Positions 1 through 64,000 of a DNA stretch of 64,000 nucleotides are shown one piece after another. The notes beneath the pieces are model-generated. The model ran no database searches, was not told the origin of the DNA, and saw only the letters and a program-made list of their open reading frames with translations. The DNA lies in contig CANLOV010000009.1 in the NCBI GenBank assembly GCA_947492955.1, forward strand, positions 62,001 through 126,000, read 5' to 3'. The DNA is from an uncultured Cellulophaga sp. Its GTDB lineage: Bacteria; Bacteroidota; Bacteroidia; Flavobacteriales; Flavobacteriaceae. Each line of letters opens with the position of its first letter. The first letter of the stretch is position 1. The position numbers were made by a program, and so were the translations under genes.

Positions 1-3000
1 GCAAACGGTGGTGTAGAAGCAACTACGGTTAATACAGGAGTAAATAATACTGTGGTAGATAATAATACATTAGTAGTTAAGCTTTTAAAAAGTAGTATAA
101 CGCAGGTTAATGATCCTATTTGGGATTTAATGATGAAAAATATTTATGCTACCGGAGCTTTTCGTTTAAGTCAGGAAGATTTTAAATTAAATATTTTATA
201 TTCAGAAACAACACCAAGAAACTATATAACTCCGGTAGTAGACTTTCCTGCTCCAGAATCTGGAGAGAAACCCTTACAGGAAAGAATATTATTAGACGTG
301 TTTAATTTAGATCGTTTAAATGCCTATAATGATATACAACCTGGCGGAGATGGTTTTTTCGATTTTATTCCAGGTATTACGGTAGATACTCAAAACGGTA
401 GAATTATTTTTACCAAAGTAGAACCATTTGGAGAATACATTCATGAGAAATTAGGCGGAGGAACTTATGATGTAGATAATGACCAAGGTTATAATGAGAA
501 TCAGCAAAAGTACGTATACAGAAGCATGTATGCTTCTACAAAAGCAAGAGCAAGAGAAGATGCAGAGAAAAATAGATTTCTGATAAAAGGGCGCTATAAA
601 TCTGAAGGAAGTAATGGTATTCCTATCGGGGCTTTTAATGTGCCAAGAGGCTCGGTACGTGTAACCGCTGGGGGTAGACAATTACAAGAAGGGATAGATT
701 ATACTGTAAATTACCAAGCAGGTACCGTACAGATAATAGACCCGAGTTTAGAAGCATCTAACACACCAATAAATATATCTGTAGAAAATAATGCTGTATT
801 TGGGCAACAAACAAGGCGTTTTACGGGGATAAATGTTGAACATACAATAAATAAAAATTTTGTTTTAGGAGGTACGTACTTAAGAATGAATGAACGTCCT
901 TTAACTCAAAAATCAAATTTTGGAACAGAGCCAGTAAATAATACAATTTTTGGTTTTAATGGAAATTTCTCCACAGAAGTTCCTTTTTTAACTCGCTTGG
1001 CTAATAAATTACCAAACATAGATACGGATGCTCCATCTAATATATCTATACGAGGAGAAGTAGCACTTTTAAAGCCAGGTTCGCCAAAGAATGCAGATTT
1101 TGAAGGAGAAACTACGAGTTATGTAGACGATTTTGAAGGTGCGCAAGCCTTAATAGATATTCGTTCTTCGTTAGGGTGGTCTTTAGCAAGTACACCCTTA
1201 GAAATACCATCAGGAGATGTACAAGGTTTGGATAATGGAATTAGAAGAGCAAAAATGTCTTGGTTTACTATAGATCCTACATTTTATTCTAACCAACGCC
1301 CTTCTGGAATTACAGACAGTGATATTTCTTCTAATGAAACCAGAAGGATTTTTATAGATGAGGTTTTTGATCAACAAGTAGCTCAGGGGCAAACACAAGT
1401 ACAGAATACCCTTAATTTAGCATACTATCCAACTCGCAAAGGACCTTATAATAACAATACAGATGCTGATTTTGTTGCTACTCCTGAACAAAACTGGGCA
1501 GGTATTATGAGGCCTTTAAGTAGCACTAATTTTGAGCAGTCTAATGTAGAGTTTTTACAATTTTGGGTTTTAGATCCGTATGTAGATGGTATTACTACTA
1601 GCCCAGGGGAATTAGTATTTAATTTAGGAAATATATCTGAGGATATTTTAAAAGATGGCAAAAAACAATATGAGAATGGCTTACCTAATGCAGCTGGAGA
1701 TGATTTTACAGAGTCAACCTCTTGGGGAGGTAAAGTGCCATCAACACAGGCATTAGTTTACGCTTTTGATGTAGATGAGGCAAGTAGAGCATTACAAGAT
1801 ATTGGATATGATGGTTTAAATGATGCTGATGAAGCTAGTGTTTTTACAAATGGCCCTAGCGATGACCCAGCTTTAGATAATTACCAATATTTTTTAAGTA
1901 GAGAAGGTGGTATTTTAGAACGTTATTTAGATTTTAATAACCCTGAAGGAAACTCACCTGTACAGGTAACAAATAATACAAGAGGGTCTACTACATTGCC
2001 AGATGTGGAAGATGTAGATAGAGATTTAACTATGAACACTGTAGATAGTTATTTTGAATATCGTATAGATATTAAACCAGGTACTTCTATTAACGATAAG
2101 TATGTAAGTGATATTTTAGAAACAGGACCTGCTCCAACAGGATCAGTTAGAGATGGTAGAAGTTTAAATCGTCGTTGGATTCAGTATAAAATCCCTTTAA
2201 GTGATTTTACAAATGCTACAAACGGAATAACAGATTTTAGGTCTATCAGTTTTATGCGTATGTATCTTACAGGTTTTTCTAGTGATGCGGTGTTGCGTTT
2301 TGCTACCCTAGATTTAGTACGTGGAGATTGGAGAACGTATACAAAAACACTTGAATCAAATGAGGATGACCCATCAGATGATGCAACCCAAGTAGATGTA
2401 AATACAGTTAATATTCAGGAAAATGGAAATAGAAACCCAATACCTTATGTATTGCCTCCAGGAGTTTTTAGAGAGCAATTAAATAATAATAATACCATTA
2501 TAGATCAGAACGAGCAATCTTTATCTTTTGTGGTAAATGATTTAGAGCCAGAGGATTCTAGAGGGGTGTTTAAAAATATCAATTATGATATTCGTCAGTA
2601 TAAAAAACTAAAAATGTTTATGCATGCCGAAGAGATAATGGAGAACGATTATGTAGATGGAGCAACGCCTTTAGTAGGATTCTTAAGAATAGGAACCGAT
2701 TTTTCTGAGAATTTTTATCAAATAGAAACACCATTACAATTTACACCACATGGTGGGTCAAGAGATGAAAATGTAATATGGCCAGAAGAAAATAGTTTAG
2801 ATATTTCTTTAGCAGATTTAAATAAGATAAAATCATTTCGCATTGCTAATAAATCTACTACACCTTTAAACGAACTTCGCTTTTTTGAAGTTGTAAATGG
2901 AGAAGTAATGGAGGTTGGCGAATTTAGTGCAAGAACTTCTGGGCAAATGCGAATCGGAATTCAAGGTAATCCTTCGTTAGGAAGTATTCGAAGTATGATG

Positions 3001-5691
3001 GTGGGGGTTAAGAATATAGATAATCTTCCTGCTCGTGGAGAAGTGTGGTTTAATGAGTTACGTTTAGCTGGTTTAGATAACAACGGAGGTTGGGCAGCAG
3101 TTGCCGCCATAGATGCTAATATGGCAGATTTTGCGAATGTATCTGTAACAGGGCGTAGAAGTACATCTGGTTTTGGGTCGGTAGATCAGATGCCTAATGA
3201 AAGAGCACGAGAGGATGGAATTTCTTATGATTTGGTAAGTAATATAAATGCAGGACAATTATTGCCAAAAAAATGGGGTATACAATTGCCGTTTAATTAT
3301 GGAATATCTGAAGAAACAATAACGCCAGAGTTTGATCCTGTTTACGATGATTTAAAATTAAAAGATCGTATTGCAGCTGCTGCAACAGCAGAAGATGCTA
3401 AAAAAATAGAACAACAAGCGCAAGATTATACCAAAAGAACAAGTATTAATTTTATTGGAGTTCGTAAAGATAGAGGAGAAGATGCTGAAGCTAATTTTTA
3501 TGATATAGAAAACTTTACGTTTAATTACTCTTATAATGAAACAAATCATAGAGATTTTGAAATTGCTAGTTTAACAGATCAAAATGTAAATGCGGGTATG
3601 GTGTATAACCATAGTTTTAAGCCAGCAACAGTTGCACCTTTTGCAAAAAAAGATTCTTTGTTTAATGGGTCGTATTGGAAATGGCTAAAAGAGTTAAACT
3701 TTAATTTGTTACCCACAAGTGTTTCTATAGCATCTAATATTAATAGATCTTTTAATCAGCAGAAATTTAGAGATGTTTTCGAAGAAGATATAGATGCTTT
3801 AGAATTACCATCTTTACAACAACGTAATTATTTGTTTAATTGGCGTTATACGCTTAATTATAGTTTAAGTAAATCATTGCGCGTAAATATTACGGGTTCT
3901 AATGATAATATTGTGCGTAATTATTTTAATGAACCTGGAAATTCTACATCTGGGATAAATCAAGATTTAGTATTGTGGGATGGTTTTTTTGATATTGGGG
4001 AACCTAATAGGCATAACCAAAACATGCAAATAAGTTATGAGCTCCCCTTAAGTAAAATACCAGCTTTAAGTTTTATAAATGCTCAATATGCCTATACTAG
4101 TAATTTCGATTGGCAACGAGGAGGGGAAGCTGTGAGAGAAGCTATTGGAGATGATATTAGTACCGTTCAGAATGCAAGTACACATAATTTAACTGCGGCA
4201 TTAAATATGCAAAAGTTCTATGACTATATAGGACTAAAGAAAAAAGGCGGAAAAGGGAATTCTAGAAGCAGAAAACCTGTTAAAAAGGATAAAGCAGGGA
4301 AACCAATAGAAGATAAAAAGAAAACTAAAAAAACAAGCAAATTAGCCAATACTGTAATAGATATTGTAACAGCAATTAAAAGAGTTAATGTAAGTTATAG
4401 TGAAAATGGAGGTAAAGTTTTACCTGGATACACACAGTCTACAGGTTTTATAGGTACAATAAGGCCTTCTTTAGGTTTTGTATTTGGTAGTCAGGCAGAT
4501 GTACGCTTTAATGCTGCGCGTAACGGTTGGCTAACCACATTTCCAGAGTTTAATCAGCAATATATAGAAAACTCTAATAAGCAATTAAATATTACAGCAA
4601 CAGCACAGCCCATAAAAGATTTAACGATAGATATTTCTGCGGACAGGCAATTTTCTGAAAGCTATCAAGAAAATTTTCAGGTGGTAGCAGATGGGGCAGG
4701 AAACTTACAATACAATGATTTGCTAGGGAATAAATTTGGTAACTTTAGCATATCAACAAGTATGATTAGTACTGCGTTTAAAAAGAGCGATGAGTTTAGT
4801 TCGGAAGCTTTTGAAGCGTTTAAAGAAAATAGAATTACTGTAGCTAATAGAGTAGAAGCTGAAAACGGAAATCAGTCTGCAAATATAGATACAGATGGTT
4901 TTCCTGGTCGTTATGGTAAAACAAGTCAAGATGTGTTATTACCAGCATTTATTGCTGCTTACACAGGGCAAAAAGCAAACAAGGTAAAACTAGGAGCTTT
5001 TAAAAATATTCCAATTCCTAATTGGAATTTAAAGTATACTGGTCTTATGAAAAATAAGTGGTTTAAAAAGAAATTTAAACGCTTTTCTTTAAGTCATGGT
5101 TATAGGGCGTCTTACAGTATTAATTCGTTTCAAACCAATTTAGAGAAAGAGAATACAGAAACAGATTTAGCAACAGGAGATGTATTACCAGATCTTATTT
5201 TAAATAATGTGGTGCTTACTGATCAGTTTAATCCTCTAATGCGTGTAGATTTTGAAATGAAAAATTCTTTAAGCGTATTAGCAGAGGTAAGAACAGATAG
5301 AACATTGTCTTTAAGTTTTGATAATAACTTACTAACAGAAATTAATGGTAAAGAGTACACATTAGGTTTAGGATATCGTTTTAAAGATGTAAAGTTTGTA
5401 ACTAATATTGGTGGAGAAAAGACACGATTAAAAGGCGATTTAAATTTAAAAGCCGATGTTACCATGAGAGATAATATCACTATTATTAGAAATTTAGAGT
5501 TAGATAATAATCAAATAACATCTGGACAAAATTTATTTTCTGTAAAGTTTACAGCCGATTATGCTCTGAGTAAAAATTTAAATGCATTGTTTTTCTACGA
5601 TCACTCGTTTTCCCAATTTGCGGTATCAACAGCATTTCCACAAACTACAATAAATGCAGGGTTTACTATAAAGTACAATTTTGGTAATTAA
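1..5691 (+). CDS. sprA: Gliding motility / T9SS translocon protein SprA, 5' end missing
   Basis: The reading frame is open from the first base, so the GTG at 52 is only an internal codon and the true start lies upstream. About 1,896 residues are present. SprA proteins are usually near 2,400 residues, so roughly the first 500 are missing. The segment TTSYVDDFEGAQALIDIRSS and the many aromatic, alternating beta-strand stretches are typical of SprA. The protein ends in a strand finishing FTIKYNFGN, as outer-membrane barrels do. Known role of the family: the very large outer-membrane barrel through which type IX secretion substrates, including gliding adhesins and secreted glycosidases, leave the cell. 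A Lys-rich loop (about residues 1415-1450 of the visible part) is local and not diagnostic. It is followed by gcvH, vanZ and tonB, an order I recall as common in flavobacteria. Its presence fits the T9SS sorting domain on the lyase at 42430-44091. Confidence 0.95.
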   Translation, partial: ANGGVEATTVNTGVNNTVVDNNTLVVKLLKSSITQVNDPIWDLMMKNIYATGAFRLSQEDFKLNILYSETTPRNYITPVVDFPAPESGEKPLQERILLDVFNLDRLNAYNDIQPGGDGFFDFIPGITVDTQNGRIIFTKVEPFGEYIHEKLGGGTYDVDNDQGYNENQQKYVYRSMYASTKARAREDAEKNRFLIKGRYKSEGSNGIPIGAFNVPRGSVRVTAGGRQLQEGIDYTVNYQAGTVQIIDPSLEASNTPINISVENNAVFGQQTRRFTGINVEHTINKNFVLGGTYLRMNERPLTQKSNFGTEPVNNTIFGFNGNFSTEVPFLTRLANKLPNIDTDAPSNISIRGEVALLKPGSPKNADFEGETTSYVDDFEGAQALIDIRSSLGWSLASTPLEIPSGDVQGLDNGIRRAKMSWFTIDPTFYSNQRPSGITDSDISSNETRRIFIDEVFDQQVAQGQTQVQNTLNLAYYPTRKGPYNNNTDADFVATPEQNWAGIMRPLSSTNFEQSNVEFLQFWVLDPYVDGITTSPGELVFNLGNISEDILKDGKKQYENGLPNAAGDDFTESTSWGGKVPSTQALVYAFDVDEASRALQDIGYDGLNDADEASVFTNGPSDDPALDNYQYFLSREGGILERYLDFNNPEGNSPVQVTNNTRGSTTLPDVEDVDRDLTMNTVDSYFEYRIDIKPGTSINDKYVSDILETGPAPTGSVRDGRSLNRRWIQYKIPLSDFTNATNGITDFRSISFMRMYLTGFSSDAVLRFATLDLVRGDWRTYTKTLESNEDDPSDDATQVDVNTVNIQENGNRNPIPYVLPPGVFREQLNNNNTIIDQNEQSLSFVVNDLEPEDSRGVFKNINYDIRQYKKLKMFMHAEEIMENDYVDGATPLVGFLRIGTDFSENFYQIETPLQFTPHGGSRDENVIWPEENSLDISLADLNKIKSFRIANKSTTPLNELRFFEVVNGEVMEVGEFSARTSGQMRIGIQGNPSLGSIRSMMVGVKNIDNLPARGEVWFNELRLAGLDNNGGWAAVAAIDANMADFANVSVTGRRSTSGFGSVDQMPNERAREDGISYDLVSNINAGQLLPKKWGIQLPFNYGISEETITPEFDPVYDDLKLKDRIAAAATAEDAKKIEQQAQDYTKRTSINFIGVRKDRGEDAEANFYDIENFTFNYSYNETNHRDFEIASLTDQNVNAGMVYNHSFKPATVAPFAKKDSLFNGSYWKWLKELNFNLLPTSVSIASNINRSFNQQKFRDVFEEDIDALELPSLQQRNYLFNWRYTLNYSLSKSLRVNITGSNDNIVRNYFNEPGNSTSGINQDLVLWDGFFDIGEPNRHNQNMQISYELPLSKIPALSFINAQYAYTSNFDWQRGGEAVREAIGDDISTVQNASTHNLTAALNMQKFYDYIGLKKKGGKGNSRSRKPVKKDKAGKPIEDKKKTKKTSKLANTVIDIVTAIKRVNVSYSENGGKVLPGYTQSTGFIGTIRPSLGFVFGSQADVRFNAARNGWLTTFPEFNQQYIENSNKQLNITATAQPIKDLTIDISADRQFSESYQENFQVVADGAGNLQYNDLLGNKFGNFSISTSMISTAFKKSDEFSSEAFEAFKENRITVANRVEAENGNQSANIDTDGFPGRYGKTSQDVLLPAFIAAYTGQKANKVKLGAFKNIPIPNWNLKYTGLMKNKWFKKKFKRFSLSHGYRASYSINSFQTNLEKENTETDLATGDVLPDLILNNVVLTDQFNPLMRVDFEMKNSLSVLAEVRTDRTLSLSFDNNLLTEINGKEYTLGLGYRFKDVKFVTNIGGEKTRLKGDLNLKADVTMRDNITIIRNLELDNNQITSGQNLFSVKFTADYALSKNLNALFFYDHSFSQFAVSTAFPQTTINAGFTIKYNFGN

Positions 5692-5700
5692 GTATTTTTT

Positions 5701-5732
5701 ATTGATTAATTTTACTTAATCTTATACATTTG
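5701..5732 (+). promoter_or_regulatory. Bacteroidetes-type promoter of gcvH
   Basis: ATTG at 5701-5704 and TACATTTG at 5725-5732 are separated by 20 bases. This matches the Bacteroidetes -33 (TTTG-like) and -7 (TAnnTTTG) elements. It lies 25 bases upstream of the gcvH start and just after the sprA stop, so gcvH probably has its own promoter. Confidence 0.55.
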
Positions 5733-5756
5733 CTTTATTAAAAAATATAAAAAGAT

Positions 5757-6143
5757 ATGGGTGTTAACTTACCATCAGAATTAAAATATACAAAAGATCA
5801 CGAATGGGTATCTGTAGAAGGTGATATAGCAACAGTTGGTATTACCGATTTTGCACAATCAGAATTAGGAGATATTGTTTATGTAGAGGTAGAAACTGTA
5901 GATGAAACATTAGATAAAGACGAAATTTTTGGTACAGTAGAAGCAGTAAAAACAGTATCAGATTTATTTCTTCCTTTAACAGGAGAAATTATTGAGTTTA
6001 ATGAAGGCTTAGAAGATGAACCAGAAAAAGTAAATACTGATCCTTATGGAGAAGGATGGATGATAAAAATTAAAGTTAGTGATTTATCAGAAATAGAAGG
6101 TTTATTAAGTGATGCCGATTATAAGGCATTGATAAATGCTTAA
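5757..6143 (+). CDS. gcvH: Glycine cleavage system H protein
   Basis: This 128-residue protein carries the lipoyl group that shuttles the aminomethyl intermediate between the P, T and L proteins of glycine cleavage in the cytoplasm. It matches the family over its whole length: KYTKDHEWV at the start, [18 protein letters not shown], and the lipoylation motif [11 protein letters not shown] with the acceptor lysine at residue 65. Its length is normal. It overlaps the following VanZ-like gene by 8 bases, so the two are probably translated together, although no functional link is obvious. A promoter-like element lies 25 bases upstream. The other glycine cleavage genes are not in this window. Confidence 0.97.
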
Positions 6144-6537
6144 GAGAAATATCTTTACTATTTTATTTATAAGCTGGATGCTATTTATTACGTTTCTTAG
6201 CTTATATTCTTTTAAAGGAGACTCATTGCCTAAAGTTAGCATACCTCATGTAGATAAAGCTGTGCATTTCACTTTTTATTTTGTAGGGGCTATTTTAGGA
6301 ACTTTATTTGTAAGAGAATTAACGAAAGGTACTGCAGCTTTAAAAAAAACAACTATAATAATATTTTTAGCTATGGTTGTTTACGGTATAATTATTGAGG
6401 CTATACAATTAGGATTTACCCCAAACAGACATGGAGATATATTGGATGTTTTAGCAAATAGTTTAGGCGCATTTTTAGGTATTTTAGCAATAAAATATGT
6501 TTTTTCTAAAAAAAGCCAGTTAAAATGGAAAAATTAA
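6136..6537 (+). CDS. VanZ family membrane protein
   Basis: This is a 133-residue integral membrane protein with about four hydrophobic segments (roughly residues 6-25, 45-62, 74-93 and 107-124). The motifs [18 protein letters not shown] and a later glutamate- and glutamine-containing segment ([28 protein letters not shown] in full, of which [13 protein letters not shown] is the key part) are characteristic of the VanZ-like family. The family is named after a teicoplanin-resistance accessory protein, but most members, as here, lie outside resistance loci and have no assigned role. The start codon lies inside the end of gcvH (8-base overlap), which indicates co-translation. Confidence 0.88.
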
Positions 6538-6561
6538 TTGCTTATATGGTAAATAAATAAT

Positions 6562-6569
6562 TAAATTAG
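6562..6569 (+). promoter_or_regulatory. Possible -7 element upstream of the first tonB gene
   Basis: TAAATTAG at 6562-6569 matches six of the defined positions of TAnnTTTG loosely. An ATTG lies about 21 bases upstream (6537-6540). The match is weak, but the 52-base gap before the tonB gene otherwise has no promoter candidate. Confidence 0.25.
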
Positions 6570-6589
6570 CACACATTAAAATTGAATTT

Positions 6590-7300
6590 ATGGAACCAAA
6601 AAAGAACCCGAAAGCGGATTTAACAAAAAATAGTGGTCTATACTTTGTAATAGGCTTAGCGTTGGTTATGTTGTTAACTTATGGTGCTTTGGAGTACAAA
6701 GTGTACGATGAAACAAATGAGTATGATATAAGTATGAATGTAGAGGATCAATTAGATGAAGAGGTTCCTATGACAGAACAAATTAAAACGCCACCACCGC
6801 CACCGCCACCAGCAGCACCAGAAGTTATTGAGGTTGTTGAAGATGAAGAGGAAGTAGAAGAAACGGTTATAGAATCTACAGAAACTAGTCAAGACGAAGA
6901 AGTTGTAGAGATAGAAGATGTAGCTGAGGTAGAAGAAGAAGTAGATGTAGATGTACCTTTTGCGGTAATTGAAGATGTGCCTATTTTCCCAGGATGTGAA
7001 AAGGTAGCAAAAAGTAAAAGAAGAGCTTGTTTTAGTGAAAAAATGCAGAAACACGTACGTAAACACTTTAGATATCCAGAAATAGCTCAAGAAATGGGTG
7101 TACAAGGAAGAGTAAACGTAATGTTTAAAATTCAGAAAGATGGTAGTATCGGTGGAGTAAGAATGCGTGGACCAGACAAAAACTTAGAAAAAGAAGCAGC
7201 TAGAATTATTAGTAAACTTCCTAAAATGACACCAGGAAAGCAAAGAGGTAGAGCAGTAGTTGTACCATTTAGTTTACCTATTACATTTAAATTACAGTAA
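6590..7300 (+). CDS. TonB family energy transducer
   Basis: A 236-residue inner-membrane-anchored protein. In order it has a short cytoplasmic head, one transmembrane helix (about residues 17-36), a run of seven prolines (about 66-72), a long acidic Glu/Val-rich spacer that spans the periplasm, and a C-terminal TonB domain beginning near IFPGCE. The domain contains the YPEIAQEMGVQGRVNVMFKI stretch and ends ITFKLQ. TonB proteins pass proton-motive-force energy from ExbB/ExbD to outer-membrane receptors such as SusC. Two cysteines (PGCE and RRACF) flank the start of the C-terminal domain and are shared with the paralogue just downstream, so they may form a disulfide. A strong terminator follows, so it is probably transcribed separately from the second copy. 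Which receptors it serves cannot be told. Confidence 0.92.
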   Translation: MEPKKNPKADLTKNSGLYFVIGLALVMLLTYGALEYKVYDETNEYDISMNVEDQLDEEVPMTEQIKTPPPPPPPAAPEVIEVVEDEEEVEETVIESTETSQDEEVVEIEDVAEVEEEVDVDVPFAVIEDVPIFPGCEKVAKSKRRACFSEKMQKHVRKHFRYPEIAQEMGVQGRVNVMFKIQKDGSIGGVRMRGPDKNLEKEAARIISKLPKMTPGKQRGRAVVVPFSLPITFKLQ

Positions 7301-7356
7301 TATAAAACGTATATTTTAATCGTTTCTTTAAAATTAAAACGATTTTTAAAATGTTA

Positions 7357-7389
7357 AAAATCCCGAACTTAAGTTCGGGATTTTTTTTT
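7357..7389 (+). terminator. Rho-independent terminator after the first tonB gene
   Basis: A perfect self-complementary stem, AATCCCGAACTT / AAGTTCGGGATT, is followed by nine T residues at 7381-7389. It lies 57 bases after the tonB stop and ends 66 bases before the next start, cutting the two paralogues into separate transcripts. Confidence 0.9.
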
Positions 7390-7454
7390 GGTATGCTTCT
7401 TGTGTTTTTAACATAATTGTAACAATCTCTATAAAGAGATATAAATCTAATATT

Positions 7455-8261
7455 ATGAAAAAAAACATCAAAAAAAATGTTGATGCCCACGGCAATGGGT
7501 ACAACAGTGAAGCAAACCATGAAACCTCCAGCAAAGGAAGTAAACACGATGCAAATTTACGAAAAAACGGTTTCTATCATTTTCAAATAGGGTTAATCTT
7601 AGCGATGCTTATGGTATATGCAGGCTTAGAAGCATCTTTCGCTGTAAAAGGAGAAAATATTGCTAACGATACAGAAGAGTTGGTTAATAATGTTGAGTAT
7701 TATCCAGAGCTTACAAAGTTTAAAGTAGAGGCAGTTAAAACAAAAACTGTAAATATCTCTAAACCTAAAGTCATAACTAACCCAGATAAAATAACGATAG
7801 TGGATGAATTAGAAGCTGAGATGATAGAAGGAGTTATAGATGATACAGAAGTAAATGAAGGCGATGATATTGATATGGATTCATTATCTGGAATCAATGA
7901 TGTTTTTGAGGTAGAAGATGTAATTATTGATTTAGTTGATGTAGCGCCAGTATTTCCAGGTTGCGAAAAAGCCAAAGATAAAAAAGCTTGTTTTAACGAA
8001 AAGATGCATAGGCATATTCGTAGAAACTTTCATTATCCACAATTACAAGAAGAAATGGGGGTAGAAGGTAGAGTAAATCTTGTTTTTAAGATAGATGTAG
8101 ATGGCACAATTACTGGTTTGCAAACGAAAAGTAAAGAGGCTGCATTTGAAAAAGAAGCGGCTCGTATTATTAATAAATTACCTAAAATGAAACCAGGCAA
8201 AAAAGGGAATCATCCTGTTAGAGTAATGTATAGTCTTCCAATTACATTTAAATTAAAGTAA
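7455..8261 (+). CDS. TonB family energy transducer, second paralogue
   Basis: A 268-residue protein clearly paralogous to its upstream neighbour. They share the C-terminal domain VFPGCE...KKACFNEKMHRHIRRNF, EEMGVEGRVNLVFKI, AARIINKLPKMKPGKK and a final ITFKLK. It differs in having a longer hydrophilic, Lys/His/Asn-rich cytoplasmic head (about 40 residues) before the single membrane helix (about 43-60). It has no polyproline run, and its acidic spacer is shorter on prolines. The missing proline-rich stretch means its reach across the periplasm may differ from that of a classical TonB. Likely job by family: energising TonB-dependent transport. No alternative methionine lies before the membrane helix, so the first ATG is kept. 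A terminator follows. Confidence 0.88.
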   Translation: MKKNIKKNVDAHGNGYNSEANHETSSKGSKHDANLRKNGFYHFQIGLILAMLMVYAGLEASFAVKGENIANDTEELVNNVEYYPELTKFKVEAVKTKTVNISKPKVITNPDKITIVDELEAEMIEGVIDDTEVNEGDDIDMDSLSGINDVFEVEDVIIDLVDVAPVFPGCEKAKDKKACFNEKMHRHIRRNFHYPQLQEEMGVEGRVNLVFKIDVDGTITGLQTKSKEAAFEKEAARIINKLPKMKPGKKGNHPVRVMYSLPITFKLK

Positions 8262-8286
8262 TTTTCAGATAATATCTTGTTATTTA

Positions 8287-8325
8287 AGAAAGGCGCAGAA
8301 TTTATATTTTGTGCCTTTCTTTGTT
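8287..8325 (+). terminator. Rho-independent terminator after the second tonB gene
   Basis: AGAAAGGCGCAGAA pairs with TTTTGTGCCTTTCT using two G-U pairs, with a short A/T loop between, followed by TTGTTT. It lies 26 bases after the stop codon. Confidence 0.75.
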
Positions 8326-8346
8326 TAAATTAATATATAAGGCTCA

Positions 8347-8378
8347 TTTGTTCAGGACTAGGCTAAGCCGTAACTTTG
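8347..8378 (+). promoter_or_regulatory. Bacteroidetes-type promoter of the split metH operon
   Basis: TTTG at 8347-8350 and TAACTTTG at 8371-8378 are separated by exactly 20 bases, a full match to the Bacteroidetes -33/-7 consensus. The spacer contains a small palindrome, GGCTAAGCC, which could be an operator. Transcription would begin near 8385, leaving a 5' leader of about 45 bases. Confidence 0.7.
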
Positions 8379-8384
8379 CAAATT

Positions 8385-8417
8385 CTAATAATAGAAATAA
8401 TATAACGCTATTATTAG
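8385..8417 (+). promoter_or_regulatory. Perfect 10-base inverted repeat in the metH leader
   Basis: CTAATAATAG at 8385-8394 and CTATTATTAG at 8408-8417 are exact reverse complements around a 13-base loop. They lie just downstream of the predicted transcription start and 12 bases before the start codon. All pairs but two are A-U, so it is not a terminator. It could be a translational control hairpin or an operator. It is too small to be a known SAM or cobalamin riboswitch. Confidence 0.5.
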
Positions 8418-8429
8418 TAATAAAGAAGC

Positions 8430-9428
8430 ATGAAGAATATTCAAGACATCTTAAAAGAGCGTATCCTTATCTTAGATGGGGCAATGGGTACCATGATTCA
8501 GCAATACAAGTTCACCGAGGAAGATTATCGTGGAGAACGCTTTAAGGATTGGAAACAGCCATTACAAGGAAATAATGACTTGTTAAGCTTGACTCAACCC
8601 GAAGCTATAAAAGAGATTCACGGAAAATACTTTGAAGCTGGTGCAGATATTGCAGAAACAAATACTTTTTCGGGTACTACTATAGCCATGGAAGATTATG
8701 GTATGGAAGACCTAGTTTATGAATTGAATTATGAGTCTGCTAAGATTGCTAAAGAAGTTGCTGATGAATATACGGCTAAAAACCCAGATAAACCTCGTTT
8801 TGTAGCTGGTTCTATAGGCCCAACGAACCGAACAGCAAGTATGTCTCCAGATGTTAATGACCCTGGGTTTAGAGCTGTAACTTTTGATGATCTGAGAGTA
8901 GCTTATAAATTACAAATAGAAGCCTTGTTAGATGGGGGAGCTGATATTCTTTTGGTAGAAACAGTTTTTGATACATTAAATGCCAAAGCAGCATTATTTG
9001 CTATTGAAGAAGTAAAAGATGAAAGAGGTATCGATGTTCCTATTATGGTAAGCGGAACAATAACAGATGCGAGTGGACGTACACTTTCGGGACAAACAGC
9101 TGAAGCTTTTTTAGTATCTATCTCACATATTCCTATGTTAAGCGTAGGTTTCAACTGTGCGTTAGGAGCTAATCAATTAACGCCTCATTTAGAAGTATTA
9201 GCACAAAAAGCGGAGTTTAATGTTTCGGCGCATCCTAATGCAGGTTTACCAAATGCCTTTGGAGAATATGACGAAACACCAGAGCAAATGGCAGGTCAGA
9301 TAAAAGAGTTTTTAGATAAAAGTTTGATAAATATAGTAGGAGGATGTTGTGGAACAACTCCAGCACATATCAAAGCTATTGCTGATTTAGCTAATGAATA
9401 TAAGCCTCGTATTCTAGTTGGTAGTTGA
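8430..9428 (+). CDS. metH: Methionine synthase, homocysteine-binding (N-terminal) half
   Basis: A 332-residue protein matching only the first module of cobalamin-dependent methionine synthase, the barrel that binds homocysteine through zinc. [11 protein letters not shown] stands at the N-terminus. The three zinc-binding cysteines are visible: C243 in GFNCALG, and C306 and C307 in [11 protein letters not shown]. The rest of the enzyme is encoded by 9821-12553. Two-gene metH arrangements are known in flavobacteria, so the two proteins probably work as a complex that methylates homocysteine with the methyl group from methyltetrahydrofolate. The last residues (LVGS) are encoded inside the left inverted repeat of the cassette that follows, so the present C-terminus was probably shaped by that insertion. 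Confidence 0.93.
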
Positions 9429-9445
9429 TAGTTGTTTGTTGTTAG
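9414..9445 (+). repeat. Left inverted repeat of the IVP cassette
   Basis: A GTTG-rich stretch that begins inside the end of the first metH gene and continues 17 bases past its stop. Compared base by base with the reverse complement of 9839-9870, I count 27 of 32 identical positions without gaps (20 of 23 over the inner part). Confidence 0.75.
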
Positions 9446-9458
9446 CAATAATAGATTA

Positions 9459-9821
9459 ATGAAAATGACGTACTCAGAATTGGATGTTTGGAAAGCATCA
9501 AGAAATCTAGTAAAACAAATTTATATTATTTCGGAAGGTTTTCCTAAGAGCGAATTATATGGTTTAGCAAATCAGTTAAGAAGAAGCTCTGTATCTATTC
9601 CGTCTAATATTGCAGAGGGCTGTGGAAGGAGAACATCGAAAGATACGTTACAGTTTTTATATATTTCAAGAGGGTCATTGTATGAATTAGAGACTCAAAT
9701 TTATTTAGCTTTAGATTTGGGATTTATGAATCAAGATGAGTTTGATACAATTCAAAATAGTATTACTAAATGTAAAAAGCTATTAAATGGATTTATCAAT
9801 TATTATAAAACAAAAAGTTGA
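9459..9821 (+). CDS. Four-helix-bundle protein (23S rRNA intervening-sequence protein type)
   Basis: A 120-residue all-helical protein. Family features include [20 protein letters not shown] at the start, [22 protein letters not shown] in the middle (key part [16 protein letters not shown]) and a [12 protein letters not shown] segment. The family was first seen encoded in intervening sequences of bacterial 23S rRNA genes and is also common as a free-standing gene in Bacteroidota. Its molecular role is not established. An upstream TTG at 9432 is in frame, but the ATG at 9459 fits the family N-terminus better; an ATG at 9465 is also possible. It is flanked by imperfect inverted repeats and sits between the two halves of metH. 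Its stop overlaps the next start (TGATG), so it is translated as part of the metH operon. It is probably a passenger element rather than a methionine gene. Confidence 0.9.
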
Positions 9822-12553
9822 TGAAAGAGATTATAGGACCAACAACCAACAACAATCAACCAACAACTAAAAGATATCTCAAACTATCCGGTCTAGAGCC
9901 TATGATCGTTAACGAGAACATGAACTTTATCAATGTTGGAGAACGAACAAATGTAGCGGGTTCACGTAAATTTTTACGATTAATCAAGGACGAAAAATTT
10001 GATGAAGCCTTGGATATTGCGCGTCATCAGGTTGAAGGGGGAGCTCAAGTTATCGATATTAATATGGACGATGGTTTATTGGATGGAAAAGAGGCCATGG
10101 TTCGTTATTTGAACTTGATTATGGCAGAACCTGATATTGCTCGTGTGCCAATAATGATTGATAGTTCCAAATGGGAAATTATCGAAGCTGGTTTACAAGT
10201 AGTACAAGGAAAATGTGTTGTAAATTCAATTAGTTTAAAAGAAGGAAAAGAGAAGTTTATAAACGAAGCAAAGCTTATTAAACGTTACGGGGCAGCCGTA
10301 ATTGTAATGGCTTTTGATGATGTTGGGCAAGCAGATAATTATGAGCGACGTATTGAAATAGCTGCGCGTTCATATGGTATTTTGGTTGACGAAGTTAATT
10401 TTGCTCCAGAAGATATTATTTTCGATTTAAATATATTTCCTGTGGCAACAGGAATGGATGAGCATAAATTAAATGCCATCGATTTTATTGAAGCCACACG
10501 TTGGGTACGCCAAAATTTGCCACATTGTAGTGTAAGTGGAGGAGTTAGTAATGTATCATTCTCTTTTAGGGGAAATAATCCAGTGCGAGAGGCTATGCAC
10601 TCCGTATTTTTATTTCATGCTATTAAGGCAGGAATGAATATGGGTATCGTTAACCCAGCAATGCTAGAGGTATATGATGATATTCCAAAAGACTTATTAG
10701 AACATGTAGAAGATGTTATTTTAAATAGAAGAGATGACGCTACAGAACGTTTACTTGATTTTGCCGAAACAGTAAAAGGTACAGGTAAAAAAGAAGCTGG
10801 TTTAGATCTATCTTGGAGAGAAGAAGCTTTGCAAGATCGTATTACACGTGCCTTGGTTAAAGGAATTGATCAATTTATAGTTGAAGATGTAGAAGAAGCG
10901 CGTCAAGCTTCGGATAAACCTATTGAGGTAATTGAAGGGCATTTAATGACAGGGATGAATGTGGTTGGTGATCTGTTCGGTGAAGGGAAAATGTTTTTAC
11001 CACAAGTAGTAAAATCAGCTCGTGTAATGAAAAAGGCAGTAGCTTATTTATTGCCATATATTGAAGAAGAAAAACTTAAGAACCCTAAAGTAGAAGGAGA
11101 ATCAGATAATGCAGGTAAAATATTAATGGCCACCGTAAAAGGAGATGTGCATGATATTGGAAAAAATATTGTTTCTGTAGTATTGGCTTGTAACAATTAT
11201 GAAATAGTTGATTTAGGGGTAATGGTACCACCTGAAAAAATTATCCAAGCAGCTATTGATGAAAATGTAGATGCTATTGGCTTGAGTGGGTTAATAACAC
11301 CATCGTTAGATGAAATGGTGTTTTTAGCTAAAGAAATGCAGCGTAAAGATTTTACAATGCCGCTATTAATTGGAGGAGCAACAACAAGTAAAGCGCATAC
11401 TGCAGTTAAAATTGATCCGCAGTATGAAGGTTCAGTGGTTCATGTAAACGACGCTTCACGTGCAGTGACTGTAGTAGGAGATCTGTTAAAGCCAGACACC
11501 AAAGAGGGATATATCAAATCAATCAAAGAAGATTATGATGTTTTCCGTGAAAAGTTTTTAAAGCGAACTAAAAAGAAAGAATATTTATCTATTGAAGATG
11601 CTAGAACCAATCATTATCAAATTGATTGGGAAACTTCAGAAATAGTAAAGCCCAATCAATTAGGGATTCAAGTAATTGAAAACCAAAATTTAAATGAATT
11701 AGTCGATTATATAGACTGGTCTCCGTTTTTTAGATCATGGGATCTGCATGGGAAATATCCTGATATTTTAGAAGATAAAGTAGTAGGGGAGCAAGCAAAA
11801 GAATTATTTGCTGATGCCAAAGAGATGCTAGATCAATTATTAGCCGAAAAATGGTTGAACGGAAAGGCAATTTTTGGATTGTTTGAAGCTAACACTATTG
11901 ATACTGATGATATCGAAGTTTCTTTAGGTGGAGAGCATAAAGCTACTTTTAGAACCTTACGTCAGCAATTAAAGAAATACAAAGGCAAACCAAACTTTGC
12001 GCTAGCCGATTTTGTTGCTCCTAAGGAAACAGGAAAACAAGACTATGTAGGATGTTTTTGTGTCACTACAGGTTTTGGAACCGCAGAGAAAGCGAAAGAG
12101 TTTGAGGAAAAGTTAGATGATTATAATGCTATCATGGTAAAAGCCTTGGCTGATCGTTTAGCAGAAGCTTATGCAGAATATTTACATAAAGAAGTTCGTA
12201 TGAAACATTGGGGCTATGCCGCTAACGAAGGTTTAACCAATGAGGAATTAATTAAAGAAACGTATAAAGGAATTCGTCCAGCTCCTGGGTATCCAGCTTG
12301 TCCAGATCATTTAGAAAAACTTACGATTTGGGATTTGCTACAAGTTAAAGAAACCATTGGAGTAGAGTTAACAGAGAGTATAGCCATGTGGCCAGCAGCA
12401 TCGGTTTCTGGTTACTATTTTGGAAATGAAGAAGCGCGTTACTTTGGACTAGGAAAGATAAAAGAAGATCAGGTAAAAGACTTTGCTGAAAGAAAATCTA
12501 TTGATTTGGATTATGCAACGAAATGGTTAAGTCCAAATATAGCAGATGATTAA
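9821..12553 (+). CDS. metH: Methionine synthase, folate/cobalamin/activation (C-terminal) part
   Basis: A 910-residue protein with the remaining modules of cobalamin-dependent methionine synthase in order. These are the pterin-binding barrel (about residues 20-290; [16 protein letters not shown]), the helical cap and B12 domain (about 320-560; GDVHDIGKN with the cobalt-ligand histidine near 444, then [10 protein letters not shown] and [15 protein letters not shown]), and the C-terminal S-adenosylmethionine reactivation domain ([12 protein letters not shown]). The ATG at 9821 overlaps the preceding stop as TGATG; a TTG directly before it is less likely. The first ~18 residues, rich in Asn, Gln, Thr and Pro, are translated from the right inverted repeat and have no counterpart in ordinary MetH. 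True homology begins near LKLSGLEP. It works with the 8430-9428 product. Confidence 0.95.
9839..9870 (+). repeat. Right inverted repeat of the IVP cassette
   Basis: A CAAC-rich stretch, the imperfect reverse complement of 9414-9445. It lies inside the start of the second metH gene and encodes the low-complexity residues TTNNNQPTT near its N-terminus. Confidence 0.75.
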
Positions 12554-12563
12554 GTAGTTTGTA

Positions 12564-13049
12564 ATGACAATTAAAGATTTTATTCTAAGTTTTAACGAGT
12601 TGTTTAAAGGTAATCCATGGTATGGAGTTTCTACAATGGATTCTTTAGAGACAATTTCTTTTGAACAATGGAATAAAAAACCAATTGGCGTATCTAATTC
12701 TATAGCTACTATTGTTTGGCATGTAATAGATTGGCGTTGTTTTGTAATTGAAAAAATAAAAGATAATGAAGCTTTTGATATTGTTTTAAATACGGAAGCA
12801 GATTGGAGAAAAGATATTCTTGTTAATAAAGAAGCCGACGTTTTAGAGATTGTTACAACACTAAAGAATACACAAGAAACTATTTGTAGGTTGTTAAAAG
12901 AAAAACCAGCATCTTGGCTTTTAGAAACAACAAAAGGAAAAGAGTACAATAATGAATATATGCTACGTGGTATACTAAATCATGATGCTTATCATTTAGG
13001 GCAAATAAATTTAATATATAGTCAGTTAAATAAAAGTGATATTGCTTAA
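12564..13049 (+). CDS. DinB-like (DinB/YfiT superfamily) protein
   Basis: A 161-residue four-helix protein. The metal-binding histidines of the DinB/YfiT-like fold are visible: H53 in SIATIVWHVIDW, and two more in ILNHDAYHLGQI near residues 138-149. Many members bind a divalent metal or act in low-molecular-weight thiol-dependent reactions, but no substrate can be assigned here. It starts 10 bases after the end of metH and could ride on that transcript. Its stop overlaps the convergent AraC gene by 4 bases, which leaves no room for a conventional terminator between them. Confidence 0.82.
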   Translation: MTIKDFILSFNELFKGNPWYGVSTMDSLETISFEQWNKKPIGVSNSIATIVWHVIDWRCFVIEKIKDNEAFDIVLNTEADWRKDILVNKEADVLEIVTTLKNTQETICRLLKEKPASWLLETTKGKEYNNEYMLRGILNHDAYHLGQINLIYSQLNKSDIA

Positions 13050-13924
13050 GAGCTAGCTTCTCTATAGCTTTTTGGAGAACTCCCTACGTGTCTTTTAAAA
13101 TACTTTACAAAATAAGAAGCATCATCAAAACCAATTTTAAAAGCAATTTCTCCTATTTGCAAAGATGTAAATCGTAATAAACGTTTAGCTTCTAAAATAA
13201 TACGTTCTGCTATAAGTTGCGAAGGAGATTTTCCTATAATGTTTTTTGTAATTGTAGTTAATGTTTTAGAGGAAATATGAAGTAAGTCGGCATAATAGTT
13301 TACGGAAAAGCCATCTTTATAATGAGCTTCTATAAGCTCTTTGTACTTAAAAAATTGTAGTTCGTATTGGCTGTTTAATTCTATTTTCTTTGTAGCATCT
13401 TTTTGATGTATACGTTCTAAATTAATTAACATGGCTTTTAATAAAAACCGAACTACATCTTCATAACCAAAACTACCTCTTTTATCTAATTCCTTTTTTA
13501 TCAACTTAATATAGTTGTTTACAACATCGCAGCTATCATTATTTATAGGGTAGCAGGGATTCTGTTGGGAGTTAAATAGATTGTATTTTAGAAAGATATC
13601 TACATCGGAATGCATAAAAAAACTTTCATTAAAATGTATAAGCCAACCTTCTATTTCTAAATCATCATCAAAAGAATGTATTTGGTCTTTTGTGATAAAT
13701 AGAATGGTATTATCTTTTATTTCATAAGTTTTAAAATCTACTGTATGTGTACCACCACCGTTAAAAAACCATATAATTTGGTAATAACTATGAGAATGCG
13801 GAATAGCTGCTTTTTCTCCACTTTTTTTTCGATATTCTTTTAACGAGTACAATTCAAATTGCAACATTTCTGGGTGCAATTTGTGTAAGTGATATTGCTC
13901 TATTTTAGAATTAGATTTAGGCAT
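13046..13924 (-). CDS. AraC family transcriptional regulator
   Basis: A 292-residue regulator with an N-terminal cupin-like sensor (IPHSHSYYQIIWFFNGGGTH region, about residues 40-130) and a C-terminal pair of helix-turn-helix motifs (about 195-290). The DNA-binding domain shows INYYADLLHISSKTL-like and LQIGEIAFKIGFDDASYFVKYFKRHVG patterns ending SPKSYRE. It lies next to the amine oxidase, carboxymuconolactone-decarboxylase-like and SDR genes on the same strand, so it is a candidate regulator of that cluster. The effector is unknown. Confidence 0.92.
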   Translation of the reverse strand: MPKSNSKIEQYHLHKLHPEMLQFELYSLKEYRKKSGEKAAIPHSHSYYQIIWFFNGGGTHTVDFKTYEIKDNTILFITKDQIHSFDDDLEIEGWLIHFNESFFMHSDVDIFLKYNLFNSQQNPCYPINNDSCDVVNNYIKLIKKELDKRGSFGYEDVVRFLLKAMLINLERIHQKDATKKIELNSQYELQFFKYKELIEAHYKDGFSVNYYADLLHISSKTLTTITKNIIGKSPSQLIAERIILEAKRLLRFTSLQIGEIAFKIGFDDASYFVKYFKRHVGSSPKSYREASS

Positions 13925-13993
13925 TTATTTAAATTCACTTATACCATTAAGTTATAGGTTAAAAGGTACTGCTTTTAAAACAAATATAAATTA

Positions 13994-15034
13994 CTATTTT
14001 ACTGTTAATTTCTTAGCAGCAATAATTCCGCTATAAATAGCACCATCCATATAGCCACCATATACAGGTGAAGTTTCTGTTCCAGAGAATAATAATTTTC
14101 CGTTCAAATATTTTTCTGTAAATAGATGGTTCCCATAGGAAGGACTCATGTAAATAGATTTTATAGTTTTACAAGAGGTGTCTTTATCTTTAGACCAATC
14201 TTTTTCTTTGTAATGTATATAGTCTAAAATTTCGTCTCCTAAATACTTTTTTAAATAATCAAGGATTTTAGTTTTACGAGCTTCAGGTGTTAGGTCTCTT
14301 AAAGCTTCGTTTACAAACCCCATTAAAGCATAGGTGTTGTTTTCTATATCATTATGGTCATATAATTCAACTACAGCACCAACTTGACCTATTAACATCC
14401 CAGAAAAATTTTTATTTCTCCAGAATGGTGTTTTAAATGTTAATCCTACTTTTATAGCATTACTCATCCAAGTGTGTGTAGTTTTCATTGCTATAGTAAG
14501 CTCTTGGGGGAGTTCTGGAACAAAGTTAATACGTTCTGTAATTCTAGGAGGGATAGTTATAATAACTTTCTCGGCACTAAAAGTTTCTTTATTCGTGGTT
14601 ACAGTAACAGTTTTGCCTTTGACTTCAATACTGGTAACAGTTTGTTCTGTTTTAATCGTATTATTAATTGCTTTTGCTAAAGCATTTATAATAGCTAATG
14701 AGCCACCTCCAATACGATATGCAGACGGATGATTTGGGTCGTTTTCAAAATAATGTTCTGGTGCCATTGAATTATACACCAGAACACTTTTTCCTTTATT
14801 GTATTGGTGAAATTTTTCCACCTTTAATTCATCTAATAAATCTATTACATTTTCATGATGATTTTGAAACCAAGTGGCTCCTAAATCAATGCCATTTTCT
14901 GTTAAAATTCTACCACCGATACGTTCTCTGGATTCTAAAACCAAAAAATTAGTTTCTCCCATTTTATGTAACATGTAGGCTGTAGTAAGACCAGATAATC
15001 CAGCGCCAATTATAATATATTTAGTAGATGTCAT
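13994..15034 (-). CDS. FAD-dependent amine oxidase family protein
   Basis: A 346-residue flavoprotein. The N-terminal dinucleotide fold YIIIGAGLSGLTTAYMLHKM (residues 6-25) is followed by ESRERIGGRIL, the classical amine oxidase/protoporphyrinogen oxidase signature. The C-terminus LLFSGTETSPVYGGYMDGAI is the second FAD-contacting segment. It is shorter than typical monoamine oxidases (about 450 residues) and has no signal peptide or membrane anchor. The reaction is probably oxidation of an amine or similar small molecule in the cytoplasm; the substrate is not visible. The gap to the upstream carboxymuconolactone-decarboxylase-like gene is only 7 bases, so they form an operon with the SDR. Confidence 0.88.
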   Translation of the reverse strand: MTSTKYIIIGAGLSGLTTAYMLHKMGETNFLVLESRERIGGRILTENGIDLGATWFQNHHENVIDLLDELKVEKFHQYNKGKSVLVYNSMAPEHYFENDPNHPSAYRIGGGSLAIINALAKAINNTIKTEQTVTSIEVKGKTVTVTTNKETFSAEKVIITIPPRITERINFVPELPQELTIAMKTTHTWMSNAIKVGLTFKTPFWRNKNFSGMLIGQVGAVVELYDHNDIENNTYALMGFVNEALRDLTPEARKTKILDYLKKYLGDEILDYIHYKEKDWSKDKDTSCKTIKSIYMSPSYGNHLFTEKYLNGKLLFSGTETSPVYGGYMDGAIYSGIIAAKKLTVK

Positions 15035-15041
15035 TACTTTA

Positions 15042-15347
15042 TTATTTATCCATTAAATGCGTACCATGTACTACTGCTGCACCTGCTCTTAAGGCTGCTG
15101 CTACAAAAGTTACTTCTGCTAACTCTTCTTCTGTAGCTCCTGCTTTTACTGCATGGTCTTTATGAATTTCTAGACAGTATGGGCATTGCGTTGTAAGTGC
15201 AACAGCTACTGCTATTAATTCTTTATATTTTTTAGGAATTGCACCATCGCCCAAAGCAGCTTGGTCTAAAGCTTGAAAAGCTTTCATTGCAGATTCCGCA
15301 TTTTTTCCTAATGTACCTAATTTTTTTAGGTTATTCATATCATACAT
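15042..15347 (-). CDS. Carboxymuconolactone decarboxylase / AhpD-like protein
   Basis: A small helical protein (101 residues from the chosen start) with the AhpD-like motif TTQCPYCLEIHKDHAVKAGA. The CxxC and downstream His are the thiol catalytic centre of alkylhydroperoxidase D-type proteins. The frame extends 15 codons further upstream, but family N-termini fit MYDMNNLKKL, so the ATG at 15347 is preferred (the one at 15338 is also possible). It sits between the amine oxidase and an SDR in one operon. A role in removing peroxide made by the oxidase is plausible but inferred from position only. Confidence 0.87.
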   Translation of the reverse strand: MYDMNNLKKLGTLGKNAESAMKAFQALDQAALGDGAIPKKYKELIAVAVALTTQCPYCLEIHKDHAVKAGATEEELAEVTFVAAALRAGAAVVHGTHLMDK

Positions 15348-15407
15348 AATCAATTTTTTTAAAATTAAAGGTGAGCATATTGTTATGCTCACCCTATAAA
15401 TAATAAT

Positions 15408-16157
15408 TTAGTTTCTTCCAGACATTACACCACCATCAGTATCCCAGATGGCCCCAGTTACCCATCCTGCTTTATCTGAAAGTAAGTATGAAATGGTATC
15501 TGCTACGTCCTGTGCTTTTCCGTTACGTCCTATTGGGTGAAAACCATGGAAGTTTTGTAAAGCATCGTGTGCTTCTTGTTTACCTCCAAATACACTTTCA
15601 TATACAGGTGTTTCTACAACTGCAGGAGAAACAGCATTTACACGAATTTTATGATCTGCTAATTCCATTGCTAAGTGTTGTGTTAAAGAATGTAAACCTG
15701 CTTTTTGCATAGAGTATGCAGAAGAAGGAGTAGCTTTAACGGCTTGTTTTGCCCACATAGAACCAACATTTACGATAGCTCCACCTTCTGTGTCTTTCAT
15801 TTTATTAGCAGCAGCTTGTGTAATAAAGAAAAAGCCTCTGTTTAAGTCTTGGTACGAATCGTAGTCTGCCTTTGTATGGTCTAAGAAAGATTTAGGTCCA
15901 AAAATACCCGAAGCATTTACTAAATAATCTAGGTTATCCCAACTACCTACTGCTTGGTTTAGAGCTTCTACTTGCTCACTATCTGTAATATCTACTTTGT
16001 GCGTGTGTAAATTTCCTGATGCAGCATTTTTAAATGCTTCTAATTTTGTATCATTAGTACCAACTACGTGTACTTCAACACCTTCGTTTAATAAGTTTTC
16101 AGCTGTAGCTCTCCCTATTCCGCTACTACCACCGATAATTAATGCTCTTTTGCTCAT
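15408..16157 (-). CDS. Short-chain dehydrogenase/reductase (SDR)
   Basis: A 249-residue classical SDR. The cofactor motif [14 protein letters not shown] lies at residues 8-21, NASG near 82-85, the catalytic Ser in NVGSMWAKQ, and Tyr/Lys in YSMQK. The C-terminus has the usual DGGVMSGRN ending. It oxidises or reduces a small alcohol or ketone with NAD(P); the substrate is unknown. It is the first gene of an apparent operon with the carboxymuconolactone-decarboxylase-like protein and the amine oxidase. A TAnnTTTG-type element lies about 40 bases upstream. Confidence 0.93.
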
Positions 16158-16196
16158 GACTTTTATTGTTTTATTACTATTTTAAATTTGATACTA

Positions 16197-16204
16197 CAAA
16201 GGTA
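16197..16204 (-). promoter_or_regulatory. -7 promoter element of the SDR operon
   Basis: Read on the minus strand, this is TACCTTTG, a full match to TAnnTTTG, about 40 bases before the SDR start. I see no convincing -33 element. Confidence 0.45.
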
Positions 16205-16316
16205 TATTTGGATATAAGCGTATTGTAGTGTAAAAAAGAGAATAAATGGTAATTTTAGGAAGACATAAGTATAATAGGAGTTAAAAACAATACATTTAAG
16301 GCTAAAACAAGAAGTT

Positions 16317-16946
16317 ATTAAAAAGAAAATAGATCATATTGTATATGTTGTTTCTAATTTAGATGAAGCAATATTGGAGTTTGAAAAAAGAATTGGTGTT
16401 CGTCCTGTTTTTGGAGGATATCACGCAACTCAAGGAACAAAAAATGCATTAATAAATCTTAATGATGGTTGTTATCTAGAGCTATTGGCTATAGATACTA
16501 CGAATAAAGATATTAAACCACCTAGGTGGATGGGAGTTGATGTTTTAACAAAAAATAAATTAACTCGTGTAGCTTTAAAGTCTAATAGTTTACAAGAAGA
16601 TAGTATTATATTAAAAGAGTATAATTCGGAAATGGGAACTGTAAACAAGGGTTTAAGAAAAACAACTAACGGTAATGTATTGCAATGGGAATTAATAATG
16701 CCATTAGCTACACCAGAAGTAGAAATTGTACCTTTTTTAATAGATTGGTCTAAGTCCGAAATACATACTTCTAATTATATGGCAGACATGAGATGCGAGC
16801 TTGTAGAGATATACGCTACGCACCCTAATCCAGAAAAATACATGGATGTATTAGAATCATTAAATTTTGATATGAGAGTTAAAACAGATAAAGAAGTAGC
16901 ATTAAAAGCAATATTAAAAACACCTTTAGGGATTATTCATATATAA
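16317..16946 (+). CDS. Glyoxalase-like (VOC superfamily) protein, start codon unclear
   Basis: The protein belongs to the glyoxalase-like VOC group: KKKIDHIVYVVSNLDEAI, FGGYHATQGTKNALINL, GCYLELLAID. The family N-terminus (IDHIVYVV, with a metal-site-like His) is encoded at 16329-16352. The in-frame open stretch back to the stop at 16275-16277 contains no ATG, GTG or TTG before that point. The first ordinary start is TTG at 16374, which would remove the first beta strand. ATT at 16317 is therefore given as a tentative start. Either a rare start codon is used or the start has been lost by mutation. The protein is otherwise intact (about 210 residues) and runs into def after 5 bases. The reaction is unknown. 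Confidence 0.7.
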   Translation: MKKKIDHIVYVVSNLDEAILEFEKRIGVRPVFGGYHATQGTKNALINLNDGCYLELLAIDTTNKDIKPPRWMGVDVLTKNKLTRVALKSNSLQEDSIILKEYNSEMGTVNKGLRKTTNGNVLQWELIMPLATPEVEIVPFLIDWSKSEIHTSNYMADMRCELVEIYATHPNPEKYMDVLESLNFDMRVKTDKEVALKAILKTPLGIIHI

Positions 16947-16951
16947 ATAGT

Positions 16952-17476
16952 ATGGCTGTACAAAAAGTTGTAAAAATGGGAAACCCTATACTTAGGGAAA
17001 AATCTTTGGAAGTAAAAGAAGCTATTTTGTCGGAAAGCTTTCAAAAGTTTCTTACTAATTTAATAGATACGATGAGAGCAGCAAATGGCGCAGGCATTGC
17101 AGCACCACAAGTGGGTGTGTTAAAGCGTGTTTTTGTAATGGAAATGGAAGCTAATATTAGATATCCAGAGAAGGAGTCTTTCCCTTTGTATGTAGCTATA
17201 AATCCAACAATAGAATTTTTAAGTAACGATTTGGTAGATAGTTGGGAAGGTTGTCTTTCTATTCCAAATATTAGAGGAATGTTAAAACGCTATAATCATA
17301 TTAAATTAAGTGCGCACAACATAAAAGGAGAAAAATATGAAGTTGATTTAAAAGGTTTTGCAGCTATAGTTGCACAACATGAGCTGGATCATTTAAATGG
17401 CATATTACTTATAGATAGAATGGATAATATGAAAACGCTTTCTTTTCAGGAAGAATATGAAAAATATTGGATGTAA
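16952..17476 (+). CDS. def: Peptide deformylase
   Basis: A 174-residue enzyme that removes the formyl group from the N-terminal methionine of new proteins. All three family motifs are present: GAGIAAPQVG (residues 46-55), EGCLSIP with the metal-binding C101, and QHELDH with H143, the catalytic E144 and H147. The length is normal for a deformylase. It follows the glyoxalase-like gene after 5 bases and ends at a strong bidirectional terminator. It may be a second copy; whether another def exists elsewhere cannot be seen here. Confidence 0.95.
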   Translation: MAVQKVVKMGNPILREKSLEVKEAILSESFQKFLTNLIDTMRAANGAGIAAPQVGVLKRVFVMEMEANIRYPEKESFPLYVAINPTIEFLSNDLVDSWEGCLSIPNIRGMLKRYNHIKLSAHNIKGEKYEVDLKGFAAIVAQHELDHLNGILLIDRMDNMKTLSFQEEYEKYWM

Positions 17477-17482
17477 TGAATT

Positions 17483-17530
17483 AAACTAAAGTGGGGCATA
17501 GAATTATTCTATGCCCCACTTTAGTTTTTT
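17483..17530. terminator. Bidirectional terminator between def and the thioredoxin gene
   Basis: A perfect 22-base inverted repeat (17483-17504 and 17506-17527) has a core of GTGGGGCATAG and is centred on one base. A-rich flanks on the left and T6 on the right let it stop transcription from both convergent genes. Confidence 0.92.
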
Positions 17531-17541
17531 ATAGTAAATGC

Positions 17542-17859
17542 TTAATTTAATAAGGCATCTATTTTTTTTCTTAATTCGTGTTCAGGAGCTAAACCAGCCT
17601 GATTGTCTACAATTTTAGAATCCTTAATAAAGAAAAGAGCAGGGATACTACGAACCTGGAATTTTTGAGATAATTCTCTATTATCATCTACATTTACTTT
17701 TCTAACTTCTATACGATCTTCGTATTCTTTTGATAGTTTTTCAACTATTGGTAAAAGTGTCTGACATGGACCACACCAGTCTGCATAAAAATCTAAAAGA
17801 ACTGGTTTTTCTTGATTTAAAACATCTGTAAAATCTTGAGTACTTTCTATTGCTTTCAT
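17542..17859 (-). CDS. Thioredoxin
   Basis: A 105-residue classical thioredoxin with the active site DWCGPCQ (C29 and C32) and the cis-proline segment RSIPALFFI. There is no signal peptide, so it is a cytoplasmic disulfide reductant. It is the last gene of a minus-strand group with OsmC (21-base gap) and an isochorismatase-like gene. Co-location with OsmC suggests a thiol or peroxide stress role. It may be an accessory copy rather than the main trxA. Confidence 0.93.
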   Translation of the reverse strand: MKAIESTQDFTDVLNQEKPVLLDFYADWCGPCQTLLPIVEKLSKEYEDRIEVRKVNVDDNRELSQKFQVRSIPALFFIKDSKIVDNQAGLAPEHELRKKIDALLN

Positions 17860-17880
17860 TTAATTTTTTTAATTAAGTTA

Positions 17881-18300
17881 TTATAAAATTTGTTCTGGGA
17901 TTTTAGAATCAACAAACTCCCAATCACCTCTTACCATTCGGGTTACATAACAATTATCTCCTTCTTTAATAAGGTAAGTTCTTTGTTCTTCTGTAATATC
18001 ACCTTCAATATTTATAGATGATTCCACGGTAGTTTTAAAACTGCCATCTTCTTGTCTAGAAACTGTTTGAGATAAATCTGCATTTACATCACCAATTTCC
18101 CAACCTTTTCTTCTTGCAACATTACGTATTGTTGCTACTTTACACATAGATATGCCTGCAAGTAAAAATTCTACAGGAGAAAAACCTAAATCTGTACCTT
18201 TAGCTTTAATTGGCTCATCTCCAATTACTGCATGTCTCCCATTGCTGATTATGGATTGATAACCAGTAGGAATATTTTTTATATTAATTTCTGTTGCCAT
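17881..18300 (-). CDS. OsmC family protein
   Basis: A 139-residue OsmC/Ohr-type protein with the two conserved cysteines, one in AGISMCKVATIRNVA (about residue 74) and one in GDNCYVTRM (about residue 115). Members reduce organic hydroperoxides with a cysteine pair. Its start overlaps the stop of the upstream isochorismatase-like gene as TAATG, so translation is coupled. The neighbouring thioredoxin could supply electrons, which is an inference from position. Confidence 0.9.
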   Translation of the reverse strand: MATEINIKNIPTGYQSIISNGRHAVIGDEPIKAKGTDLGFSPVEFLLAGISMCKVATIRNVARRKGWEIGDVNADLSQTVSRQEDGSFKTTVESSINIEGDITEEQRTYLIKEGDNCYVTRMVRGDWEFVDSKIPEQIL

Positions 18301-19028
18301 TATTTAGCATCTTTAATTTCTTTCACAATTTCTTTAGTTGTATACACATGGCTAGCAATCATTTTAAAGTTTACTAGTGCAGCTTCGTATGCATTCATTC
18401 CAGGAAGAATTGCTCCTGCAGTAGCATCTGAAACAACAGCCACTCTAAAACCAGATTCTACTAAATCTCTCATGTGAGATTCCGTGCATAAGTTTGCAGA
18501 CATTCCTGCAAGAATTACATTATCAAAACCATGCTTACGTAATTGTAGTGCTAAATCATTAGATTCTGGCCCGTATACTTTATGCGGACTAGTAACAACA
18601 ACATTATCTTCATCAATATATTTCTTATATTTATCTAACCAATCTGCTCCAGAGTTTTCAAAACCATCAGTTTTAAGTGTATGTGATCTATCAAACATAT
18701 TAATCTTGTGCATTAAAGCCTCTAATGCTCCTTCTATCTTCCAATTATGATCATGCTTATAATAGTAGTGAGGTGATACGAAAACGGTTATATTTTTCTT
18801 TTTAGCTATTTTAAATAGCTTTTCAATGTTTTCTACTGTATTGTTTGCGGTAACACTTTCTCCCACAACACCCCATGTTACACCATCAGGACTTAAAAAA
18901 TCATTTTGAGGGTCTGTTATTACAATTGCTGTTCTAGAGTCTACTGTAAAACCAGGATCTGGTAGCTGAGCAAAAGCACTACCTACACTAGATAATAATA
19001 TTACTAATACTGCGAATAAATTTTTCAT
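18300..19028 (-). CDS. Exported isochorismatase-like cysteine hydrolase
   Basis: A 242-residue protein with an N-terminal signal peptide (MKNLFAVLVILLSSVGSAFA, cleavage near residue 20) followed by an isochorismatase-fold hydrolase. The fold shows AIVITDPQNDFLS with the catalytic Asp, a Lys in SPHKVYGP, and the nucleophile Cys in LAGMSANLCTESHMRDL. The fold hydrolyses amides or vinyl ethers in small molecules, and the substrate is not evident. Export is unusual, as most relatives are cytoplasmic. It heads an operon with OsmC and thioredoxin. A TAnnTTTG element and a perfect 8-base inverted repeat lie upstream. Confidence 0.88.
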   Translation of the reverse strand: MKNLFAVLVILLSSVGSAFAQLPDPGFTVDSRTAIVITDPQNDFLSPDGVTWGVVGESVTANNTVENIEKLFKIAKKKNITVFVSPHYYYKHDHNWKIEGALEALMHKINMFDRSHTLKTDGFENSGADWLDKYKKYIDEDNVVVTSPHKVYGPESNDLALQLRKHGFDNVILAGMSANLCTESHMRDLVESGFRVAVVSDATAGAILPGMNAYEAALVNFKMIASHVYTTKEIVKEIKDAK

Positions 19029-19064
19029 ATCTTATATTTTTAAATTATACATAATTTGTTAAAA

Positions 19065-19106
19065 CAAAATTATGACAGTAATAGAATAAAGTGTTAGGTA
19101 ACACTT
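19065..19106 (-). promoter_or_regulatory. Promoter and operator-like palindrome of the isochorismatase/osmC/trx operon
   Basis: On the minus strand, TAATTTTG (19072-19065) fits the -7 consensus. Some 17 bases upstream of it, AAGTGTTAGGTAACACTT at 19089-19106 is a perfect 8-base inverted repeat around GG, placed over the expected -33 region. It looks like a regulator-binding site. The AraC gene that starts at 19953 is the nearest candidate, but AraC proteins more often bind direct repeats. Confidence 0.45.
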
Positions 19107-19122
19107 CCTTAAGAGTTAGCAA

Positions 19123-19953
19123 TTATTCCTTCTTTAAATTTTGTTTAAATTCAGAAGGAGAAATACCTTCATTTTTTTTAAAGAAACGACTAAAACTCTG
19201 AATATCATCGAAACCAATTTCATAAGCAATTTCTTTTATATGGAGCGATGAATAATGTAGAAGCCGTCTTGCTTCGAGCATTTTTCTATCCTGAATATAT
19301 TGTAATGGAGTTTTAAACCCAATTTTAGAAAATATATTAGATAATGTTTTGGGCGATTTAAATAACAAAGAAGCATACTCCTTAACAGTATGTTTTGTTT
19401 TAAAATGCTGCTCTACTAAAAAGTTAAATTCTCTAACAATATCAGAATCACCTTTTTCATTAGGATAATTTTCTTGCGATTTGTATACTCTAGCACATAA
19501 AATTAGATACCTTTTTAACATCATTTGAAGCATTTCTATTTGTAAACTATCATCAGATTCCATCTCTATAGTAAACATTTTCCATAGTGTTTCAAATTTT
19601 TCTAGCTCATTGTTTGGTATGTTAATAATAGGGAGCTGTGAAGCACCAAAAAATAAGATTCCTTTGCAGCTAACTTCTGTATCGTGATCTAGAATGCAAT
19701 AAAAGGGTCTGTTAAATTTTAAGAGTCTAGTTTTACCAATGTTAATAGCCTTTATTTTATGGAATTCAGTAAGGAAAACTATTTGGTTTCGGTAAAAAAA
19801 GTGTTGCTTACCATCTATGATAAGTTCATTAGAATCTTCTTCGAACCACAGAACTATTAAACTACTTTCGATAGTTTCGTTTAAGTGACTACACGTTTTT
19901 TTATCAATTATTTCTAATTGAAGATATTCGGATATGTTTCCTAGAAATTTCAT
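19123..19953 (-). CDS. AraC family transcriptional regulator
   Basis: A 276-residue regulator with an N-terminal beta-rich sensor domain (about residues 15-110) and a C-terminal AraC helix-turn-helix domain (about 175-275). The C-terminal domain shows VKEYASLLFKSPKTLSNIF, YIQDRKMLEARRLLHYSS and HIKEIAYEIGFDDIQSFSRF, ending SPSEFKQ. It is upstream of, and on the same strand as, the isochorismatase/osmC/trx group, so it is the obvious candidate for controlling it. The effector is unknown. It is only distantly similar to the AraC protein at 13046-13924. Confidence 0.92.
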   Translation of the reverse strand: MKFLGNISEYLQLEIIDKKTCSHLNETIESSLIVLWFEEDSNELIIDGKQHFFYRNQIVFLTEFHKIKAINIGKTRLLKFNRPFYCILDHDTEVSCKGILFFGASQLPIINIPNNELEKFETLWKMFTIEMESDDSLQIEMLQMMLKRYLILCARVYKSQENYPNEKGDSDIVREFNFLVEQHFKTKHTVKEYASLLFKSPKTLSNIFSKIGFKTPLQYIQDRKMLEARRLLHYSSLHIKEIAYEIGFDDIQSFSRFFKKNEGISPSEFKQNLKKE

Positions 19954-20069
19954 TTATATAATTTATGCATTTTAACTAAACTAGTTTGCTTTAGTTAAAG
20001 CATAGCTTTGGTCGATAAGAGGAGAGTAAACCTTACGAATATCTAGTTTCTTTGATTATAGTAAACATT

Positions 20070-20495
20070 TTAACTACTCAAAATTAAATTTGCCTCTTTC
20101 CACAATGCAAGTTTAGAAATTCCTGGTACGCAAGACACATCTGATGAATGGTATATAGTATTAAATAATTCTCTTTTTTCCTGATATGTTAAGGTGTTAT
20201 TTGCGTTTATATTGGTATATATCATACTCCATTTTCCAAACATTCTAAATAAATTTTCTTCGGTATTTAGTACAATAATTTTTTCGTGTCGCTTATCTTT
20301 TTGTATTTTTTTAAACAGAGATTTAACCTCTGTTTCATCACCTTCAATAAGCTGTATTATTTCCCCTTTGTGATGTAATAAACACCCTGTTATACTTTTT
20401 TCTCGATTAAATAGTCTTGCTTTTTGAAGCATATTATTTAAAGATTCTGAACTTAAATTGGTTGCAAGGACAGATTTATAGACTAAAGAAAACAT
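20070..20495 (-). CDS. Short BLUF-domain blue-light sensor
   Basis: A 141-residue protein made of a BLUF (flavin-based blue-light sensing) domain and a short C-terminal helix region. The flavin-switch residues are all present with the spacing known from AppA: Tyr6, Asn30 (24 later), Gln48 (42 later), Trp89 and Met91. Further motifs are SITGCLLHHKGEIIQLIEGD and DKRHEKIIVL. There is no output domain, so it probably acts by protein-protein contact. No partner is adjacent; the upstream AraC gene and downstream GH3 have no evident link. It is transcribed alone by appearance. Confidence 0.9.
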   Translation of the reverse strand: MFSLVYKSVLATNLSSESLNNMLQKARLFNREKSITGCLLHHKGEIIQLIEGDETEVKSLFKKIQKDKRHEKIIVLNTEENLFRMFGKWSMIYTNINANNTLTYQEKRELFNTIYHSSDVSCVPGISKLALWKEANLILSS

Positions 20496-20587
20496 AATTT
20501 ATTTTTTTACATTGTTTTTTAAATTTTTAAGATTAAGGGTATCTCTATAACGGAAGATAATATTTTATATTGTTAAAATTATAAGAA

Positions 20588-20634
20588 AAAACTTACTTAT
20601 TTGGTATTTTGAATATACCAGATGAGTAAGTTTT
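20588..20634 (-). terminator. Terminator after the GH3 gene
   Basis: Read on the minus strand, AACTTACT...TGGTAT pairs with ATACCA...AGTAAGTT (two C-A mismatches inside), followed by a T-run. It lies about 55 bases beyond the GH3 stop and closes the minus-strand polysaccharide locus. Confidence 0.7.
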
Positions 20635-20690
20635 CTTAATAAAAGAAAGTCTATACTTAATTATTTAGTATGCTATTATGGATTATAAAC

Positions 20691-22943
20691 TTACTTTTTT
20701 TTGAGGTAAAAAGAACTCTTTAGCCCTGAAGATGAGTTAGGTCCTACCCATAAATTAAAATCACCTTCTTCTGCGGTATTTACATTTTTATGATTTGTAA
20801 ATTTTAATTTTTCTGCTGATATTTTAAATGTAACTTCTTTAGTTTCTCCATTATTTAGATAGATATGTTCAAACCCTTTTAATTCTCTAATAGGGCGGGT
20901 AATACTACCTACAACATCTTGTGTGTAAAGCTGAACAATTTCTTTTCCAGGTCTTTTGCCTGTGTTGGTAATAGATATATTTACCATTAAGTTTTCCTTA
21001 AAATTAATGGTGTCTTTGGATATTTGTAAGTTACTATATTTAAAATCTGTATAGCCTAAGCCATAGCCAAAAGGGAATTGTGGTTTGTAACCAATATCTA
21101 AATAGTGAGAATCGTTTCCTAATGAGCTTTGCCATGCACCAACGGGAATGTCGTACATACTAACATAGTCTTCTTTATTTGCTGGTCTTCCTGTATTTTT
21201 ATGATTGTAAAAATAAGGTAGTTGTCCTGCAGCTTTTGGCCAAGATAGCGGTAATCTACCTTCGGGTTCTCTTAGCCCATAAATAATTTCTTGTAAAGCA
21301 GAACCACCCATTGTGCCAGGATGCCAAGACATTAAAATAGCATCTACGTCATTAATAATGTTCGAGATGGTAATAGGTCTACCTGCCATAATAACTAAAA
21401 CAATTGGTTTTCCTGTTTTAGCTAATTCTTTTATTAAACTTTCTTGTGCACCAGGTAAATCTATAGAAGCCCTACTATGCGCTTCTCCAGATAAAATAGC
21501 TTCCTCTCCTGCTATAAATACAATTACATCAGAATTTTTTACACTATTAATGGTTTTTTTAAATTCACTGGTAGATTGGTCTCTACTATGGGTTAGCGAA
21601 GGGATATACTTAAAATCAACATTTGCTTTTTTAAAAGCCTCTAAGGGAGTTACTGTATGTTCTTTTTCACCATCAAAAGTCCATGTGCCCATTTGATCTA
21701 ATGGAGCATTTGCTAAAGGACCTATAAGGGCTACTTTTGTGTTTTTAGATAAAGGAAGTAAATCTTTATTTTTTAATAGCACAGAACTTTTAATAGCAGC
21801 TTCTTTTGCTATGCTTAAATGTTCTTTTTTATAAAAGTTTGCTTCATTTTTTTTATCTCTATAAGGTGTTTTAAATAAGCCTAATTTTAATTTTACTCGT
21901 AAAATATTCTTTACAAATTCATTTAATTGTTGTTCAGATACTTTTCCTTCTTGTATTAATTTTTTTAAATGATTTTCATAAGTTTTACTCGTCATTTCCA
22001 TATCCATACCTGCATTGGCGGCTAATTCTCCCGCATGTTTTTCATCTTTAGCATAACCATGAGCAATCATTTCTATAACGGAATCCCAATCGCTTACCAC
22101 AAAACCATTAAATTTTAATTCATCTCTTAAAACGTCTTTTAATAAGAATTCATTTCCAGTTGCCGGAATTCCATTTATTTCATTAAAGGAAGTCATTACC
22201 GTGGCAACATCAATATCTAAAGCAGCTTTAAAAGGAGGTAAATATACATTACGTAATAAAGGTTCAGGAATTATAGTGGTATTGTAATCTCTACCACCTA
22301 TAACAGCTCCATAACCAATATAGTGTTTAGCACATGCAGCAATACTTGTAGGGTTGTTTAAAGAATCGCCCTGAAAACCTTTTATGTATGCTTTTCCTAA
22401 AACAGATGCTAAATAAGGGTCTTCTCCAGGGGATTCTGCTATTCTTCCCCAACGACTATCTCTTGCAATATCTAACATAGGAGCAAATGTCCAACGAATA
22501 CCTACTGAACTGGCTTCTATTGCAGCTACTCGTGAAGATGATTCCGCAATTTCGGTATCCCATGAAGAAGCTAAACCAATAGGAATAGGAAATATAGTTT
22601 TAAATCCATGCACCACATCTCGTGCAAAAATTAAAGGAATTTTATTAGGACTTTCTTCTACAGCTATTTTTTGAAGCTCATCAACAAATTCAACTTTCAT
22701 AACATTTAGTAATGCGCCAACTTTTCCTTGTCTTACATCTTCTTTTAACTCCTCTGATAAAGTTTTTGCTCTACTAGAGGTTCCTCGTAAATTAGTTTGT
22801 CCTATTTTGTCATCTATAGACATTGTAGATAATATACTATCAATAAATTGTTCTTGACTGTTATTACTAGTAGTAGACACATTAGTTTGAGAGCAACTAA
22901 TTAAAGTAATACCAATGATTATTATATAATATTTTTTAATCAT
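20691..22943 (-). CDS. Glycoside hydrolase family 3 beta-glucosidase-type lipoprotein
   Basis: A 750-residue lipoprotein (signal peptide ending LISC). It has a full GH3 architecture: N-terminal barrel (about 35-370), alpha/beta sandwich (about 385-600) and C-terminal fibronectin-III-like domain (about 645-745). The nucleophile Asp is in GFVVSDWDSV near residue 284. The general acid segment ILSGEAHSRASIDLPG is intact, and YPTSIAACAKHYIGYG-type substrate loops are present. Relatives cleave terminal beta-linked glucose or xylose from oligosaccharides, here probably in the periplasm or at the outer membrane. It ends the locus and follows the esterase after 18 bases. Which linkage it prefers cannot be told. 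Confidence 0.93.
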   Translation of the reverse strand: MIKKYYIIIIGITLISCSQTNVSTTSNNSQEQFIDSILSTMSIDDKIGQTNLRGTSSRAKTLSEELKEDVRQGKVGALLNVMKVEFVDELQKIAVEESPNKIPLIFARDVVHGFKTIFPIPIGLASSWDTEIAESSSRVAAIEASSVGIRWTFAPMLDIARDSRWGRIAESPGEDPYLASVLGKAYIKGFQGDSLNNPTSIAACAKHYIGYGAVIGGRDYNTTIIPEPLLRNVYLPPFKAALDIDVATVMTSFNEINGIPATGNEFLLKDVLRDELKFNGFVVSDWDSVIEMIAHGYAKDEKHAGELAANAGMDMEMTSKTYENHLKKLIQEGKVSEQQLNEFVKNILRVKLKLGLFKTPYRDKKNEANFYKKEHLSIAKEAAIKSSVLLKNKDLLPLSKNTKVALIGPLANAPLDQMGTWTFDGEKEHTVTPLEAFKKANVDFKYIPSLTHSRDQSTSEFKKTINSVKNSDVIVFIAGEEAILSGEAHSRASIDLPGAQESLIKELAKTGKPIVLVIMAGRPITISNIINDVDAILMSWHPGTMGGSALQEIIYGLREPEGRLPLSWPKAAGQLPYFYNHKNTGRPANKEDYVSMYDIPVGAWQSSLGNDSHYLDIGYKPQFPFGYGLGYTDFKYSNLQISKDTINFKENLMVNISITNTGKRPGKEIVQLYTQDVVGSITRPIRELKGFEHIYLNNGETKEVTFKISAEKLKFTNHKNVNTAEEGDFNLWVGPNSSSGLKSSFYLKKK

Positions 22944-22961
22944 AATTTTTTTGAGATGAGG

Positions 22962-23810
22962 TTATTTTCTTTTTTTTGAAAAAAGCCAGGGGATTAATTC
23001 TTCTTCATTAAAAGCTTTTTTAAAAGCAGTCCCATGATCTGTGTTTTTATACTCTGTGTATTTTACATCTGCATTGTTCTTAGACAATAATTTAAACATG
23101 GTTCTTGAGCCTTCAACAGGATTCCATTTGTCTATTTCTCCATGAAATATCCAGAAGGGAATATGTTTTATTTTTTCAATTTGACTTGGGTCAGAGTAAC
23201 CCGCCATAGGAACAGCAGCAGCAAATAAATAAGGTTTTCTTGCTGTAAACTCCCAAGTTCCAAAGCCACCCATTGATAGCCCAATAATATAGACTCTATT
23301 TTTATCTATATTTTTTTTCTTTATGAGTTCTTCTATTAATTCTAAAGTAGCCTCTCCGGATGCTGAAGGGTAATAATTCATAGTATAAGAACCATCTTTG
23401 CCTAAACCTTTAAATGGTGTTTTAGGAGAATTGCCTACCCATTTTGCCCATTCTTCATTTTCGGTTTTATCTGAGCACTGAGGCACTAAAATGTGACAAG
23501 GATATTTTGTCTGCATTTCGTCTTTTAGTAATGAATTTTTATTTATAATAATTCCTGCTTCATGGTATGTTTTGGCATCATTATCTGTTCCTCTGTCTCC
23601 TCTACCATGTAAGAAAACAATCAAAGGAATCTTTTCATTTTTTTTATTCTTAGCACTAAATAATCTATAGGGTATCTCTAATCCGTTTGTGGCAGAATAG
23701 GTGTGTTTTACCATTAAAGAATCAATAGCTAACGTATTTATTTCTTGTGCATAAGTATATAAATTTCCAAAGGAGATAATAATAAGATGAATGAATAATT
23801 TAAGTTTCAT
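22962..23810 (-). CDS. Secreted alpha/beta-hydrolase (COG4099-like esterase/peptidase)
   Basis: A 282-residue protein with a signal peptide (cleaved near YAQ, residue 21) and an alpha/beta-hydrolase fold. The oxyanion region is PLIVFLHGRGDRG. The nucleophile Ser is in YIIGLSMGGFGTWE (key part GLSMGG), the acid in FWIFHGEIDKW and the His in NTDHGTAFKKAF. Such proteins in polysaccharide loci often act as carbohydrate esterases, but relatives are also annotated as predicted peptidases, so the substrate is open. It is 18 bases upstream of the GH3 gene and in the same orientation, suggesting combined deacylation and deglycosylation. Confidence 0.85.
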   Translation of the reverse strand: MKLKLFIHLIIISFGNLYTYAQEINTLAIDSLMVKHTYSATNGLEIPYRLFSAKNKKNEKIPLIVFLHGRGDRGTDNDAKTYHEAGIIINKNSLLKDEMQTKYPCHILVPQCSDKTENEEWAKWVGNSPKTPFKGLGKDGSYTMNYYPSASGEATLELIEELIKKKNIDKNRVYIIGLSMGGFGTWEFTARKPYLFAAAVPMAGYSDPSQIEKIKHIPFWIFHGEIDKWNPVEGSRTMFKLLSKNNADVKYTEYKNTDHGTAFKKAFNEEELIPWLFSKKRK

Positions 23811-23977
23811 AGTTATTTTAATACATTGAAATATTCTATATACAATCTAGAGATAGTTAAATAGAAAAAATAAAAGATTCCTTTACTGTTAAGACCTATA
23901 AAAAAGAAAAACGGGTAGTGTTAATACGTTTATAATATTAGTGTATGTATAGCATATAGGTTAGCAAGCAAAGGGTG

Positions 23978-25234
23978 TTATTTTGAAAGTAAAGAATCTG
24001 CATAAACTGCAATAAAATGAGTCCTTACTTTTACTGATTCTAATGAGTCTTCTGAGCTTTGTATTTTCATTGTTTTAGAAGAGACTAATGGCATATGGCA
24101 TTCAATACAGTTATTGTTAACAGTATTAGTTACTTCTTTTTCTGCAGTACAAATATTTTTGTGGTTTTCATTAGAATTATGGCAGCTTAAGCATTTTTTA
24201 TTAAATGAGGTATAATTGTTTCTTTGGTTTTTATGGGGGTTATGGCATGTGGTACAATCCATAGTAGTACTTTTTTTAAAGCATTTGCTGGCAGAAAGTA
24301 ATCCATATTGATTGCCATGTACATCTAATTTTTTGATATCTTCTTTAGTGTAATCTGGTGTAGAAAATAAGTTTAAAGTATCGCCAATTATAAAAGAAAA
24401 TGGCGATTTATTTCCTTTTTTTCTTAATCCAGAATGGCATAATGCACAGGCATCTAATTTTTGTTGTTTAGACAAATTGCGATACTTTATCGCGAATTTT
24501 CCAATTGTGTCTTCTGGGTTTTTTTTATGGAAATTTACATGTTTAAGAGAAGGTCCGTGGCAACGTTCACAATCTATTCCGTATATTATTTTGGATTTGT
24601 AATACACATTTTTTTTTCCAAAACTAGTGCTGTTTTTTGCGTGTGTAACATGGCATTCTAAACATCTTTGTTGAACAGGCCTATTAGATGCTAACCTGTT
24701 TGGAGGATAACCAGGACTGTTAATCCAGCTTTTAGTTGGAGCAAAATAAGAAACCTGAATTTGATATAGCGAGCTATCTTGCCATTTTAAATACGATTGT
24801 CCTTTGGTTCCAGAACCGATAATGGCATCGAATCGAGAAGAATTTATCAGAGAATCATTAGACTTTATAAAAACATCTTGGTAAAGAGAATCATTTCTAA
24901 GATTCATTTTAAATGCAATAGCATCGTTTAAATGGAATGTATTCTCTCCTTTTTTAAAATTACCTTTAACATTCTCTAGATTAGCCTCAGCAGATGATTT
25001 ATAATGTGCAGTTTTAATATGTGAATTATAAATATCTAAATGACATTCTGCACAAACTTTAGATCCGGAAAAACCACTTCCATTATTGTGTATTGTTATG
25101 GGTTTTATAGGGATGTAATCACTTTTAATAATAGAATTTGAAAAAAAGATAAATATAAATAAGCATGCAATGAGCAAAATAATTAAAGCACCTAAGTTTT
25201 TTTTATCTTTTAATTTTTGAACCTTTTTTTTCAT
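23978..25234 (-). CDS. Membrane-anchored multihaem cytochrome c (seven CXXCH motifs)
   Basis: A 418-residue protein with one N-terminal membrane helix (about residues 14-33) and then seven CXXCH haem-binding motifs: CAECH, CLECH, CERCH, CALCH, CTTCH, CLSCH and CIECH. Extra His residues in several contexts (CHVTH, CHNPH) could be distal ligands. The N-terminal motif context GSKVCAECHLDIYNSHIKTAH resembles the cytochrome c-554/tetrahaem-like families. It would lie in the periplasm, anchored to the inner membrane or as a signal-anchored protein. Its start directly abuts the stop of the ASPIC/UnbV gene, so the two are almost certainly co-translated. A cytochrome inside a polysaccharide locus is unusual. 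Electron transfer to or from an oxidative sugar or surface reaction is a guess. Confidence 0.9.
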   Translation of the reverse strand: MKKKVQKLKDKKNLGALIILLIACLFIFIFFSNSIIKSDYIPIKPITIHNNGSGFSGSKVCAECHLDIYNSHIKTAHYKSSAEANLENVKGNFKKGENTFHLNDAIAFKMNLRNDSLYQDVFIKSNDSLINSSRFDAIIGSGTKGQSYLKWQDSSLYQIQVSYFAPTKSWINSPGYPPNRLASNRPVQQRCLECHVTHAKNSTSFGKKNVYYKSKIIYGIDCERCHGPSLKHVNFHKKNPEDTIGKFAIKYRNLSKQQKLDACALCHSGLRKKGNKSPFSFIIGDTLNLFSTPDYTKEDIKKLDVHGNQYGLLSASKCFKKSTTMDCTTCHNPHKNQRNNYTSFNKKCLSCHNSNENHKNICTAEKEVTNTVNNNCIECHMPLVSSKTMKIQSSEDSLESVKVRTHFIAVYADSLLSK

Positions 25235-28200
25235 TTATAAAGATGAATTTATCTTAATAAATTGTGGGTAATCATTATTTTTAGTAGCAATAATATGTTC
25301 TTGCTCATTTATACGAATTGATGCTACATCTTTTACATCTCCTCTAATATATAAGTTACATTCTTTATTGGAAATTGGTGTAAAATTACCTTTACCATCA
25401 CCTTTTAGAAAATTACCTATACTAGAATCATTTCTGGGTGTTTCTATTTCCGAAGCATATAAATTTCCAGCGATTAAAATATCTTTAAATCCATCATTAT
25501 CTATATCACTTGCAATTATTTTATTTACTGATGATAATTGAGCTTTATTAGGGAGTTTACTTATTTTAAATTTATTATTGCCTAAGTTCTCTATATAACT
25601 ACTAGCAAAGGTTTGTGCTTTATAATGTATTTCGGCATTTTTTAATTCTTCTTTTCCATATACTTCGGTTACATCTGCTATGGCAAAAGAGTTATAATTT
25701 TCAAACTTTTTACTTAAAGATGGTATTTGTTCAGATGAGCAAGATTTACCACGTACGGGGAATAATTTTCCAAAATTATAGTAGCTTAGTACAATGTCTT
25801 TTCTATTATTTTTATCAAAATCATCGGCATATACTTCAAAAGGTTCTTCTGAAGTGGCTTTGTATTTATAATTTAAACCAAGGTTACCTATAATATAATC
25901 TATATCTCCATCATTATCAAAATCATCTTGAGTAATACTCGACCACCATCCATTGGTGTTTTCTAAACCAATATTTTTGGTTACGTTTTTAAATTTTCCA
26001 GCTGTATTGCTGTAAAATAAGATAGGAGTCCATTCACCAACAATTATTAAATCTAAGGTTCCATTTTTATCAAAATCTGTCCAGGTGGCATCCGTAATCA
26101 TACCTAACTTTTCAAAACCTGTTGTTACTTCTGATGTAACATCTTTAAAAATACCATTAGTATTATTTAAGATATAGCTTTTTGTAGGCCATGGGTATTT
26201 ACCAGCAATTAATCTGCCGCCAACAAATAAATCTAAATCACCATCATTATCATAATCGCCTGCTTTAACTCTAGAGCCACTAGTTGTAATTTTTGGTAAG
26301 TTATTTACTCCTTTTGTAAATTTACCATTACCATTATTTATATAAAGACGATCTTGAAAATAGAAGGTGTTTTTTTGTTTTTCATTTCCTCCACTAACAA
26401 CATATAAATCTAAATCGCCATCACTATCAGCATCAAAAAATAAAGCACTCATGTCTTCTTTATCTTTATCAACTTCCCAAACAGTCTCATTTGATTTTTT
26501 AAATTTCCCTATTGAATTTTGTATGTATAATGCTCCGGCTTGTTTAGATGCACCACCTATATAAAAATCGTCTAAGCCATCGCCATTTACATCTGCAACT
26601 GCTATTCCAGAACCAAGCATAGATGTTTTGTGAGGCAGCAAAGGTTCATGAAAATAATCGTCATAATCATTTTCTGTATGCTTAAAGCCTACTTCTAAAG
26701 AGTCTGCAGGTATTGTTTTAAAAAGAGGAAATTTGTTAGGTTGTTTATTACTTACTTTAGTTGCTGATGAAAATTCTACTGTTATATTTTGGTTAGCTTT
26801 TATGTTTTTTAGTGTAGATTCATTACCATTTGGCCAAATAACTTTTAATAACGATATATCTGTAGCTTTTTCTATACCAAAGTGTAATGTTGGGGCAACT
26901 GATGACTGAAAACCTCTTGTTAGGGTAAGTTCATTATATTGTTCTATATTATTAGCAGTAAGGTAAACTTTTGCTCCAAGACCATTTTTGTTATTGCTGG
27001 GACCTTTTAGTGTTACTTGTAAATAATTATTATTATCTAAATTATTGTTTTTATAAACAGATGCTTCTTGGTCAATATTATTTATAACATAATCTAAGTC
27101 TCCATCATTATCTAAATCGGCATAAACGGCGCCATTAGAGAAAGTTTTTTCTTCCCATCCCCATTCTGTAACCATATTTTTAAACGTATAATCTTTGGTG
27201 TTTTTATAAATATAATTTGATACTTTTTCTGATGGTATCTGTTGTATCTCTTCCGCAGATAGTTTTACACCTCCAAAATGATTTCTAGATTTTAGTTTAT
27301 TAAAGTAATCTCTATTGTTAATATCTCTCCTTGTACCATTAGATATGGTTAAATCTTTCCAACCATCATTATCTAAATCGGCAAAGAGGATAGACCAACT
27401 CCAATCTGTAGTAGAAATACCTGCTAGTCTTGATACTTCGCTAAAAACAGGATTTCCATTAGCATCATTGCCTCTGTTGAGTTGAAGGCAGTTTTGCATA
27501 TATTGGTGGTTTAAGCCCGCTTTTACCATTTTTGTAAATCCAATAGGATTCATACTAGCCATATTTGCTTTTGATCTTCTATTGTCTTCAGGTGTCATAT
27601 CTACCTGAGCAATATCTAAAAGTTTATCATTATTATAATCGGCAATATCTGCTCCCATACCATATTGAGCAGTGTGGTTAACGGCTTCTTTTGCAATTTC
27701 AGTAAACGTTCCGTTTTTATTATTTATATATAAATAATCAGCAGAATCAAAATCATTAGAAACATAAATATCTTTCCAACCATCCTCATTAAAATCCCCA
27801 GAAGTAGCACTTAATGATAAGCCAAAATTTAAAATACCAGCCTGTATGGTAACATCGGTAAAGGTGCCATCTCCATTATTTCTATATAAAATATCTGATT
27901 CTTCTATTTTTGGATTTTTAGATTTATAGTAATATAATTCTACAGGACTTTTAAAAGGGGTAGGAGGGTAATTAGCTAAATATAAATCTAAATCGCCATC
28001 ATTATCATAATCAAAAAAAGTACTTTGTGTAGTATGTCCATTATTATCTATGCCATAATCTTTAGCATTTTCTGTAAACGTATTATCTCCATTATTTATA
28101 TATAGTAGATTGTTTCTGTTATTCCCTTTTCCGGAAACACTTACATAAATATCTAAATAGTTATCGTTATTAATATCTACCATAGTAGTACCTGTAACCC

Positions 28201-28525
28201 ATCTATCATCCCCAGCTATGTTTGCTTTATCTGTAATATCTTCAAACTTAAAATTACCTTTATTTAGGTATAGGGTATTAGATTTCATATTAGCAGTAAA
28301 GAATAAATCTACTAAGCCATCATTGTTAATGTCACCGGCAGAAATGCCTCCTCCCATATACATGTATGGGTAATTAAAGTAGTTAAGGGAATCTGTTTCT
28401 TTAATATCATTAGAAAAAGTAATACCAGTTTCATTTGCTGGTAGTATACTAAATTGCTTCTTATCTTGTTTTTTGCAGGATAGTAATAAGAGTAAGCTAA
28501 AGCTAATGAGGTAAATAATCTTCAT
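25235..28525 (-). CDS. FG-GAP/VCBS repeat lipoprotein with ASPIC/UnbV domain
   Basis: A 1,096-residue lipoprotein with signal peptide MKIIYLISFSLLLLLSC. The frame extends 14 codons further, but that extension has no signal features, so the ATG at 28525 is chosen. It is built of many Asp-rich calcium-loop repeats of the type DINNDGLVDLFF and DYDNDGDLDLYL, forming two beta-propeller-like halves. An ASPIC/UnbV domain (about residues 497-580, with TRGFQSSVAPTLHFG and VIWPNG) lies between them. The family's function is unknown; it recurs next to SusC/SusD genes in Bacteroidota. A hairpin terminator separates it from susD, while the cytochrome gene abuts its 3' end. A homologue of the same layout is at 50930-54352 in the second locus. 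Confidence 0.92.
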   Translation of the reverse strand: MKIIYLISFSLLLLLSCKKQDKKQFSILPANETGITFSNDIKETDSLNYFNYPYMYMGGGISAGDINNDGLVDLFFTANMKSNTLYLNKGNFKFEDITDKANIAGDDRWVTGTTMVDINNDNYLDIYVSVSGKGNNRNNLLYINNGDNTFTENAKDYGIDNNGHTTQSTFFDYDNDGDLDLYLANYPPTPFKSPVELYYYKSKNPKIEESDILYRNNGDGTFTDVTIQAGILNFGLSLSATSGDFNEDGWKDIYVSNDFDSADYLYINNKNGTFTEIAKEAVNHTAQYGMGADIADYNNDKLLDIAQVDMTPEDNRRSKANMASMNPIGFTKMVKAGLNHQYMQNCLQLNRGNDANGNPVFSEVSRLAGISTTDWSWSILFADLDNDGWKDLTISNGTRRDINNRDYFNKLKSRNHFGGVKLSAEEIQQIPSEKVSNYIYKNTKDYTFKNMVTEWGWEEKTFSNGAVYADLDNDGDLDYVINNIDQEASVYKNNNLDNNNYLQVTLKGPSNNKNGLGAKVYLTANNIEQYNELTLTRGFQSSVAPTLHFGIEKATDISLLKVIWPNGNESTLKNIKANQNITVEFSSATKVSNKQPNKFPLFKTIPADSLEVGFKHTENDYDDYFHEPLLPHKTSMLGSGIAVADVNGDGLDDFYIGGASKQAGALYIQNSIGKFKKSNETVWEVDKDKEDMSALFFDADSDGDLDLYVVSGGNEKQKNTFYFQDRLYINNGNGKFTKGVNNLPKITTSGSRVKAGDYDNDGDLDLFVGGRLIAGKYPWPTKSYILNNTNGIFKDVTSEVTTGFEKLGMITDATWTDFDKNGTLDLIIVGEWTPILFYSNTAGKFKNVTKNIGLENTNGWWSSITQDDFDNDGDIDYIIGNLGLNYKYKATSEEPFEVYADDFDKNNRKDIVLSYYNFGKLFPVRGKSCSSEQIPSLSKKFENYNSFAIADVTEVYGKEELKNAEIHYKAQTFASSYIENLGNNKFKISKLPNKAQLSSVNKIIASDIDNDGFKDILIAGNLYASEIETPRNDSSIGNFLKGDGKGNFTPISNKECNLYIRGDVKDVASIRINEQEHIIATKNNDYPQFIKINSSL

Positions 28526-28540
28526 TATAATAAATTTAAG

Positions 28541-28573
28541 AAAAAAGAGGCTTTGAATTGTATCCAAAGCCTC
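28541..28573 (-). terminator. Hairpin terminator/attenuator between susD and the ASPIC/UnbV gene
   Basis: On the minus strand, GAGGCTTTG (28573-28565) and CAAAGCCTC (28555-28547) form a perfect 9-base stem with a 9-base loop, followed by six T residues. It is located 30 bases after the susD stop and 16 before the next start, so it would reduce rather than abolish read-through into the downstream genes. Confidence 0.85.
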
Positions 28574-28603
28574 AAAATCAAACTAATTTAAAAAAAAATC
28601 TAC

Positions 28604-30169
28604 TTAAGGATTAAGATAAGCGGAACTTTGTATTAGGTTAGGGTTAGCACTTAATGCAGAACTTGGTATTGGGTAAACATCGCGCCCAGGAGGCATATCT
28701 AAATCATAATTATCTTTTACAAATTTAATTGCTTCACCACTTCTTCTGATAACACCCCAAAGAGAGAATTCACCAGCAAGTTCTAGCCTATATTCCTGTA
28801 AAATATCGTCCATTGTAACTGTTTTTACTGGTGCAGTACCTGCCCAAGCTCTATTTCTTACTCTATCAAAAGCAGCTTGCGCTTTTGCCATTTGTCCGTC
28901 TTTAAGAGCGGCCTCAGCTAAACTAAGTAAAGCTCCTCCATAACGTAACCATATATGGCCTTGACCACCAAAAAGAACAGGGCTTCCCCAACCTTTAATT
29001 TTAGGGTCTCTCCACGATTTTATAGCCCAATATCCAGATCTTGTATCTGGTGATCCTCCAGTCCAAGGTGCATCTACTGTACCTACAGTATTAATATCTA
29101 TTCCATCATAATCAATAATATTTATTAATGGGTCTGTGTGTTCTTCTCCAGGAGCTATAACTGTCGCGGCTCTTCTTGTATCTCCAGGTTCATAAGCATC
29201 ATATAATTCTTTTGTAGGAATGCCTGTAAAACCACCACCGCCAGTTATATCTGTTGGCATAGCGAATAATTGTAAAATATTTACTTCATCATTTCTAGAC
29301 CAAGCTAAATCTCCATTAGCAGCCCATTGAATTTCAAATATAGATTCTTTACCATTTGGATTATCTACAGCATGTATATCAAGAAAGTTTTCTTCTAAAT
29401 CAAGAACAGGACTATCTTCTAATGCTTCAAAAGCAGTTACGGCATCACCGTATTGACCAAGCCACATTTGTGCATTACCCAAAACAGTATATGCTGTTGC
29501 TTTTGATACTCTCCCTTTGTCTGCATCGTATGTCCAAGGAAGTTTTTCAATAGCTTCAGTTGCATCTGTTACAATCTGTTGAAAAATTAAATCCTGAGGG
29601 TCTTTTGCCTTAAATGGATCATCTTCACTAGTAAGCATTAATGGAACATCACCATAAACTTCTGCTAAGTATTGATAAGAAATACATCTTAAAGTTAAAA
29701 CTTCACCAATTAAACGATTTCCTAAGTCTGTACTAATACTTTCGTTTTCTACAGCAACTCTTAAATTTTCTAACGCTATGTTTGCTCTACCAATTTGTCT
29801 GTAATTATTAGCCCAAATTTTTGTAGAAACATCACTTGTAGAAGGGTCTTGGTTAAAATTTAAGTAGGAACTGGTTGCTGGGTTTTCATTATTTAAAAAA
29901 TCTAAGCCAGTACTATTGGCCCATCTATGAATTCCCTTTACATTGTATTCATTTGGTAACCCTGGATCTGATTGTGAATCATTTTGAAAACCATCATATA
30001 CACCAGTGACAGCTGCTAATGCCGTATCATCTGAACCAAAAACAACTTCACTAGTTAAATCTCTGTTGTTAGTATCAACCAAAAAATCTTCGGAGCATCC
30101 TACCATAGTACTCAATGCAACAGCACTACATACTCCTATTTTTTTAATTATATTTATTTTTTTACTCAT
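28604..30169 (-). CDS. SusD/RagB family glycan-binding lipoprotein
   Basis: A 521-residue outer-membrane lipoprotein (signal peptide ending TMVGC). It has SusD features: FLVDTNNRDLTSEVVFGSDD near the start, the tetratricopeptide-like helices with ALRCISYQYLAEVYGDVPL-type sequence (about 145-175), and a C-terminal half containing LAEAALKDGQMAKAQAAFDRVRNRA and YRLELAGEFSLWGVIRR. SusD lies over the SusC barrel as a lid and captures oligosaccharide. The partner susC gene ends 10 bases upstream. The ligand cannot be predicted from sequence by eye. Confidence 0.94.
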   Translation of the reverse strand: MSKKINIIKKIGVCSAVALSTMVGCSEDFLVDTNNRDLTSEVVFGSDDTALAAVTGVYDGFQNDSQSDPGLPNEYNVKGIHRWANSTGLDFLNNENPATSSYLNFNQDPSTSDVSTKIWANNYRQIGRANIALENLRVAVENESISTDLGNRLIGEVLTLRCISYQYLAEVYGDVPLMLTSEDDPFKAKDPQDLIFQQIVTDATEAIEKLPWTYDADKGRVSKATAYTVLGNAQMWLGQYGDAVTAFEALEDSPVLDLEENFLDIHAVDNPNGKESIFEIQWAANGDLAWSRNDEVNILQLFAMPTDITGGGGFTGIPTKELYDAYEPGDTRRAATVIAPGEEHTDPLINIIDYDGIDINTVGTVDAPWTGGSPDTRSGYWAIKSWRDPKIKGWGSPVLFGGQGHIWLRYGGALLSLAEAALKDGQMAKAQAAFDRVRNRAWAGTAPVKTVTMDDILQEYRLELAGEFSLWGVIRRSGEAIKFVKDNYDLDMPPGRDVYPIPSSALSANPNLIQSSAYLNP

Positions 30170-30179
30170 AACAATTTTT

Positions 30180-33100
30180 TTAAAATTTTACATTAAGTCC
30201 TAAAGTAAATGTTTTAGATAATGGATATGCTCCTGCATCTATACCTCTAGTGGTAACACTACTATTGCCATTAATATCAGCGTTTTGACCAATTTCTGGG
30301 TCTGATCCAGAATAGTTTGTAATTGTAAATAGGTTTTGAGCACTTGCATATATTCTTAGATTGCGTAAACCAAGTTTTTCAACAGTATTGTATGGTAGAT
30401 TATATCCAATATTTAAATTTCTTAATCTAAAGAATGAACCATCTTCTACAAAATAGCTAGATGCTCTATTGTTCTGTATATCTCCATCATCGATAATAGC
30501 CCTTGAATAAGTATTTGTAGAACCTTCACCAGTCCAACGGTTATTAAAATATTCGATACTTACATTAGAAAAAGAAGCATCATTACCATATCCAGAAGCA
30601 CTTTCTAAATCGCGTTTTACAAGATTTAATATTTCTCCTCCAAACGAGCCGTAGAAGTTTAATCCTAAATCAAAGTTTTTATATGAAAAATTTAAATTTA
30701 AACTTCCATAAAAATCAGGTACAGGACTACCAATAGTAGTTCTATCTTCTCCATTAATTATACCATCATCATTTAAATCTTTGAATTTACGGTCACCAGG
30801 TGCAGGTGTACCACTTGGTCTTGTAGGAGCTGCATCTATTTCTGCTTGATTTTGAAAAATTCCGTCTGCAACAAAACCATAGAAAGAACCTACTTGGCCA
30901 CCTTCTTGAGCTCTAGTAATATCGTACCAGAAACCAGATTCGTCAAAAGTATCTAAGAAGGTATTAGTAAATACAACTTCTTTAGATAGATTGTCAATTT
31001 TTGTAATTTCATTATCAGTTATAGTAATGTTTGCATTAATATCATATGTGAAATCACCATCATTTTCTCTAACTCCTACTAAGAACTCGAATCCTTTGTT
31101 TATCATGGTTCCACCATTCTGAGGTTGTGTAGTAAACCCTGTTTGGGCTGGTACGGTTTGCTGAAATAAGAAATTTCCAGATTCTCTATTGAAATAATCA
31201 GCAGTAAAATATATTTTACCATCTAATAGTTCTCCTTCTACACCAATGTTTGTTTGTGTTTGTGTTTCCCAACCTAAATTGTTATTGGCTAATACAAGTG
31301 GAGCTAAACCTAAAGCACTGTTTGTGCTACCATCAAAACTATAGTTAGTATCATTAGTACCTCCTTGACCTGTAAAAAGTGAAAGGTAACCAAAAGAAGG
31401 AATACCAGCAAAGTTTCCTGTTTCTCCCCAACTAGCTCTAAGTTTTAAAATGTTAAACACACTATCATCCATAAAATTTTCTTCATCTATATTCCATCCG
31501 GCAGCAAATGATGGAAATACTCCCCATAAATTTTGGGAACTAAATACATCACCAACACCATCTCTTCTTATGGTACCTGTTAAATAGTATTTACTATCAA
31601 AATTGTAATTTAATCTTGCAAATGTACTAGCCAGTGTTCTTCTGTCTGAAAAACCAGTAGTGTTACGTATATCATTTGCAGCAGCAATACTTCTTATATT
31701 ATTATTTAAAAAACCAACTCCTGTTGCACCAGAAAATTTTCTATATCTTCTTTGTGCAGAAACACCACCTAAAATATCAATAGTGTGTTTTTCGTTAAAT
31801 GTTCTTTTGTATTTTAATAAGTATTCTGCTATCCATTCGTTATTTACGGATTGGTTTGTGGTATATACTGCATTATCTCTAAGATCAACATTACCATTAC
31901 TACGGTAATATGTTGGTTGAAAATTTTCATTTGCATTATTATCTACTCTGGCACCTACTTTTAATTGTGTAGAAAGTCCACCATATATATCCCATTCGGC
32001 ATCAATATTAGCTAAAACAGTGTTGGTTACATTATCAAGATCATTTTCTAATGCTCCTGCAACCCAGTTTTTACCATCACGGAATGCTTCGCCAGTTACA
32101 TCAGGAACAGCTCCAAAGTTTCCATTTGCATCAACAGGAAGATTGGTAGGGTTTGTGCCTCCTCTAAGGTTTGTTTCACCTGCTGGCGCTAAATGAGGTA
32201 TTGTAGAGAATAAATTTAATAATGCTCCACGACCCGTTCCTAATGGTTGAAAATTTTGAGAAGTAATATATTTTATATTACTTTTTAAACGAATTTTATC
32301 TGTAATATCAAAACTAGCATTGAACCCTATGTCATATCTTTTGTACTTAGATCCAATTAGTGTTCCTTCGTCATCATAAGCACCAGTAGTAAATGCAAAT
32401 CTAGAATTTTCACCACCACCTCTTATGTTTAAAGTTGTACTTTTAGTAACGGAAGTGTTAAAAACTTCATCTTGCCAATTTATATTTCTTAAAGAACCTG
32501 GGTTACTCCAACCACTATAAGGAATAGCAGTTCCTGCAACAGTGTCGTCTGTACTGCTGCTTAGTTCTGTGGCTAAGCTTGCAAACTGATTTACATCTAA
32601 AACATCTAATTCTTTAGGTTTAGAACGGAAGCTTAAAAAAGAATTTACTTCTACCTGAACTTTACCTTTTGTTCCTTGTTTCGTTTGAATAATTACAACA
32701 CCATTACTTGCTCTTACTCCATATAGTGCTGTAGCAGAAGCATCTTTTAATACAGAAATAGATTCTATTGAGTTAGGGTTTATAAAATTAATATTCTCTG
32801 TAGGGAATCCATCTACAACATATAAAGGAGTAGTACTACCAAAAGAACCCACACCACGAATGTTTACAGATACAGAAGATCCTGGCGCACCAGAATTAGA
32901 AGTTATCTGAACACCACTTGTTTTTCCTTGTAAGGCTTGATCCACAGTTGCAGCTGGGAAATTATTAAGTTCATCTGCGCCAATAACTGCTACAGCACCC
33001 GTTAAATCTTTTTTCTTGGCTGTACCATAAGCTACTACAATTACTTCATCTAAAGCAGCAGCATCTTCATCCATTTGAACGTTGATTTGTTTTTTACTAC

Positions 33101-33488
33101 CAATAGTAATTTCTTTTGTTTTATAGCCAATGGAGCTAAATACTAAAATAGCATTTGCATTAGAAACGTTAATTGTATAGTTACCATCAAAATCTGATGC
33201 TGTACCGTTTGAGGTGTTTTTTTCTACTACGGTAACACCAGGAAGTGGTGTTCCATCGGCATCTGTTATTATTCCTGATATTGATGTTTGAACATCAATA
33301 AAGTTATTAGTTTCAAGAGGTTTTATATCCTCTGTAAATTTATTTGGTTCATTATTTTTCGAATTCATAGCGGTATTTGCTTGAATCGAAAAACACGAAA
33401 TAAACAATGAAAGAATTGTGACTTTCATTGTTAAGTTAAAATTAAGTGAATTGAGCCGTTTTGACACAAAACTTTTACTGTTTTTCAT
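30180..33488 (-). CDS. SusC/RagA family TonB-dependent outer-membrane transporter
   Basis: A 1,102-residue protein. It has a signal peptide preceded by a ~20-residue extension (an ATG at codon 21, MKVTILSLF, may be the true start) and a carboxypeptidase-like regulatory domain (about 68-150, SISGIITDADGTPLPGVTVV). Next comes the TonB-box-like DEVIVVAYGTAKKKDLTGAV, a plug domain with VDGFPTENINFINPNSIESI (key part NPNSIESISVLKDASATALY), and the barrel ending FTLGLNVKF. It imports oligosaccharides with energy from TonB. It has no STN signalling domain: only about 25 hydrophilic residues lie between the signal peptide and the regulatory domain. That matters because an ECF sigma gene and an anti-sigma-like gene lie just upstream. 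Confidence 0.95.
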   Translation of the reverse strand: MKNSKSFVSKRLNSLNFNLTMKVTILSLFISCFSIQANTAMNSKNNEPNKFTEDIKPLETNNFIDVQTSISGIITDADGTPLPGVTVVEKNTSNGTASDFDGNYTINVSNANAILVFSSIGYKTKEITIGSKKQINVQMDEDAAALDEVIVVAYGTAKKKDLTGAVAVIGADELNNFPAATVDQALQGKTSGVQITSNSGAPGSSVSVNIRGVGSFGSTTPLYVVDGFPTENINFINPNSIESISVLKDASATALYGVRASNGVVIIQTKQGTKGKVQVEVNSFLSFRSKPKELDVLDVNQFASLATELSSSTDDTVAGTAIPYSGWSNPGSLRNINWQDEVFNTSVTKSTTLNIRGGGENSRFAFTTGAYDDEGTLIGSKYKRYDIGFNASFDITDKIRLKSNIKYITSQNFQPLGTGRGALLNLFSTIPHLAPAGETNLRGGTNPTNLPVDANGNFGAVPDVTGEAFRDGKNWVAGALENDLDNVTNTVLANIDAEWDIYGGLSTQLKVGARVDNNANENFQPTYYRSNGNVDLRDNAVYTTNQSVNNEWIAEYLLKYKRTFNEKHTIDILGGVSAQRRYRKFSGATGVGFLNNNIRSIAAANDIRNTTGFSDRRTLASTFARLNYNFDSKYYLTGTIRRDGVGDVFSSQNLWGVFPSFAAGWNIDEENFMDDSVFNILKLRASWGETGNFAGIPSFGYLSLFTGQGGTNDTNYSFDGSTNSALGLAPLVLANNNLGWETQTQTNIGVEGELLDGKIYFTADYFNRESGNFLFQQTVPAQTGFTTQPQNGGTMINKGFEFLVGVRENDGDFTYDINANITITDNEITKIDNLSKEVVFTNTFLDTFDESGFWYDITRAQEGGQVGSFYGFVADGIFQNQAEIDAAPTRPSGTPAPGDRKFKDLNDDGIINGEDRTTIGSPVPDFYGSLNLNFSYKNFDLGLNFYGSFGGEILNLVKRDLESASGYGNDASFSNVSIEYFNNRWTGEGSTNTYSRAIIDDGDIQNNRASSYFVEDGSFFRLRNLNIGYNLPYNTVEKLGLRNLRIYASAQNLFTITNYSGSDPEIGQNADINGNSSVTTRGIDAGAYPLSKTFTLGLNVKF

Positions 33489-33531
33489 ACCTTTGAGTTG
33501 TTTTAAATAGTTAGCTAATAATTAGTTGATT

Positions 33532-33582
33532 ATTGCATGTTTATCGAGGAGTATTGCGGTACTTCTCGATTTTTTATGCAAT
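33532..33582 (-). promoter_or_regulatory. Two-tier hairpin in the susC leader
   Basis: ATTGCAT (33532-33538) pairs with ATGCAAT (33576-33582). Inside it, ATCGAG-g-AGTA pairs with TACT-t-CTCGAT around a short loop (33543-33570). The structure lies about 45 bases upstream of the susC start and after the anti-sigma-like gene. On the minus strand no T-run follows it, so for susC transcription it looks like a leader structure rather than a terminator. Its T-run is on the plus side, where no gene needs it. Confidence 0.55.
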
Positions 33583-33630
33583 CATAATTTTCATTGTTTT
33601 ATTTCATTAAGAGGGTGTTTAAAGTTTAAT

Positions 33631-33849
33631 TTAGTTGATATTTAGTTTTTTTACTATTTTGTTCCAAGCTAAATGAGTATCCATATCTATTTTTTTTGGA
33701 AAATCATTTTTTATCTTCTTAAGGTTTTTTAAGCGAAAAAACACATGTTTATTAATTTCAGATTCGTTTATCCAACTTTTAAAAAGAACCTCTTCTTCAT
33801 TTGTTAAATCATTATCTATTTTTTTTATTATTAATTCATCAATATTCAT
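33631..33849 (-). CDS. Anti-sigma (FecR N-terminal-like) stub
   Basis: A 72-residue protein, MNIDELIIKKIDNDLTNEEE..., resembling only the cytoplasmic N-terminal domain of FecR-type anti-sigma factors, in particular the LTNEEEVLFKSWINES segment and a final AWNKIVKKL helix. Full-length FecR proteins are usually above 300 residues, with a membrane helix and a periplasmic FecR domain. Neither is present here, and only 142 bases separate its stop from susC. It follows an ECF sigma gene, its likely binding partner. It could be a minimal functional anti-sigma domain or a truncated remnant. Confidence 0.65.
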   Translation of the reverse strand: MNIDELIIKKIDNDLTNEEEVLFKSWINESEINKHVFFRLKNLKKIKNDFPKKIDMDTHLAWNKIVKKLNIN

Positions 33850-33972
33850 TACACTACTTTACAAGAGGCTATTTATAAAATAAGACCCTTGAATATATAA
33901 AAAGGGTAGTTTAAAAATGAAAAAACAATAAAATTAAACTTAAAAAAGTGTAATAAATCATGAAAATAAACT

Positions 33973-34488
33973 CTATAAATGCGTATTTCGTAATTCTTTA
34001 CGTAATATTTTATAGGCTTTTTTTAAATGAAATTTCACTGTGTTTATTGATATTCCTAATGTATCAGCTGCATTTTGGTACTTAACTCCTTCTAATACGC
34101 ATAGTTCAAAAACCTTTTTACTTTGTTTTGGTAAAACTTTTATTGCTTTTTGTATCTCTGCTTTATATTCAATATCAATTAAATAATCTTCGTGTGAAGG
34201 TGCTAATGATGCTAATGCATAATCTTTAATCTTTTCTGTTTTTTTTGTTCGTTGTATTGTTTTTAGGCTTGTATTGCGTACCGCTATACTTATGTAATTT
34301 TTTAAATCTAAAATTTCAGTATCTCTTTTTCTGTTTAAAACTTTTACAAAAACATCCTGAACCATATCTTCTGCTTCAATCATATTTTCTATATAGCTAT
34401 AGGCAATTAAACACCATTCTTTATAGTGTTTCATAAACATAGCTTCGATTTGAAGTTGTGGACTTATTTCTAATGTTTTATTTAGCAT
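33973..34488 (-). CDS. ECF-type RNA polymerase sigma factor (FecI/SusC-associated)
   Basis: A 171-residue sigma factor with region 2 (about residues 18-85, AEDMVQDVFVKVLNRKRD) and region 4 (about 112-165, LPKQSKKVFELCVLEGVKYQ and INTVKFHLKKAYKILRKEL). It lacks region 3, as ECF factors do. It lies between the glycosidase genes and the anti-sigma-like gene upstream of susC/susD, the arrangement of sigma factors that activate neighbouring SusC genes. It presumably switches on susC-susD. How it is held inactive is unclear, because the neighbouring anti-sigma is only a stub. Confidence 0.93.
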   Translation of the reverse strand: MLNKTLEISPQLQIEAMFMKHYKEWCLIAYSYIENMIEAEDMVQDVFVKVLNRKRDTEILDLKNYISIAVRNTSLKTIQRTKKTEKIKDYALASLAPSHEDYLIDIEYKAEIQKAIKVLPKQSKKVFELCVLEGVKYQNAADTLGISINTVKFHLKKAYKILRKELRNTHL

Positions 34489-34536
34489 ATAAATACTATT
34501 ATTTTAGTATAAAGAGATGTTGATTTTCTTTATATA

Positions 34537-36564
34537 TTACTTATTCATTTTTTTTAACAAGCATATCCAATCTTGCTGGTTAATATTATCTTTATTTGAT
34601 GGGGGATTCCCTATCGATACTATATCGCCTCCATTTATTTTTTCTTTTGATCCTTTTTGTAATTCACCTCCTGTAATTGGGTTGTACCATTGAACACTAT
34701 ATTTACCTTTAGCTCCTTTTAAATTAATAGTGTAACTACCAGAATTAGGTAAGTAAATAGCATACACTGAACCTATTTTGCGTAAACAGTAAGCTTTAGG
34801 ATGGTTAATTAATGTGTGCTCAGGACTCATCTCCCAAAAGGGAATATGTTTTTGAAAAAATGTAGTAGCGTTATTTGTTAATTCCCATAGATTATTTCGT
34901 TGCCTCCAATCTTCAGAATTAAGATCATTATGAGGGTGCTTAGCTCCAAAATACCATTCTACACCTGCGCCACCTGATAGTAATGTTCCCCATAAAGCAT
35001 ATTGCCTTAATGTATTATGATGCGGGTCAACATTATCAGGTAAAGCGGCAGTATGCCACATGCCTATTTCATCCATAGTAATTAGCCAATCTTGACCTTT
35101 TTCTTTTGATTTTATTCTCCACTCTTTTACTATACCTGGAGCTAACTCTCTTTTATCTTGTTGTAATGACAAACCATCTAAATACTGAAACCCTAATATG
35201 GAATCTAATATTTTACTTCTTAAAGGGTCATGAGCGTGCGTATGTAAAAGAACAGGGTGTTTGTACGGGTCTGTTTCTTTTAAGAACTTAGCCATTGCTT
35301 TTCGTTGTTGATTATTTTGACCTATTGGCGACCAAGAAGCAGGTCCGTTTTCTTCTCCAAGATTCCAATTAAGAGCTAAATGGTGACCAAAACGAGCAAT
35401 TAATTCTCTAAAGTATAATTGCCGTAGCGTTCCCGTATCACCATTATCGAGCATAGTTTCATTTTCTGTTTCTTGCAATACCATATGCAATAAAATGCCT
35501 TTGGTTTGCATATGTTCAAAAACTATATCCCATTGTTCTAACTTGCTCACATCAAAACGGGAAAAATCTTTTGGCGAGGTATATGGCCAAACATCTTTAC
35601 CGTCTCCCAAAATGTTCATAGTTAAAAAGTATGAAGAATTAACGCCTTTAGATGCTAGGTAATTGATTCCGCCAATAAGAGATTTTCCTTTGCCGTTTTT
35701 CCAATTTGGATCACCTATATTCCAATCTTTAAGATGTGTAGTGTATTTGTGTATTTCTTTATTAGTACTGGCCTCTCCATCTCTATTAGAGGCTTGCATC
35801 CTGTATGTTGCGTCAAAATCCTGATATCCAAGTAAGTTTTCTGGGCTGTTAGTTCCTCCTTTTATCCAGAATTTATCTGAATTCTGAAATTTATAAAAAC
35901 CTTTATGAGTAGTTAATCTACCATTTGCTCTAAAATCTGGGGCTTCTTTATCAGAATTTATAACAATGAATTTGCCTTTGGAATTGGATAGTTTTATAGC
36001 TTCTCCAATTTCTAAATTATCTTCTAAGGCTATACTATCTTTGTGATGTAGTGTTGCACTGTAACTCCATTCTCCTTTGAAATCTGGGGTAAATTTTACT
36101 TTCCATATATTTCCTTTGTCTGCACTTGTTTCAGCAGCATTGCCATCAGCAGCATAAAACCCTCTAATTATATATTTTGTTTTTTTGTGTTTAAATTCTA
36201 CACTTAAGCGATAATTTAAAAATGGATTATCAATATCAGTTTCTGAGGTTTCGGGTCCTTTAAACGGAAGTGTTATTGTATGCCATTGCTTGTAAATAGG
36301 TAAAGTGCTTACCGAATTTTGATTTGTATTGTTTGTTTTGGACAATAGCTTTAATCTTTTTGCAGAGATGAGCTCTGGTCCGTTACCTGTATTGCTAACA
36401 CCAGAGGTAGTATATGTGTAGTCATTAATAATAGTAAAACTAGAAGCATGTTTTAATGAGTTCCAATTTTCCCATTTAGCAGGGCTTGTAGTGTTACAAT
36501 TAGCACATGCTATATAACTAAAGAGAATAAAAAAACTATTTATGTGTTTAAAAAATTGCTTCAT
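34537..36564 (-). CDS. DUF5060-containing putative glycoside hydrolase
   Basis: A 675-residue exported protein. The signal sequence ends in a Cys-containing stretch, IACANCN, so it may be a lipoprotein. An N-terminal DUF5060 immunoglobulin-like domain (about residues 85-190, with RGFYAADGNAAETSADKGNI and FTPDFKGEWSYSATL) precedes a barrel domain (about 215-570). The C-terminal beta domain is of the putative collagen-binding type (about 585-670). Candidate catalytic acids are the Glu pair in NWNLGEENGPAS and the Asp/Glu in LITMDEIGMWH, in the places expected for a clan-A barrel. This is inference from position. The function is an unassigned glycosidase acting on the locus substrate. It starts 3 bases after the GH5 gene stops. 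Confidence 0.85.
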   Translation of the reverse strand: MKQFFKHINSFFILFSYIACANCNTTSPAKWENWNSLKHASSFTIINDYTYTTSGVSNTGNGPELISAKRLKLLSKTNNTNQNSVSTLPIYKQWHTITLPFKGPETSETDIDNPFLNYRLSVEFKHKKTKYIIRGFYAADGNAAETSADKGNIWKVKFTPDFKGEWSYSATLHHKDSIALEDNLEIGEAIKLSNSKGKFIVINSDKEAPDFRANGRLTTHKGFYKFQNSDKFWIKGGTNSPENLLGYQDFDATYRMQASNRDGEASTNKEIHKYTTHLKDWNIGDPNWKNGKGKSLIGGINYLASKGVNSSYFLTMNILGDGKDVWPYTSPKDFSRFDVSKLEQWDIVFEHMQTKGILLHMVLQETENETMLDNGDTGTLRQLYFRELIARFGHHLALNWNLGEENGPASWSPIGQNNQQRKAMAKFLKETDPYKHPVLLHTHAHDPLRSKILDSILGFQYLDGLSLQQDKRELAPGIVKEWRIKSKEKGQDWLITMDEIGMWHTAALPDNVDPHHNTLRQYALWGTLLSGGAGVEWYFGAKHPHNDLNSEDWRQRNNLWELTNNATTFFQKHIPFWEMSPEHTLINHPKAYCLRKIGSVYAIYLPNSGSYTINLKGAKGKYSVQWYNPITGGELQKGSKEKINGGDIVSIGNPPSNKDNINQQDWICLLKKMNK

Positions 36565-36567
36565 AAT

Positions 36568-37692
36568 TTAATTGCTCCCAGATACGATTTTAATAAGGGT
36601 TTTGTTTTCTTTTCCGTCTGTGTGTATTAATCCAAAATCATCACTTTTATAATTCCAATTTGCGTATCCAATACCAGTTTCATTAAAAAGTGTTACTATA
36701 TCTTTATACCAATTAATGCTTTCATTATTTGGAGCATTTGATATAATGCCAAATTCTCCACAGTATAAAGGCAAGTCTAAATCTTTGGCTTTTTGTATGG
36801 GTTTTTGCCACATTTCTAATAATATATCTTTATTGAATTTTACATTTACCCATTTTTGCACTTCTGTTTGGATATTTGGGGGTAATTTCTCGTACTCCTG
36901 CTGTGTTAGAATTATGCCTGGGTAGTGTGTAGCGCCATTGTAGTTTTTTAAGTTAGTCCATTTCGCAGCGTAATGAGTTAATAAAAAAGGCTTGTAAAAA
37001 TGAAAACTTAAGAGTATGTTTTTATCATTAGCAGGAACTTTTAATGCATCAAAAGTTTCTACAGACTGCCATCTGTTTGATCCAATAACAATGGTGCGCT
37101 CTTTTTCTAGTTCTCTAATAGTAGTAAAAGCTTTTAAAAGTAATTTGTTCCATGATTCGTTATCATCTGCTACAGCCTCGTTCATTAATTCATAAGCCAC
37201 TAAACTGTTTGGGTGTTTACTTAGAGATTTAGAAAGATCTTTCCATAAATTAAAAAAAGTCTCTTGTGCTTTTGGATCTGTCCATAAAGGTTTTTCTTTA
37301 GCATTAAAATGGTGAGACCTCAGAATATGTAAATCAATGATTATTTTAAGATTGTTTTTAGAACACCAGTTAATGCAATTTTGCATTAGTTGAAATGCTT
37401 CTGAGTTTTTGTTTCCGTTCTCATCCCACATCTGTTCTTCATCAATGGGTAATCTAATATGGTCAAATCCCATATTTGCAATTTTAATGACATCGTCCTC
37501 AGTAAAAAACAGTCTTCTTTCTTCTCCTCTTTTATCGCTTTGCGATAGCCAATGAGCAATATTAGTGCCCTTTTTTATTTCAAATTTTTCTTGATCTTTT
37601 ACTTTATTAGAGCAACTAGTAAAAAGATGTATTATACTAAATAGAACTAGTAGAACCGTTTTAATATGTATCGTTTTAATTCTTGGTTGCAT
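36568..37692 (-). CDS. Glycoside hydrolase family 5 lipoprotein
   Basis: A 374-residue lipoprotein (signal ending LFTSC) with a GH5-type barrel. GTNIAHWLSQ begins the domain, GFDHIRLPIDEEQMW follows, and the conserved Arg and His are present. The acid/base Glu is in YELMNEAVAD (near residue 169) and the nucleophile Glu in LYCGEFGI (near residue 311). GH5 enzymes cleave beta-glucans, mannans or related backbones, and the subfamily cannot be told by eye. It is the first gene after a 404-base gap, and GH5 and DUF5060 are co-transcribed with a 3-base spacing. Confidence 0.92.
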   Translation of the reverse strand: MQPRIKTIHIKTVLLVLFSIIHLFTSCSNKVKDQEKFEIKKGTNIAHWLSQSDKRGEERRLFFTEDDVIKIANMGFDHIRLPIDEEQMWDENGNKNSEAFQLMQNCINWCSKNNLKIIIDLHILRSHHFNAKEKPLWTDPKAQETFFNLWKDLSKSLSKHPNSLVAYELMNEAVADDNESWNKLLLKAFTTIRELEKERTIVIGSNRWQSVETFDALKVPANDKNILLSFHFYKPFLLTHYAAKWTNLKNYNGATHYPGIILTQQEYEKLPPNIQTEVQKWVNVKFNKDILLEMWQKPIQKAKDLDLPLYCGEFGIISNAPNNESINWYKDIVTLFNETGIGYANWNYKSDDFGLIHTDGKENKTLIKIVSGSN

Positions 37693-37714
37693 AATCTAAA
37701 TTTTTAATTTCTAA

Positions 37715-37810
37715 CTATATATTTAGAAATAACATTACTATTAAGAACATTAGAAAACCAATTAATAAGATTTCTAATATTAACTTTTTGTTTACTTTTC
37801 TTTGACTCAT
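37715..37810 (-). CDS. Possible 31-residue single-pass membrane peptide
   Basis: ATG at 37810 opens a 31-codon frame ending in TAG. It has a basic head (MSQRKVNKK) followed by a continuous hydrophobic helix (LILEILLIGFLMFLIVMLFL) and a two-residue tail. The layout is that of a small inner-membrane protein. It lies 22 bases upstream of the GH5 start and on the same strand. Nothing shows that it is expressed, and A/T-rich DNA produces such frames by chance. Confidence 0.3.
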   Translation of the reverse strand: MSQRKVNKKLILEILLIGFLMFLIVMLFLNI

Positions 37811-37918
37811 AAATTATATTGATGGAGGTTAAACTTAATATTTTGTTAACATCATCAATGTTACTTAAGTAGCAGAAAATGAAAGATTTGTAGCTTAGAA
37901 AAGAGAATGTATCGCTAA

Positions 37919-37949
37919 TGCAACATTTGTGTTATTCGGTGCAACATTT
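37919..37949 (-). promoter_or_regulatory. Paired direct repeats, candidate regulator site upstream of GH5
   Basis: TGCAACATTT occurs at 37919-37928 and again at 37940-37949, exactly 21 bases apart (two helix turns). This is the pattern expected for an AraC-type DNA-binding domain, such as the one at the end of the hybrid regulator encoded at 38097-42257. Confidence 0.5.
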
Positions 37950-38096
37950 TTATGGCTGCAAGCAGTTAAAATTTTAGTGCTTAGTTAAATACAGTAGTAG
38001 TAAATTGTATCTAAAATATTAGTTTAAGCCAACTATAGTTAAAGTATAGTGAGTTATTATAAGGAGTCTATTTAGATATGCTTAATAAATAGATAA

Positions 38097-41000
38097 TTAC
38101 TTTGTTTCAATTTCTGTAGGTAAGATTCCAAAATGATTTTTAAAGCACTTAGAGAAGTATGAAGGAGAGGCAAAACCAACACTATAACAAGTTTCACTAA
38201 TATTAGACTTGCCTTTTTCTAGAATTTGTTTAGCACGTTCAAGTCTTATTTTTCTAATAAATTCATTAACAGTTTGTCCTGTTAAAGCTTTAACTTTTCT
38301 GTAAAGTTGACTTCTACTTAAATTAAGATGAATAGCTAATTCTTCTACACCTAAGTTTGAATTTGCTATGTTATTATTAATATAATTTAATAGGTTCTCT
38401 ATAAAATCTTTATCAAGGGAGGTTGTGTTTTTATTGTCTTCTGCTCCACTAATAGCGCTAAAGTATTTGTCAAAAATAAGTTGCCTACTTTTTATTAATT
38501 GTGATAAACGCAGTTTTAAAAGTTTAAGGTCAAAAGGCTTAACCATATATGCGTCTGCTCCATTTTCTATACCTTCTATTCTATTTTCTATAGAAGCTTT
38601 TGCTGTGAGCATTAATAACGGAATATGACTTGTTCTTGTATCTGTTTTAATAATTTTACAAAATTCAAAACCTCCCATTTCTGGCATAATAACATCGGTG
38701 ATTATAATGTCTGGGAAAGATTTTCTTGCTATTTTAATACCTTCTTTGCCATTGCTAGCTAATAATATTTTATAATGACTTTTTAATTCTTGTTTTAAAT
38801 AATCTCTTAACTCTACATTATCTTCTACAATAAGTATAGTATATGTTTCCTTAGATTTATTCTTCTCGTTAGGTTGAGTTTTAATTTCTGCGGTTGGAAT
38901 TGTTAAAAAATCTTCTTTCTTTTTATATGTAGCTTCTTTGTTAATAATAATTTCGTTTTCAGAAAAGTGCTTGTTGTCTGCTGCAAGTATTATTTTAAAG
39001 GCTGTTCCTTCTCCTATTTTACTTTTTACATCTATGGTTCCTTTATGAAGTCTTACAAAATTTTGAACAACTTCTAAACCAATTCCGGTTCCACCAAAAT
39101 AGGTTTTGTTTTGTCCTTCTACTTGGTAAAAGCGTTCGAATATTTTTGATACCTGATTTTCTTCTAACCCCGGACCAGTATCAGAAATAACTAATTCAAC
39201 TGTTTTTATAGGTTTCTCTTTATTAACTAATGGTAATGTGTAAGTACTGTCAGATGCTGAAATTTTTATAGTAATAGTTCCTTTTTCGGGAGTAACCTTA
39301 ATTGCATTAGATAATAAATTGAAAATTATTTTTTCGAGCATTTTTGTATCTGCCCAGACCATTATATCAGAGATGTCAGAATTTACATTTAACGATATAT
39401 TTTTTCTAGAAGCTTCTTCTTTAAAATAGCTTGTAATATTTTTAGCAAATGCTATTAAATGTATGCTTTCAGCTCTAACATTCATTTTTTTTAATTCAAG
39501 CTTTCTTAAATCCATTAGTTCATTAATCAACCTATAAAGTCTATCTGTGTTTTTATAGATAATTGCATGTTTGTTTTTTACCTTTTGTGGTAAATCTAAT
39601 TCTGAATTGTTAAGAATGTCTTTAAGTGGATTTAAAATTAAGGTAAGTGGAGTTCTAAATTCATGTGAGATATTTGTAAAAAACTGAATCTTCTTTTTAT
39701 TTAACTCATCTTTTTGTAATTGCTGCAGGCGCTCATTTTTAATAACCTCTTTTTCTTTAATTCTGCTTTGTGTTAGTTTATTTAACAAATAAATTCCAAA
39801 AAGAAATAATGCTAAGTATGAACATATAGCCCAGTTGGTACGCCACCATGGAGGTAGTATTGTTATTTTTAATTCTAATGGTTTTTCTTCCCAAACACCA
39901 TCATTATTAGCAGCCTTTAACTTAAATATATAATCACCTGCATCTAAATTGGTATAAGTGGCACTTCTTTTTTGTTTAACATAGTTCCATGTTGTTTCGT
40001 AACCTTCTAAATAATAAGCATAGCTATTTTTTTCTGGTCGAGTATAATTAAGCCCTGAATATTCTATGGTAAAAACAGACTGTTTGTGTGTTAAGGTAAT
40101 ACTATCTGTTTCCGAAATAACTTTTTTTAGAGGAGAATTATCAGCTTTGGGAATAACATTTTCGTTAAATAGTTTAAAATTAGTGAGGTGTAATAACGGA
40201 GGGGTATTGTTAATTTTTATTTGCTTTGGATTAAAATAATCTACTCCTTTAAAGTTTCCAAAATAGAGTAGGTTTTCGGAAGTTTTTAATACTGAGCCAA
40301 AATTAAAATCATTAGATAATAAACCATCATTAATTGTATAGTTGGTAAAGTTAAAATCTTGTAAATTAATTTTAGTAAGTCCAGAGTTTCCGCTTACCCA
40401 TAAATGATTACTATCTTCTTCTATTATTGCAGCAATATTTTCTTCTTCTAAACCTTTAAATTTATTAAACCAGATAAATTTATCTTTTACTCTATCATAT
40501 TTGTATAAACCGGCACCTCTAGTTCCTATCCATATATTTTTATCAGAACTTTCAAGCATTGAGAGTATATGGTTTGTATCGGATGGGTTACTATACTCTT
40601 CAATCATTTCATTACTCAATAAAGTAATATCAAAAGTTTCATTGTTTATCTTTTTTACTTTGTATAATCCATTTATTGTTCCTACCCATATTATGTCTTC
40701 TGAATCTACTAAAACTTTTCTAATATTTTTTGTAGTAAGACCACTATTAATAAAGGCGTCTGATTGGTGTTTTTTAAAAATCTTTGTTTTTGGATTATAC
40801 GAGTGTAAACCTTGAGAAAAGGTTCCAATCCAAATTGTACCGCTAGAATCTTCGGATAAACTAATAATTTGATTTGACTTTAAGCCTTCAGCAGTGTTAT
40901 TTGTATTATAGTTAATAAACCTAGTTTTGCCTTTTTCTAAAAGAAAAATGCCATTATCCCAGCTTCCTGCCCATAGGTTTTTATTAGAATCTATAAATAA

Positions 41001-42257
41001 TGTTTTTATGTAATTAGAAGTTAATCCAGAGTAGAGGGATTGATCTTGATTATTTATGTGTGAGATAGTTGATGTTTTTGGATTGTAAAGGTCAATACCA
41101 CCACCATCAGTAGCTATCCATATTCTTTTAGAACTATCTTCTACCATGCCCATAACCGATGCTATTTTTAGAGAATTATCGCTATTGGGTAAGCTTTTAA
41201 TATTAGAAAATTTATCATACAAGTTATCACTAACTGCAACACCGCTATTAAAATAACCCATCCAAATTCGATTATTGTCATCAACAAATAATGACCAGAT
41301 AGAGTTGTGTAAAATACTATTTTCTTGGGTCTTGTCCGAGATGTAATTTTTAATAACATCTCCATTGTGTTTTATATGAAAAAGGCCATCGTTTTCTGTT
41401 CCTATTATTAAGGTTTTATTAGGCAACTCATTAATTGCCATTATTTTTTTTGTTGAGAATTTTAATTCTTTACTATCCGTGATTTTACTTTTATCACTAT
41501 TTAGTATGCATTTAAGAAGACCTTTGTTAGTTTCAGAGCCAATCCATAAGTTGTCGTTAGAATCTATAAATAATGTTTTTATGCCACTGTAAATAGATTC
41601 ATTGTCTTTTAATTTATGGTGTATAAGTTTATTGTTTACGGTATCTATTTCTTTAAGTCCAAAATTGGTTCCTACAAAAGTTTTACCACCTTTATAATGC
41701 TGAATACTATTAATATGTAATTCTGAACCGTTCTCAGAACTTGAGTTTTGTATATGTTCAATATTAAAAGTTTCAGGGTTTAATTTAAATAAGCCTATAT
41801 TATATGTTCCTATTAACAAATTGTTTTCGGAATCTTCTTCTATTGATAAAATAAACTCACGATCTGTATTTGCATCACTTATATTAATTTTTTTAAACTG
41901 GTCTAAATCTCTATTGTATAGGTTTAATCCGTTCTCTGTACCAATCCAAAGTCTATTTTTACTATCTAAGTAAGAGCATTCTATTTTACTGCTACTTACA
42001 GATGTAGAATCTTTTAGTATGTGTTTATATACTTTATAATCTATTCCATCGAATTTATATAATCCTGTTCCACTGGTACCAATCCATATAAAGCCACAAT
42101 GATCTTGGATAATATTGTAAACTCCGGTTTTGGCAATTCCGTCTTTTGTATTAACAAAATGAAATTCTTGAAAAGGTTCTTGAGACCATAGGGATAATGG
42201 TAGTAATGTGTAATAAATAAAAAAGTAAAATATTTTTTTCACTCTATAGTTGTTCAT
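38097..42257 (-). CDS. Hybrid two-component system regulator (HTCS)
   Basis: A 1,386-residue one-protein signalling system. In order it has a signal peptide, two-component propeller repeats (about 30-700, many of the form IWIGTSGTGLYKFD), a Y_Y_Y domain (about 735-800), a membrane helix (about 808-826), and a HisKA domain with the phospho-accepting His in ISHEFRTPL near residue 864. Then come the ATPase domain (about 975-1095, DTGPGLEENQ and GGTGIGLEVV), a receiver domain with Asp in DVIMPEMGG near 1186, and an AraC helix-turn-helix (about 1285-1383). The propeller senses breakdown products of the target glycan in the periplasm, and the AraC domain activates the locus. It lies between the PL14-like gene and the GH5 gene, so those are its likely targets. 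Confidence 0.96.
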   Translation of the reverse strand: MNNYRVKKIFYFFIYYTLLPLSLWSQEPFQEFHFVNTKDGIAKTGVYNIIQDHCGFIWIGTSGTGLYKFDGIDYKVYKHILKDSTSVSSSKIECSYLDSKNRLWIGTENGLNLYNRDLDQFKKINISDANTDREFILSIEEDSENNLLIGTYNIGLFKLNPETFNIEHIQNSSSENGSELHINSIQHYKGGKTFVGTNFGLKEIDTVNNKLIHHKLKDNESIYSGIKTLFIDSNDNLWIGSETNKGLLKCILNSDKSKITDSKELKFSTKKIMAINELPNKTLIIGTENDGLFHIKHNGDVIKNYISDKTQENSILHNSIWSLFVDDNNRIWMGYFNSGVAVSDNLYDKFSNIKSLPNSDNSLKIASVMGMVEDSSKRIWIATDGGGIDLYNPKTSTISHINNQDQSLYSGLTSNYIKTLFIDSNKNLWAGSWDNGIFLLEKGKTRFINYNTNNTAEGLKSNQIISLSEDSSGTIWIGTFSQGLHSYNPKTKIFKKHQSDAFINSGLTTKNIRKVLVDSEDIIWVGTINGLYKVKKINNETFDITLLSNEMIEEYSNPSDTNHILSMLESSDKNIWIGTRGAGLYKYDRVKDKFIWFNKFKGLEEENIAAIIEEDSNHLWVSGNSGLTKINLQDFNFTNYTINDGLLSNDFNFGSVLKTSENLLYFGNFKGVDYFNPKQIKINNTPPLLHLTNFKLFNENVIPKADNSPLKKVISETDSITLTHKQSVFTIEYSGLNYTRPEKNSYAYYLEGYETTWNYVKQKRSATYTNLDAGDYIFKLKAANNDGVWEEKPLELKITILPPWWRTNWAICSYLALFLFGIYLLNKLTQSRIKEKEVIKNERLQQLQKDELNKKKIQFFTNISHEFRTPLTLILNPLKDILNNSELDLPQKVKNKHAIIYKNTDRLYRLINELMDLRKLELKKMNVRAESIHLIAFAKNITSYFKEEASRKNISLNVNSDISDIMVWADTKMLEKIIFNLLSNAIKVTPEKGTITIKISASDSTYTLPLVNKEKPIKTVELVISDTGPGLEENQVSKIFERFYQVEGQNKTYFGGTGIGLEVVQNFVRLHKGTIDVKSKIGEGTAFKIILAADNKHFSENEIIINKEATYKKKEDFLTIPTAEIKTQPNEKNKSKETYTILIVEDNVELRDYLKQELKSHYKILLASNGKEGIKIARKSFPDIIITDVIMPEMGGFEFCKIIKTDTRTSHIPLLMLTAKASIENRIEGIENGADAYMVKPFDLKLLKLRLSQLIKSRQLIFDKYFSAISGAEDNKNTTSLDKDFIENLLNYINNNIANSNLGVEELAIHLNLSRSQLYRKVKALTGQTVNEFIRKIRLERAKQILEKGKSNISETCYSVGFASPSYFSKCFKNHFGILPTEIETK

Positions 42258-42378
42258 TCAAGCTAAAATTACAACTTTTTTAACTCTGTGTAGACTTATC
42301 TAGGGAATAAGTATAGTGAATTATTACAATTAAAATTGAATAAAGTTAATTTATAGGTGTTTAGTTATTTAAAAGTAG

Positions 42379-42408
42379 AAAAGGCCAATTCATAAGAGTT
42401 GACCTTTT
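42379..42408 (-). terminator. Probable terminator after the PL14-like gene
   Basis: AAAAGGCCAA (42379-42388) pairs with TTGACCTTTT (42399-42408) with one mismatch. On the minus strand the stem ends in TTTT, followed by CTACTTTT. It lies about 20 bases beyond the lyase stop and before the regulator gene. Confidence 0.6.
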
Positions 42409-42429
42409 AATAGAAGAGATTAATTAATA

Positions 42430-44091
42430 TTATTTTTTAATTAGTTTAATAGTTTTAGTTTCTTTTTGTGTCCCTTTGAGTTTTAAGATATAAACTCCCG
42501 AGTCTAAATTTAGGTTTTCAAAAGATAACAGATATTCTGTATGTGTAGTGTCTAAATTTTGAGAAAAAAGAGATTTGCTACCCATAAGATTATATAACTC
42601 TGCAGAATTATAACCATGTTCATTTTCTAATGATAAAGTTATACTAGATTCAAAAGGGTTTGGATAAACAGATGTTTCATTAGTTATTGTGCTTTCTGGA
42701 ATTATATTATTGACAGACACTCTTAATGGTGTAGAAGCATTAATTGTAGTAAACTTCCATTGTTGATTTTGATTAGATGAGCTAGATTGCCATAATTTAG
42801 CGCTTTGATTGTTAGAGCCTCCGTTTCCACCATCAATGGAATAATTTGATGCATTTCGTTTTTGCAATCTATAATAACCATTACCAGCACTAATTTTTTT
42901 CCAATGTTGATTTTGGTTATTATTGCTACAGCTCCATAATTTAAGATTTTGGCCATTTGAACCGCCATTACCACCGTCTAAGCAATAATTAGTATTTCTT
43001 TTTTTGTATGAAAAATAACCGTTCCCACGACTTATTTCTTCCCATTGTTGATTTTGATTATTTGTATTTGTAGCCCAAAGTTTTACATTTTGGTTATTTG
43101 CACCTCCGTTGCCGCCATCAAGTGCATAGCCAGAAGCATTTCTTTTTTTCATATGTATAAAAGTCTGGGTATTATTTCCACCGCCACCAGAACCACCACT
43201 ATTGCCTGGGGTGTATATTTTAAAATCATCAATTCTAACATAAGCATCACCATCTGCAACATCTTGACCCCCATTATAATAGTTAAACCAATATGCGTAT
43301 ACTTTTAATTTATTATCTCTACGGAAATTAATATTAGTAAAATTACATACTTGTACACCATCAACCCAAGCTCTAAGTATTCCATTGTTTTGTCCAACAT
43401 CATTCATTTTAACATATTGTTTAACATGGTACCATTTGTTAAAATCCATATCACTTGCGTCTCTCTGGCTCCAAGAACCCCAATTTAATCCAGATCCAAA
43501 AGTTTTTGTGCTTGCGTGTGGTTGTGCTCCAGGGTTACTTACAGTATGAGCCTTTGGATTAAAGTTTCTGTAGTCAGTAGTTCCATTCTTTACAGGAGCA
43601 TCATAATTTGTATAAGTATGGTATACGTAATATCTATTTTGAACATAATTTTGATTATCACAATTAATAGTTCCGCGAGCAGACCATCCTTCTAGGCCAT
43701 AACCAGGCCTATTACCCCAGCCAGCTTCATCATAAGTGCCAGAAAATCCAGGAGCTTTTCCCCCATAACCAGCACTTTGATTTCCCATAGATACATCATA
43801 GCGAACACGATATTCTGCATATACTTCTTCTGGCTCAAATCCCCATTTTTGTTTAAGCATATAGCGCATAGAGCCTCCATGATGAGATCCACTATTGATT
43901 TTAATTTCTACACATGCACTATTGTTATAGCCGCCAGATGTTAAGTGCCTAAAATTTTGCCCTTGATTCATATCGTAATTGTTCTTAAAATTAGGAGAGT
44001 TGAAATTGTCTTCCCACATTTGTCCATAAGCAATGTTAGATGTTAGTGCTACAAAGCAAAAACTAAATAATAGTAATAGTTTTGTTTTCAT
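42430..44091 (-). CDS. PL14-like polysaccharide lyase with ricin-type lectin domain and T9SS sorting domain
   Basis: A 553-residue secreted protein. It has a signal peptide (to about residue 23, AYGQ) and then a lyase-like domain (about 25-290) with GGKAPGF, GWSARG and YYVYH. These match the Lys, Ser/Arg and Tyr/Tyr active-site positions known for PL14 enzymes such as viral vAL-1. A Gly-rich linker (GNSGGSGGGGNN) leads to three ricin/CBM13-type repeats (about 310-445), each with LDGGNGG-like and NQNQQW-like motifs. A type A C-terminal sorting domain follows (about 478-553, VYPNPFESS...GVYILKLKG). PL14 members cleave uronic-acid polymers such as alginate or glucuronan. The substrate here is inferred. 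The sorting domain marks it as a SprA/T9SS export substrate. Confidence 0.85.
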   Translation of the reverse strand: MKTKLLLLFSFCFVALTSNIAYGQMWEDNFNSPNFKNNYDMNQGQNFRHLTSGGYNNSACVEIKINSGSHHGGSMRYMLKQKWGFEPEEVYAEYRVRYDVSMGNQSAGYGGKAPGFSGTYDEAGWGNRPGYGLEGWSARGTINCDNQNYVQNRYYVYHTYTNYDAPVKNGTTDYRNFNPKAHTVSNPGAQPHASTKTFGSGLNWGSWSQRDASDMDFNKWYHVKQYVKMNDVGQNNGILRAWVDGVQVCNFTNINFRRDNKLKVYAYWFNYYNGGQDVADGDAYVRIDDFKIYTPGNSGGSGGGGNNTQTFIHMKKRNASGYALDGGNGGANNQNVKLWATNTNNQNQQWEEISRGNGYFSYKKRNTNYCLDGGNGGSNGQNLKLWSCSNNNQNQHWKKISAGNGYYRLQKRNASNYSIDGGNGGSNNQSAKLWQSSSSNQNQQWKFTTINASTPLRVSVNNIIPESTITNETSVYPNPFESSITLSLENEHGYNSAELYNLMGSKSLFSQNLDTTHTEYLLSFENLNLDSGVYILKLKGTQKETKTIKLIKK

Positions 44092-44106
44092 AATTTTCTG
44101 ATTTTG

Positions 44107-44130
44107 AGATTAATACTATAATATTAATCT
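44107..44130 (-). promoter_or_regulatory. Perfect 9-base inverted repeat just upstream of the PL14-like gene
   Basis: AGATTAATA (44107-44115) and TATTAATCT (44122-44130) are exact reverse complements around CTATAA, ending 15 bases before the start codon. ATATTAATCT recurs at 44222-44231. It may be a leader hairpin or an operator. Confidence 0.45.
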
Positions 44131-44310
44131 TTATTTAGTAGGAAGATGGGGTGTGGTACAGTTTATAAAGAGGGGTAAAATCGTCTATCGAAAAAGAGGT
44201 ATTTCTTACATTAAAAAAATAATATTAATCTAGGATATTTTTTAGTGAATTAAAATAATAGCTTAATCTTATCCTGTTCTGAAATAGCAATGCATTAAAA
44301 AGTTAGTGAA

Positions 44311-44650
44311 ATGACAACATCAGAAAACATGATGCATGTAAAGCTTACCATAAAGGATTACTCGATTTCTTTAAAACTTCAAATGGTTGGAAAAATTGAA
44401 TCTAGCCAATTAAATAGAACAATCAATCTAGAGTTTCTACGTCAAAAACACCCCAACAAAGAATTCTTGAACTCGAAGTCAATTATTAAAGAAACACAAA
44501 GTACGAACAGAAAATCTTACTGAGTGAGCGGATAAGAAAGTGATTATTTTTGATATGTTAGTAGATGTGGCAGAGAAAGAATATGATATTCAAATCAGAA
44601 AAAATTACAAACCCAGAGAGTTATTTTTCGAACTTATTGTTCTAGTTTAA
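44311..44650 (+). pseudogene. Decayed IS3-type transposase OrfA fragment
   Basis: An ATG-started frame at 44311-44523 begins MMHVKLTIKDYSISLKLQMV, which resembles the start of Bacteroidota IS3-family OrfA proteins, and then degrades. A stop follows. In a +1 frame (about 44534-44650) the OrfA-like tail VIIFDMLVDVAEKEYDIQIR continues, with KNYKPRELFF behind it. The helix-turn-helix middle and the whole OrfB are missing, and I see no terminal inverted repeats. It is a dead remnant marking an old insertion between the two polysaccharide loci. Confidence 0.65.
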
Positions 44651-44705
44651 TTAATTGAAATAATTTTTAATTCAGGGTCTATGTAAAAGCTAATATTCCA
44701 TAAAT

Positions 44706-45725
44706 TTAGTTTAAAAATTCTTTTACGGATGACTTTCTTATGTTTAATTCTCCATTAAAAATTGCAGTTTCTGGTTTTGAGTTGGAGTTGTTTATTTTAT
44801 TTAATAATATTTCACCTGCTTTTTTTGCCATTTTAAAAGTAGGTTGTTTTACACTACTTAATTGAGGAGTAACTAGTTTTGCAATTCTAGTCTCTGTAAA
44901 CCCTATAAAAGCGACATCTTCTGGGATTTTATAGCCGTTGTCTTTTAATTTTTTCATAGCCCCTAAGGCAACCATATCATTTACACAGAAAAAAGCATCC
45001 GGAATATCATTCTTTAAAATTAAATCTTCCATTACCTGCATTCCTTCTTTAGCTAACAAACCTGTTTCGATTATTTTATAATATTTTGAGGAGAATTTGT
45101 ATTTTTTTAAGGCTTTTTTAAAACCTTGTATTCTTTCTTTTGATACAGATAAATCTTTGTAACCAGCAAGATGATAAATTTTTTTACATTTTTGCAATAT
45201 AAGATGTTCTGTTGCAAAAAAGCTCCAGTTTATATTATTAAAAATAACTTTTGAAGCTGGTAAATTATCATTAATTCTATTTAAAAATACAATAGGATAA
45301 CCATTATTATATTTTTCTAAATAATAAGATATGTTTTTGTTTCCAACGGTAGGAGCTATTATTAGACCATCTACCATATTGTTAATTAAAGTTTTTACAT
45401 TTTTTAATTCTTGATCTTCATTCTCATCAGATTGCATTACTAGTACCTGGTATCCTCTTTTTGTTAAATATTTTTGTAAAGCAATAACTACTTCGGAATA
45501 GTAGCCGTTAATAATTTCGGGAACTACCAAACCTATATTTAAAGAGCAATTTTGAGTAAGTTTTTTTGCCATTGGATTGGGTATGTAACCCATTTCTTTG
45601 GCGGTACTTAAAATAAGGTCTCTTGTTTCTTTTTTTATATCATATTTATTATTAAAAGCTCTTGAAACAGACGAGGTAGAAACGTTAAGTTTTTTTGCAA
45701 TGTCTTTAATAGTAATATGTTTCAT
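44706..45725 (-). CDS. LacI family transcriptional regulator
   Basis: A 339-residue regulator with an N-terminal helix-turn-helix (HITIKDIAKKLNVSTSSVSRAF, with hinge region about 45-60, PNPMAKKLTQ) and a periplasmic-binding-protein-like effector domain (about 62-335). It is transcribed divergently from the susC gene at 45964. The 238-base intergenic region between them contains operator-like sequences that recur upstream of the symporter gene at 54488. It therefore probably represses the second locus until a sugar from the target glycan binds. The effector is unknown. Confidence 0.94.
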   Translation of the reverse strand: MKHITIKDIAKKLNVSTSSVSRAFNNKYDIKKETRDLILSTAKEMGYIPNPMAKKLTQNCSLNIGLVVPEIINGYYSEVVIALQKYLTKRGYQVLVMQSDENEDQELKNVKTLINNMVDGLIIAPTVGNKNISYYLEKYNNGYPIVFLNRINDNLPASKVIFNNINWSFFATEHLILQKCKKIYHLAGYKDLSVSKERIQGFKKALKKYKFSSKYYKIIETGLLAKEGMQVMEDLILKNDIPDAFFCVNDMVALGAMKKLKDNGYKIPEDVAFIGFTETRIAKLVTPQLSSVKQPTFKMAKKAGEILLNKINNSNSKPETAIFNGELNIRKSSVKEFLN

Positions 45726-45836
45726 TATTATTTAAAATAAGTGTTTTAAGAGTAAAATCTTAACAAACTTCATTAATCTAAAAGTTAGGATTTTAGTCGA
45801 ATATACAAAAATAATGTGCTTGCATTATGATATTTA

Positions 45837-45889
45837 TTTTCGGGAACGTTTTCGGGAAATGATAACGTTTTCGGGAACGATGCCGTTAA
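45837..45889. promoter_or_regulatory. Operator cluster upstream of the second susC
   Basis: TTTTCGGGAA occurs three times (45837-45846, 45849-45858, 45868-45877). The end of the cluster, CGGGAACGATGCCGTTAA (45872-45889), matches 15 of 18 bases of the palindromic element at 54371-54388. The AACG...CGTT core is typical of LacI-family operators. The cluster is 75 bases before susC and about 110 before the divergent LacI-type gene. Confidence 0.7.
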
Positions 45890-45963
45890 AAAACAATTTA
45901 AAATCGCTCTTGTCGAGTATTTAATAAAATAGTTTTGAAGCTACTAATTAACTTATACTAAAA

Positions 45964-48900
45964 ATGATTATGAAATTAAATCACGTTTTTATTTTAGTGG
46001 TGGTATTCTTAGCTTCTTCTGTTTCCTTGTGGGCTCAGGAGACAACTATAAGTGGTACTATTACTGATGAACAAGGTGTTCCTTTAGGTGGAACAAGTAT
46101 TTTAGAGGCAGGTACATCAAATGGTGTTCAGGCAGATTTTGACGGTAATTATAGTATTACAGTTAAAGAGGGTGCTTCGTTAGTGTTTTCCTATGTAGGA
46201 ATGTCTACACAAACAATCTCTGTAAGCGGTAAAACTAAAATTAATGTATCTTTAATAGAAGATGCAGCGCAACTAGATGAAATTGTTATTGTGGGTTATG
46301 GCTCTCAGAAAAAAGTAAACCTTACAGGTTCTGTGGAGGTGGTAAAAGCTGAGGAAATAACTAGACAGCCAGTAGCACAAGCTTCGCAAGCACTTGCAGG
46401 TTTGGTTCCTGGACTTACAGCCACTCAATCTAGTGGACAGCCAGGTTCTGATGGAGCTACTCTTCGTATTAGAGGGGTAGGTACTCTTGGTAATGGTAGA
46501 AAAAATAATCCTTTGGTTCTGATTGATGGAATACCAGATGATATAAATGGAATTGACCCCAATGACATAGAATCTGTTTCTGTACTAAAAGATGCGGCGG
46601 CGGCGGCAATTTATGGTTCAAGGGGAGCTAATGGAGTTATTTTAATAACGACTAAAAGAGGAGTGGAAGGTGTAGTTAAAACTACATATAATACTTATGT
46701 AGGGTTTCAAACTCCTGCTCAAAATTTAGAATTTTTAGATGCTCTTGGTTATATGGAAGCTTTTAACGATGCTATACCTAATTCTTTTTCAGAAGAAACT
46801 TTGGAGCAGTATAGAAATGGAGTTGGTGTAGGAACAGAAGCTTTGCCTGATACAGACTGGGTAGACTTGCTATTTTCTCAAATGGGTTTACAACAATACC
46901 ATAGTGTAGGAATAAGAGGAGGTTCTGAAAAAGTGAAAATAGGAGGTTCTATTTCTTATTTAGACCAAGAGGGTAATATACCAGGATATAAATTTAAAAG
47001 GTATTCGGGAAGATTTAATACCGATTTTAAAGTTAGTGAAAAGATAGATTTATCTTTTGATTTAAATTTTAGAAGAGAAATAAGAAATCAGCCAAGAGAA
47101 TTACTACTAACAACAAGACAATCCTATAGATTACAGCCTTTATTTAATGCGATTAATGACGATGGTAGTTGGGGTGCTGGTTTTAATGGTAGTAACCCAG
47201 TAGCATTGGTAAATACCTCTTCTTTAGATGAAAGAATAACAAATTATTTTAGAGGAATAGTAAAGGCAACTTATAAGCCTATTGATGAATTGGCAATTTC
47301 TTTATCGTACTCTCCACAATATACAGATGTGGATCGTGATGCTTTTGTTGCTGGTTGGGTTTATAAAGAAAACTCGGATGCAGAGCCAAATAATGATTTA
47401 GTAGATAACAATAGTTTAATAAAGTCTACATCAGAAGTGTTTTCAGATAATTTTAACTTTTTAATAAACTTTAATAAGGATTTTGGAAATCATAGTTTTT
47501 CTGCATTAGCAGGTTATGAGTTTATTAAAAACCAATCTGAAAATTGGAATGCATTTAGAAGAACCTTTGTTGTGCCAGAATTTAGAACATTAAATAATGG
47601 TGATGCAGAAACTTCTACAAATAGAGGTTCTGCTACATTATTTGGTTTAGAATCTGTTTTTGGTAGAATAAATTATTCTTATAATGATAAATATTTATTC
47701 GAAGCTAACATAAGAAGAGACGCCTCTTCAAGGTTTGGACCAGATACTAGATCACAAACATTTCCATCTTTTTCAGCAGGTTGGGTAGTTTCAAATGAAG
47801 GTTTTTTTCCTGAAAATGATATTGTAAACTTTTTAAAAATTAGATCATCATGGGGACAATTGGGTAATCAAGAGATTTTTACTACAGATAATAACGGAAA
47901 CCCAGTTGCTCAGAATTTTATTTATGCGTCTCAGTTTGGGCTAGGTAATGCTAATAGTGTATTAGGAGGTTCTTCGCAAGTCGGTGGTGCTCAAACGCAA
48001 TTAGCCAATCCTCTTTTAATATGGGAAACAGGTGAAAATTTTAACGCGGGGATAGATGTTAATCTTTTTGCAAGTAGATTAAAATTAAGTACAGAATATT
48101 ATGTTAGAAGTACAAAAGATATTATACTTCAAATAGGTACACTACAACCAAGTCAAGGATTTGCAGTTCCGTTTAGAAATGCTGGTTCTGTAGAAAACAA
48201 AGGGATAGATATTTCTTTAGATTGGAGAGATAATATAGGAGATTTTACTTATGGTATAACAGCAAACATTTCTAAATTTAATAATGAAATTACAGAACTT
48301 GCAGATGGTTTAGAAGAGTTACCTCCTGGGAGAACAATAAATAGGTTAAATGAGCCTATTGGTTCTATTTTTGGTTTAAAAACAGACGGCTTGTATCAAG
48401 AAAGCGATTTTGCAGGAGGAACATTAAATGCTGATTTAGCTGCACCTCAATTTGGAGCTGTTGCGCCAGGTGATATTAAATATGTAGATTTTAATGAAGA
48501 TGGTATTATAAATAATGATGATAGAACTATTATTGGTAGTACAATAGCAGATACAAATTGGGGTATAGATATTTTTACTTCATATAAGAATTTTGATTTA
48601 TCAGTATCTTTTATTGGAGAAAGTGGTAGAGATGTGGTGTTACAAGAAGACGCTGGTTGGTCTTTCTTTAATGCAGGTAAAATTCAAAAGTGGCAAACAG
48701 ACTATTGGACTCCAGAAAATACAGATGCAGCTTATCCTCGTGCCTTTGTAGCTAGTAGTTCTCCTAACTGGAGAGTTAATGAAACTTGGATGTTTGATGC
48801 ATCATACGCTAGACTTAGAAACTTGACACTAGGATATAAGTTTCCTTCAGAGGTGCTAGATAAGTTACAATTAAATAATCTTAGGCTATATGTTTCTGGT

Positions 48901-49023
48901 CAAAACCTTTTGACTTTTGACAACATGCCTGATGGAATAGATGCTACTGTGCCAAACTTTACAACAGGTAATTTCTATCCTGTTCTAAAAATTTATACAA
49001 TAGGTTTAAGTGTAGGGTTTTAA
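45964..49023 (+). CDS. SusC/RagA family TonB-dependent outer-membrane transporter (second locus)
   Basis: A 1,019-residue protein with a signal peptide (cleaved near LWAQ, residue 24) and a carboxypeptidase-like regulatory domain (about 28-105, TTISGTITDEQGVPLGGTSI). A TonB-box-like DEIVIVGYGSQKKVNLTGSV comes next, then a plug domain with the VLIDGIPDDINGIDPNDIES motif, and a barrel ending YTIGLSVGF. It imports glycan fragments. The ATG at 45970 is an equally good start. It is the first gene of the plus-strand locus, with LacI-type operators upstream. Unlike the first locus it has no sigma/anti-sigma pair next to it. Confidence 0.95.
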   Translation: MIMKLNHVFILVVVFLASSVSLWAQETTISGTITDEQGVPLGGTSILEAGTSNGVQADFDGNYSITVKEGASLVFSYVGMSTQTISVSGKTKINVSLIEDAAQLDEIVIVGYGSQKKVNLTGSVEVVKAEEITRQPVAQASQALAGLVPGLTATQSSGQPGSDGATLRIRGVGTLGNGRKNNPLVLIDGIPDDINGIDPNDIESVSVLKDAAAAAIYGSRGANGVILITTKRGVEGVVKTTYNTYVGFQTPAQNLEFLDALGYMEAFNDAIPNSFSEETLEQYRNGVGVGTEALPDTDWVDLLFSQMGLQQYHSVGIRGGSEKVKIGGSISYLDQEGNIPGYKFKRYSGRFNTDFKVSEKIDLSFDLNFRREIRNQPRELLLTTRQSYRLQPLFNAINDDGSWGAGFNGSNPVALVNTSSLDERITNYFRGIVKATYKPIDELAISLSYSPQYTDVDRDAFVAGWVYKENSDAEPNNDLVDNNSLIKSTSEVFSDNFNFLINFNKDFGNHSFSALAGYEFIKNQSENWNAFRRTFVVPEFRTLNNGDAETSTNRGSATLFGLESVFGRINYSYNDKYLFEANIRRDASSRFGPDTRSQTFPSFSAGWVVSNEGFFPENDIVNFLKIRSSWGQLGNQEIFTTDNNGNPVAQNFIYASQFGLGNANSVLGGSSQVGGAQTQLANPLLIWETGENFNAGIDVNLFASRLKLSTEYYVRSTKDIILQIGTLQPSQGFAVPFRNAGSVENKGIDISLDWRDNIGDFTYGITANISKFNNEITELADGLEELPPGRTINRLNEPIGSIFGLKTDGLYQESDFAGGTLNADLAAPQFGAVAPGDIKYVDFNEDGIINNDDRTIIGSTIADTNWGIDIFTSYKNFDLSVSFIGESGRDVVLQEDAGWSFFNAGKIQKWQTDYWTPENTDAAYPRAFVASSSPNWRVNETWMFDASYARLRNLTLGYKFPSEVLDKLQLNNLRLYVSGQNLLTFDNMPDGIDATVPNFTTGNFYPVLKIYTIGLSVGF

Positions 49024-49045
49024 TAATTAAAAAAAAGCTAATAAA

Positions 49046-50845
49046 ATGAAAAATATTAAATTTATAATAGCTTCGTGTCTTTTGTTAACAATATTTGTTA
49101 GTTGCGAAGATGAAGTGTTAAACTTAGAGGATCCGGGCACACCAAATAGTGCTTCTTTTTTCTCAACAGAAGCAGAGCTAGAGGTAGCTTTAGTAGGTAT
49201 ATATGAGGAATTAAATTATGTTAATGCTACACCTTTCCCCCAACTTTTAGATCATACTACAGATTTAGCTTTTAGTCGAGGAAATGTTGCGGGAACGGCT
49301 ACAGTCACAACAGGAGGATTAACATCTACAGATGGTTTAGTTAATGGTTTTTGGAATGCATTTTATAGAGGTATACAAAGGTCTAATTCTTTGTTAGCCA
49401 ATATGGAAAGAGCAAAAGAAAGCACTAACCCATTAAGATTTAGTGAAATAAGGGGAGAAGCATTATTCTTAAGAGCACTCTTTTATAGCTATTTAATTGA
49501 GTTGTATGGAGATGTTCCGTTTCATGATGAATTAACTGTATCATCTCAAGATGCCCTACCAAGAACACCTAAGTCTGAAATTGTAGCAAAGATTATTGCA
49601 GATTTAGAAGAGGTAGTAAATTTATTGCCATTAAATCCATCAGAAACAGGAAGAACTTCTGCGAATACAGCTAATGCACTTATTGCAAGAATAGCATTGT
49701 ATAATGAAAATTATGAGTTAGCTGCTGAAAAAGCACAATTGGTAATGGATAGTGGAATTACACTAGCAGATGATTATGAATCTTTGTTTGCCGCAGGTGG
49801 AATTAATTCTCCAGAAGTATTATTAAGTTTACAATATGTAACAGGGGTTAAGGTACACGGATTATCAGTAAGACAAGGAAGTAGATTTGGTGGCTGGTGT
49901 CAATTGGTACCTGCCCAACAAACGGTTGATACTTATGAAACTATAAACGGATTGCCTATTGATGAAGATCCAGCTTTTGACCCTGCTAATCCTTTTGAAA
50001 ATAGAGACCCAAGATTAAAAGCTTCAATAGCAGTACCTGGTGAAGTGTGGTCGGGTCATATTATAGAAACTCATAGTGATAGTTTAGCAACATGGAAAGT
50101 AGAAAATAATACAAGAACAGAAAGAGTTTATAATCCAAATTCTACAAACCCATCTGGTGTTAGTATCGTAGATCCAATTAGTGGAAATACATTCTCTTCG
50201 GGAGGAGCAAATCGTTTTGTATCATTTACTGGTTATTTCTGGAAAAAGTTTTCAGATGAGCCAACTTTAATAGGAGATACAGGATTGTGGTCTGGTGCAG
50301 CTGAGCATCCAGTAATTTTAATGCGTTATGCAGAAGTATTATTAACCTATGCAGAAGCCAAAATAGAAAGTAATAACATAGATCAATCTGTTTTAGATGC
50401 TATTAATTTGGTAAGGGAAAGAGCTTACAATGGTTCAGGAATTACATATCCGGCTGTAACAACAACAGATCAAGCAGAACTAATAAGAATAATTCGTAGA
50501 GAGCGTAAAGTAGAATTAGCAGATGAAGGCTTACGTTTATTTGATATTAGACGATGGAGAATTGCAGAAAAATTAATGAATACTACACAATTTGGAAGTC
50601 CTGCCAATGGATTTAGTAAAATAGGTGGGGATTTAGGGTTAATTCCTAGTATTGATCAAGATGATTTTGTGACTTATCCTGGAGCACCTTCTCAACTAAG
50701 AGTAGAAAAAGGTAACCTGGATTATAGAGAATTAGAAGTAAGAATATTTAATCCTGCTAGAGATTATTTATGGCCAATACCAGATGCAGAAATTAAAGCA
50801 GCAGCTAGTAGCGGTGTAGATATAATGCAAAACCCAAATTATTAG
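49046..50845 (+). CDS. SusD/RagB family glycan-binding lipoprotein (second locus)
   Basis: A 599-residue lipoprotein (signal ending FVSC). SusD features include LEDPGTPNSASFFSTEAELE near the start, the helical RGEALFLRALFYSYLIELYG segment (about 130-150) with DVPFHDE, and a C-terminal part with RYAEVLLTYAEAKIES, INLVRERAYNG and RRERKVELADEGLRLFDIRR. It lies 22 bases after susC and pairs with it to capture oligosaccharides at the surface. A stem-loop follows its stop. Confidence 0.94.
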   Translation: MKNIKFIIASCLLLTIFVSCEDEVLNLEDPGTPNSASFFSTEAELEVALVGIYEELNYVNATPFPQLLDHTTDLAFSRGNVAGTATVTTGGLTSTDGLVNGFWNAFYRGIQRSNSLLANMERAKESTNPLRFSEIRGEALFLRALFYSYLIELYGDVPFHDELTVSSQDALPRTPKSEIVAKIIADLEEVVNLLPLNPSETGRTSANTANALIARIALYNENYELAAEKAQLVMDSGITLADDYESLFAAGGINSPEVLLSLQYVTGVKVHGLSVRQGSRFGGWCQLVPAQQTVDTYETINGLPIDEDPAFDPANPFENRDPRLKASIAVPGEVWSGHIIETHSDSLATWKVENNTRTERVYNPNSTNPSGVSIVDPISGNTFSSGGANRFVSFTGYFWKKFSDEPTLIGDTGLWSGAAEHPVILMRYAEVLLTYAEAKIESNNIDQSVLDAINLVRERAYNGSGITYPAVTTTDQAELIRIIRRERKVELADEGLRLFDIRRWRIAEKLMNTTQFGSPANGFSKIGGDLGLIPSIDQDDFVTYPGAPSQLRVEKGNLDYRELEVRIFNPARDYLWPIPDAEIKAAASSGVDIMQNPNY

Positions 50846-50879
50846 AATTAGTTAAGAATTAATATTAATTTTAGTTTAA

Positions 50880-50914
50880 AAATAGGGGGCATGTACTTTA
50901 TATGCTCCCTATTT
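50880..50914 (+). terminator. Stem-loop between susD and the second ASPIC/UnbV gene
   Basis: AAATAGGGGGCAT pairs with ATGCTCCCTATTT with one G-T pair and a 9-base loop. The T-run after it is weak (AATTTATT), so it may act as an attenuator or mRNA end-protector. It begins 34 bases after the susD stop and ends 15 before the next start, in the same relative place as the hairpin in the first locus. Confidence 0.7.
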
Positions 50915-50929
50915 AATTTATTATAGAAA

Positions 50930-53900
50930 ATGAAATTTTATTCTTTACAAAAATGTATACTAGTATTATGCTTACTATCACTATTAAGTGTTATAATTTC
51001 TTGTAAAGAAAAAAAGACCCCTATTAAAACATCTAAAACAGAAGAATTACTAGAAGAAAATAAATTATTTGAGATTTTAAATGATTCTATATCTGGAGTT
51101 TCATTTGCTAATAAAATTAATGAAACCCAAGAAATGAATGCGCTTAATTACGATTATATGTATAATGGAGCGGGGTTATCTGTAGCAGATTTTAATAATG
51201 ATGGGTTAGTTGATATTTATTTTGTTTCAAACCAGCTTCAAAATAAACTATATCTTAATAAAGGTAATTTAAGGTTTAAAGAAGTAACACATGTTTCTAG
51301 AGTACAAGGAACATTAGGGCTTTCATTAGGGTCAACAATAGTAGATATAAATTCTGATGGTTTATTAGATATTTATGTGTGTAAATCGGGGCCTTTTATT
51401 AATGAAGAAAACAGAGAAAACGAGCTTTTTATAAATCAAGGGGTTAACGAGGATGGCATACCTATTTTTAAAGAACAGGCAAGAGCATACAATTTAAATT
51501 TGCCTCATTATTCTACGCAAGCAGCTTTTTTTGATTATGATAGGGATGGCGATTTAGATATGTTTTTAATAAATCATAATACAAATACAAAGGCATTGTA
51601 TGATTTGGATAATATGCTAAAAGCAAAATCTAAATATACTACTGAAAGATTGTATGAAAATAGGAATAACAAATTTTACGATGTTTCTAAAAAAGCAGGT
51701 TTAATAGACAATGGTATTAGTTTTGGTTTAGGAATTGGAATTGGAGATTTGAATAATGATGGGTGGCCAGATGTTTTAGTGAGTCAAGATTTTGTAGCCA
51801 ACGATAGAATTTATTTAAACAATAAAAATGGAACCTTTACAGAGGTGTCTAAGCAGTCTACAGGGCATAACTCAAATTTTTCAATGGGTAATGATATTGC
51901 AGATTTTAATAATGATGGATGGTTAGATTTTATGACATTGGATATGGTCTCCGAGGATAATTATGGGATAAAAGCGAGTATGAGTGGCATGAATCCTAAA
52001 CGATTTTATGCATTATTAGAGAAGGGATTTCATCATCAATATATGTACAATACATTACAAGTAAACAATGGTAATTATGGAAAAAATAAAATTCCACAAT
52101 TTTCAGATGTAGCTTTTTTATCTGGAGTATCGAGTACAGATTGGAGTTGGGGTCCATTGTTTTGCGATATAGATAATGATGGTGATAAAGATTTATTCGT
52201 TTCAAACGGAATTAAAAGAGATTTTAGAAATGTAGACTTTATTCATTACAGACAAAGAAAAGAAACAAAGTTTGCCGAACAATTAAAAGATAGGCCTAAA
52301 GAAATTGTAGCTATTTTAGAAAGGCAACTGAATCAAGATCTTTTACGTAAAATGCCAGCTAGAAAAAAAGAAAACTACTTTTTTGAAAATAAAGAAAATT
52401 TATCTTTTTCTAAAAAAAATGACATCTGGGGATTAAAAAAAATAACAGCTTCAAACGGAGCCGCTTATGCTGATTTAGATAATGATGGTGATTTAGAAAT
52501 TATTACAAACAATATGGATGAGGTAGCTACCATATATAAAAATAATAGTGTTGAGCTTGGTTTAGGGAATTTTGTAAAAGTTAAACTTAAGGGCTCTAAA
52601 AAAAACTTAAATGGTATAGGGGCTAGAGTTATTTTAACAACTAATCAAAAAAAACAAATACAAGAACAATATTTCTCAAGAGGTTTTCAATCATCAATAG
52701 GAACAACACTTCATTTTGGTCTGTCTGGAGCTAATATAATAGAAAGTATTGAAGTCGTTTGGCCAGATGGTAAAAATCAAAAAATTAATAATGTTAAAAG
52801 CAACCAAACTATTGTTTTTAATTATCCTGAGGCTTTAGAAAAAGAAGAAGAATCGACCTTAGTGAATGAAATGTTTAGTGATATAACAAAAGAGCTAAAA
52901 ATTAATCATACCGTATTTCAGAATACGTTCGATGATTTTAAAAGAGAAACACTACTGCCTCATAAAATGTCCGAAGAGGCCATTGCTTTATGTGTTGGAG
53001 ATATAAATAATGATGGTTTAGATGATTTTTTTGTTGGGGGAGCAAAAGGGTACAACGGGGTGATTTATGTACAAAAAATAAATGGAGAATTTAAAAAAAC
53101 AGAAACAAATACTTTTTATAAGGATAAAAATTATGAAGATGTAGATGCTAGTTTTTTTGATGTAGATAATGATGGTGATTTAGATTTATATGTAGTTAGT
53201 GGAGGAAATGAATACAAAGAAAAATCTGAATATTATTTAGATAGGCTTTATATAAATACTAAAGGAGTATTTAAAAAGTATGATAATTTTATTTCAAAAC
53301 AGCTTAGTTATAGTGGCTCGGTAGTTAGACCGTATGATTATGATAATGATGGTGATATAGATCTTTTTATAGGAGGTAGACAAACACCAGGGAAGTACCC
53401 TTTACCAGGAAATAGTATGTTATTACGTAATGATACTTTCAACGGAAAAGTGGAGTTTTCTAGGATAAAAAATAATGCGCTCGAAAAAATAGGAATGGTT
53501 ACAGATGCACAATGGGTAGATATAGATAATGACAATCTAAAAGATCTTATTCTTGTTGGTGAATGGATGCCGATTACTTATTTTAAAAATGATAAAGGAG
53601 TATTAATAAATAAAACCAAAGAGCTTGGATTAGAAAACTCTACTGGTTGGTGGTTTAATTTAACTAAAATGGATTATGATAATGATGGAGATATGGATTT
53701 CTTGGTAGGTAATCTAGGGTTAAATTCTAAATATCAGGCATCAAAACAAAAACCATTTCAGATTTATGCCAGTGATTTTGACCAAACAGGCTCTCTAGAT
53801 ATTGTTTTAGGTTACAAACAGAATGGTAAAAATTACCCACTTAGAGGACGAGAATGTAGCTCTCAGCAAATGCCATTCATTAAACAGAAATTCCCTAATT

Positions 53901-54352
53901 ATCATTCTTTTGCTATGGCAGAATTAGAAGATGTGTATGGCAAAGAAAAAATAGACAAATCTTTAAAATACAAAGCAACAACATTTGCAAATAGCATATT
54001 AATAAATGAAGGAAAAGGCAAATTTAAGTTAGTTTCTTTAGATAATTATTCGCAAACTACCACTATAAAAAGTATTATAACTCATGATTTTGATCAAGAC
54101 GGATTTTTAGATGGGTTATTGTTTGGTAATAGGTACGATTTTGAAGTGGAAACACCAAGACAAGATGCAGGGTATGGAGTTTATCTTAAAAATGAAAAAA
54201 AATATTTTAAAAGTGTATCCTCTGATAAAAGTAATTTTTTAGTAAGAGGAGAAATTTTACGAGCAAAAAAAATAGGTTTAGGCACCCAAGGTAAACAAGG
54301 GGTTTTAATCTTGAAAAATAAGCAAAGCTTACAAGTTATAAATATTAATTAA
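50930..54352 (+). CDS. FG-GAP/VCBS repeat lipoprotein with ASPIC/UnbV domain (second locus)
   Basis: A 1,140-residue lipoprotein (signal ending VIISC). I count about fourteen Asp-rich loops of the type DFNNDGLVDIYF, DLDNDGDLEIIT and DYDNDGDIDLFI, in two halves. An ASPIC/UnbV domain (about residues 543-640) contains FSRGFQSSIGTTLHFGL and VVWPDGKNQ. It is similar to the protein at 25235-28525 along its whole length, with the shared stretches YLNNKNGTFTE, STDWSWS/G and GLENTNGWW/GLENSTGWW. The second locus has no cytochrome gene beside it. Its role is unknown. By location it is probably surface-exposed and calcium-binding, and helps the SusC/SusD system. Confidence 0.92.
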   Translation: MKFYSLQKCILVLCLLSLLSVIISCKEKKTPIKTSKTEELLEENKLFEILNDSISGVSFANKINETQEMNALNYDYMYNGAGLSVADFNNDGLVDIYFVSNQLQNKLYLNKGNLRFKEVTHVSRVQGTLGLSLGSTIVDINSDGLLDIYVCKSGPFINEENRENELFINQGVNEDGIPIFKEQARAYNLNLPHYSTQAAFFDYDRDGDLDMFLINHNTNTKALYDLDNMLKAKSKYTTERLYENRNNKFYDVSKKAGLIDNGISFGLGIGIGDLNNDGWPDVLVSQDFVANDRIYLNNKNGTFTEVSKQSTGHNSNFSMGNDIADFNNDGWLDFMTLDMVSEDNYGIKASMSGMNPKRFYALLEKGFHHQYMYNTLQVNNGNYGKNKIPQFSDVAFLSGVSSTDWSWGPLFCDIDNDGDKDLFVSNGIKRDFRNVDFIHYRQRKETKFAEQLKDRPKEIVAILERQLNQDLLRKMPARKKENYFFENKENLSFSKKNDIWGLKKITASNGAAYADLDNDGDLEIITNNMDEVATIYKNNSVELGLGNFVKVKLKGSKKNLNGIGARVILTTNQKKQIQEQYFSRGFQSSIGTTLHFGLSGANIIESIEVVWPDGKNQKINNVKSNQTIVFNYPEALEKEEESTLVNEMFSDITKELKINHTVFQNTFDDFKRETLLPHKMSEEAIALCVGDINNDGLDDFFVGGAKGYNGVIYVQKINGEFKKTETNTFYKDKNYEDVDASFFDVDNDGDLDLYVVSGGNEYKEKSEYYLDRLYINTKGVFKKYDNFISKQLSYSGSVVRPYDYDNDGDIDLFIGGRQTPGKYPLPGNSMLLRNDTFNGKVEFSRIKNNALEKIGMVTDAQWVDIDNDNLKDLILVGEWMPITYFKNDKGVLINKTKELGLENSTGWWFNLTKMDYDNDGDMDFLVGNLGLNSKYQASKQKPFQIYASDFDQTGSLDIVLGYKQNGKNYPLRGRECSSQQMPFIKQKFPNYHSFAMAELEDVYGKEKIDKSLKYKATTFANSILINEGKGKFKLVSLDNYSQTTTIKSIITHDFDQDGFLDGLLFGNRYDFEVETPRQDAGYGVYLKNEKKYFKSVSSDKSNFLVRGEILRAKKIGLGTQGKQGVLILKNKQSLQVININ

Positions 54353-54370
54353 TGTAACAAAAAAAAGTTA

Positions 54371-54388
54371 CGGAAACGTTCCCGTTAA
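54371..54388. promoter_or_regulatory. LacI-type operator upstream of the symporter gene
   Basis: CGGAAACGTTCCCG (54371-54384) is a palindrome with one mismatch around AACGTT. The 18-base stretch to 54388 shares 15 bases with 45872-45889 upstream of susC. It lies 100 bases before the symporter start and just after the ASPIC/UnbV gene, so the symporter operon probably has its own regulated promoter. Confidence 0.7.
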
Positions 54389-54487
54389 TTTTTCACCTAT
54401 TTTAGAGCTAAATTATGGGTAAATAAAAAATTAATTAAATCCATATAACAAGCTTAAGTATCTTTCGAAAAAAAATCAATTTTTATA

Positions 54488-56131
54488 ATGAGTAACATTG
54501 ATATTATAGTCATTTTAGTATTTACAGCATTAGTTTTTATATGCGGTATGAGTTTTTCAAAAGCAGGGAAAAACATGAAATCATATTTTGCTGCTGGAGG
54601 GGCTTTACCTTGGTGGATGAGTGGTCTTTCTTTATTTATGAGCTTCTTCTCAGCTGGTACTTTTGTAGTTTGGGGTTCTATCGCTTATTCAAGTGGATGG
54701 GTAGCTATTACTGTACAATGGACCATGTGTATTGCAGGTGTAATAATAGGCTTTTTTTTAGCCCCAAAATGGCAAAAAACAAAAGCTTTAACAGCTGCTG
54801 AGTATATAACAAATCGTTTTGGGAAGTCTACTCAAAAAACCTATACCTATCTTTTTTTAGTTATTTCATTGTTTTCTACAGGAGCTTTTTTGTACCCAGT
54901 AGCTAAAATTGTAGAGGTATCTACAGGTATTCCAATATATACTAGTATCATCTTTTTGGGAGTGCTTATTCTTATTTACACAGCTGTAGGTGGCCTATGG
55001 GCAGTAATTGTTACGGATGTGTTACAATTTATAGTGCTTACCGCAGCAGTACTTATCGTTGTTCCTATGTCTTTTGATAAGGTTGGAGGTGTTAATAATT
55101 TTATAGCAAATGCACCAGATCGCTTTTTTGAGTTTACAAATACAGAGTATACATGGGTGTTTATGATAGCTTTTGGACTGTATAATTTGTTCTTTATAGC
55201 AGGGAACTGGGCGTATGTACAACGTTACACAAGTGTAGCAACACCAAAAGATGCAAAAAAAGTAGGGTGGTTATTTGGAGGGCTTTATGCGATTAGCCCA
55301 TTAATATGGATGATACCGCCAATGATTTATCGTGTGTTAAATCCTGAATTAAATCAATTAGCAGATGAAGGGGCTTATTTACTTATGTGTAAAGAAGTAT
55401 TGCCAGTAGGAATGCTTGGTTTAATGTTAGGAGGTATGGTTTTCGCAACATCAAGTTCAGTAAATACTACGTTAAATATATCGGCAGGGGTATTAACTAA
55501 TGATTTGTATAAAAACTTATTTCCAGAAACTAATGATATAAAACTAATGAGAGTTGCAAAAATAGCCACGGTAATTCTTGGTATATTAACTATAGTTGTA
55601 GCCTTATTGGTGCCTTATATGGGAGGTATTGTAGAGGTGGTTTTAAGTTTAGGAGCATTAACAGGTGGCGCTATGTTTTTACCACCACTTTGGTCACTAT
55701 TTTCAAAACATCAAACAGGTAAAACTATTTTATTAGTTACTTCTGTATCATTAGTAGTTAATTTTTTCTTTAAATTTTTTGCGCCAGACATTATAGGTAT
55801 TACGTTAAGCCGTTCTGCAGAAATGGTTGTAGGTATGGGGTTACCAATTGCATTAATGGTTTTGATTGAAATTATACTTGTTAAAACAAAAAGTGATACA
55901 TCGGCTTATGATGATTATGAGAAAATAAGACAGTTAAAGCTTAGTGATGTAGAAGAAAAAGTTTCAGAAGGAAATAAAAAAGGAACTAGAGTTATAGGGA
56001 TAGGTGTGGCTTCTACAGGGTTATTAATTTTAATCTTGTCATTTATAGGTGAATCAGGTCAATTACTAGTAGGAGGAGTAGGGTTTTCTGTTCTGCTTTT
56101 AGGCTTATTCATTATTAAAAAATCTAAATAA
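54488..56131 (+). CDS. Sodium:solute symporter (SSS family)
   Basis: A 547-residue inner-membrane transporter with about 13-14 hydrophobic segments. It begins with an N-terminal helix and then GKNMKSYFAAGGALPWWMSG, the SSS signature region. Further conserved stretches are TAAEYITNRFGKST and ISLFSTGAFLYPVAKIVEVS. The family couples sodium entry to uptake of sugars or related compounds. In this locus it would carry the mono- or disaccharide released in the periplasm into the cytoplasm. A LacI-type operator lies upstream. The FAD-enzyme gene follows after 26 bases, making one operon. Confidence 0.94.
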   Translation: MSNIDIIVILVFTALVFICGMSFSKAGKNMKSYFAAGGALPWWMSGLSLFMSFFSAGTFVVWGSIAYSSGWVAITVQWTMCIAGVIIGFFLAPKWQKTKALTAAEYITNRFGKSTQKTYTYLFLVISLFSTGAFLYPVAKIVEVSTGIPIYTSIIFLGVLILIYTAVGGLWAVIVTDVLQFIVLTAAVLIVVPMSFDKVGGVNNFIANAPDRFFEFTNTEYTWVFMIAFGLYNLFFIAGNWAYVQRYTSVATPKDAKKVGWLFGGLYAISPLIWMIPPMIYRVLNPELNQLADEGAYLLMCKEVLPVGMLGLMLGGMVFATSSSVNTTLNISAGVLTNDLYKNLFPETNDIKLMRVAKIATVILGILTIVVALLVPYMGGIVEVVLSLGALTGGAMFLPPLWSLFSKHQTGKTILLVTSVSLVVNFFFKFFAPDIIGITLSRSAEMVVGMGLPIALMVLIEIILVKTKSDTSAYDDYEKIRQLKLSDVEEKVSEGNKKGTRVIGIGVASTGLLILILSFIGESGQLLVGGVGFSVLLLGLFIIKKSK

Positions 56132-56157
56132 TTATAAAAAAATAAAATTGCGTTTTA

Positions 56158-58437
56158 ATGATTGCTAAAACATTTGATAAAGAGAAAAGGAGTAGTAAAA
56201 TAGTAGAGTTAGTTTACGATTTAGTTATTACAGGAGGAGGAACAGCTGGTGTTTGTGCAGCTATAACGGCAGCTAGAAAAGGAACTAAAGTTGTTTTAAT
56301 TCAGGACCGACCAGTTTTAGGAGGAAATGCATCTTCAGAAGTACGTTTATGGATTTTAGGAGCAACCTCTCATTTAGGAAATAATAACCGTTGGTCTCGT
56401 GAAGGTGGTGTAATAGATGAGATTCTAGTAGAAAATCTAAATAGAAACAAAGAGGGTAACGCCGTAATTTTTGATACCATTTTACTTGAAAAAGTTTTAA
56501 ATGAACAAAACATTACCTTGTTATTGAATACTAGTGTTTATGATGTTGAAAAATCTAGCGATACAAAAATAGAATCTGTAAAAGCATTTAACGCTCAAAA
56601 TTCTACCGAATATATTGTTAAAGCACCTTTGTTTTGTGATGCATCGGGTGATGGAATTGTGGCCTTTAAAGCAGGAGCAAGTTTTAGAATGGGTGCAGAG
56701 TCTAAAGAAGAATTTGGAGAATTATTTGCTCCAGATAAGTCTTATGGAGAGTTATTAGGGCACTCTATGTATTTCTATAGTAAAAATACAGACAAGCCTG
56801 TAAAATTTAAAGCACCAAATTTTGCTCTAAAAGATATTACTCAAATTCCTAGATATAAAGCTATAGGAAAAGATGATAAAGGCTGTAGGTTTTGGTGGTT
56901 CGAATATGGTGGTCGTCATGACACCATTCATGATACCGAAGAGATAAAATACGAATTATGGAAAGTAATATACGGTGTATGGGATTACATTAAAAACTCA
57001 GGAGAGTTTGAGGGTGTAGAAAATATGACCTTAGAATGGGTAGGTACAATTCCTGGTAAGCGAGAAAGTAGGCGTTTTGAAGGCTTATATATGATGAGAC
57101 AACAAGATGTTATAGAGCAAAGCAAGTTTGATGATGCCATAGCACATGGTGGTTGGGCTATAGATTTGCACCCTGCAGATGGAGTTTACAGTGAGTTGTC
57201 TGGTTGTACACAATGGCATTCTAAAGGAATTTATGATATTCCATACCGTTCTTTTGTAAGTAAAGATATTGATAACCTATTTTTAGCAGGGAGAATTATT
57301 AGTGCAACCCATGTGGCATTTGGTTCTACACGTGTTATGGCTACCACTGCTTTATGTGCACAAGCTATAGGTGTAGCAGCTGCTATTTGTTTAGAAAACA
57401 ACGTTTCTCCTGCAGGAATTTTAGAAAATGGTTTAATTAAAAACCTTCAAAATGAACTTAATATTGTTGGGCAAAGTATTCCAAGAGTACCTATTCAAGC
57501 TACTACAAATCTACTAAGTCAGGCAACGATAACAACTTCATCTACGTTGCAACTTTCAGAGATTGCTTTTGATGGAGAGTGGTTTAATTTAGCAACTTCT
57601 GCTGCGCAATTATTGCCTTTTAAATCAGGAGAGAAATATACTTTTAAAGTTCAAATAAAAGCATTAGAGAATACTTCTTTAGAGGTGCAGTTAAGAACCT
57701 CAGAAAAGGCAGATAACTATTGTCCTGAGGTAATTTTAGAAACGCAAACTATAGTTTTGCAAGAAGGAGAACAGTTTGTAGAGATTACATTTGATAACAC
57801 TACTATGGTAAGCCAATATGCGTTTGTCACCTTTGTGTCTAATGATAAGGTAGAACTAAAAAATAGTAATCAACGTTTTACAGGAATATTATCAGTATTT
57901 AATGGTGTTAATAAAGCAGTATCTAACAATGGAAAACAAGTTCCCCCAGCTAATTTAGGAGTAGATACTTTTGAGTTTTGGATTCCTCAGCGTAGACCCG
58001 AAGGTAAAAATATTGCAATGGAAATAGCCCCAGCTATAAAGGCTTTTGAAAGCGAAAATGTAGCTAATGGATTTGTTAGGCCAGGGACAACTACAAACGC
58101 TTGGGTTGCCGATTTAAATGATAAAAAACCAACTTTAAAAGTAGAATGGAAAGAGGTTAAAACTATTTCTGAAATAAAATTGTTTTTAGATCCAGATTAT
58201 GATCATCCAATGGAGTCTACACTTATGGGGCATCCAGAAGAAGTAGTGCCTTTTTGTATCCGTAATTATGTAATAAAGGACTTAGCAGGAGAAGTGCTTT
58301 ATAAAGTTGAAGGCAATTACCAAACTATTAATGTATTTGCACCGGAAAAGCCTTTAAATTTAGAAGGTTTTGTAGTTGAGACTGAACATCCATCGGAAGA
58401 TGTGCCAGCTGCTATTTTTGAAATATTATGCCAATGA
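56158..58437 (+). CDS. FAD-dependent oxidoreductase with C-terminal discoidin-like domain
   Basis: A 759-residue protein. The N-terminal FAD_oxidored fold shows GGGTAG (residues 26-31), GGNASSEVRLWI and CDASGDGIVAFKAGA, and later AGRIISATHVAFGSTRVMAT, the closing FAD motif (full set within residues 1-430). Two beta-sandwich regions follow (about 460-590 and 610-755), the last resembling a discoidin/F5-8 type C fold. There is no signal peptide, so the enzyme may be cytoplasmic, although sandwich domains are more usual outside. Such proteins recur in marine polysaccharide loci, where an oxidation of the released sugar is suspected but not, to my knowledge, established. It follows the symporter directly. 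Confidence 0.88.
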   Translation: MIAKTFDKEKRSSKIVELVYDLVITGGGTAGVCAAITAARKGTKVVLIQDRPVLGGNASSEVRLWILGATSHLGNNNRWSREGGVIDEILVENLNRNKEGNAVIFDTILLEKVLNEQNITLLLNTSVYDVEKSSDTKIESVKAFNAQNSTEYIVKAPLFCDASGDGIVAFKAGASFRMGAESKEEFGELFAPDKSYGELLGHSMYFYSKNTDKPVKFKAPNFALKDITQIPRYKAIGKDDKGCRFWWFEYGGRHDTIHDTEEIKYELWKVIYGVWDYIKNSGEFEGVENMTLEWVGTIPGKRESRRFEGLYMMRQQDVIEQSKFDDAIAHGGWAIDLHPADGVYSELSGCTQWHSKGIYDIPYRSFVSKDIDNLFLAGRIISATHVAFGSTRVMATTALCAQAIGVAAAICLENNVSPAGILENGLIKNLQNELNIVGQSIPRVPIQATTNLLSQATITTSSTLQLSEIAFDGEWFNLATSAAQLLPFKSGEKYTFKVQIKALENTSLEVQLRTSEKADNYCPEVILETQTIVLQEGEQFVEITFDNTTMVSQYAFVTFVSNDKVELKNSNQRFTGILSVFNGVNKAVSNNGKQVPPANLGVDTFEFWIPQRRPEGKNIAMEIAPAIKAFESENVANGFVRPGTTTNAWVADLNDKKPTLKVEWKEVKTISEIKLFLDPDYDHPMESTLMGHPEEVVPFCIRNYVIKDLAGEVLYKVEGNYQTINVFAPEKPLNLEGFVVETEHPSEDVPAAIFEILCQ

Positions 58438-58494
58438 TGAAATAACATGAATTTAAAAAATGCATTACTTAATATAAGGTAAACAGATTAAAGC

Positions 58495-59217
58495 ATGAAT
58501 AATATAAAATATTTTGTCATTATAGTTAGCGTATGTATAGCTAATATTTTTTTAGAAGAGCAGGAAAATTACGGGGAGTTAATTTTTGTTGATGACTTTG
58601 AAAGAATAGAGTCGCAAGAGCTAAAGGATGAGCCAGGGAATAATTGGACAACCAGTAGCAATAAAACAGCACCAGGACATAAGCAGGTCGATTTAATAGA
58701 TGGCACATTGCATGTATGGATGCATAAATCTGCAAACCATGCAACTGCGGTACGTCATGAGCTTGGGTTTAAAAATGGTTCGGTTGGGTTGAAATTTTTA
58801 CTTCCCTCTGATCAAGACGAACTAAAGTTGAATTTTGCTGATCTTTCTTTAAAAACAGTTTGGGCAGGTCATCTTTTTGATGTGATTATTAGAACAAATG
58901 AAATTGTTTTTGAAGATAAGAAAACAGGAAATATGAATTTAAAAATACGGAAATCTATATTAGAAAAAAGTTTAACTAAAAAGCAGAAAGAGTTACTTAA
59001 ATCTAAAATACATAAAACTCCGTACGAATTAGAAAGCAACAAATGGCACGAACTATTAATTCATGTTAATAAAAACAAAGTTGAGGTTGAGATTGGAGGA
59101 ACTAAAGTGGGAGAATTCAAATCAGAAGGTTTTACCCATAATAACAAAGCACTTTTAAGGTTGCTAGTTCCAAATCAGGTATATATAGATGATGTTAAGT
59201 TTTGGAAAAGAAAATGA
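58495..59217 (+). CDS. Secreted LamG-like / DUF1080-related protein
   Basis: A 240-residue protein with an N-terminal hydrophobic segment (about residues 5-20). A concanavalin-like beta-sandwich follows: FVDDFERIESQELKDEPGNN at the start, GTLHVWMHKSANHATAVRHE, and a terminal VYIDDVKFWKRK strand. This layout is found in 3-keto-disaccharide hydrolase-like (DUF1080) and laminin-G-like proteins. A 3-keto-sugar role would fit an FAD oxidoreductase next door, but that is a guess. The sandwich alone does not prove enzymatic activity. It overlaps the GH2 start by 4 bases (ATGA), so the two are translated together. Confidence 0.7.
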   Translation: MNNIKYFVIIVSVCIANIFLEEQENYGELIFVDDFERIESQELKDEPGNNWTTSSNKTAPGHKQVDLIDGTLHVWMHKSANHATAVRHELGFKNGSVGLKFLLPSDQDELKLNFADLSLKTVWAGHLFDVIIRTNEIVFEDKKTGNMNLKIRKSILEKSLTKKQKELLKSKIHKTPYELESNKWHELLIHVNKNKVEVEIGGTKVGEFKSEGFTHNNKALLRLLVPNQVYIDDVKFWKRK

Positions 59218-62200
59218 GAAGTATAGTCTATAAAATATGTTATACTTTATTACTTGGTTTTGTATTTAATATTAATCTAGGTTGTTCACAAGTATCTGAC
59301 GAGTTATCCTTAAGCGCTAATGAGTTCTCTTTAAACGGAAATTGGAAATTCCATGCTATTTATGGTGAGGGTTCCAATTATAGGAATATAAAAGCAACTG
59401 AAGATCATATTATAATAGATAATAAAGATGCTAATGTTGAAATTCATGGGGCATGGAAATCTTCTAAAACAGGGATTCGGTTTTCTAAATTTTATGGAGA
59501 AGACTATTTAAAACATAATTTTCCCGAGAATAATTTAGTTGAAGGAAAGAAAAAAGATGATGCCTATTTTAGATTTAAACCAGATTTTAAAACGTCTGGA
59601 TATTATGAAGCATTTACCAAATACCCTTTTGAGTCGCATCTTACCGCTCAATATAATGTAAAACATGCAGATGGAATCACCACAAAATATGTAAGTCAAC
59701 GTGTATTTTGTAATGATTGGGTTAGCCTAGGTATTTATAAATTTGATAGTGCCGATACTAATTATGTAGAACTCACTGCCATTGCTGGAGGCACAGTTGC
59801 TGCAGATGCAGTATTATTCAAGAAAATTTCTAAAGAGGAGTTTTTAATTGCCAAAGAAGAACCAAAACAGGTGTTTAAAACTGATTTTGATGATTCCAGT
59901 TGGTATGATTTAAAAGTACCAGGGCACTGGGGAATGATTAATGATTTTTCAAATTATACAGGAATAGGCTGGTATAGAAAAACTGTTGATATACCCAAAG
60001 GTTGGACCAAAGCTCCAGACGAAAGGTATTATTTAAAGTTTGGTGGCGTATATCACCTATCAAAAATATATCTAAACGGAACATTTATAGGAAGTAATAG
60101 AGGAGGTTTTACACCTTTTGAGTTTGATGTTACAGAAACCATAAATTTTAATGGTAAAAATGTAATTGCAGTACAAGTAGATAATAGTGCTATTGTTGGA
60201 GCAACTTGGAACTGGGGAGGCATTATAAGAGATGTAACACTCACAAAAAACAAAGATGTTCGTATAGATTACCAATATATTCATGCTGAACCTAATCTTA
60301 AAACAGGTACAGCAGGCGTAAAACTAAAGGTGAAAATCGAAAATAGTTCAAACGAAAAAAGAACCATTACAGTAAACTCAAAAATAATTGATAAAACGGA
60401 GATTGGAGTTTTAAACGGCACCATTGAAATAGAGCCTAATACATCGAAAGATATATATTTAGAAGCTTCATTAAAACGCGATGAAGTAGAATTATGGCAT
60501 TTTGATAATCCTAAATTGTACCAAATAGAAACTACAATTTCTGAAGGTAAAATGATCTTAAATAAGCGAAACGATAACTTTGGTATTAGAAAAGTAACAC
60601 TCACAGATTCTAAATTACTTTTGAATGGAGAACCAGTACGTTTAGCTGGATTTAATAGAGTTAGTGAACACCGTTTTTGGGGGTCTTCAGAACCTTTGGA
60701 AGTCCTCGAAAAAGATGTTGACCTTTTGAAAGAAGCAGGAGCAAATTTTATGAGAATCATGCATGGTACTCAAAATGAAAAACTCATAGATTTATGCGAT
60801 AGAAAAGGTATTTTATTATTTGAAGAAATAAACGTAAGAGATTTGGATAACGATGAGTTTAGAGCCAACTATCAACCACTTTCAGAGGTTTCTAATGGAG
60901 TGAAAGTGCTTCAAAACCCAGATGAAGAAGTTTTGTATTTAGACCAACCTTATGTTAAAACTTCAACAGAAATAGGTGTCAAAAAAAACTATCTGTTGTC
61001 AAAATATTGGCTAAAAGGGATGATAGAGCGAGACATAAACCATCCAAGTATTATTGGTTGGAGTGTTGGTAATGAGTTAAATAATCATATGGAGTATGGC
61101 AAAGAAGCCATAGCATATGTAAAGAAAGAACTAGACCCTTATAGGTTGGTGACATGTGTTAGTAATTCAGGTCAAAAAGAACAATATACTCCAGAAACAG
61201 ACCCTAATACCTATGCAGATTTAATAATGCATAATATGTATCGTTGGCAGGGTGAGCCGCAAGAGATTTTAACCACATTACGTACTAAATGGCCAGATAA
61301 ACCCATTTTTATTTCAGAATATGGCTTTGACCCGTTTCAAACCACATCGCCAAATGCAGATAAAGAGATATTCTCTGAGTGGATGAACCACTTTAGACAT
61401 AAAAACGAATTTGTAATTGGTACGTCTATGTGGACCTTTAACGATTACAGAAGTGCTTATGCTGGAACTACAGCAGAGGAAAATAGAGTTTGGGGTGTTA
61501 TTACCACATGGCGCGATAAAAGAAGGTTGTTCCATCGTCTTAAAAAGGAGCATGCACCAATTCATGATATTGGAATTTCAAATATCGATTTTGAAAAAAA
61601 TACGGCTGATATTAGTATGCCAATTAAGAGTAGAAGTGATTATCCTAGTCATAATATGGTGAACTATAAATTGGAGTATTTGTTTAGAAATACCAAAGGA
61701 AAAGTAGTATCGGCTAACGTTATTGATTTACCAGAATTAACTCCAGAAGATACCATTTGGAATGGGGTAATTACATGGGAAACCTTATCAAAAGATGATA
61801 TTTTAGATATCACTGTACGTTTGGTGTCACCTACCAACTATTCAAGATTTGATAAAACCATATCCTTTAAAAAAGCGATAACTCCTAAAATTTCTGAAGT
61901 GATTTCAGGAAACAATTCAGTACGAATCCTTTTTGATAAAGTACCCAATGCTACAGAATATGTTGTGTCTTATAGTAACGATAAAGGTAAAACCATTACA
62001 TCACCAAAAACCATTACCAATGTTATAGATGTTGATGGTTTAACTAACGGAAAAGCCTATAGTTTTAAGTTATTTGCTTTAAATGATAAAGGAATAAGTA
62101 AACCTTCGGAAACAAAGCAAGTAACACCAAATAGTAAACCATTACCACCCATAATTTGGGATGCATTTATAGCAGATAATAAATTGGTTATTGGATACTC

Positions 62201-62393
62201 AAGTGATTTTGAAGATGAGGATTATACAGTAGTCTATGGTACATCTAAAGATAATTTAGATAAACATTTTACATCTAACGTTAGAGGTATGATGTCTATT
62301 GATTTAAATGATGAAAACGATATTTATTTTAAAATAAAGAGGGTTTCTAATACTAAAGAAAGCAATTGGTCTCAAATTATAAAAGTTAACTAA
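59214..62393 (+). CDS. Glycoside hydrolase family 2 enzyme with inserted golvesin-like domain and fibronectin-III tail
   Basis: A 1,059-residue lipoprotein (signal ending NLGC) starting at the ATG that overlaps the previous stop; an upstream TTG at 59202 is less likely. The GH2 sugar-binding domain begins with LNGNWKF (about 40-48) and is interrupted by a golvesin/Xly-like beta domain (about 58-205). It then resumes at DFDDSSWYDLKVPGHWG (about 223). The immunoglobulin-like domain and catalytic barrel follow, with the acid/base Glu in SVGNELNNH near 617 and the nucleophile in FISEYGF near 700. The C-terminus has a fibronectin-III-like domain (about 895-980) and a short last domain. GH2 enzymes are beta-galactosidases, glucuronidases or mannosidases; the exact type is unclear. 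Confidence 0.9.
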   Translation: MRSIVYKICYTLLLGFVFNINLGCSQVSDELSLSANEFSLNGNWKFHAIYGEGSNYRNIKATEDHIIIDNKDANVEIHGAWKSSKTGIRFSKFYGEDYLKHNFPENNLVEGKKKDDAYFRFKPDFKTSGYYEAFTKYPFESHLTAQYNVKHADGITTKYVSQRVFCNDWVSLGIYKFDSADTNYVELTAIAGGTVAADAVLFKKISKEEFLIAKEEPKQVFKTDFDDSSWYDLKVPGHWGMINDFSNYTGIGWYRKTVDIPKGWTKAPDERYYLKFGGVYHLSKIYLNGTFIGSNRGGFTPFEFDVTETINFNGKNVIAVQVDNSAIVGATWNWGGIIRDVTLTKNKDVRIDYQYIHAEPNLKTGTAGVKLKVKIENSSNEKRTITVNSKIIDKTEIGVLNGTIEIEPNTSKDIYLEASLKRDEVELWHFDNPKLYQIETTISEGKMILNKRNDNFGIRKVTLTDSKLLLNGEPVRLAGFNRVSEHRFWGSSEPLEVLEKDVDLLKEAGANFMRIMHGTQNEKLIDLCDRKGILLFEEINVRDLDNDEFRANYQPLSEVSNGVKVLQNPDEEVLYLDQPYVKTSTEIGVKKNYLLSKYWLKGMIERDINHPSIIGWSVGNELNNHMEYGKEAIAYVKKELDPYRLVTCVSNSGQKEQYTPETDPNTYADLIMHNMYRWQGEPQEILTTLRTKWPDKPIFISEYGFDPFQTTSPNADKEIFSEWMNHFRHKNEFVIGTSMWTFNDYRSAYAGTTAEENRVWGVITTWRDKRRLFHRLKKEHAPIHDIGISNIDFEKNTADISMPIKSRSDYPSHNMVNYKLEYLFRNTKGKVVSANVIDLPELTPEDTIWNGVITWETLSKDDILDITVRLVSPTNYSRFDKTISFKKAITPKISEVISGNNSVRILFDKVPNATEYVVSYSNDKGKTITSPKTITNVIDVDGLTNGKAYSFKLFALNDKGISKPSETKQVTPNSKPLPPIIWDAFIADNKLVIGYSSDFEDEDYTVVYGTSKDNLDKHFTSNVRGMMSIDLNDENDIYFKIKRVSNTKESNWSQIIKVN

Positions 62394-63688
62394 TGAATAA
62401 AATAAATATCCATTTTGTTATCATATTTTTTTCAGTGTTATCATCATTGTACGCACAGAATTCGGAAAAGAATCAGACATCTATTTTAGAGAATTATGAG
62501 CAATTAGATTTTAGTAATTGGAAACTAATATGGCAAGACGAATTTGATTATTCGGATAAAGAATTAGATAAAAAATGGATTTCGCAAAATGGCCCAACAG
62601 AACACGTTTTGGTAGCTTGCAGTCGTTGGAGAGAAAATGCTGTTGTACAAAACGGTATTCTGGAACTTGTTATAAAAAAAGAAACAAGAGGAGGGCAGGA
62701 TTGGACGGCAGGTAATGTTTGGACAAAGAAAACATTTGATTATGGATACTTTGAGGCTAGGTATAAGTATGCAGCTGCACCCGCAACTAATAACTCCTTT
62801 TGGTTATGGCCCAAATTTAAACTAGCTAAAGGAGAAAAGGCTTGTGAAGTCGATATTAATGAAGGGCACTTTCCTAGTATCATAAATACGAATGTACATA
62901 ACTGGACAGATTTTGATACAGCTCCTAATGGGAGAAAAACACATTCGAGTAATCAGCTACATCATACACTCACCGCAGAGCCATTACATGAAGTAGAGTT
63001 GAAAGAAGTAGTAAAAGCCAAAAAAATTAGACTAATTTCATCAACACCCAAATCAATTCAAATAAGCGAATTACGCATTTTTGGAACATCAATCAAGAAC
63101 TTTCCAAATAGCAATAAGCCATTACCAGAACATATCGAAAATTTAGTGGCTAGTAATGATGTTACCATTACGACAAACGGAAATAATTCCAATGCTTTAA
63201 AATCAGAACCCGGTTTTGTAGCAGATAATCGTTTAGATACCAGATGGGTATCGAGAAACTCTGGAGATAAGTGGATAGAATTTGAATGGGATGCAGATAA
63301 AGAAATAAAAAGCATTCAGTTTATAAATGGTTGGCTGCAAAATGATGGCATGTCAAGAAACCTTATAACAGATTATAAAATACAAGTGTTCGAAAATAAC
63401 ATTTGGAAAACAATTCATGAGTACAATTTATCTGAAACATCAAACTTCGGAGAAGAATATCATACCTATGGCTTAGAGTGGGATGAAGATTATTTTAAAT
63501 TCTATTTTGATGGTAAGCTATATTATACAATGCGCAATACGGTTTGTTTTAGCGAAACTAATATCTTGTTTAGTTTGGCAATTTTAAAAAACAATTATTC
63601 TGGCCCTATTGCAGATGATTTAGATGGAAAAAGCATGAAAATAGATTATGTAAGATATTATAATCGAAAAAGTGGAACAACAAACTAA
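62393..63688 (+). CDS. Glycoside hydrolase family 16 enzyme with inserted discoidin-like domain
   Basis: A 431-residue secreted protein (signal peptide cleaved near LYAQ). GH16 sandwich features are WQDEFDYSDKELDKKW, the active-site motif ACEVDINEG (ExDxxE, near residue 151-157) and the closing strands HTYGLEWDEDYFKFYFDGK and KIDYVRYYN. Between them (about residues 195-345) lies a discoidin/F5-8C-like segment. GH16 enzymes are endo-acting on beta-glucans, agars, carrageenans and the like, and the subfamily is not decidable by eye. The length without the insert is about 280 residues, normal for GH16. Its start overlaps the GH2 stop as TAATG, so they are co-translated. Confidence 0.88.
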   Translation: MNKINIHFVIIFFSVLSSLYAQNSEKNQTSILENYEQLDFSNWKLIWQDEFDYSDKELDKKWISQNGPTEHVLVACSRWRENAVVQNGILELVIKKETRGGQDWTAGNVWTKKTFDYGYFEARYKYAAAPATNNSFWLWPKFKLAKGEKACEVDINEGHFPSIINTNVHNWTDFDTAPNGRKTHSSNQLHHTLTAEPLHEVELKEVVKAKKIRLISSTPKSIQISELRIFGTSIKNFPNSNKPLPEHIENLVASNDVTITTNGNNSNALKSEPGFVADNRLDTRWVSRNSGDKWIEFEWDADKEIKSIQFINGWLQNDGMSRNLITDYKIQVFENNIWKTIHEYNLSETSNFGEEYHTYGLEWDEDYFKFYFDGKLYYTMRNTVCFSETNILFSLAILKNNYSGPIADDLDGKSMKIDYVRYYNRKSGTTN

Positions 63689-63694
63689 ATACGA

Positions 63695-64000
63695 ATGAAA
63701 ATTATGCGTAAACTTTCATTATCACTTCTTTTAGTAACTGTATTAATAGCTTGTTCTAATAAAAGGAACAAAAAAGAAGCGTTGAATACTATAAAAGAAG
63801 AAGTTATAGACTATCAGATTGAATTGGGTAAAGTAACACCGCAATCCGTTTTTGCAAATGATTCTTTAAGTATTTGGGGAGGTTCTCTAGTTAAAGGGGA
63901 AGATGATAAGTACCATATGTTTTATTCCGTTTGGCCCAAAAAACTGGGTTGGGAATGGGTTAATTATTCCATTATTTCACACGCTGTTTCAGACTCACCA
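63695..64000 (+). CDS. Propeller-type glycosidase lipoprotein, 3' end missing
   Basis: 102 codons from ATG to the edge of the window without a stop. The signal peptide MKIMRKLSLSLLLVTVLIAC ends in a lipobox. The visible part continues with SLSIWGGSLVKGEDDKYHMF, then YSVWPKKLGWEWVNYSIISH and AVSDSP. This resembles the first blade of the five-bladed propeller folds of GH43/GH117-like families, and similar lipoproteins occur beside GH2 and GH16 genes in marine flavobacteria. The family assignment is uncertain because most of the domain is cut off. Confidence 0.6.
   Translation, partial: MKIMRKLSLSLLLVTVLIACSNKRNKKEALNTIKEEVIDYQIELGKVTPQSVFANDSLSIWGGSLVKGEDDKYHMFYSVWPKKLGWEWVNYSIISHAVSDSP

Follow-up and report, generated by a model that had tools for sequence, protein, structure and literature searches.

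A seven-haem cytochrome paired with an ASPIC/UnbV lipoprotein in a SusCD glycan locus of an uncultured Cellulophaga sp.: a candidate extracytoplasmic redox subunit

In the window (the entire stretch of 64,000 nucleotides analysed, from an uncultured Cellulophaga sp.), the gene of a seven-haem cytochrome, hereafter CYT, lies next to the gene of an ASPIC/UnbV lipoprotein, and the SusC and SusD genes are found directly upstream of this pair (Table 1). The presence of SusC-SusD together with GH3 and GH5 proteins identifies the region as a polysaccharide utilisation locus (PUL), in agreement with the original prediction.

Table 1. Features of the glycan locus and of its cytochrome, in order along the reverse strand
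Feature	Position	Strand	Basis or remark
Hybrid two-component regulator encoded upstream of the locus	38097..42257	(-)	Sequence reading: sensor repeats, histidine kinase, receiver, AraC-type end
GH5 cellulase-family protein	36568..37692	(-)	Pfam
DUF5060/Collagen_bind_2 protein, possible glycoside hydrolase	34537..36564	(-)	Pfam
Sigma-factor-like gene, ECF type as judged from sequence	33973..34488	(-)	Kept in five syntenic relatives
SusC-like TonB-dependent transporter	30180..33488	(-)	TIGR04056, 886.5 bits, cut-off 368
SusD-like lipoprotein	28604..30169	(-)	PF07980, 66.4 bits, cut-off 23.1
Intrinsic-terminator-like hairpin, SusD-ASPIC interval	28547..28573	(-)	z -3.74
ASPIC/UnbV FG-GAP lipoprotein, 1096 aa from ATG	25235..28525	(-)	Read as double beta-propeller
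CYT, seven-haem cytochrome, membrane-anchored, 418 aa	23978..25234	(-)	Seven CXXCH; PF13435 above cut-off; OcwA fold match Z 17.7
N-terminal hydrophobic anchor of CYT, residues 3-32	25139..25228	(-)	Helix in model, residues 1-9 low confidence
Haem 1 motif CAECH, residues 61-65	25040..25054	(-)	Sequence
Beta-sheet domain between haems 1 and 2, residues about 81-172	24719..24994	(-)	DSSP on model
Haem 2 motif CLECH, residues 191-195	24650..24664	(-)	Predicted open (catalytic) haem, by homology
Haem 3 motif CERCH, residues 222-226	24557..24571	(-)	Sequence
Haem 4 motif CALCH, residues 263-267	24434..24448	(-)	Sequence
Cys 318, conserved, outside motifs, possible sulphur ligand	24281..24283	(-)	Alignment of homologues
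Haem 5 motif CTTCH, residues 327-331	24242..24256	(-)	Sequence
Haem 6 motif CLSCH, residues 348-352	24179..24193	(-)	Sequence
Haem 7 motif CIECH, residues 376-380, then MP	24095..24109	(-)	Sequence
Alpha/beta-hydrolase esterase	22962..23810	(-)	Pfam
GH3 beta-glucosidase, BglX-like	20691..22943	(-)	690 bits, cut-off 666

The ASPIC protein exceeds the cut-offs of both PF07593 (72.8 bits) and FG-GAP (248.9 bits), contains ten FG-GAP_3 stretches and finds its best fold match in murine CRTAC1 (9etn, E 8.4e-26), features which it shares with the CRTAC1 and ASPIC/UnbV family. Different from that family, it is a lipoprotein, as read from an N terminus with a lipobox-like LLLLSCKK, its ASPIC domain is flanked by FG-GAP repeats on either side, and it is encoded in a SusCD locus.

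As originally predicted, the start codon of CYT directly abuts the stop codon of the ASPIC gene (TTTATAAATGAAA, i.e., the stop TAA and then ATG, with a gap of 0), and this junction is the tightest of the locus, the next being GH5/DUF5060 (3 nt), SusC/SusD (10 nt) and esterase/GH3 (18 nt). The description of the two as "fused by position" holds as far as adjacency is concerned, but they are separate proteins with no fusion, and the gap is 8 to 9 nt in five syntenic relatives. A hairpin similar to that of the SusD-ASPIC interval occurs between SusD and ASPIC in all five of these relatives, and no terminator was found between ASPIC and CYT in either the window or the syntenic relatives. A TTG upstream of the ASPIC ATG lies inside the hairpin. 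From this arrangement we infer that the ASPIC and CYT genes are co-transcribed, and that their products would be made together.

CYT contains exactly seven CXXCH motifs, the number first noticed, and belongs to the Pfam family Cytochrome_C554 (PF13435; 44.3 bits, cut-off 20.8). Comparison of the N termini of 57 close homologues showed that a Cys is retained inside the anchor in the lineage of the window, and that the N terminus, judged by eye, is lipoprotein-like in 43 of the 57. The gene had no match on plasmids at 1e-20, and a PHROGs search likewise gave no match.

The predicted structure of CYT matches the nonahaem cell-surface terminal reductase OcwA of Thermincola potens (PDB 6i5b; Z 17.7, rmsd 3.6, 302 residues aligned, 20% identity), followed by an undecahaem cytochrome of Carboxydothermus (Z 12.6) and by the octahaem sulfite reductase MccA (PDB 4rkm; Z 9.8, 279 residues, rmsd 5.1), while unrelated rows of the comparison scored Z 6.6 and below. 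For the profile search of solved structures, the long relatives described below were left out of the profile, as TPR matches would otherwise have swamped the result. On the evidence of the model, CYT is a reductase-type cytochrome of the NrfA superfamily, with OcwA and MccA as closest solved relatives. In particular, the strands modelled at residues 99 to 172, between haems 1 and 2, correspond to the extra beta-sheet domain that OcwA and MccA have in common (PMC6703420). CYT further shares with OcwA the order of haems 1 to 4 and, with both proteins, the CXXCHMP motif. The haem 1-4 sequence pattern also resembles that of cytochrome c554 of Nitrosomonas (PF13435, PDB 1bvb); different from CYT, c554 has four haems and functions in ammonia oxidation. 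Unlike OcwA, CYT has seven haems instead of nine, no recognised second active-site haem, a gene placed in a glycan-uptake locus, and no C-terminal three-helix bundle, a feature of the OcwA/MccA branch: no helix of at least 10 residues follows residue 353, and strands at 383 to 404 close the model. Assignment to NrfA itself was rejected, since all seven motifs are CXXCH; NrfA has five haems, and its catalytic haem has a CXXCK motif (PMC6703420). The DmsE and GSU2203 decahaem cytochromes were also discarded, as scores remained below the NCBIfam cut-offs (49.3 versus 192.2 and 55.1 versus 325 bits).

With regard to haem ligation, the alignment of the CYT family offers five invariant His residues outside the motifs plus Cys 318, i.e., six candidates for seven haems; Cys 318 is present in all 57 close homologues, and 27 distant homologues have Cys or Met at this position. 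Furthermore, Met381 is invariant and could be a further haem ligand. Since the six His/Cys candidates leave one haem unpaired, and haem 2 is likewise the one with no His/Cys ligand in OcwA, MccA and c554 (PMC6703420), haem 2 of CYT is probably open to a small ligand by homology, and the remaining six haems are probably wired for electron transfer.

More distant, longer multihaem relatives, mostly of 600 to 800 aa, occur in Flavobacteriaceae, Rhodothermales, Planctomycetota and Acidobacteria; they share the seven-haem core (21 to 30% identity) and, unlike CYT, are rarely found in SusCD loci. The first three long relatives to be scanned, two from L030 plus L026, contain TPR repeats.

When the ASPIC-cytochrome pair was looked for across genomes, it proved to be widespread, and the cytochrome to be tied to SusCD/ASPIC loci beyond chance; nor is the pair restricted to this strain, the arrangement SusC-SusD-terminator-ASPIC-cytochrome being kept in five syntenic relatives. 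Among the 57 close homologue loci, SusC/SusD lies nearby in 36 and ASPIC in 33: both in 28, SusC/SusD only in 8, ASPIC only in 5 and neither in 16. Sequence clusters gave similar counts for the same loci (SusC 35, SusD 34, ASPIC 31). The set leaves out L067, L072, L078 and L088, which are second copies of L010, L014, L015 and L018, and L116, where no ORF has five or more motifs; L119 and L123 were counted as neither, because the "SusCD" label there refers to a 287-aa protein. Moreover, ASPIC was present at all nine SusD loci within 11 kb of a cytochrome versus 46 of 153 other SusD loci in 11 genomes (Fisher p 3.8e-5, on related and hence not independent genomes). These genomes are that of the window and ten of the 25 others of the family with a close homologue, and 150 of 158 SusD matches were used, six of the 150 being under the Pfam cut-off.

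The ASPIC genes linked to cytochromes fall into about eight separate lineages of the ASPIC tree, on which 10 changes of linkage are counted, at least 8 of them forced by starred branches, against a mean of 21 after shuffling; the tree may reflect repeated gain or repeated loss of linkage alike. Gene order varies across the linked loci, and gaps are often small. In planctomycetes, 7 of 25 matches adjoin an ASPIC ORF. Among eight genomes reached via the distant loci, ASPIC lies within 11 kb of cytochrome matches in G778 (Rubripirellula) and G779 (Planctomycetales), and within that distance none was found in G780 (Gimesia, also a planctomycete), G777 (Acidobacteria) or G773 to G776. ASPIC is dispensable for the presence of the cytochrome: in a Flavobacterium-like genus (g128), six of the eight cytochrome-bearing genomes tested have no ASPIC gene at all and two have one, whereas ASPIC occurs in six of nine genomes with no cytochrome match at 1e-30, so that the presence of one does not track that of the other. 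This argues against an ASPIC-cytochrome complex as a necessary unit and rules out ASPIC as an obligate partner. In seven further cytochrome-bearing genomes of other genera, ASPIC was present in all.

Genes that would fit sugar oxidation accompany the cytochrome in some related loci. A GntP-family (gluconate-type) permease and kinase/6-phosphogluconate dehydrogenase genes are found within the same locus in four syntenic relatives (L010 to L013, of which L011 is from Flavivirga algicola and L012 from F. amylovorans) and, convergent to the cytochrome, in a locus of another family (L113). In 2 of the 57 loci, a GMC oxidoreductase and a Gluconate_2-dh3 small subunit are encoded upstream of the cytochrome on the same strand, with 950 nt between the GMC gene and the cytochrome in L074 and 130 nt between the small-subunit gene and the cytochrome in L076. 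The L074 GMC gene overlaps by 22 nt an ORF of less than 100 aa. Both the permease/dehydrogenase genes (two lineages) and the GMC pair (two genomes) may be chance associations. Among the window ORFs, no homologue of those GMC, Gluconate_2-dh3, GntP or 6-phosphogluconate dehydrogenase genes was detected (phmmer, 1e-6), and an FAD sugar-dehydrogenase complex made of GMC protein, small subunit and cytochrome was accordingly rejected for the window locus. To our knowledge, the cytochrome subunits of known FAD dehydrogenases are not of the CYT type. Thus, the proposal that electron flow is coupled to glycan use, draining electrons from an oxidised sugar, finds fitting neighbours in part of the related loci, but the window locus is devoid of such genes. 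The further idea that redox chemistry is a theme shared with a second locus of the window did not hold: the FAD_oxidored protein encoded there (56158-58437), with an FAD site from residue 21 and a charged N terminus, has no export signal by eye, and none of the other 56 close-homologue cytochrome loci has a homologue of it (1e-6) in its neighbourhood.

What is observed is the anatomy of CYT, its fold match, the recurring linkage and a hairpin that is conserved; on this basis, we consider it likely that the cytochrome is an accessory redox subunit in glycan loci. It is possible to hypothesize, with considerable doubt, that it acts as an outlet for sugar oxidation. CYT would be anchored in the membrane facing outside the cytoplasm, and the terminator after SusD would set the output of ASPIC and CYT below that of SusCD. 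Sugars set free by the locus would be oxidised outside the cytoplasm, for instance by a dehydrogenase that turns an aldose into an aldonate. Their electrons would pass to CYT, which would deliver them either to the respiratory chain or, at haem 2, to a small acceptor. Taken as a whole, an accessory extracytoplasmic redox subunit most likely serving the oxidation of released sugars is an explanation that we advance tentatively, at somewhat less than even confidence. Further points speak against this explanation: the closest solved relatives are reductases, and the 16 close homologues mentioned above lack both SusCD and ASPIC in their vicinity.

The same reductase folds would suit a stand-alone enzyme, in which haem 2 reduces either an extracellular acceptor or a small molecule (peroxide, nitrite, hydroxylamine or NO), and which rides with PULs as an aid to particle-living cells instead of being part of the glycan pathway. 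OcwA, in fact, reduces nitrite and acts on hydroxylamine in both directions, by reduction and by oxidation (PMC6703420). Consistent with such a reductase or detoxifier are also the ten g128 loci where the cytochrome stands beside a recJ-like and an MFS gene, away from SusCD, the ASPIC-free genomes of that genus, and the PAP2-type genes, some weakly vanadium-chloroperoxidase-like, that adjoin the cytochrome in six loci. By itself, this explanation leaves the SusCD-ASPIC linkage in about eight ASPIC lineages unaccounted for, and we hold it to be rather unlikely. A sulfite reductase activity like that of MccA is unlikely in particular, since the Cys after the CHMP of MccA, which is relevant to its copper ligands, has no counterpart in the CYT alignment. 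CYT also has one haem fewer than MccA.

The encoding of CYT together with SusCD and hydrolase genes could also be read by analogy with Cbp2D and Cbp2E of Cellvibrio japonicus, where a c-type cytochrome domain is tied to polysaccharide breakdown and the c-type X183 domain of Cbp2D is able to start the reduction of Lpmo10B (PMC12542752), so that CYT might donate electrons to an oxidative, LPMO-like glycan enzyme, as proposed for Cbp2D. Different from CYT, they have a single cytochrome domain within a CBM2 protein, are linked to LPMO and belong to another phylum; moreover, the Pfam-scanned neighbours, a part of all neighbours, included no recognised copper monooxygenase, and the hydrolases vary from locus to locus. 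We regard this role as improbable. An equally small chance is given to a cytochrome carried into a mobile PUL with no functional tie: CYT has no match at 1e-10 in the two other sampled genomes of its genus (G203 and G370), and the cytochrome is also found away from PULs, but linkage to about eight separate ASPIC lineages with variable order and often small gaps, together with ASPIC neighbours in planctomycete genomes too, speaks against a hitch-hiker.

Returning to sugar oxidation, a broader and speculative extension, which we regard as unlikely as it stands, would be that of "respiring" polysaccharide loci, i.e., SusCD/ASPIC glycan-capture systems with their own seven-haem wire of the NrfA superfamily, in which aldonates would be formed extracytoplasmically at the site of uptake while electrons leave via the cytochrome; the aldonate would enter by a GntP-type permease and be processed by gluconokinase and 6-phosphogluconate dehydrogenase, the same core having been recruited beside ASPIC in Bacteroidota and Planctomycetota.

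PULs are usually described as systems that capture, cleave and import glycans, electrons coming into play only once sugars are cytoplasmic. Such a pairing of cytochrome and glycan locus was not found described in the open-access literature, as judged by titles and abstract openings among the matches listed; one of the listed papers, PMC3174227, contains both "UnbV" and "cytochrome". If the proposed role is true, an extracytoplasmic redox step would be added to marine glycan use, ASPIC/CRTAC1-type surface proteins would gain a testable context, and the range of the OcwA/MccA superfamily would grow beyond mineral and sulfur respiration to include glycan loci. The recurrence in separate lineages hints that electron transfer outside the cell interior may be coupled, in some bacteria, to the capture of complex sugars.

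The original prediction that a seven-haem cytochrome gene directly abuts an ASPIC/UnbV lipoprotein gene was confirmed: both genes are real, the stop codon of the ASPIC gene and the start codon of the cytochrome gene touch, and seven CXXCH motifs occur in the cytochrome sequence, whose Cytochrome_C554 match exceeds the Pfam cut-off. The locus also encodes SusC, SusD, a sigma-factor-like gene, GH5, DUF5060, an esterase and GH3. The model of the ASPIC protein (mean pLDDT 74) presents repeated beta strands on either side of the ASPIC beta region, here read as two putative propellers, and murine CRTAC1 is its best fold match.

Features of the gene pair and of the SusD-ASPIC junctions in the window
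Feature	Position	Strand or location	Characteristics
ASPIC/UnbV protein	25235-28525	-	1096 aa, FG-GAP repeats, lipobox-like start; gene precedes cytochrome
Cytochrome	23978-25234	-	418 aa, seven CXXCH, N-terminal hydrophobic anchor
Terminator-like hairpin	28547-28573	between SusD and ASPIC	12-bp stem then six T, z -3.74
Second SusD-ASPIC junction	49046-54352		terminator-like hairpin there too

A comparable hairpin with a T-run occurs at the SusD-ASPIC junction of all five syntenic relatives (L010, L011, L012, L013 and L068), and no such hairpin was found at the ASPIC-cytochrome junction of these loci and the window (n = 6), where the gap is 0 or 8 to 9 nt. A hairpin before ASPIC and none between ASPIC and the cytochrome suggest that the two genes probably form a bicistron that is transcribed less than susCD. 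The remaining SusD-ASPIC junctions inspected were mixed: the hairpin was present in the second locus of the window, L021, L076, L082 and, weakly, L075, and not found in L015, L074, L079, L085 and L087; it may represent a common design lowering ASPIC expression.

The cytochrome was modeled by AlphaFold2 with 24 homologues (mean pLDDT of 79 for the best model and 59 to 75 for the other four). With this model, Foldseek retrieved OcwA at the top (E, 9.6e-9), followed by MccA (E, 8e-3), and VIA-align gave a Z of 17.7 for OcwA (302 residues, 20% identity), 12.6 for the Carboxydothermus undecahaem cytochrome and 9.8 for MccA, with unrelated rows at or below 6.6. In the model, a beta-sheet domain separates haem 1 from haem 2; passages of PMC6703420 describe such a domain as common to MccA and OcwA and place the active site of OcwA, c554 and MccA at haem 2. 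Different from OcwA, the three-helix bundle is absent.

Outside the motifs, the invariant His/Cys residues of 57 close homologues are H77, H232, H306, H334, H406 and C318; in 27 distant homologues, H77 is His or Met, C318 is Cys or Met, H306 is nearly lost, and H232, H334 and H406 stay. Six candidate ligands for seven haems would fit an open haem 2 plus one His/Cys haem. In MccA, a Cys binds a metal, and by analogy C318 could alternatively do so. Since c-type haems require export, the anchored cytochrome must be exported, with the inner or outer membrane as candidate site. By eye, the N termini of the 57 close homologues are lipoprotein-like in 43 (a hydrophobic stretch ending in Cys), eight show no such start, and the lineage of the window (six) has the Cys inside a longer hydrophobic stretch.

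The genome of the window contains one cytochrome match (threshold, 0.01) and eight ASPIC genes. A cytochrome homologue is present in 76 of 397 genomes of the family (1e-10), and 26 of these, the window's genome included, carry the close form (at least 37% identity, open frames of about 390 to 440 aa); the remaining ones carry a form 24 to 30% identical, mostly of 670 to 810 aa. The other two sampled members of the window's genus gave no match at 1e-10. The long form is widespread in Flavobacteriaceae genomes and also found in L094 to L106, where SusCD is nearby in one of the 13 loci (L104) and ASPIC in none. At the level of the phylum, matches at 1e-30 occur in 52 of 395 sampled genomes. Scanning named genomes yielded 28 loci, four of which (L010 to L013, two from Flavivirga) keep the order SusC-SusD-ASPIC-cytochrome-esterase-GH3; L068 keeps SusC-SusD-ASPIC-cytochrome-GH3.

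Within eight ORFs of 57 nonredundant close-form loci (profile score above 400), profile labels indicated, after removal of two false SusC labels, SusC/SusD with ASPIC in 28, SusC/SusD only in 8, ASPIC only in 5 and neither in 16. Gene order is variable: the cytochrome may follow ASPIC, precede either SusC-SusD-ASPIC or ASPIC, or be convergent. A comparison across 11 genomes placed ASPIC within 11 kb of 9/9 SusD loci near a cytochrome versus 46/153 other SusD loci (p, 3.8e-5, a generous value given the shared ancestry of related genomes, which are not independent samples); ASPIC is near 9 of 11 cytochromes versus at most about 0.5 expected, and only 9 of 98 ASPIC genes have a cytochrome. In a quick tree of 63 ASPIC proteins with some long branches (30 linked, and 33 unlinked from five genomes), the linked ones sit in about eight places, with 10 linked/unlinked changes (at least eight forced by well supported branches; shuffled mean, 21). 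This count fits gain or loss alike, repeated gain of the linkage being the simpler reading.

Ten cytochrome loci adjoin a recJ-like and an MFS gene, nine of them from one genus, coded g128 or represented by Flavobacterium shii (L022); we take g128 to be Flavobacterium because L022 shares context and clade. Elsewhere, the cytochrome lies behind dnaE (L014 and L070) or beside typA and yidC (L089 and L090). Six of the eight cytochrome-bearing g128 genomes lack an ASPIC gene, which rules out an obligate pair, and therefore the cytochrome can occur in the absence of ASPIC; ASPIC is present in six of nine g128 genomes without the cytochrome and in all seven further cytochrome-bearing genomes of other genera.

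In the phylum of the Rubripirellula locus, at least 18 of 149 sampled genomes gave at least 25 matches (1e-40), and an ASPIC ORF lies within the 1.5-kb flank in 7 of 25 (four upstream on the same strand, one downstream, two on the opposite strand). Distant loci led to eight genomes, of which two (G778 and G779, out of three planctomycetes) show ASPIC linkage; it was not seen in the other six, one planctomycete included. In L129, from the planctomycete sample, an ASPIC ORF abuts the cytochrome ORF on its downstream side, with no nucleotide in between when the earliest possible start is taken; this is the reverse of the window's gene order.

Among the open-access papers listed by our searches, none describes the pairing, judged by titles and abstract openings; Cbp2D/E of Cellvibrio, as presented in parts of PMC12542752, are an earlier example of redox proteins involved in glycan breakdown. 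The main rival reading, a stand-alone small-molecule reductase, is in our view only somewhat less likely; OcwA and MccA, the closest solved relatives, are themselves reductases, and the choice of an accessory redox subunit instead draws on the neighbor genes in related loci. In particular, the locus extends in L010 to L013 to genes for a putative gluconokinase (kinase domain SKI/AAA_18), a GntP-family permease and a 6-phosphogluconate dehydrogenase, the last fused to the kinase in three loci and separate from it in L010, and in L113, from another family (f3), the permease and kinase/dehydrogenase genes are convergent to the cytochrome. These genes, called by Pfam on L011 and L113 and by phmmer on the other loci, lie inside or beside cytochrome-bearing polysaccharide utilization loci in two separate lineages; they are absent locally in the window and L068. 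Gluconate is the likely GntP substrate, although not the only possible one, since GntP is said to import galacturonate in part of one marine Bacteroidetes paper (PMC5306329).

Furthermore, in L074 and L076 genes for a GMC oxidoreductase and for a Gluconate_2-dh3 subunit share the strand of the cytochrome and of SusC-SusD-ASPIC and lie upstream of them (GMC-to-cytochrome gap of 950 nt in L074). PAP2-type genes, weakly similar to vanadium chloroperoxidase in L017 and L107, lie next to the cytochrome in these two loci and in L115, L121, L124 and L126, five of the six also having ASPIC-labeled genes. Flavin amine oxidase and monohaem cytochrome c genes are convergent to it in four related loci (L016, L082, L085 and L087), and DUF7133 with cytochrome c and planctomycete-type cytochrome genes occur in one locus each. 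None of these redox neighbors is found in the window's locus. Based on the related loci, we consider it probable that the cytochrome serves glycan loci as an accessory redox subunit outside the cytoplasm, and its leading, still tentative, role would be to drain electrons released by the oxidation of sugars.
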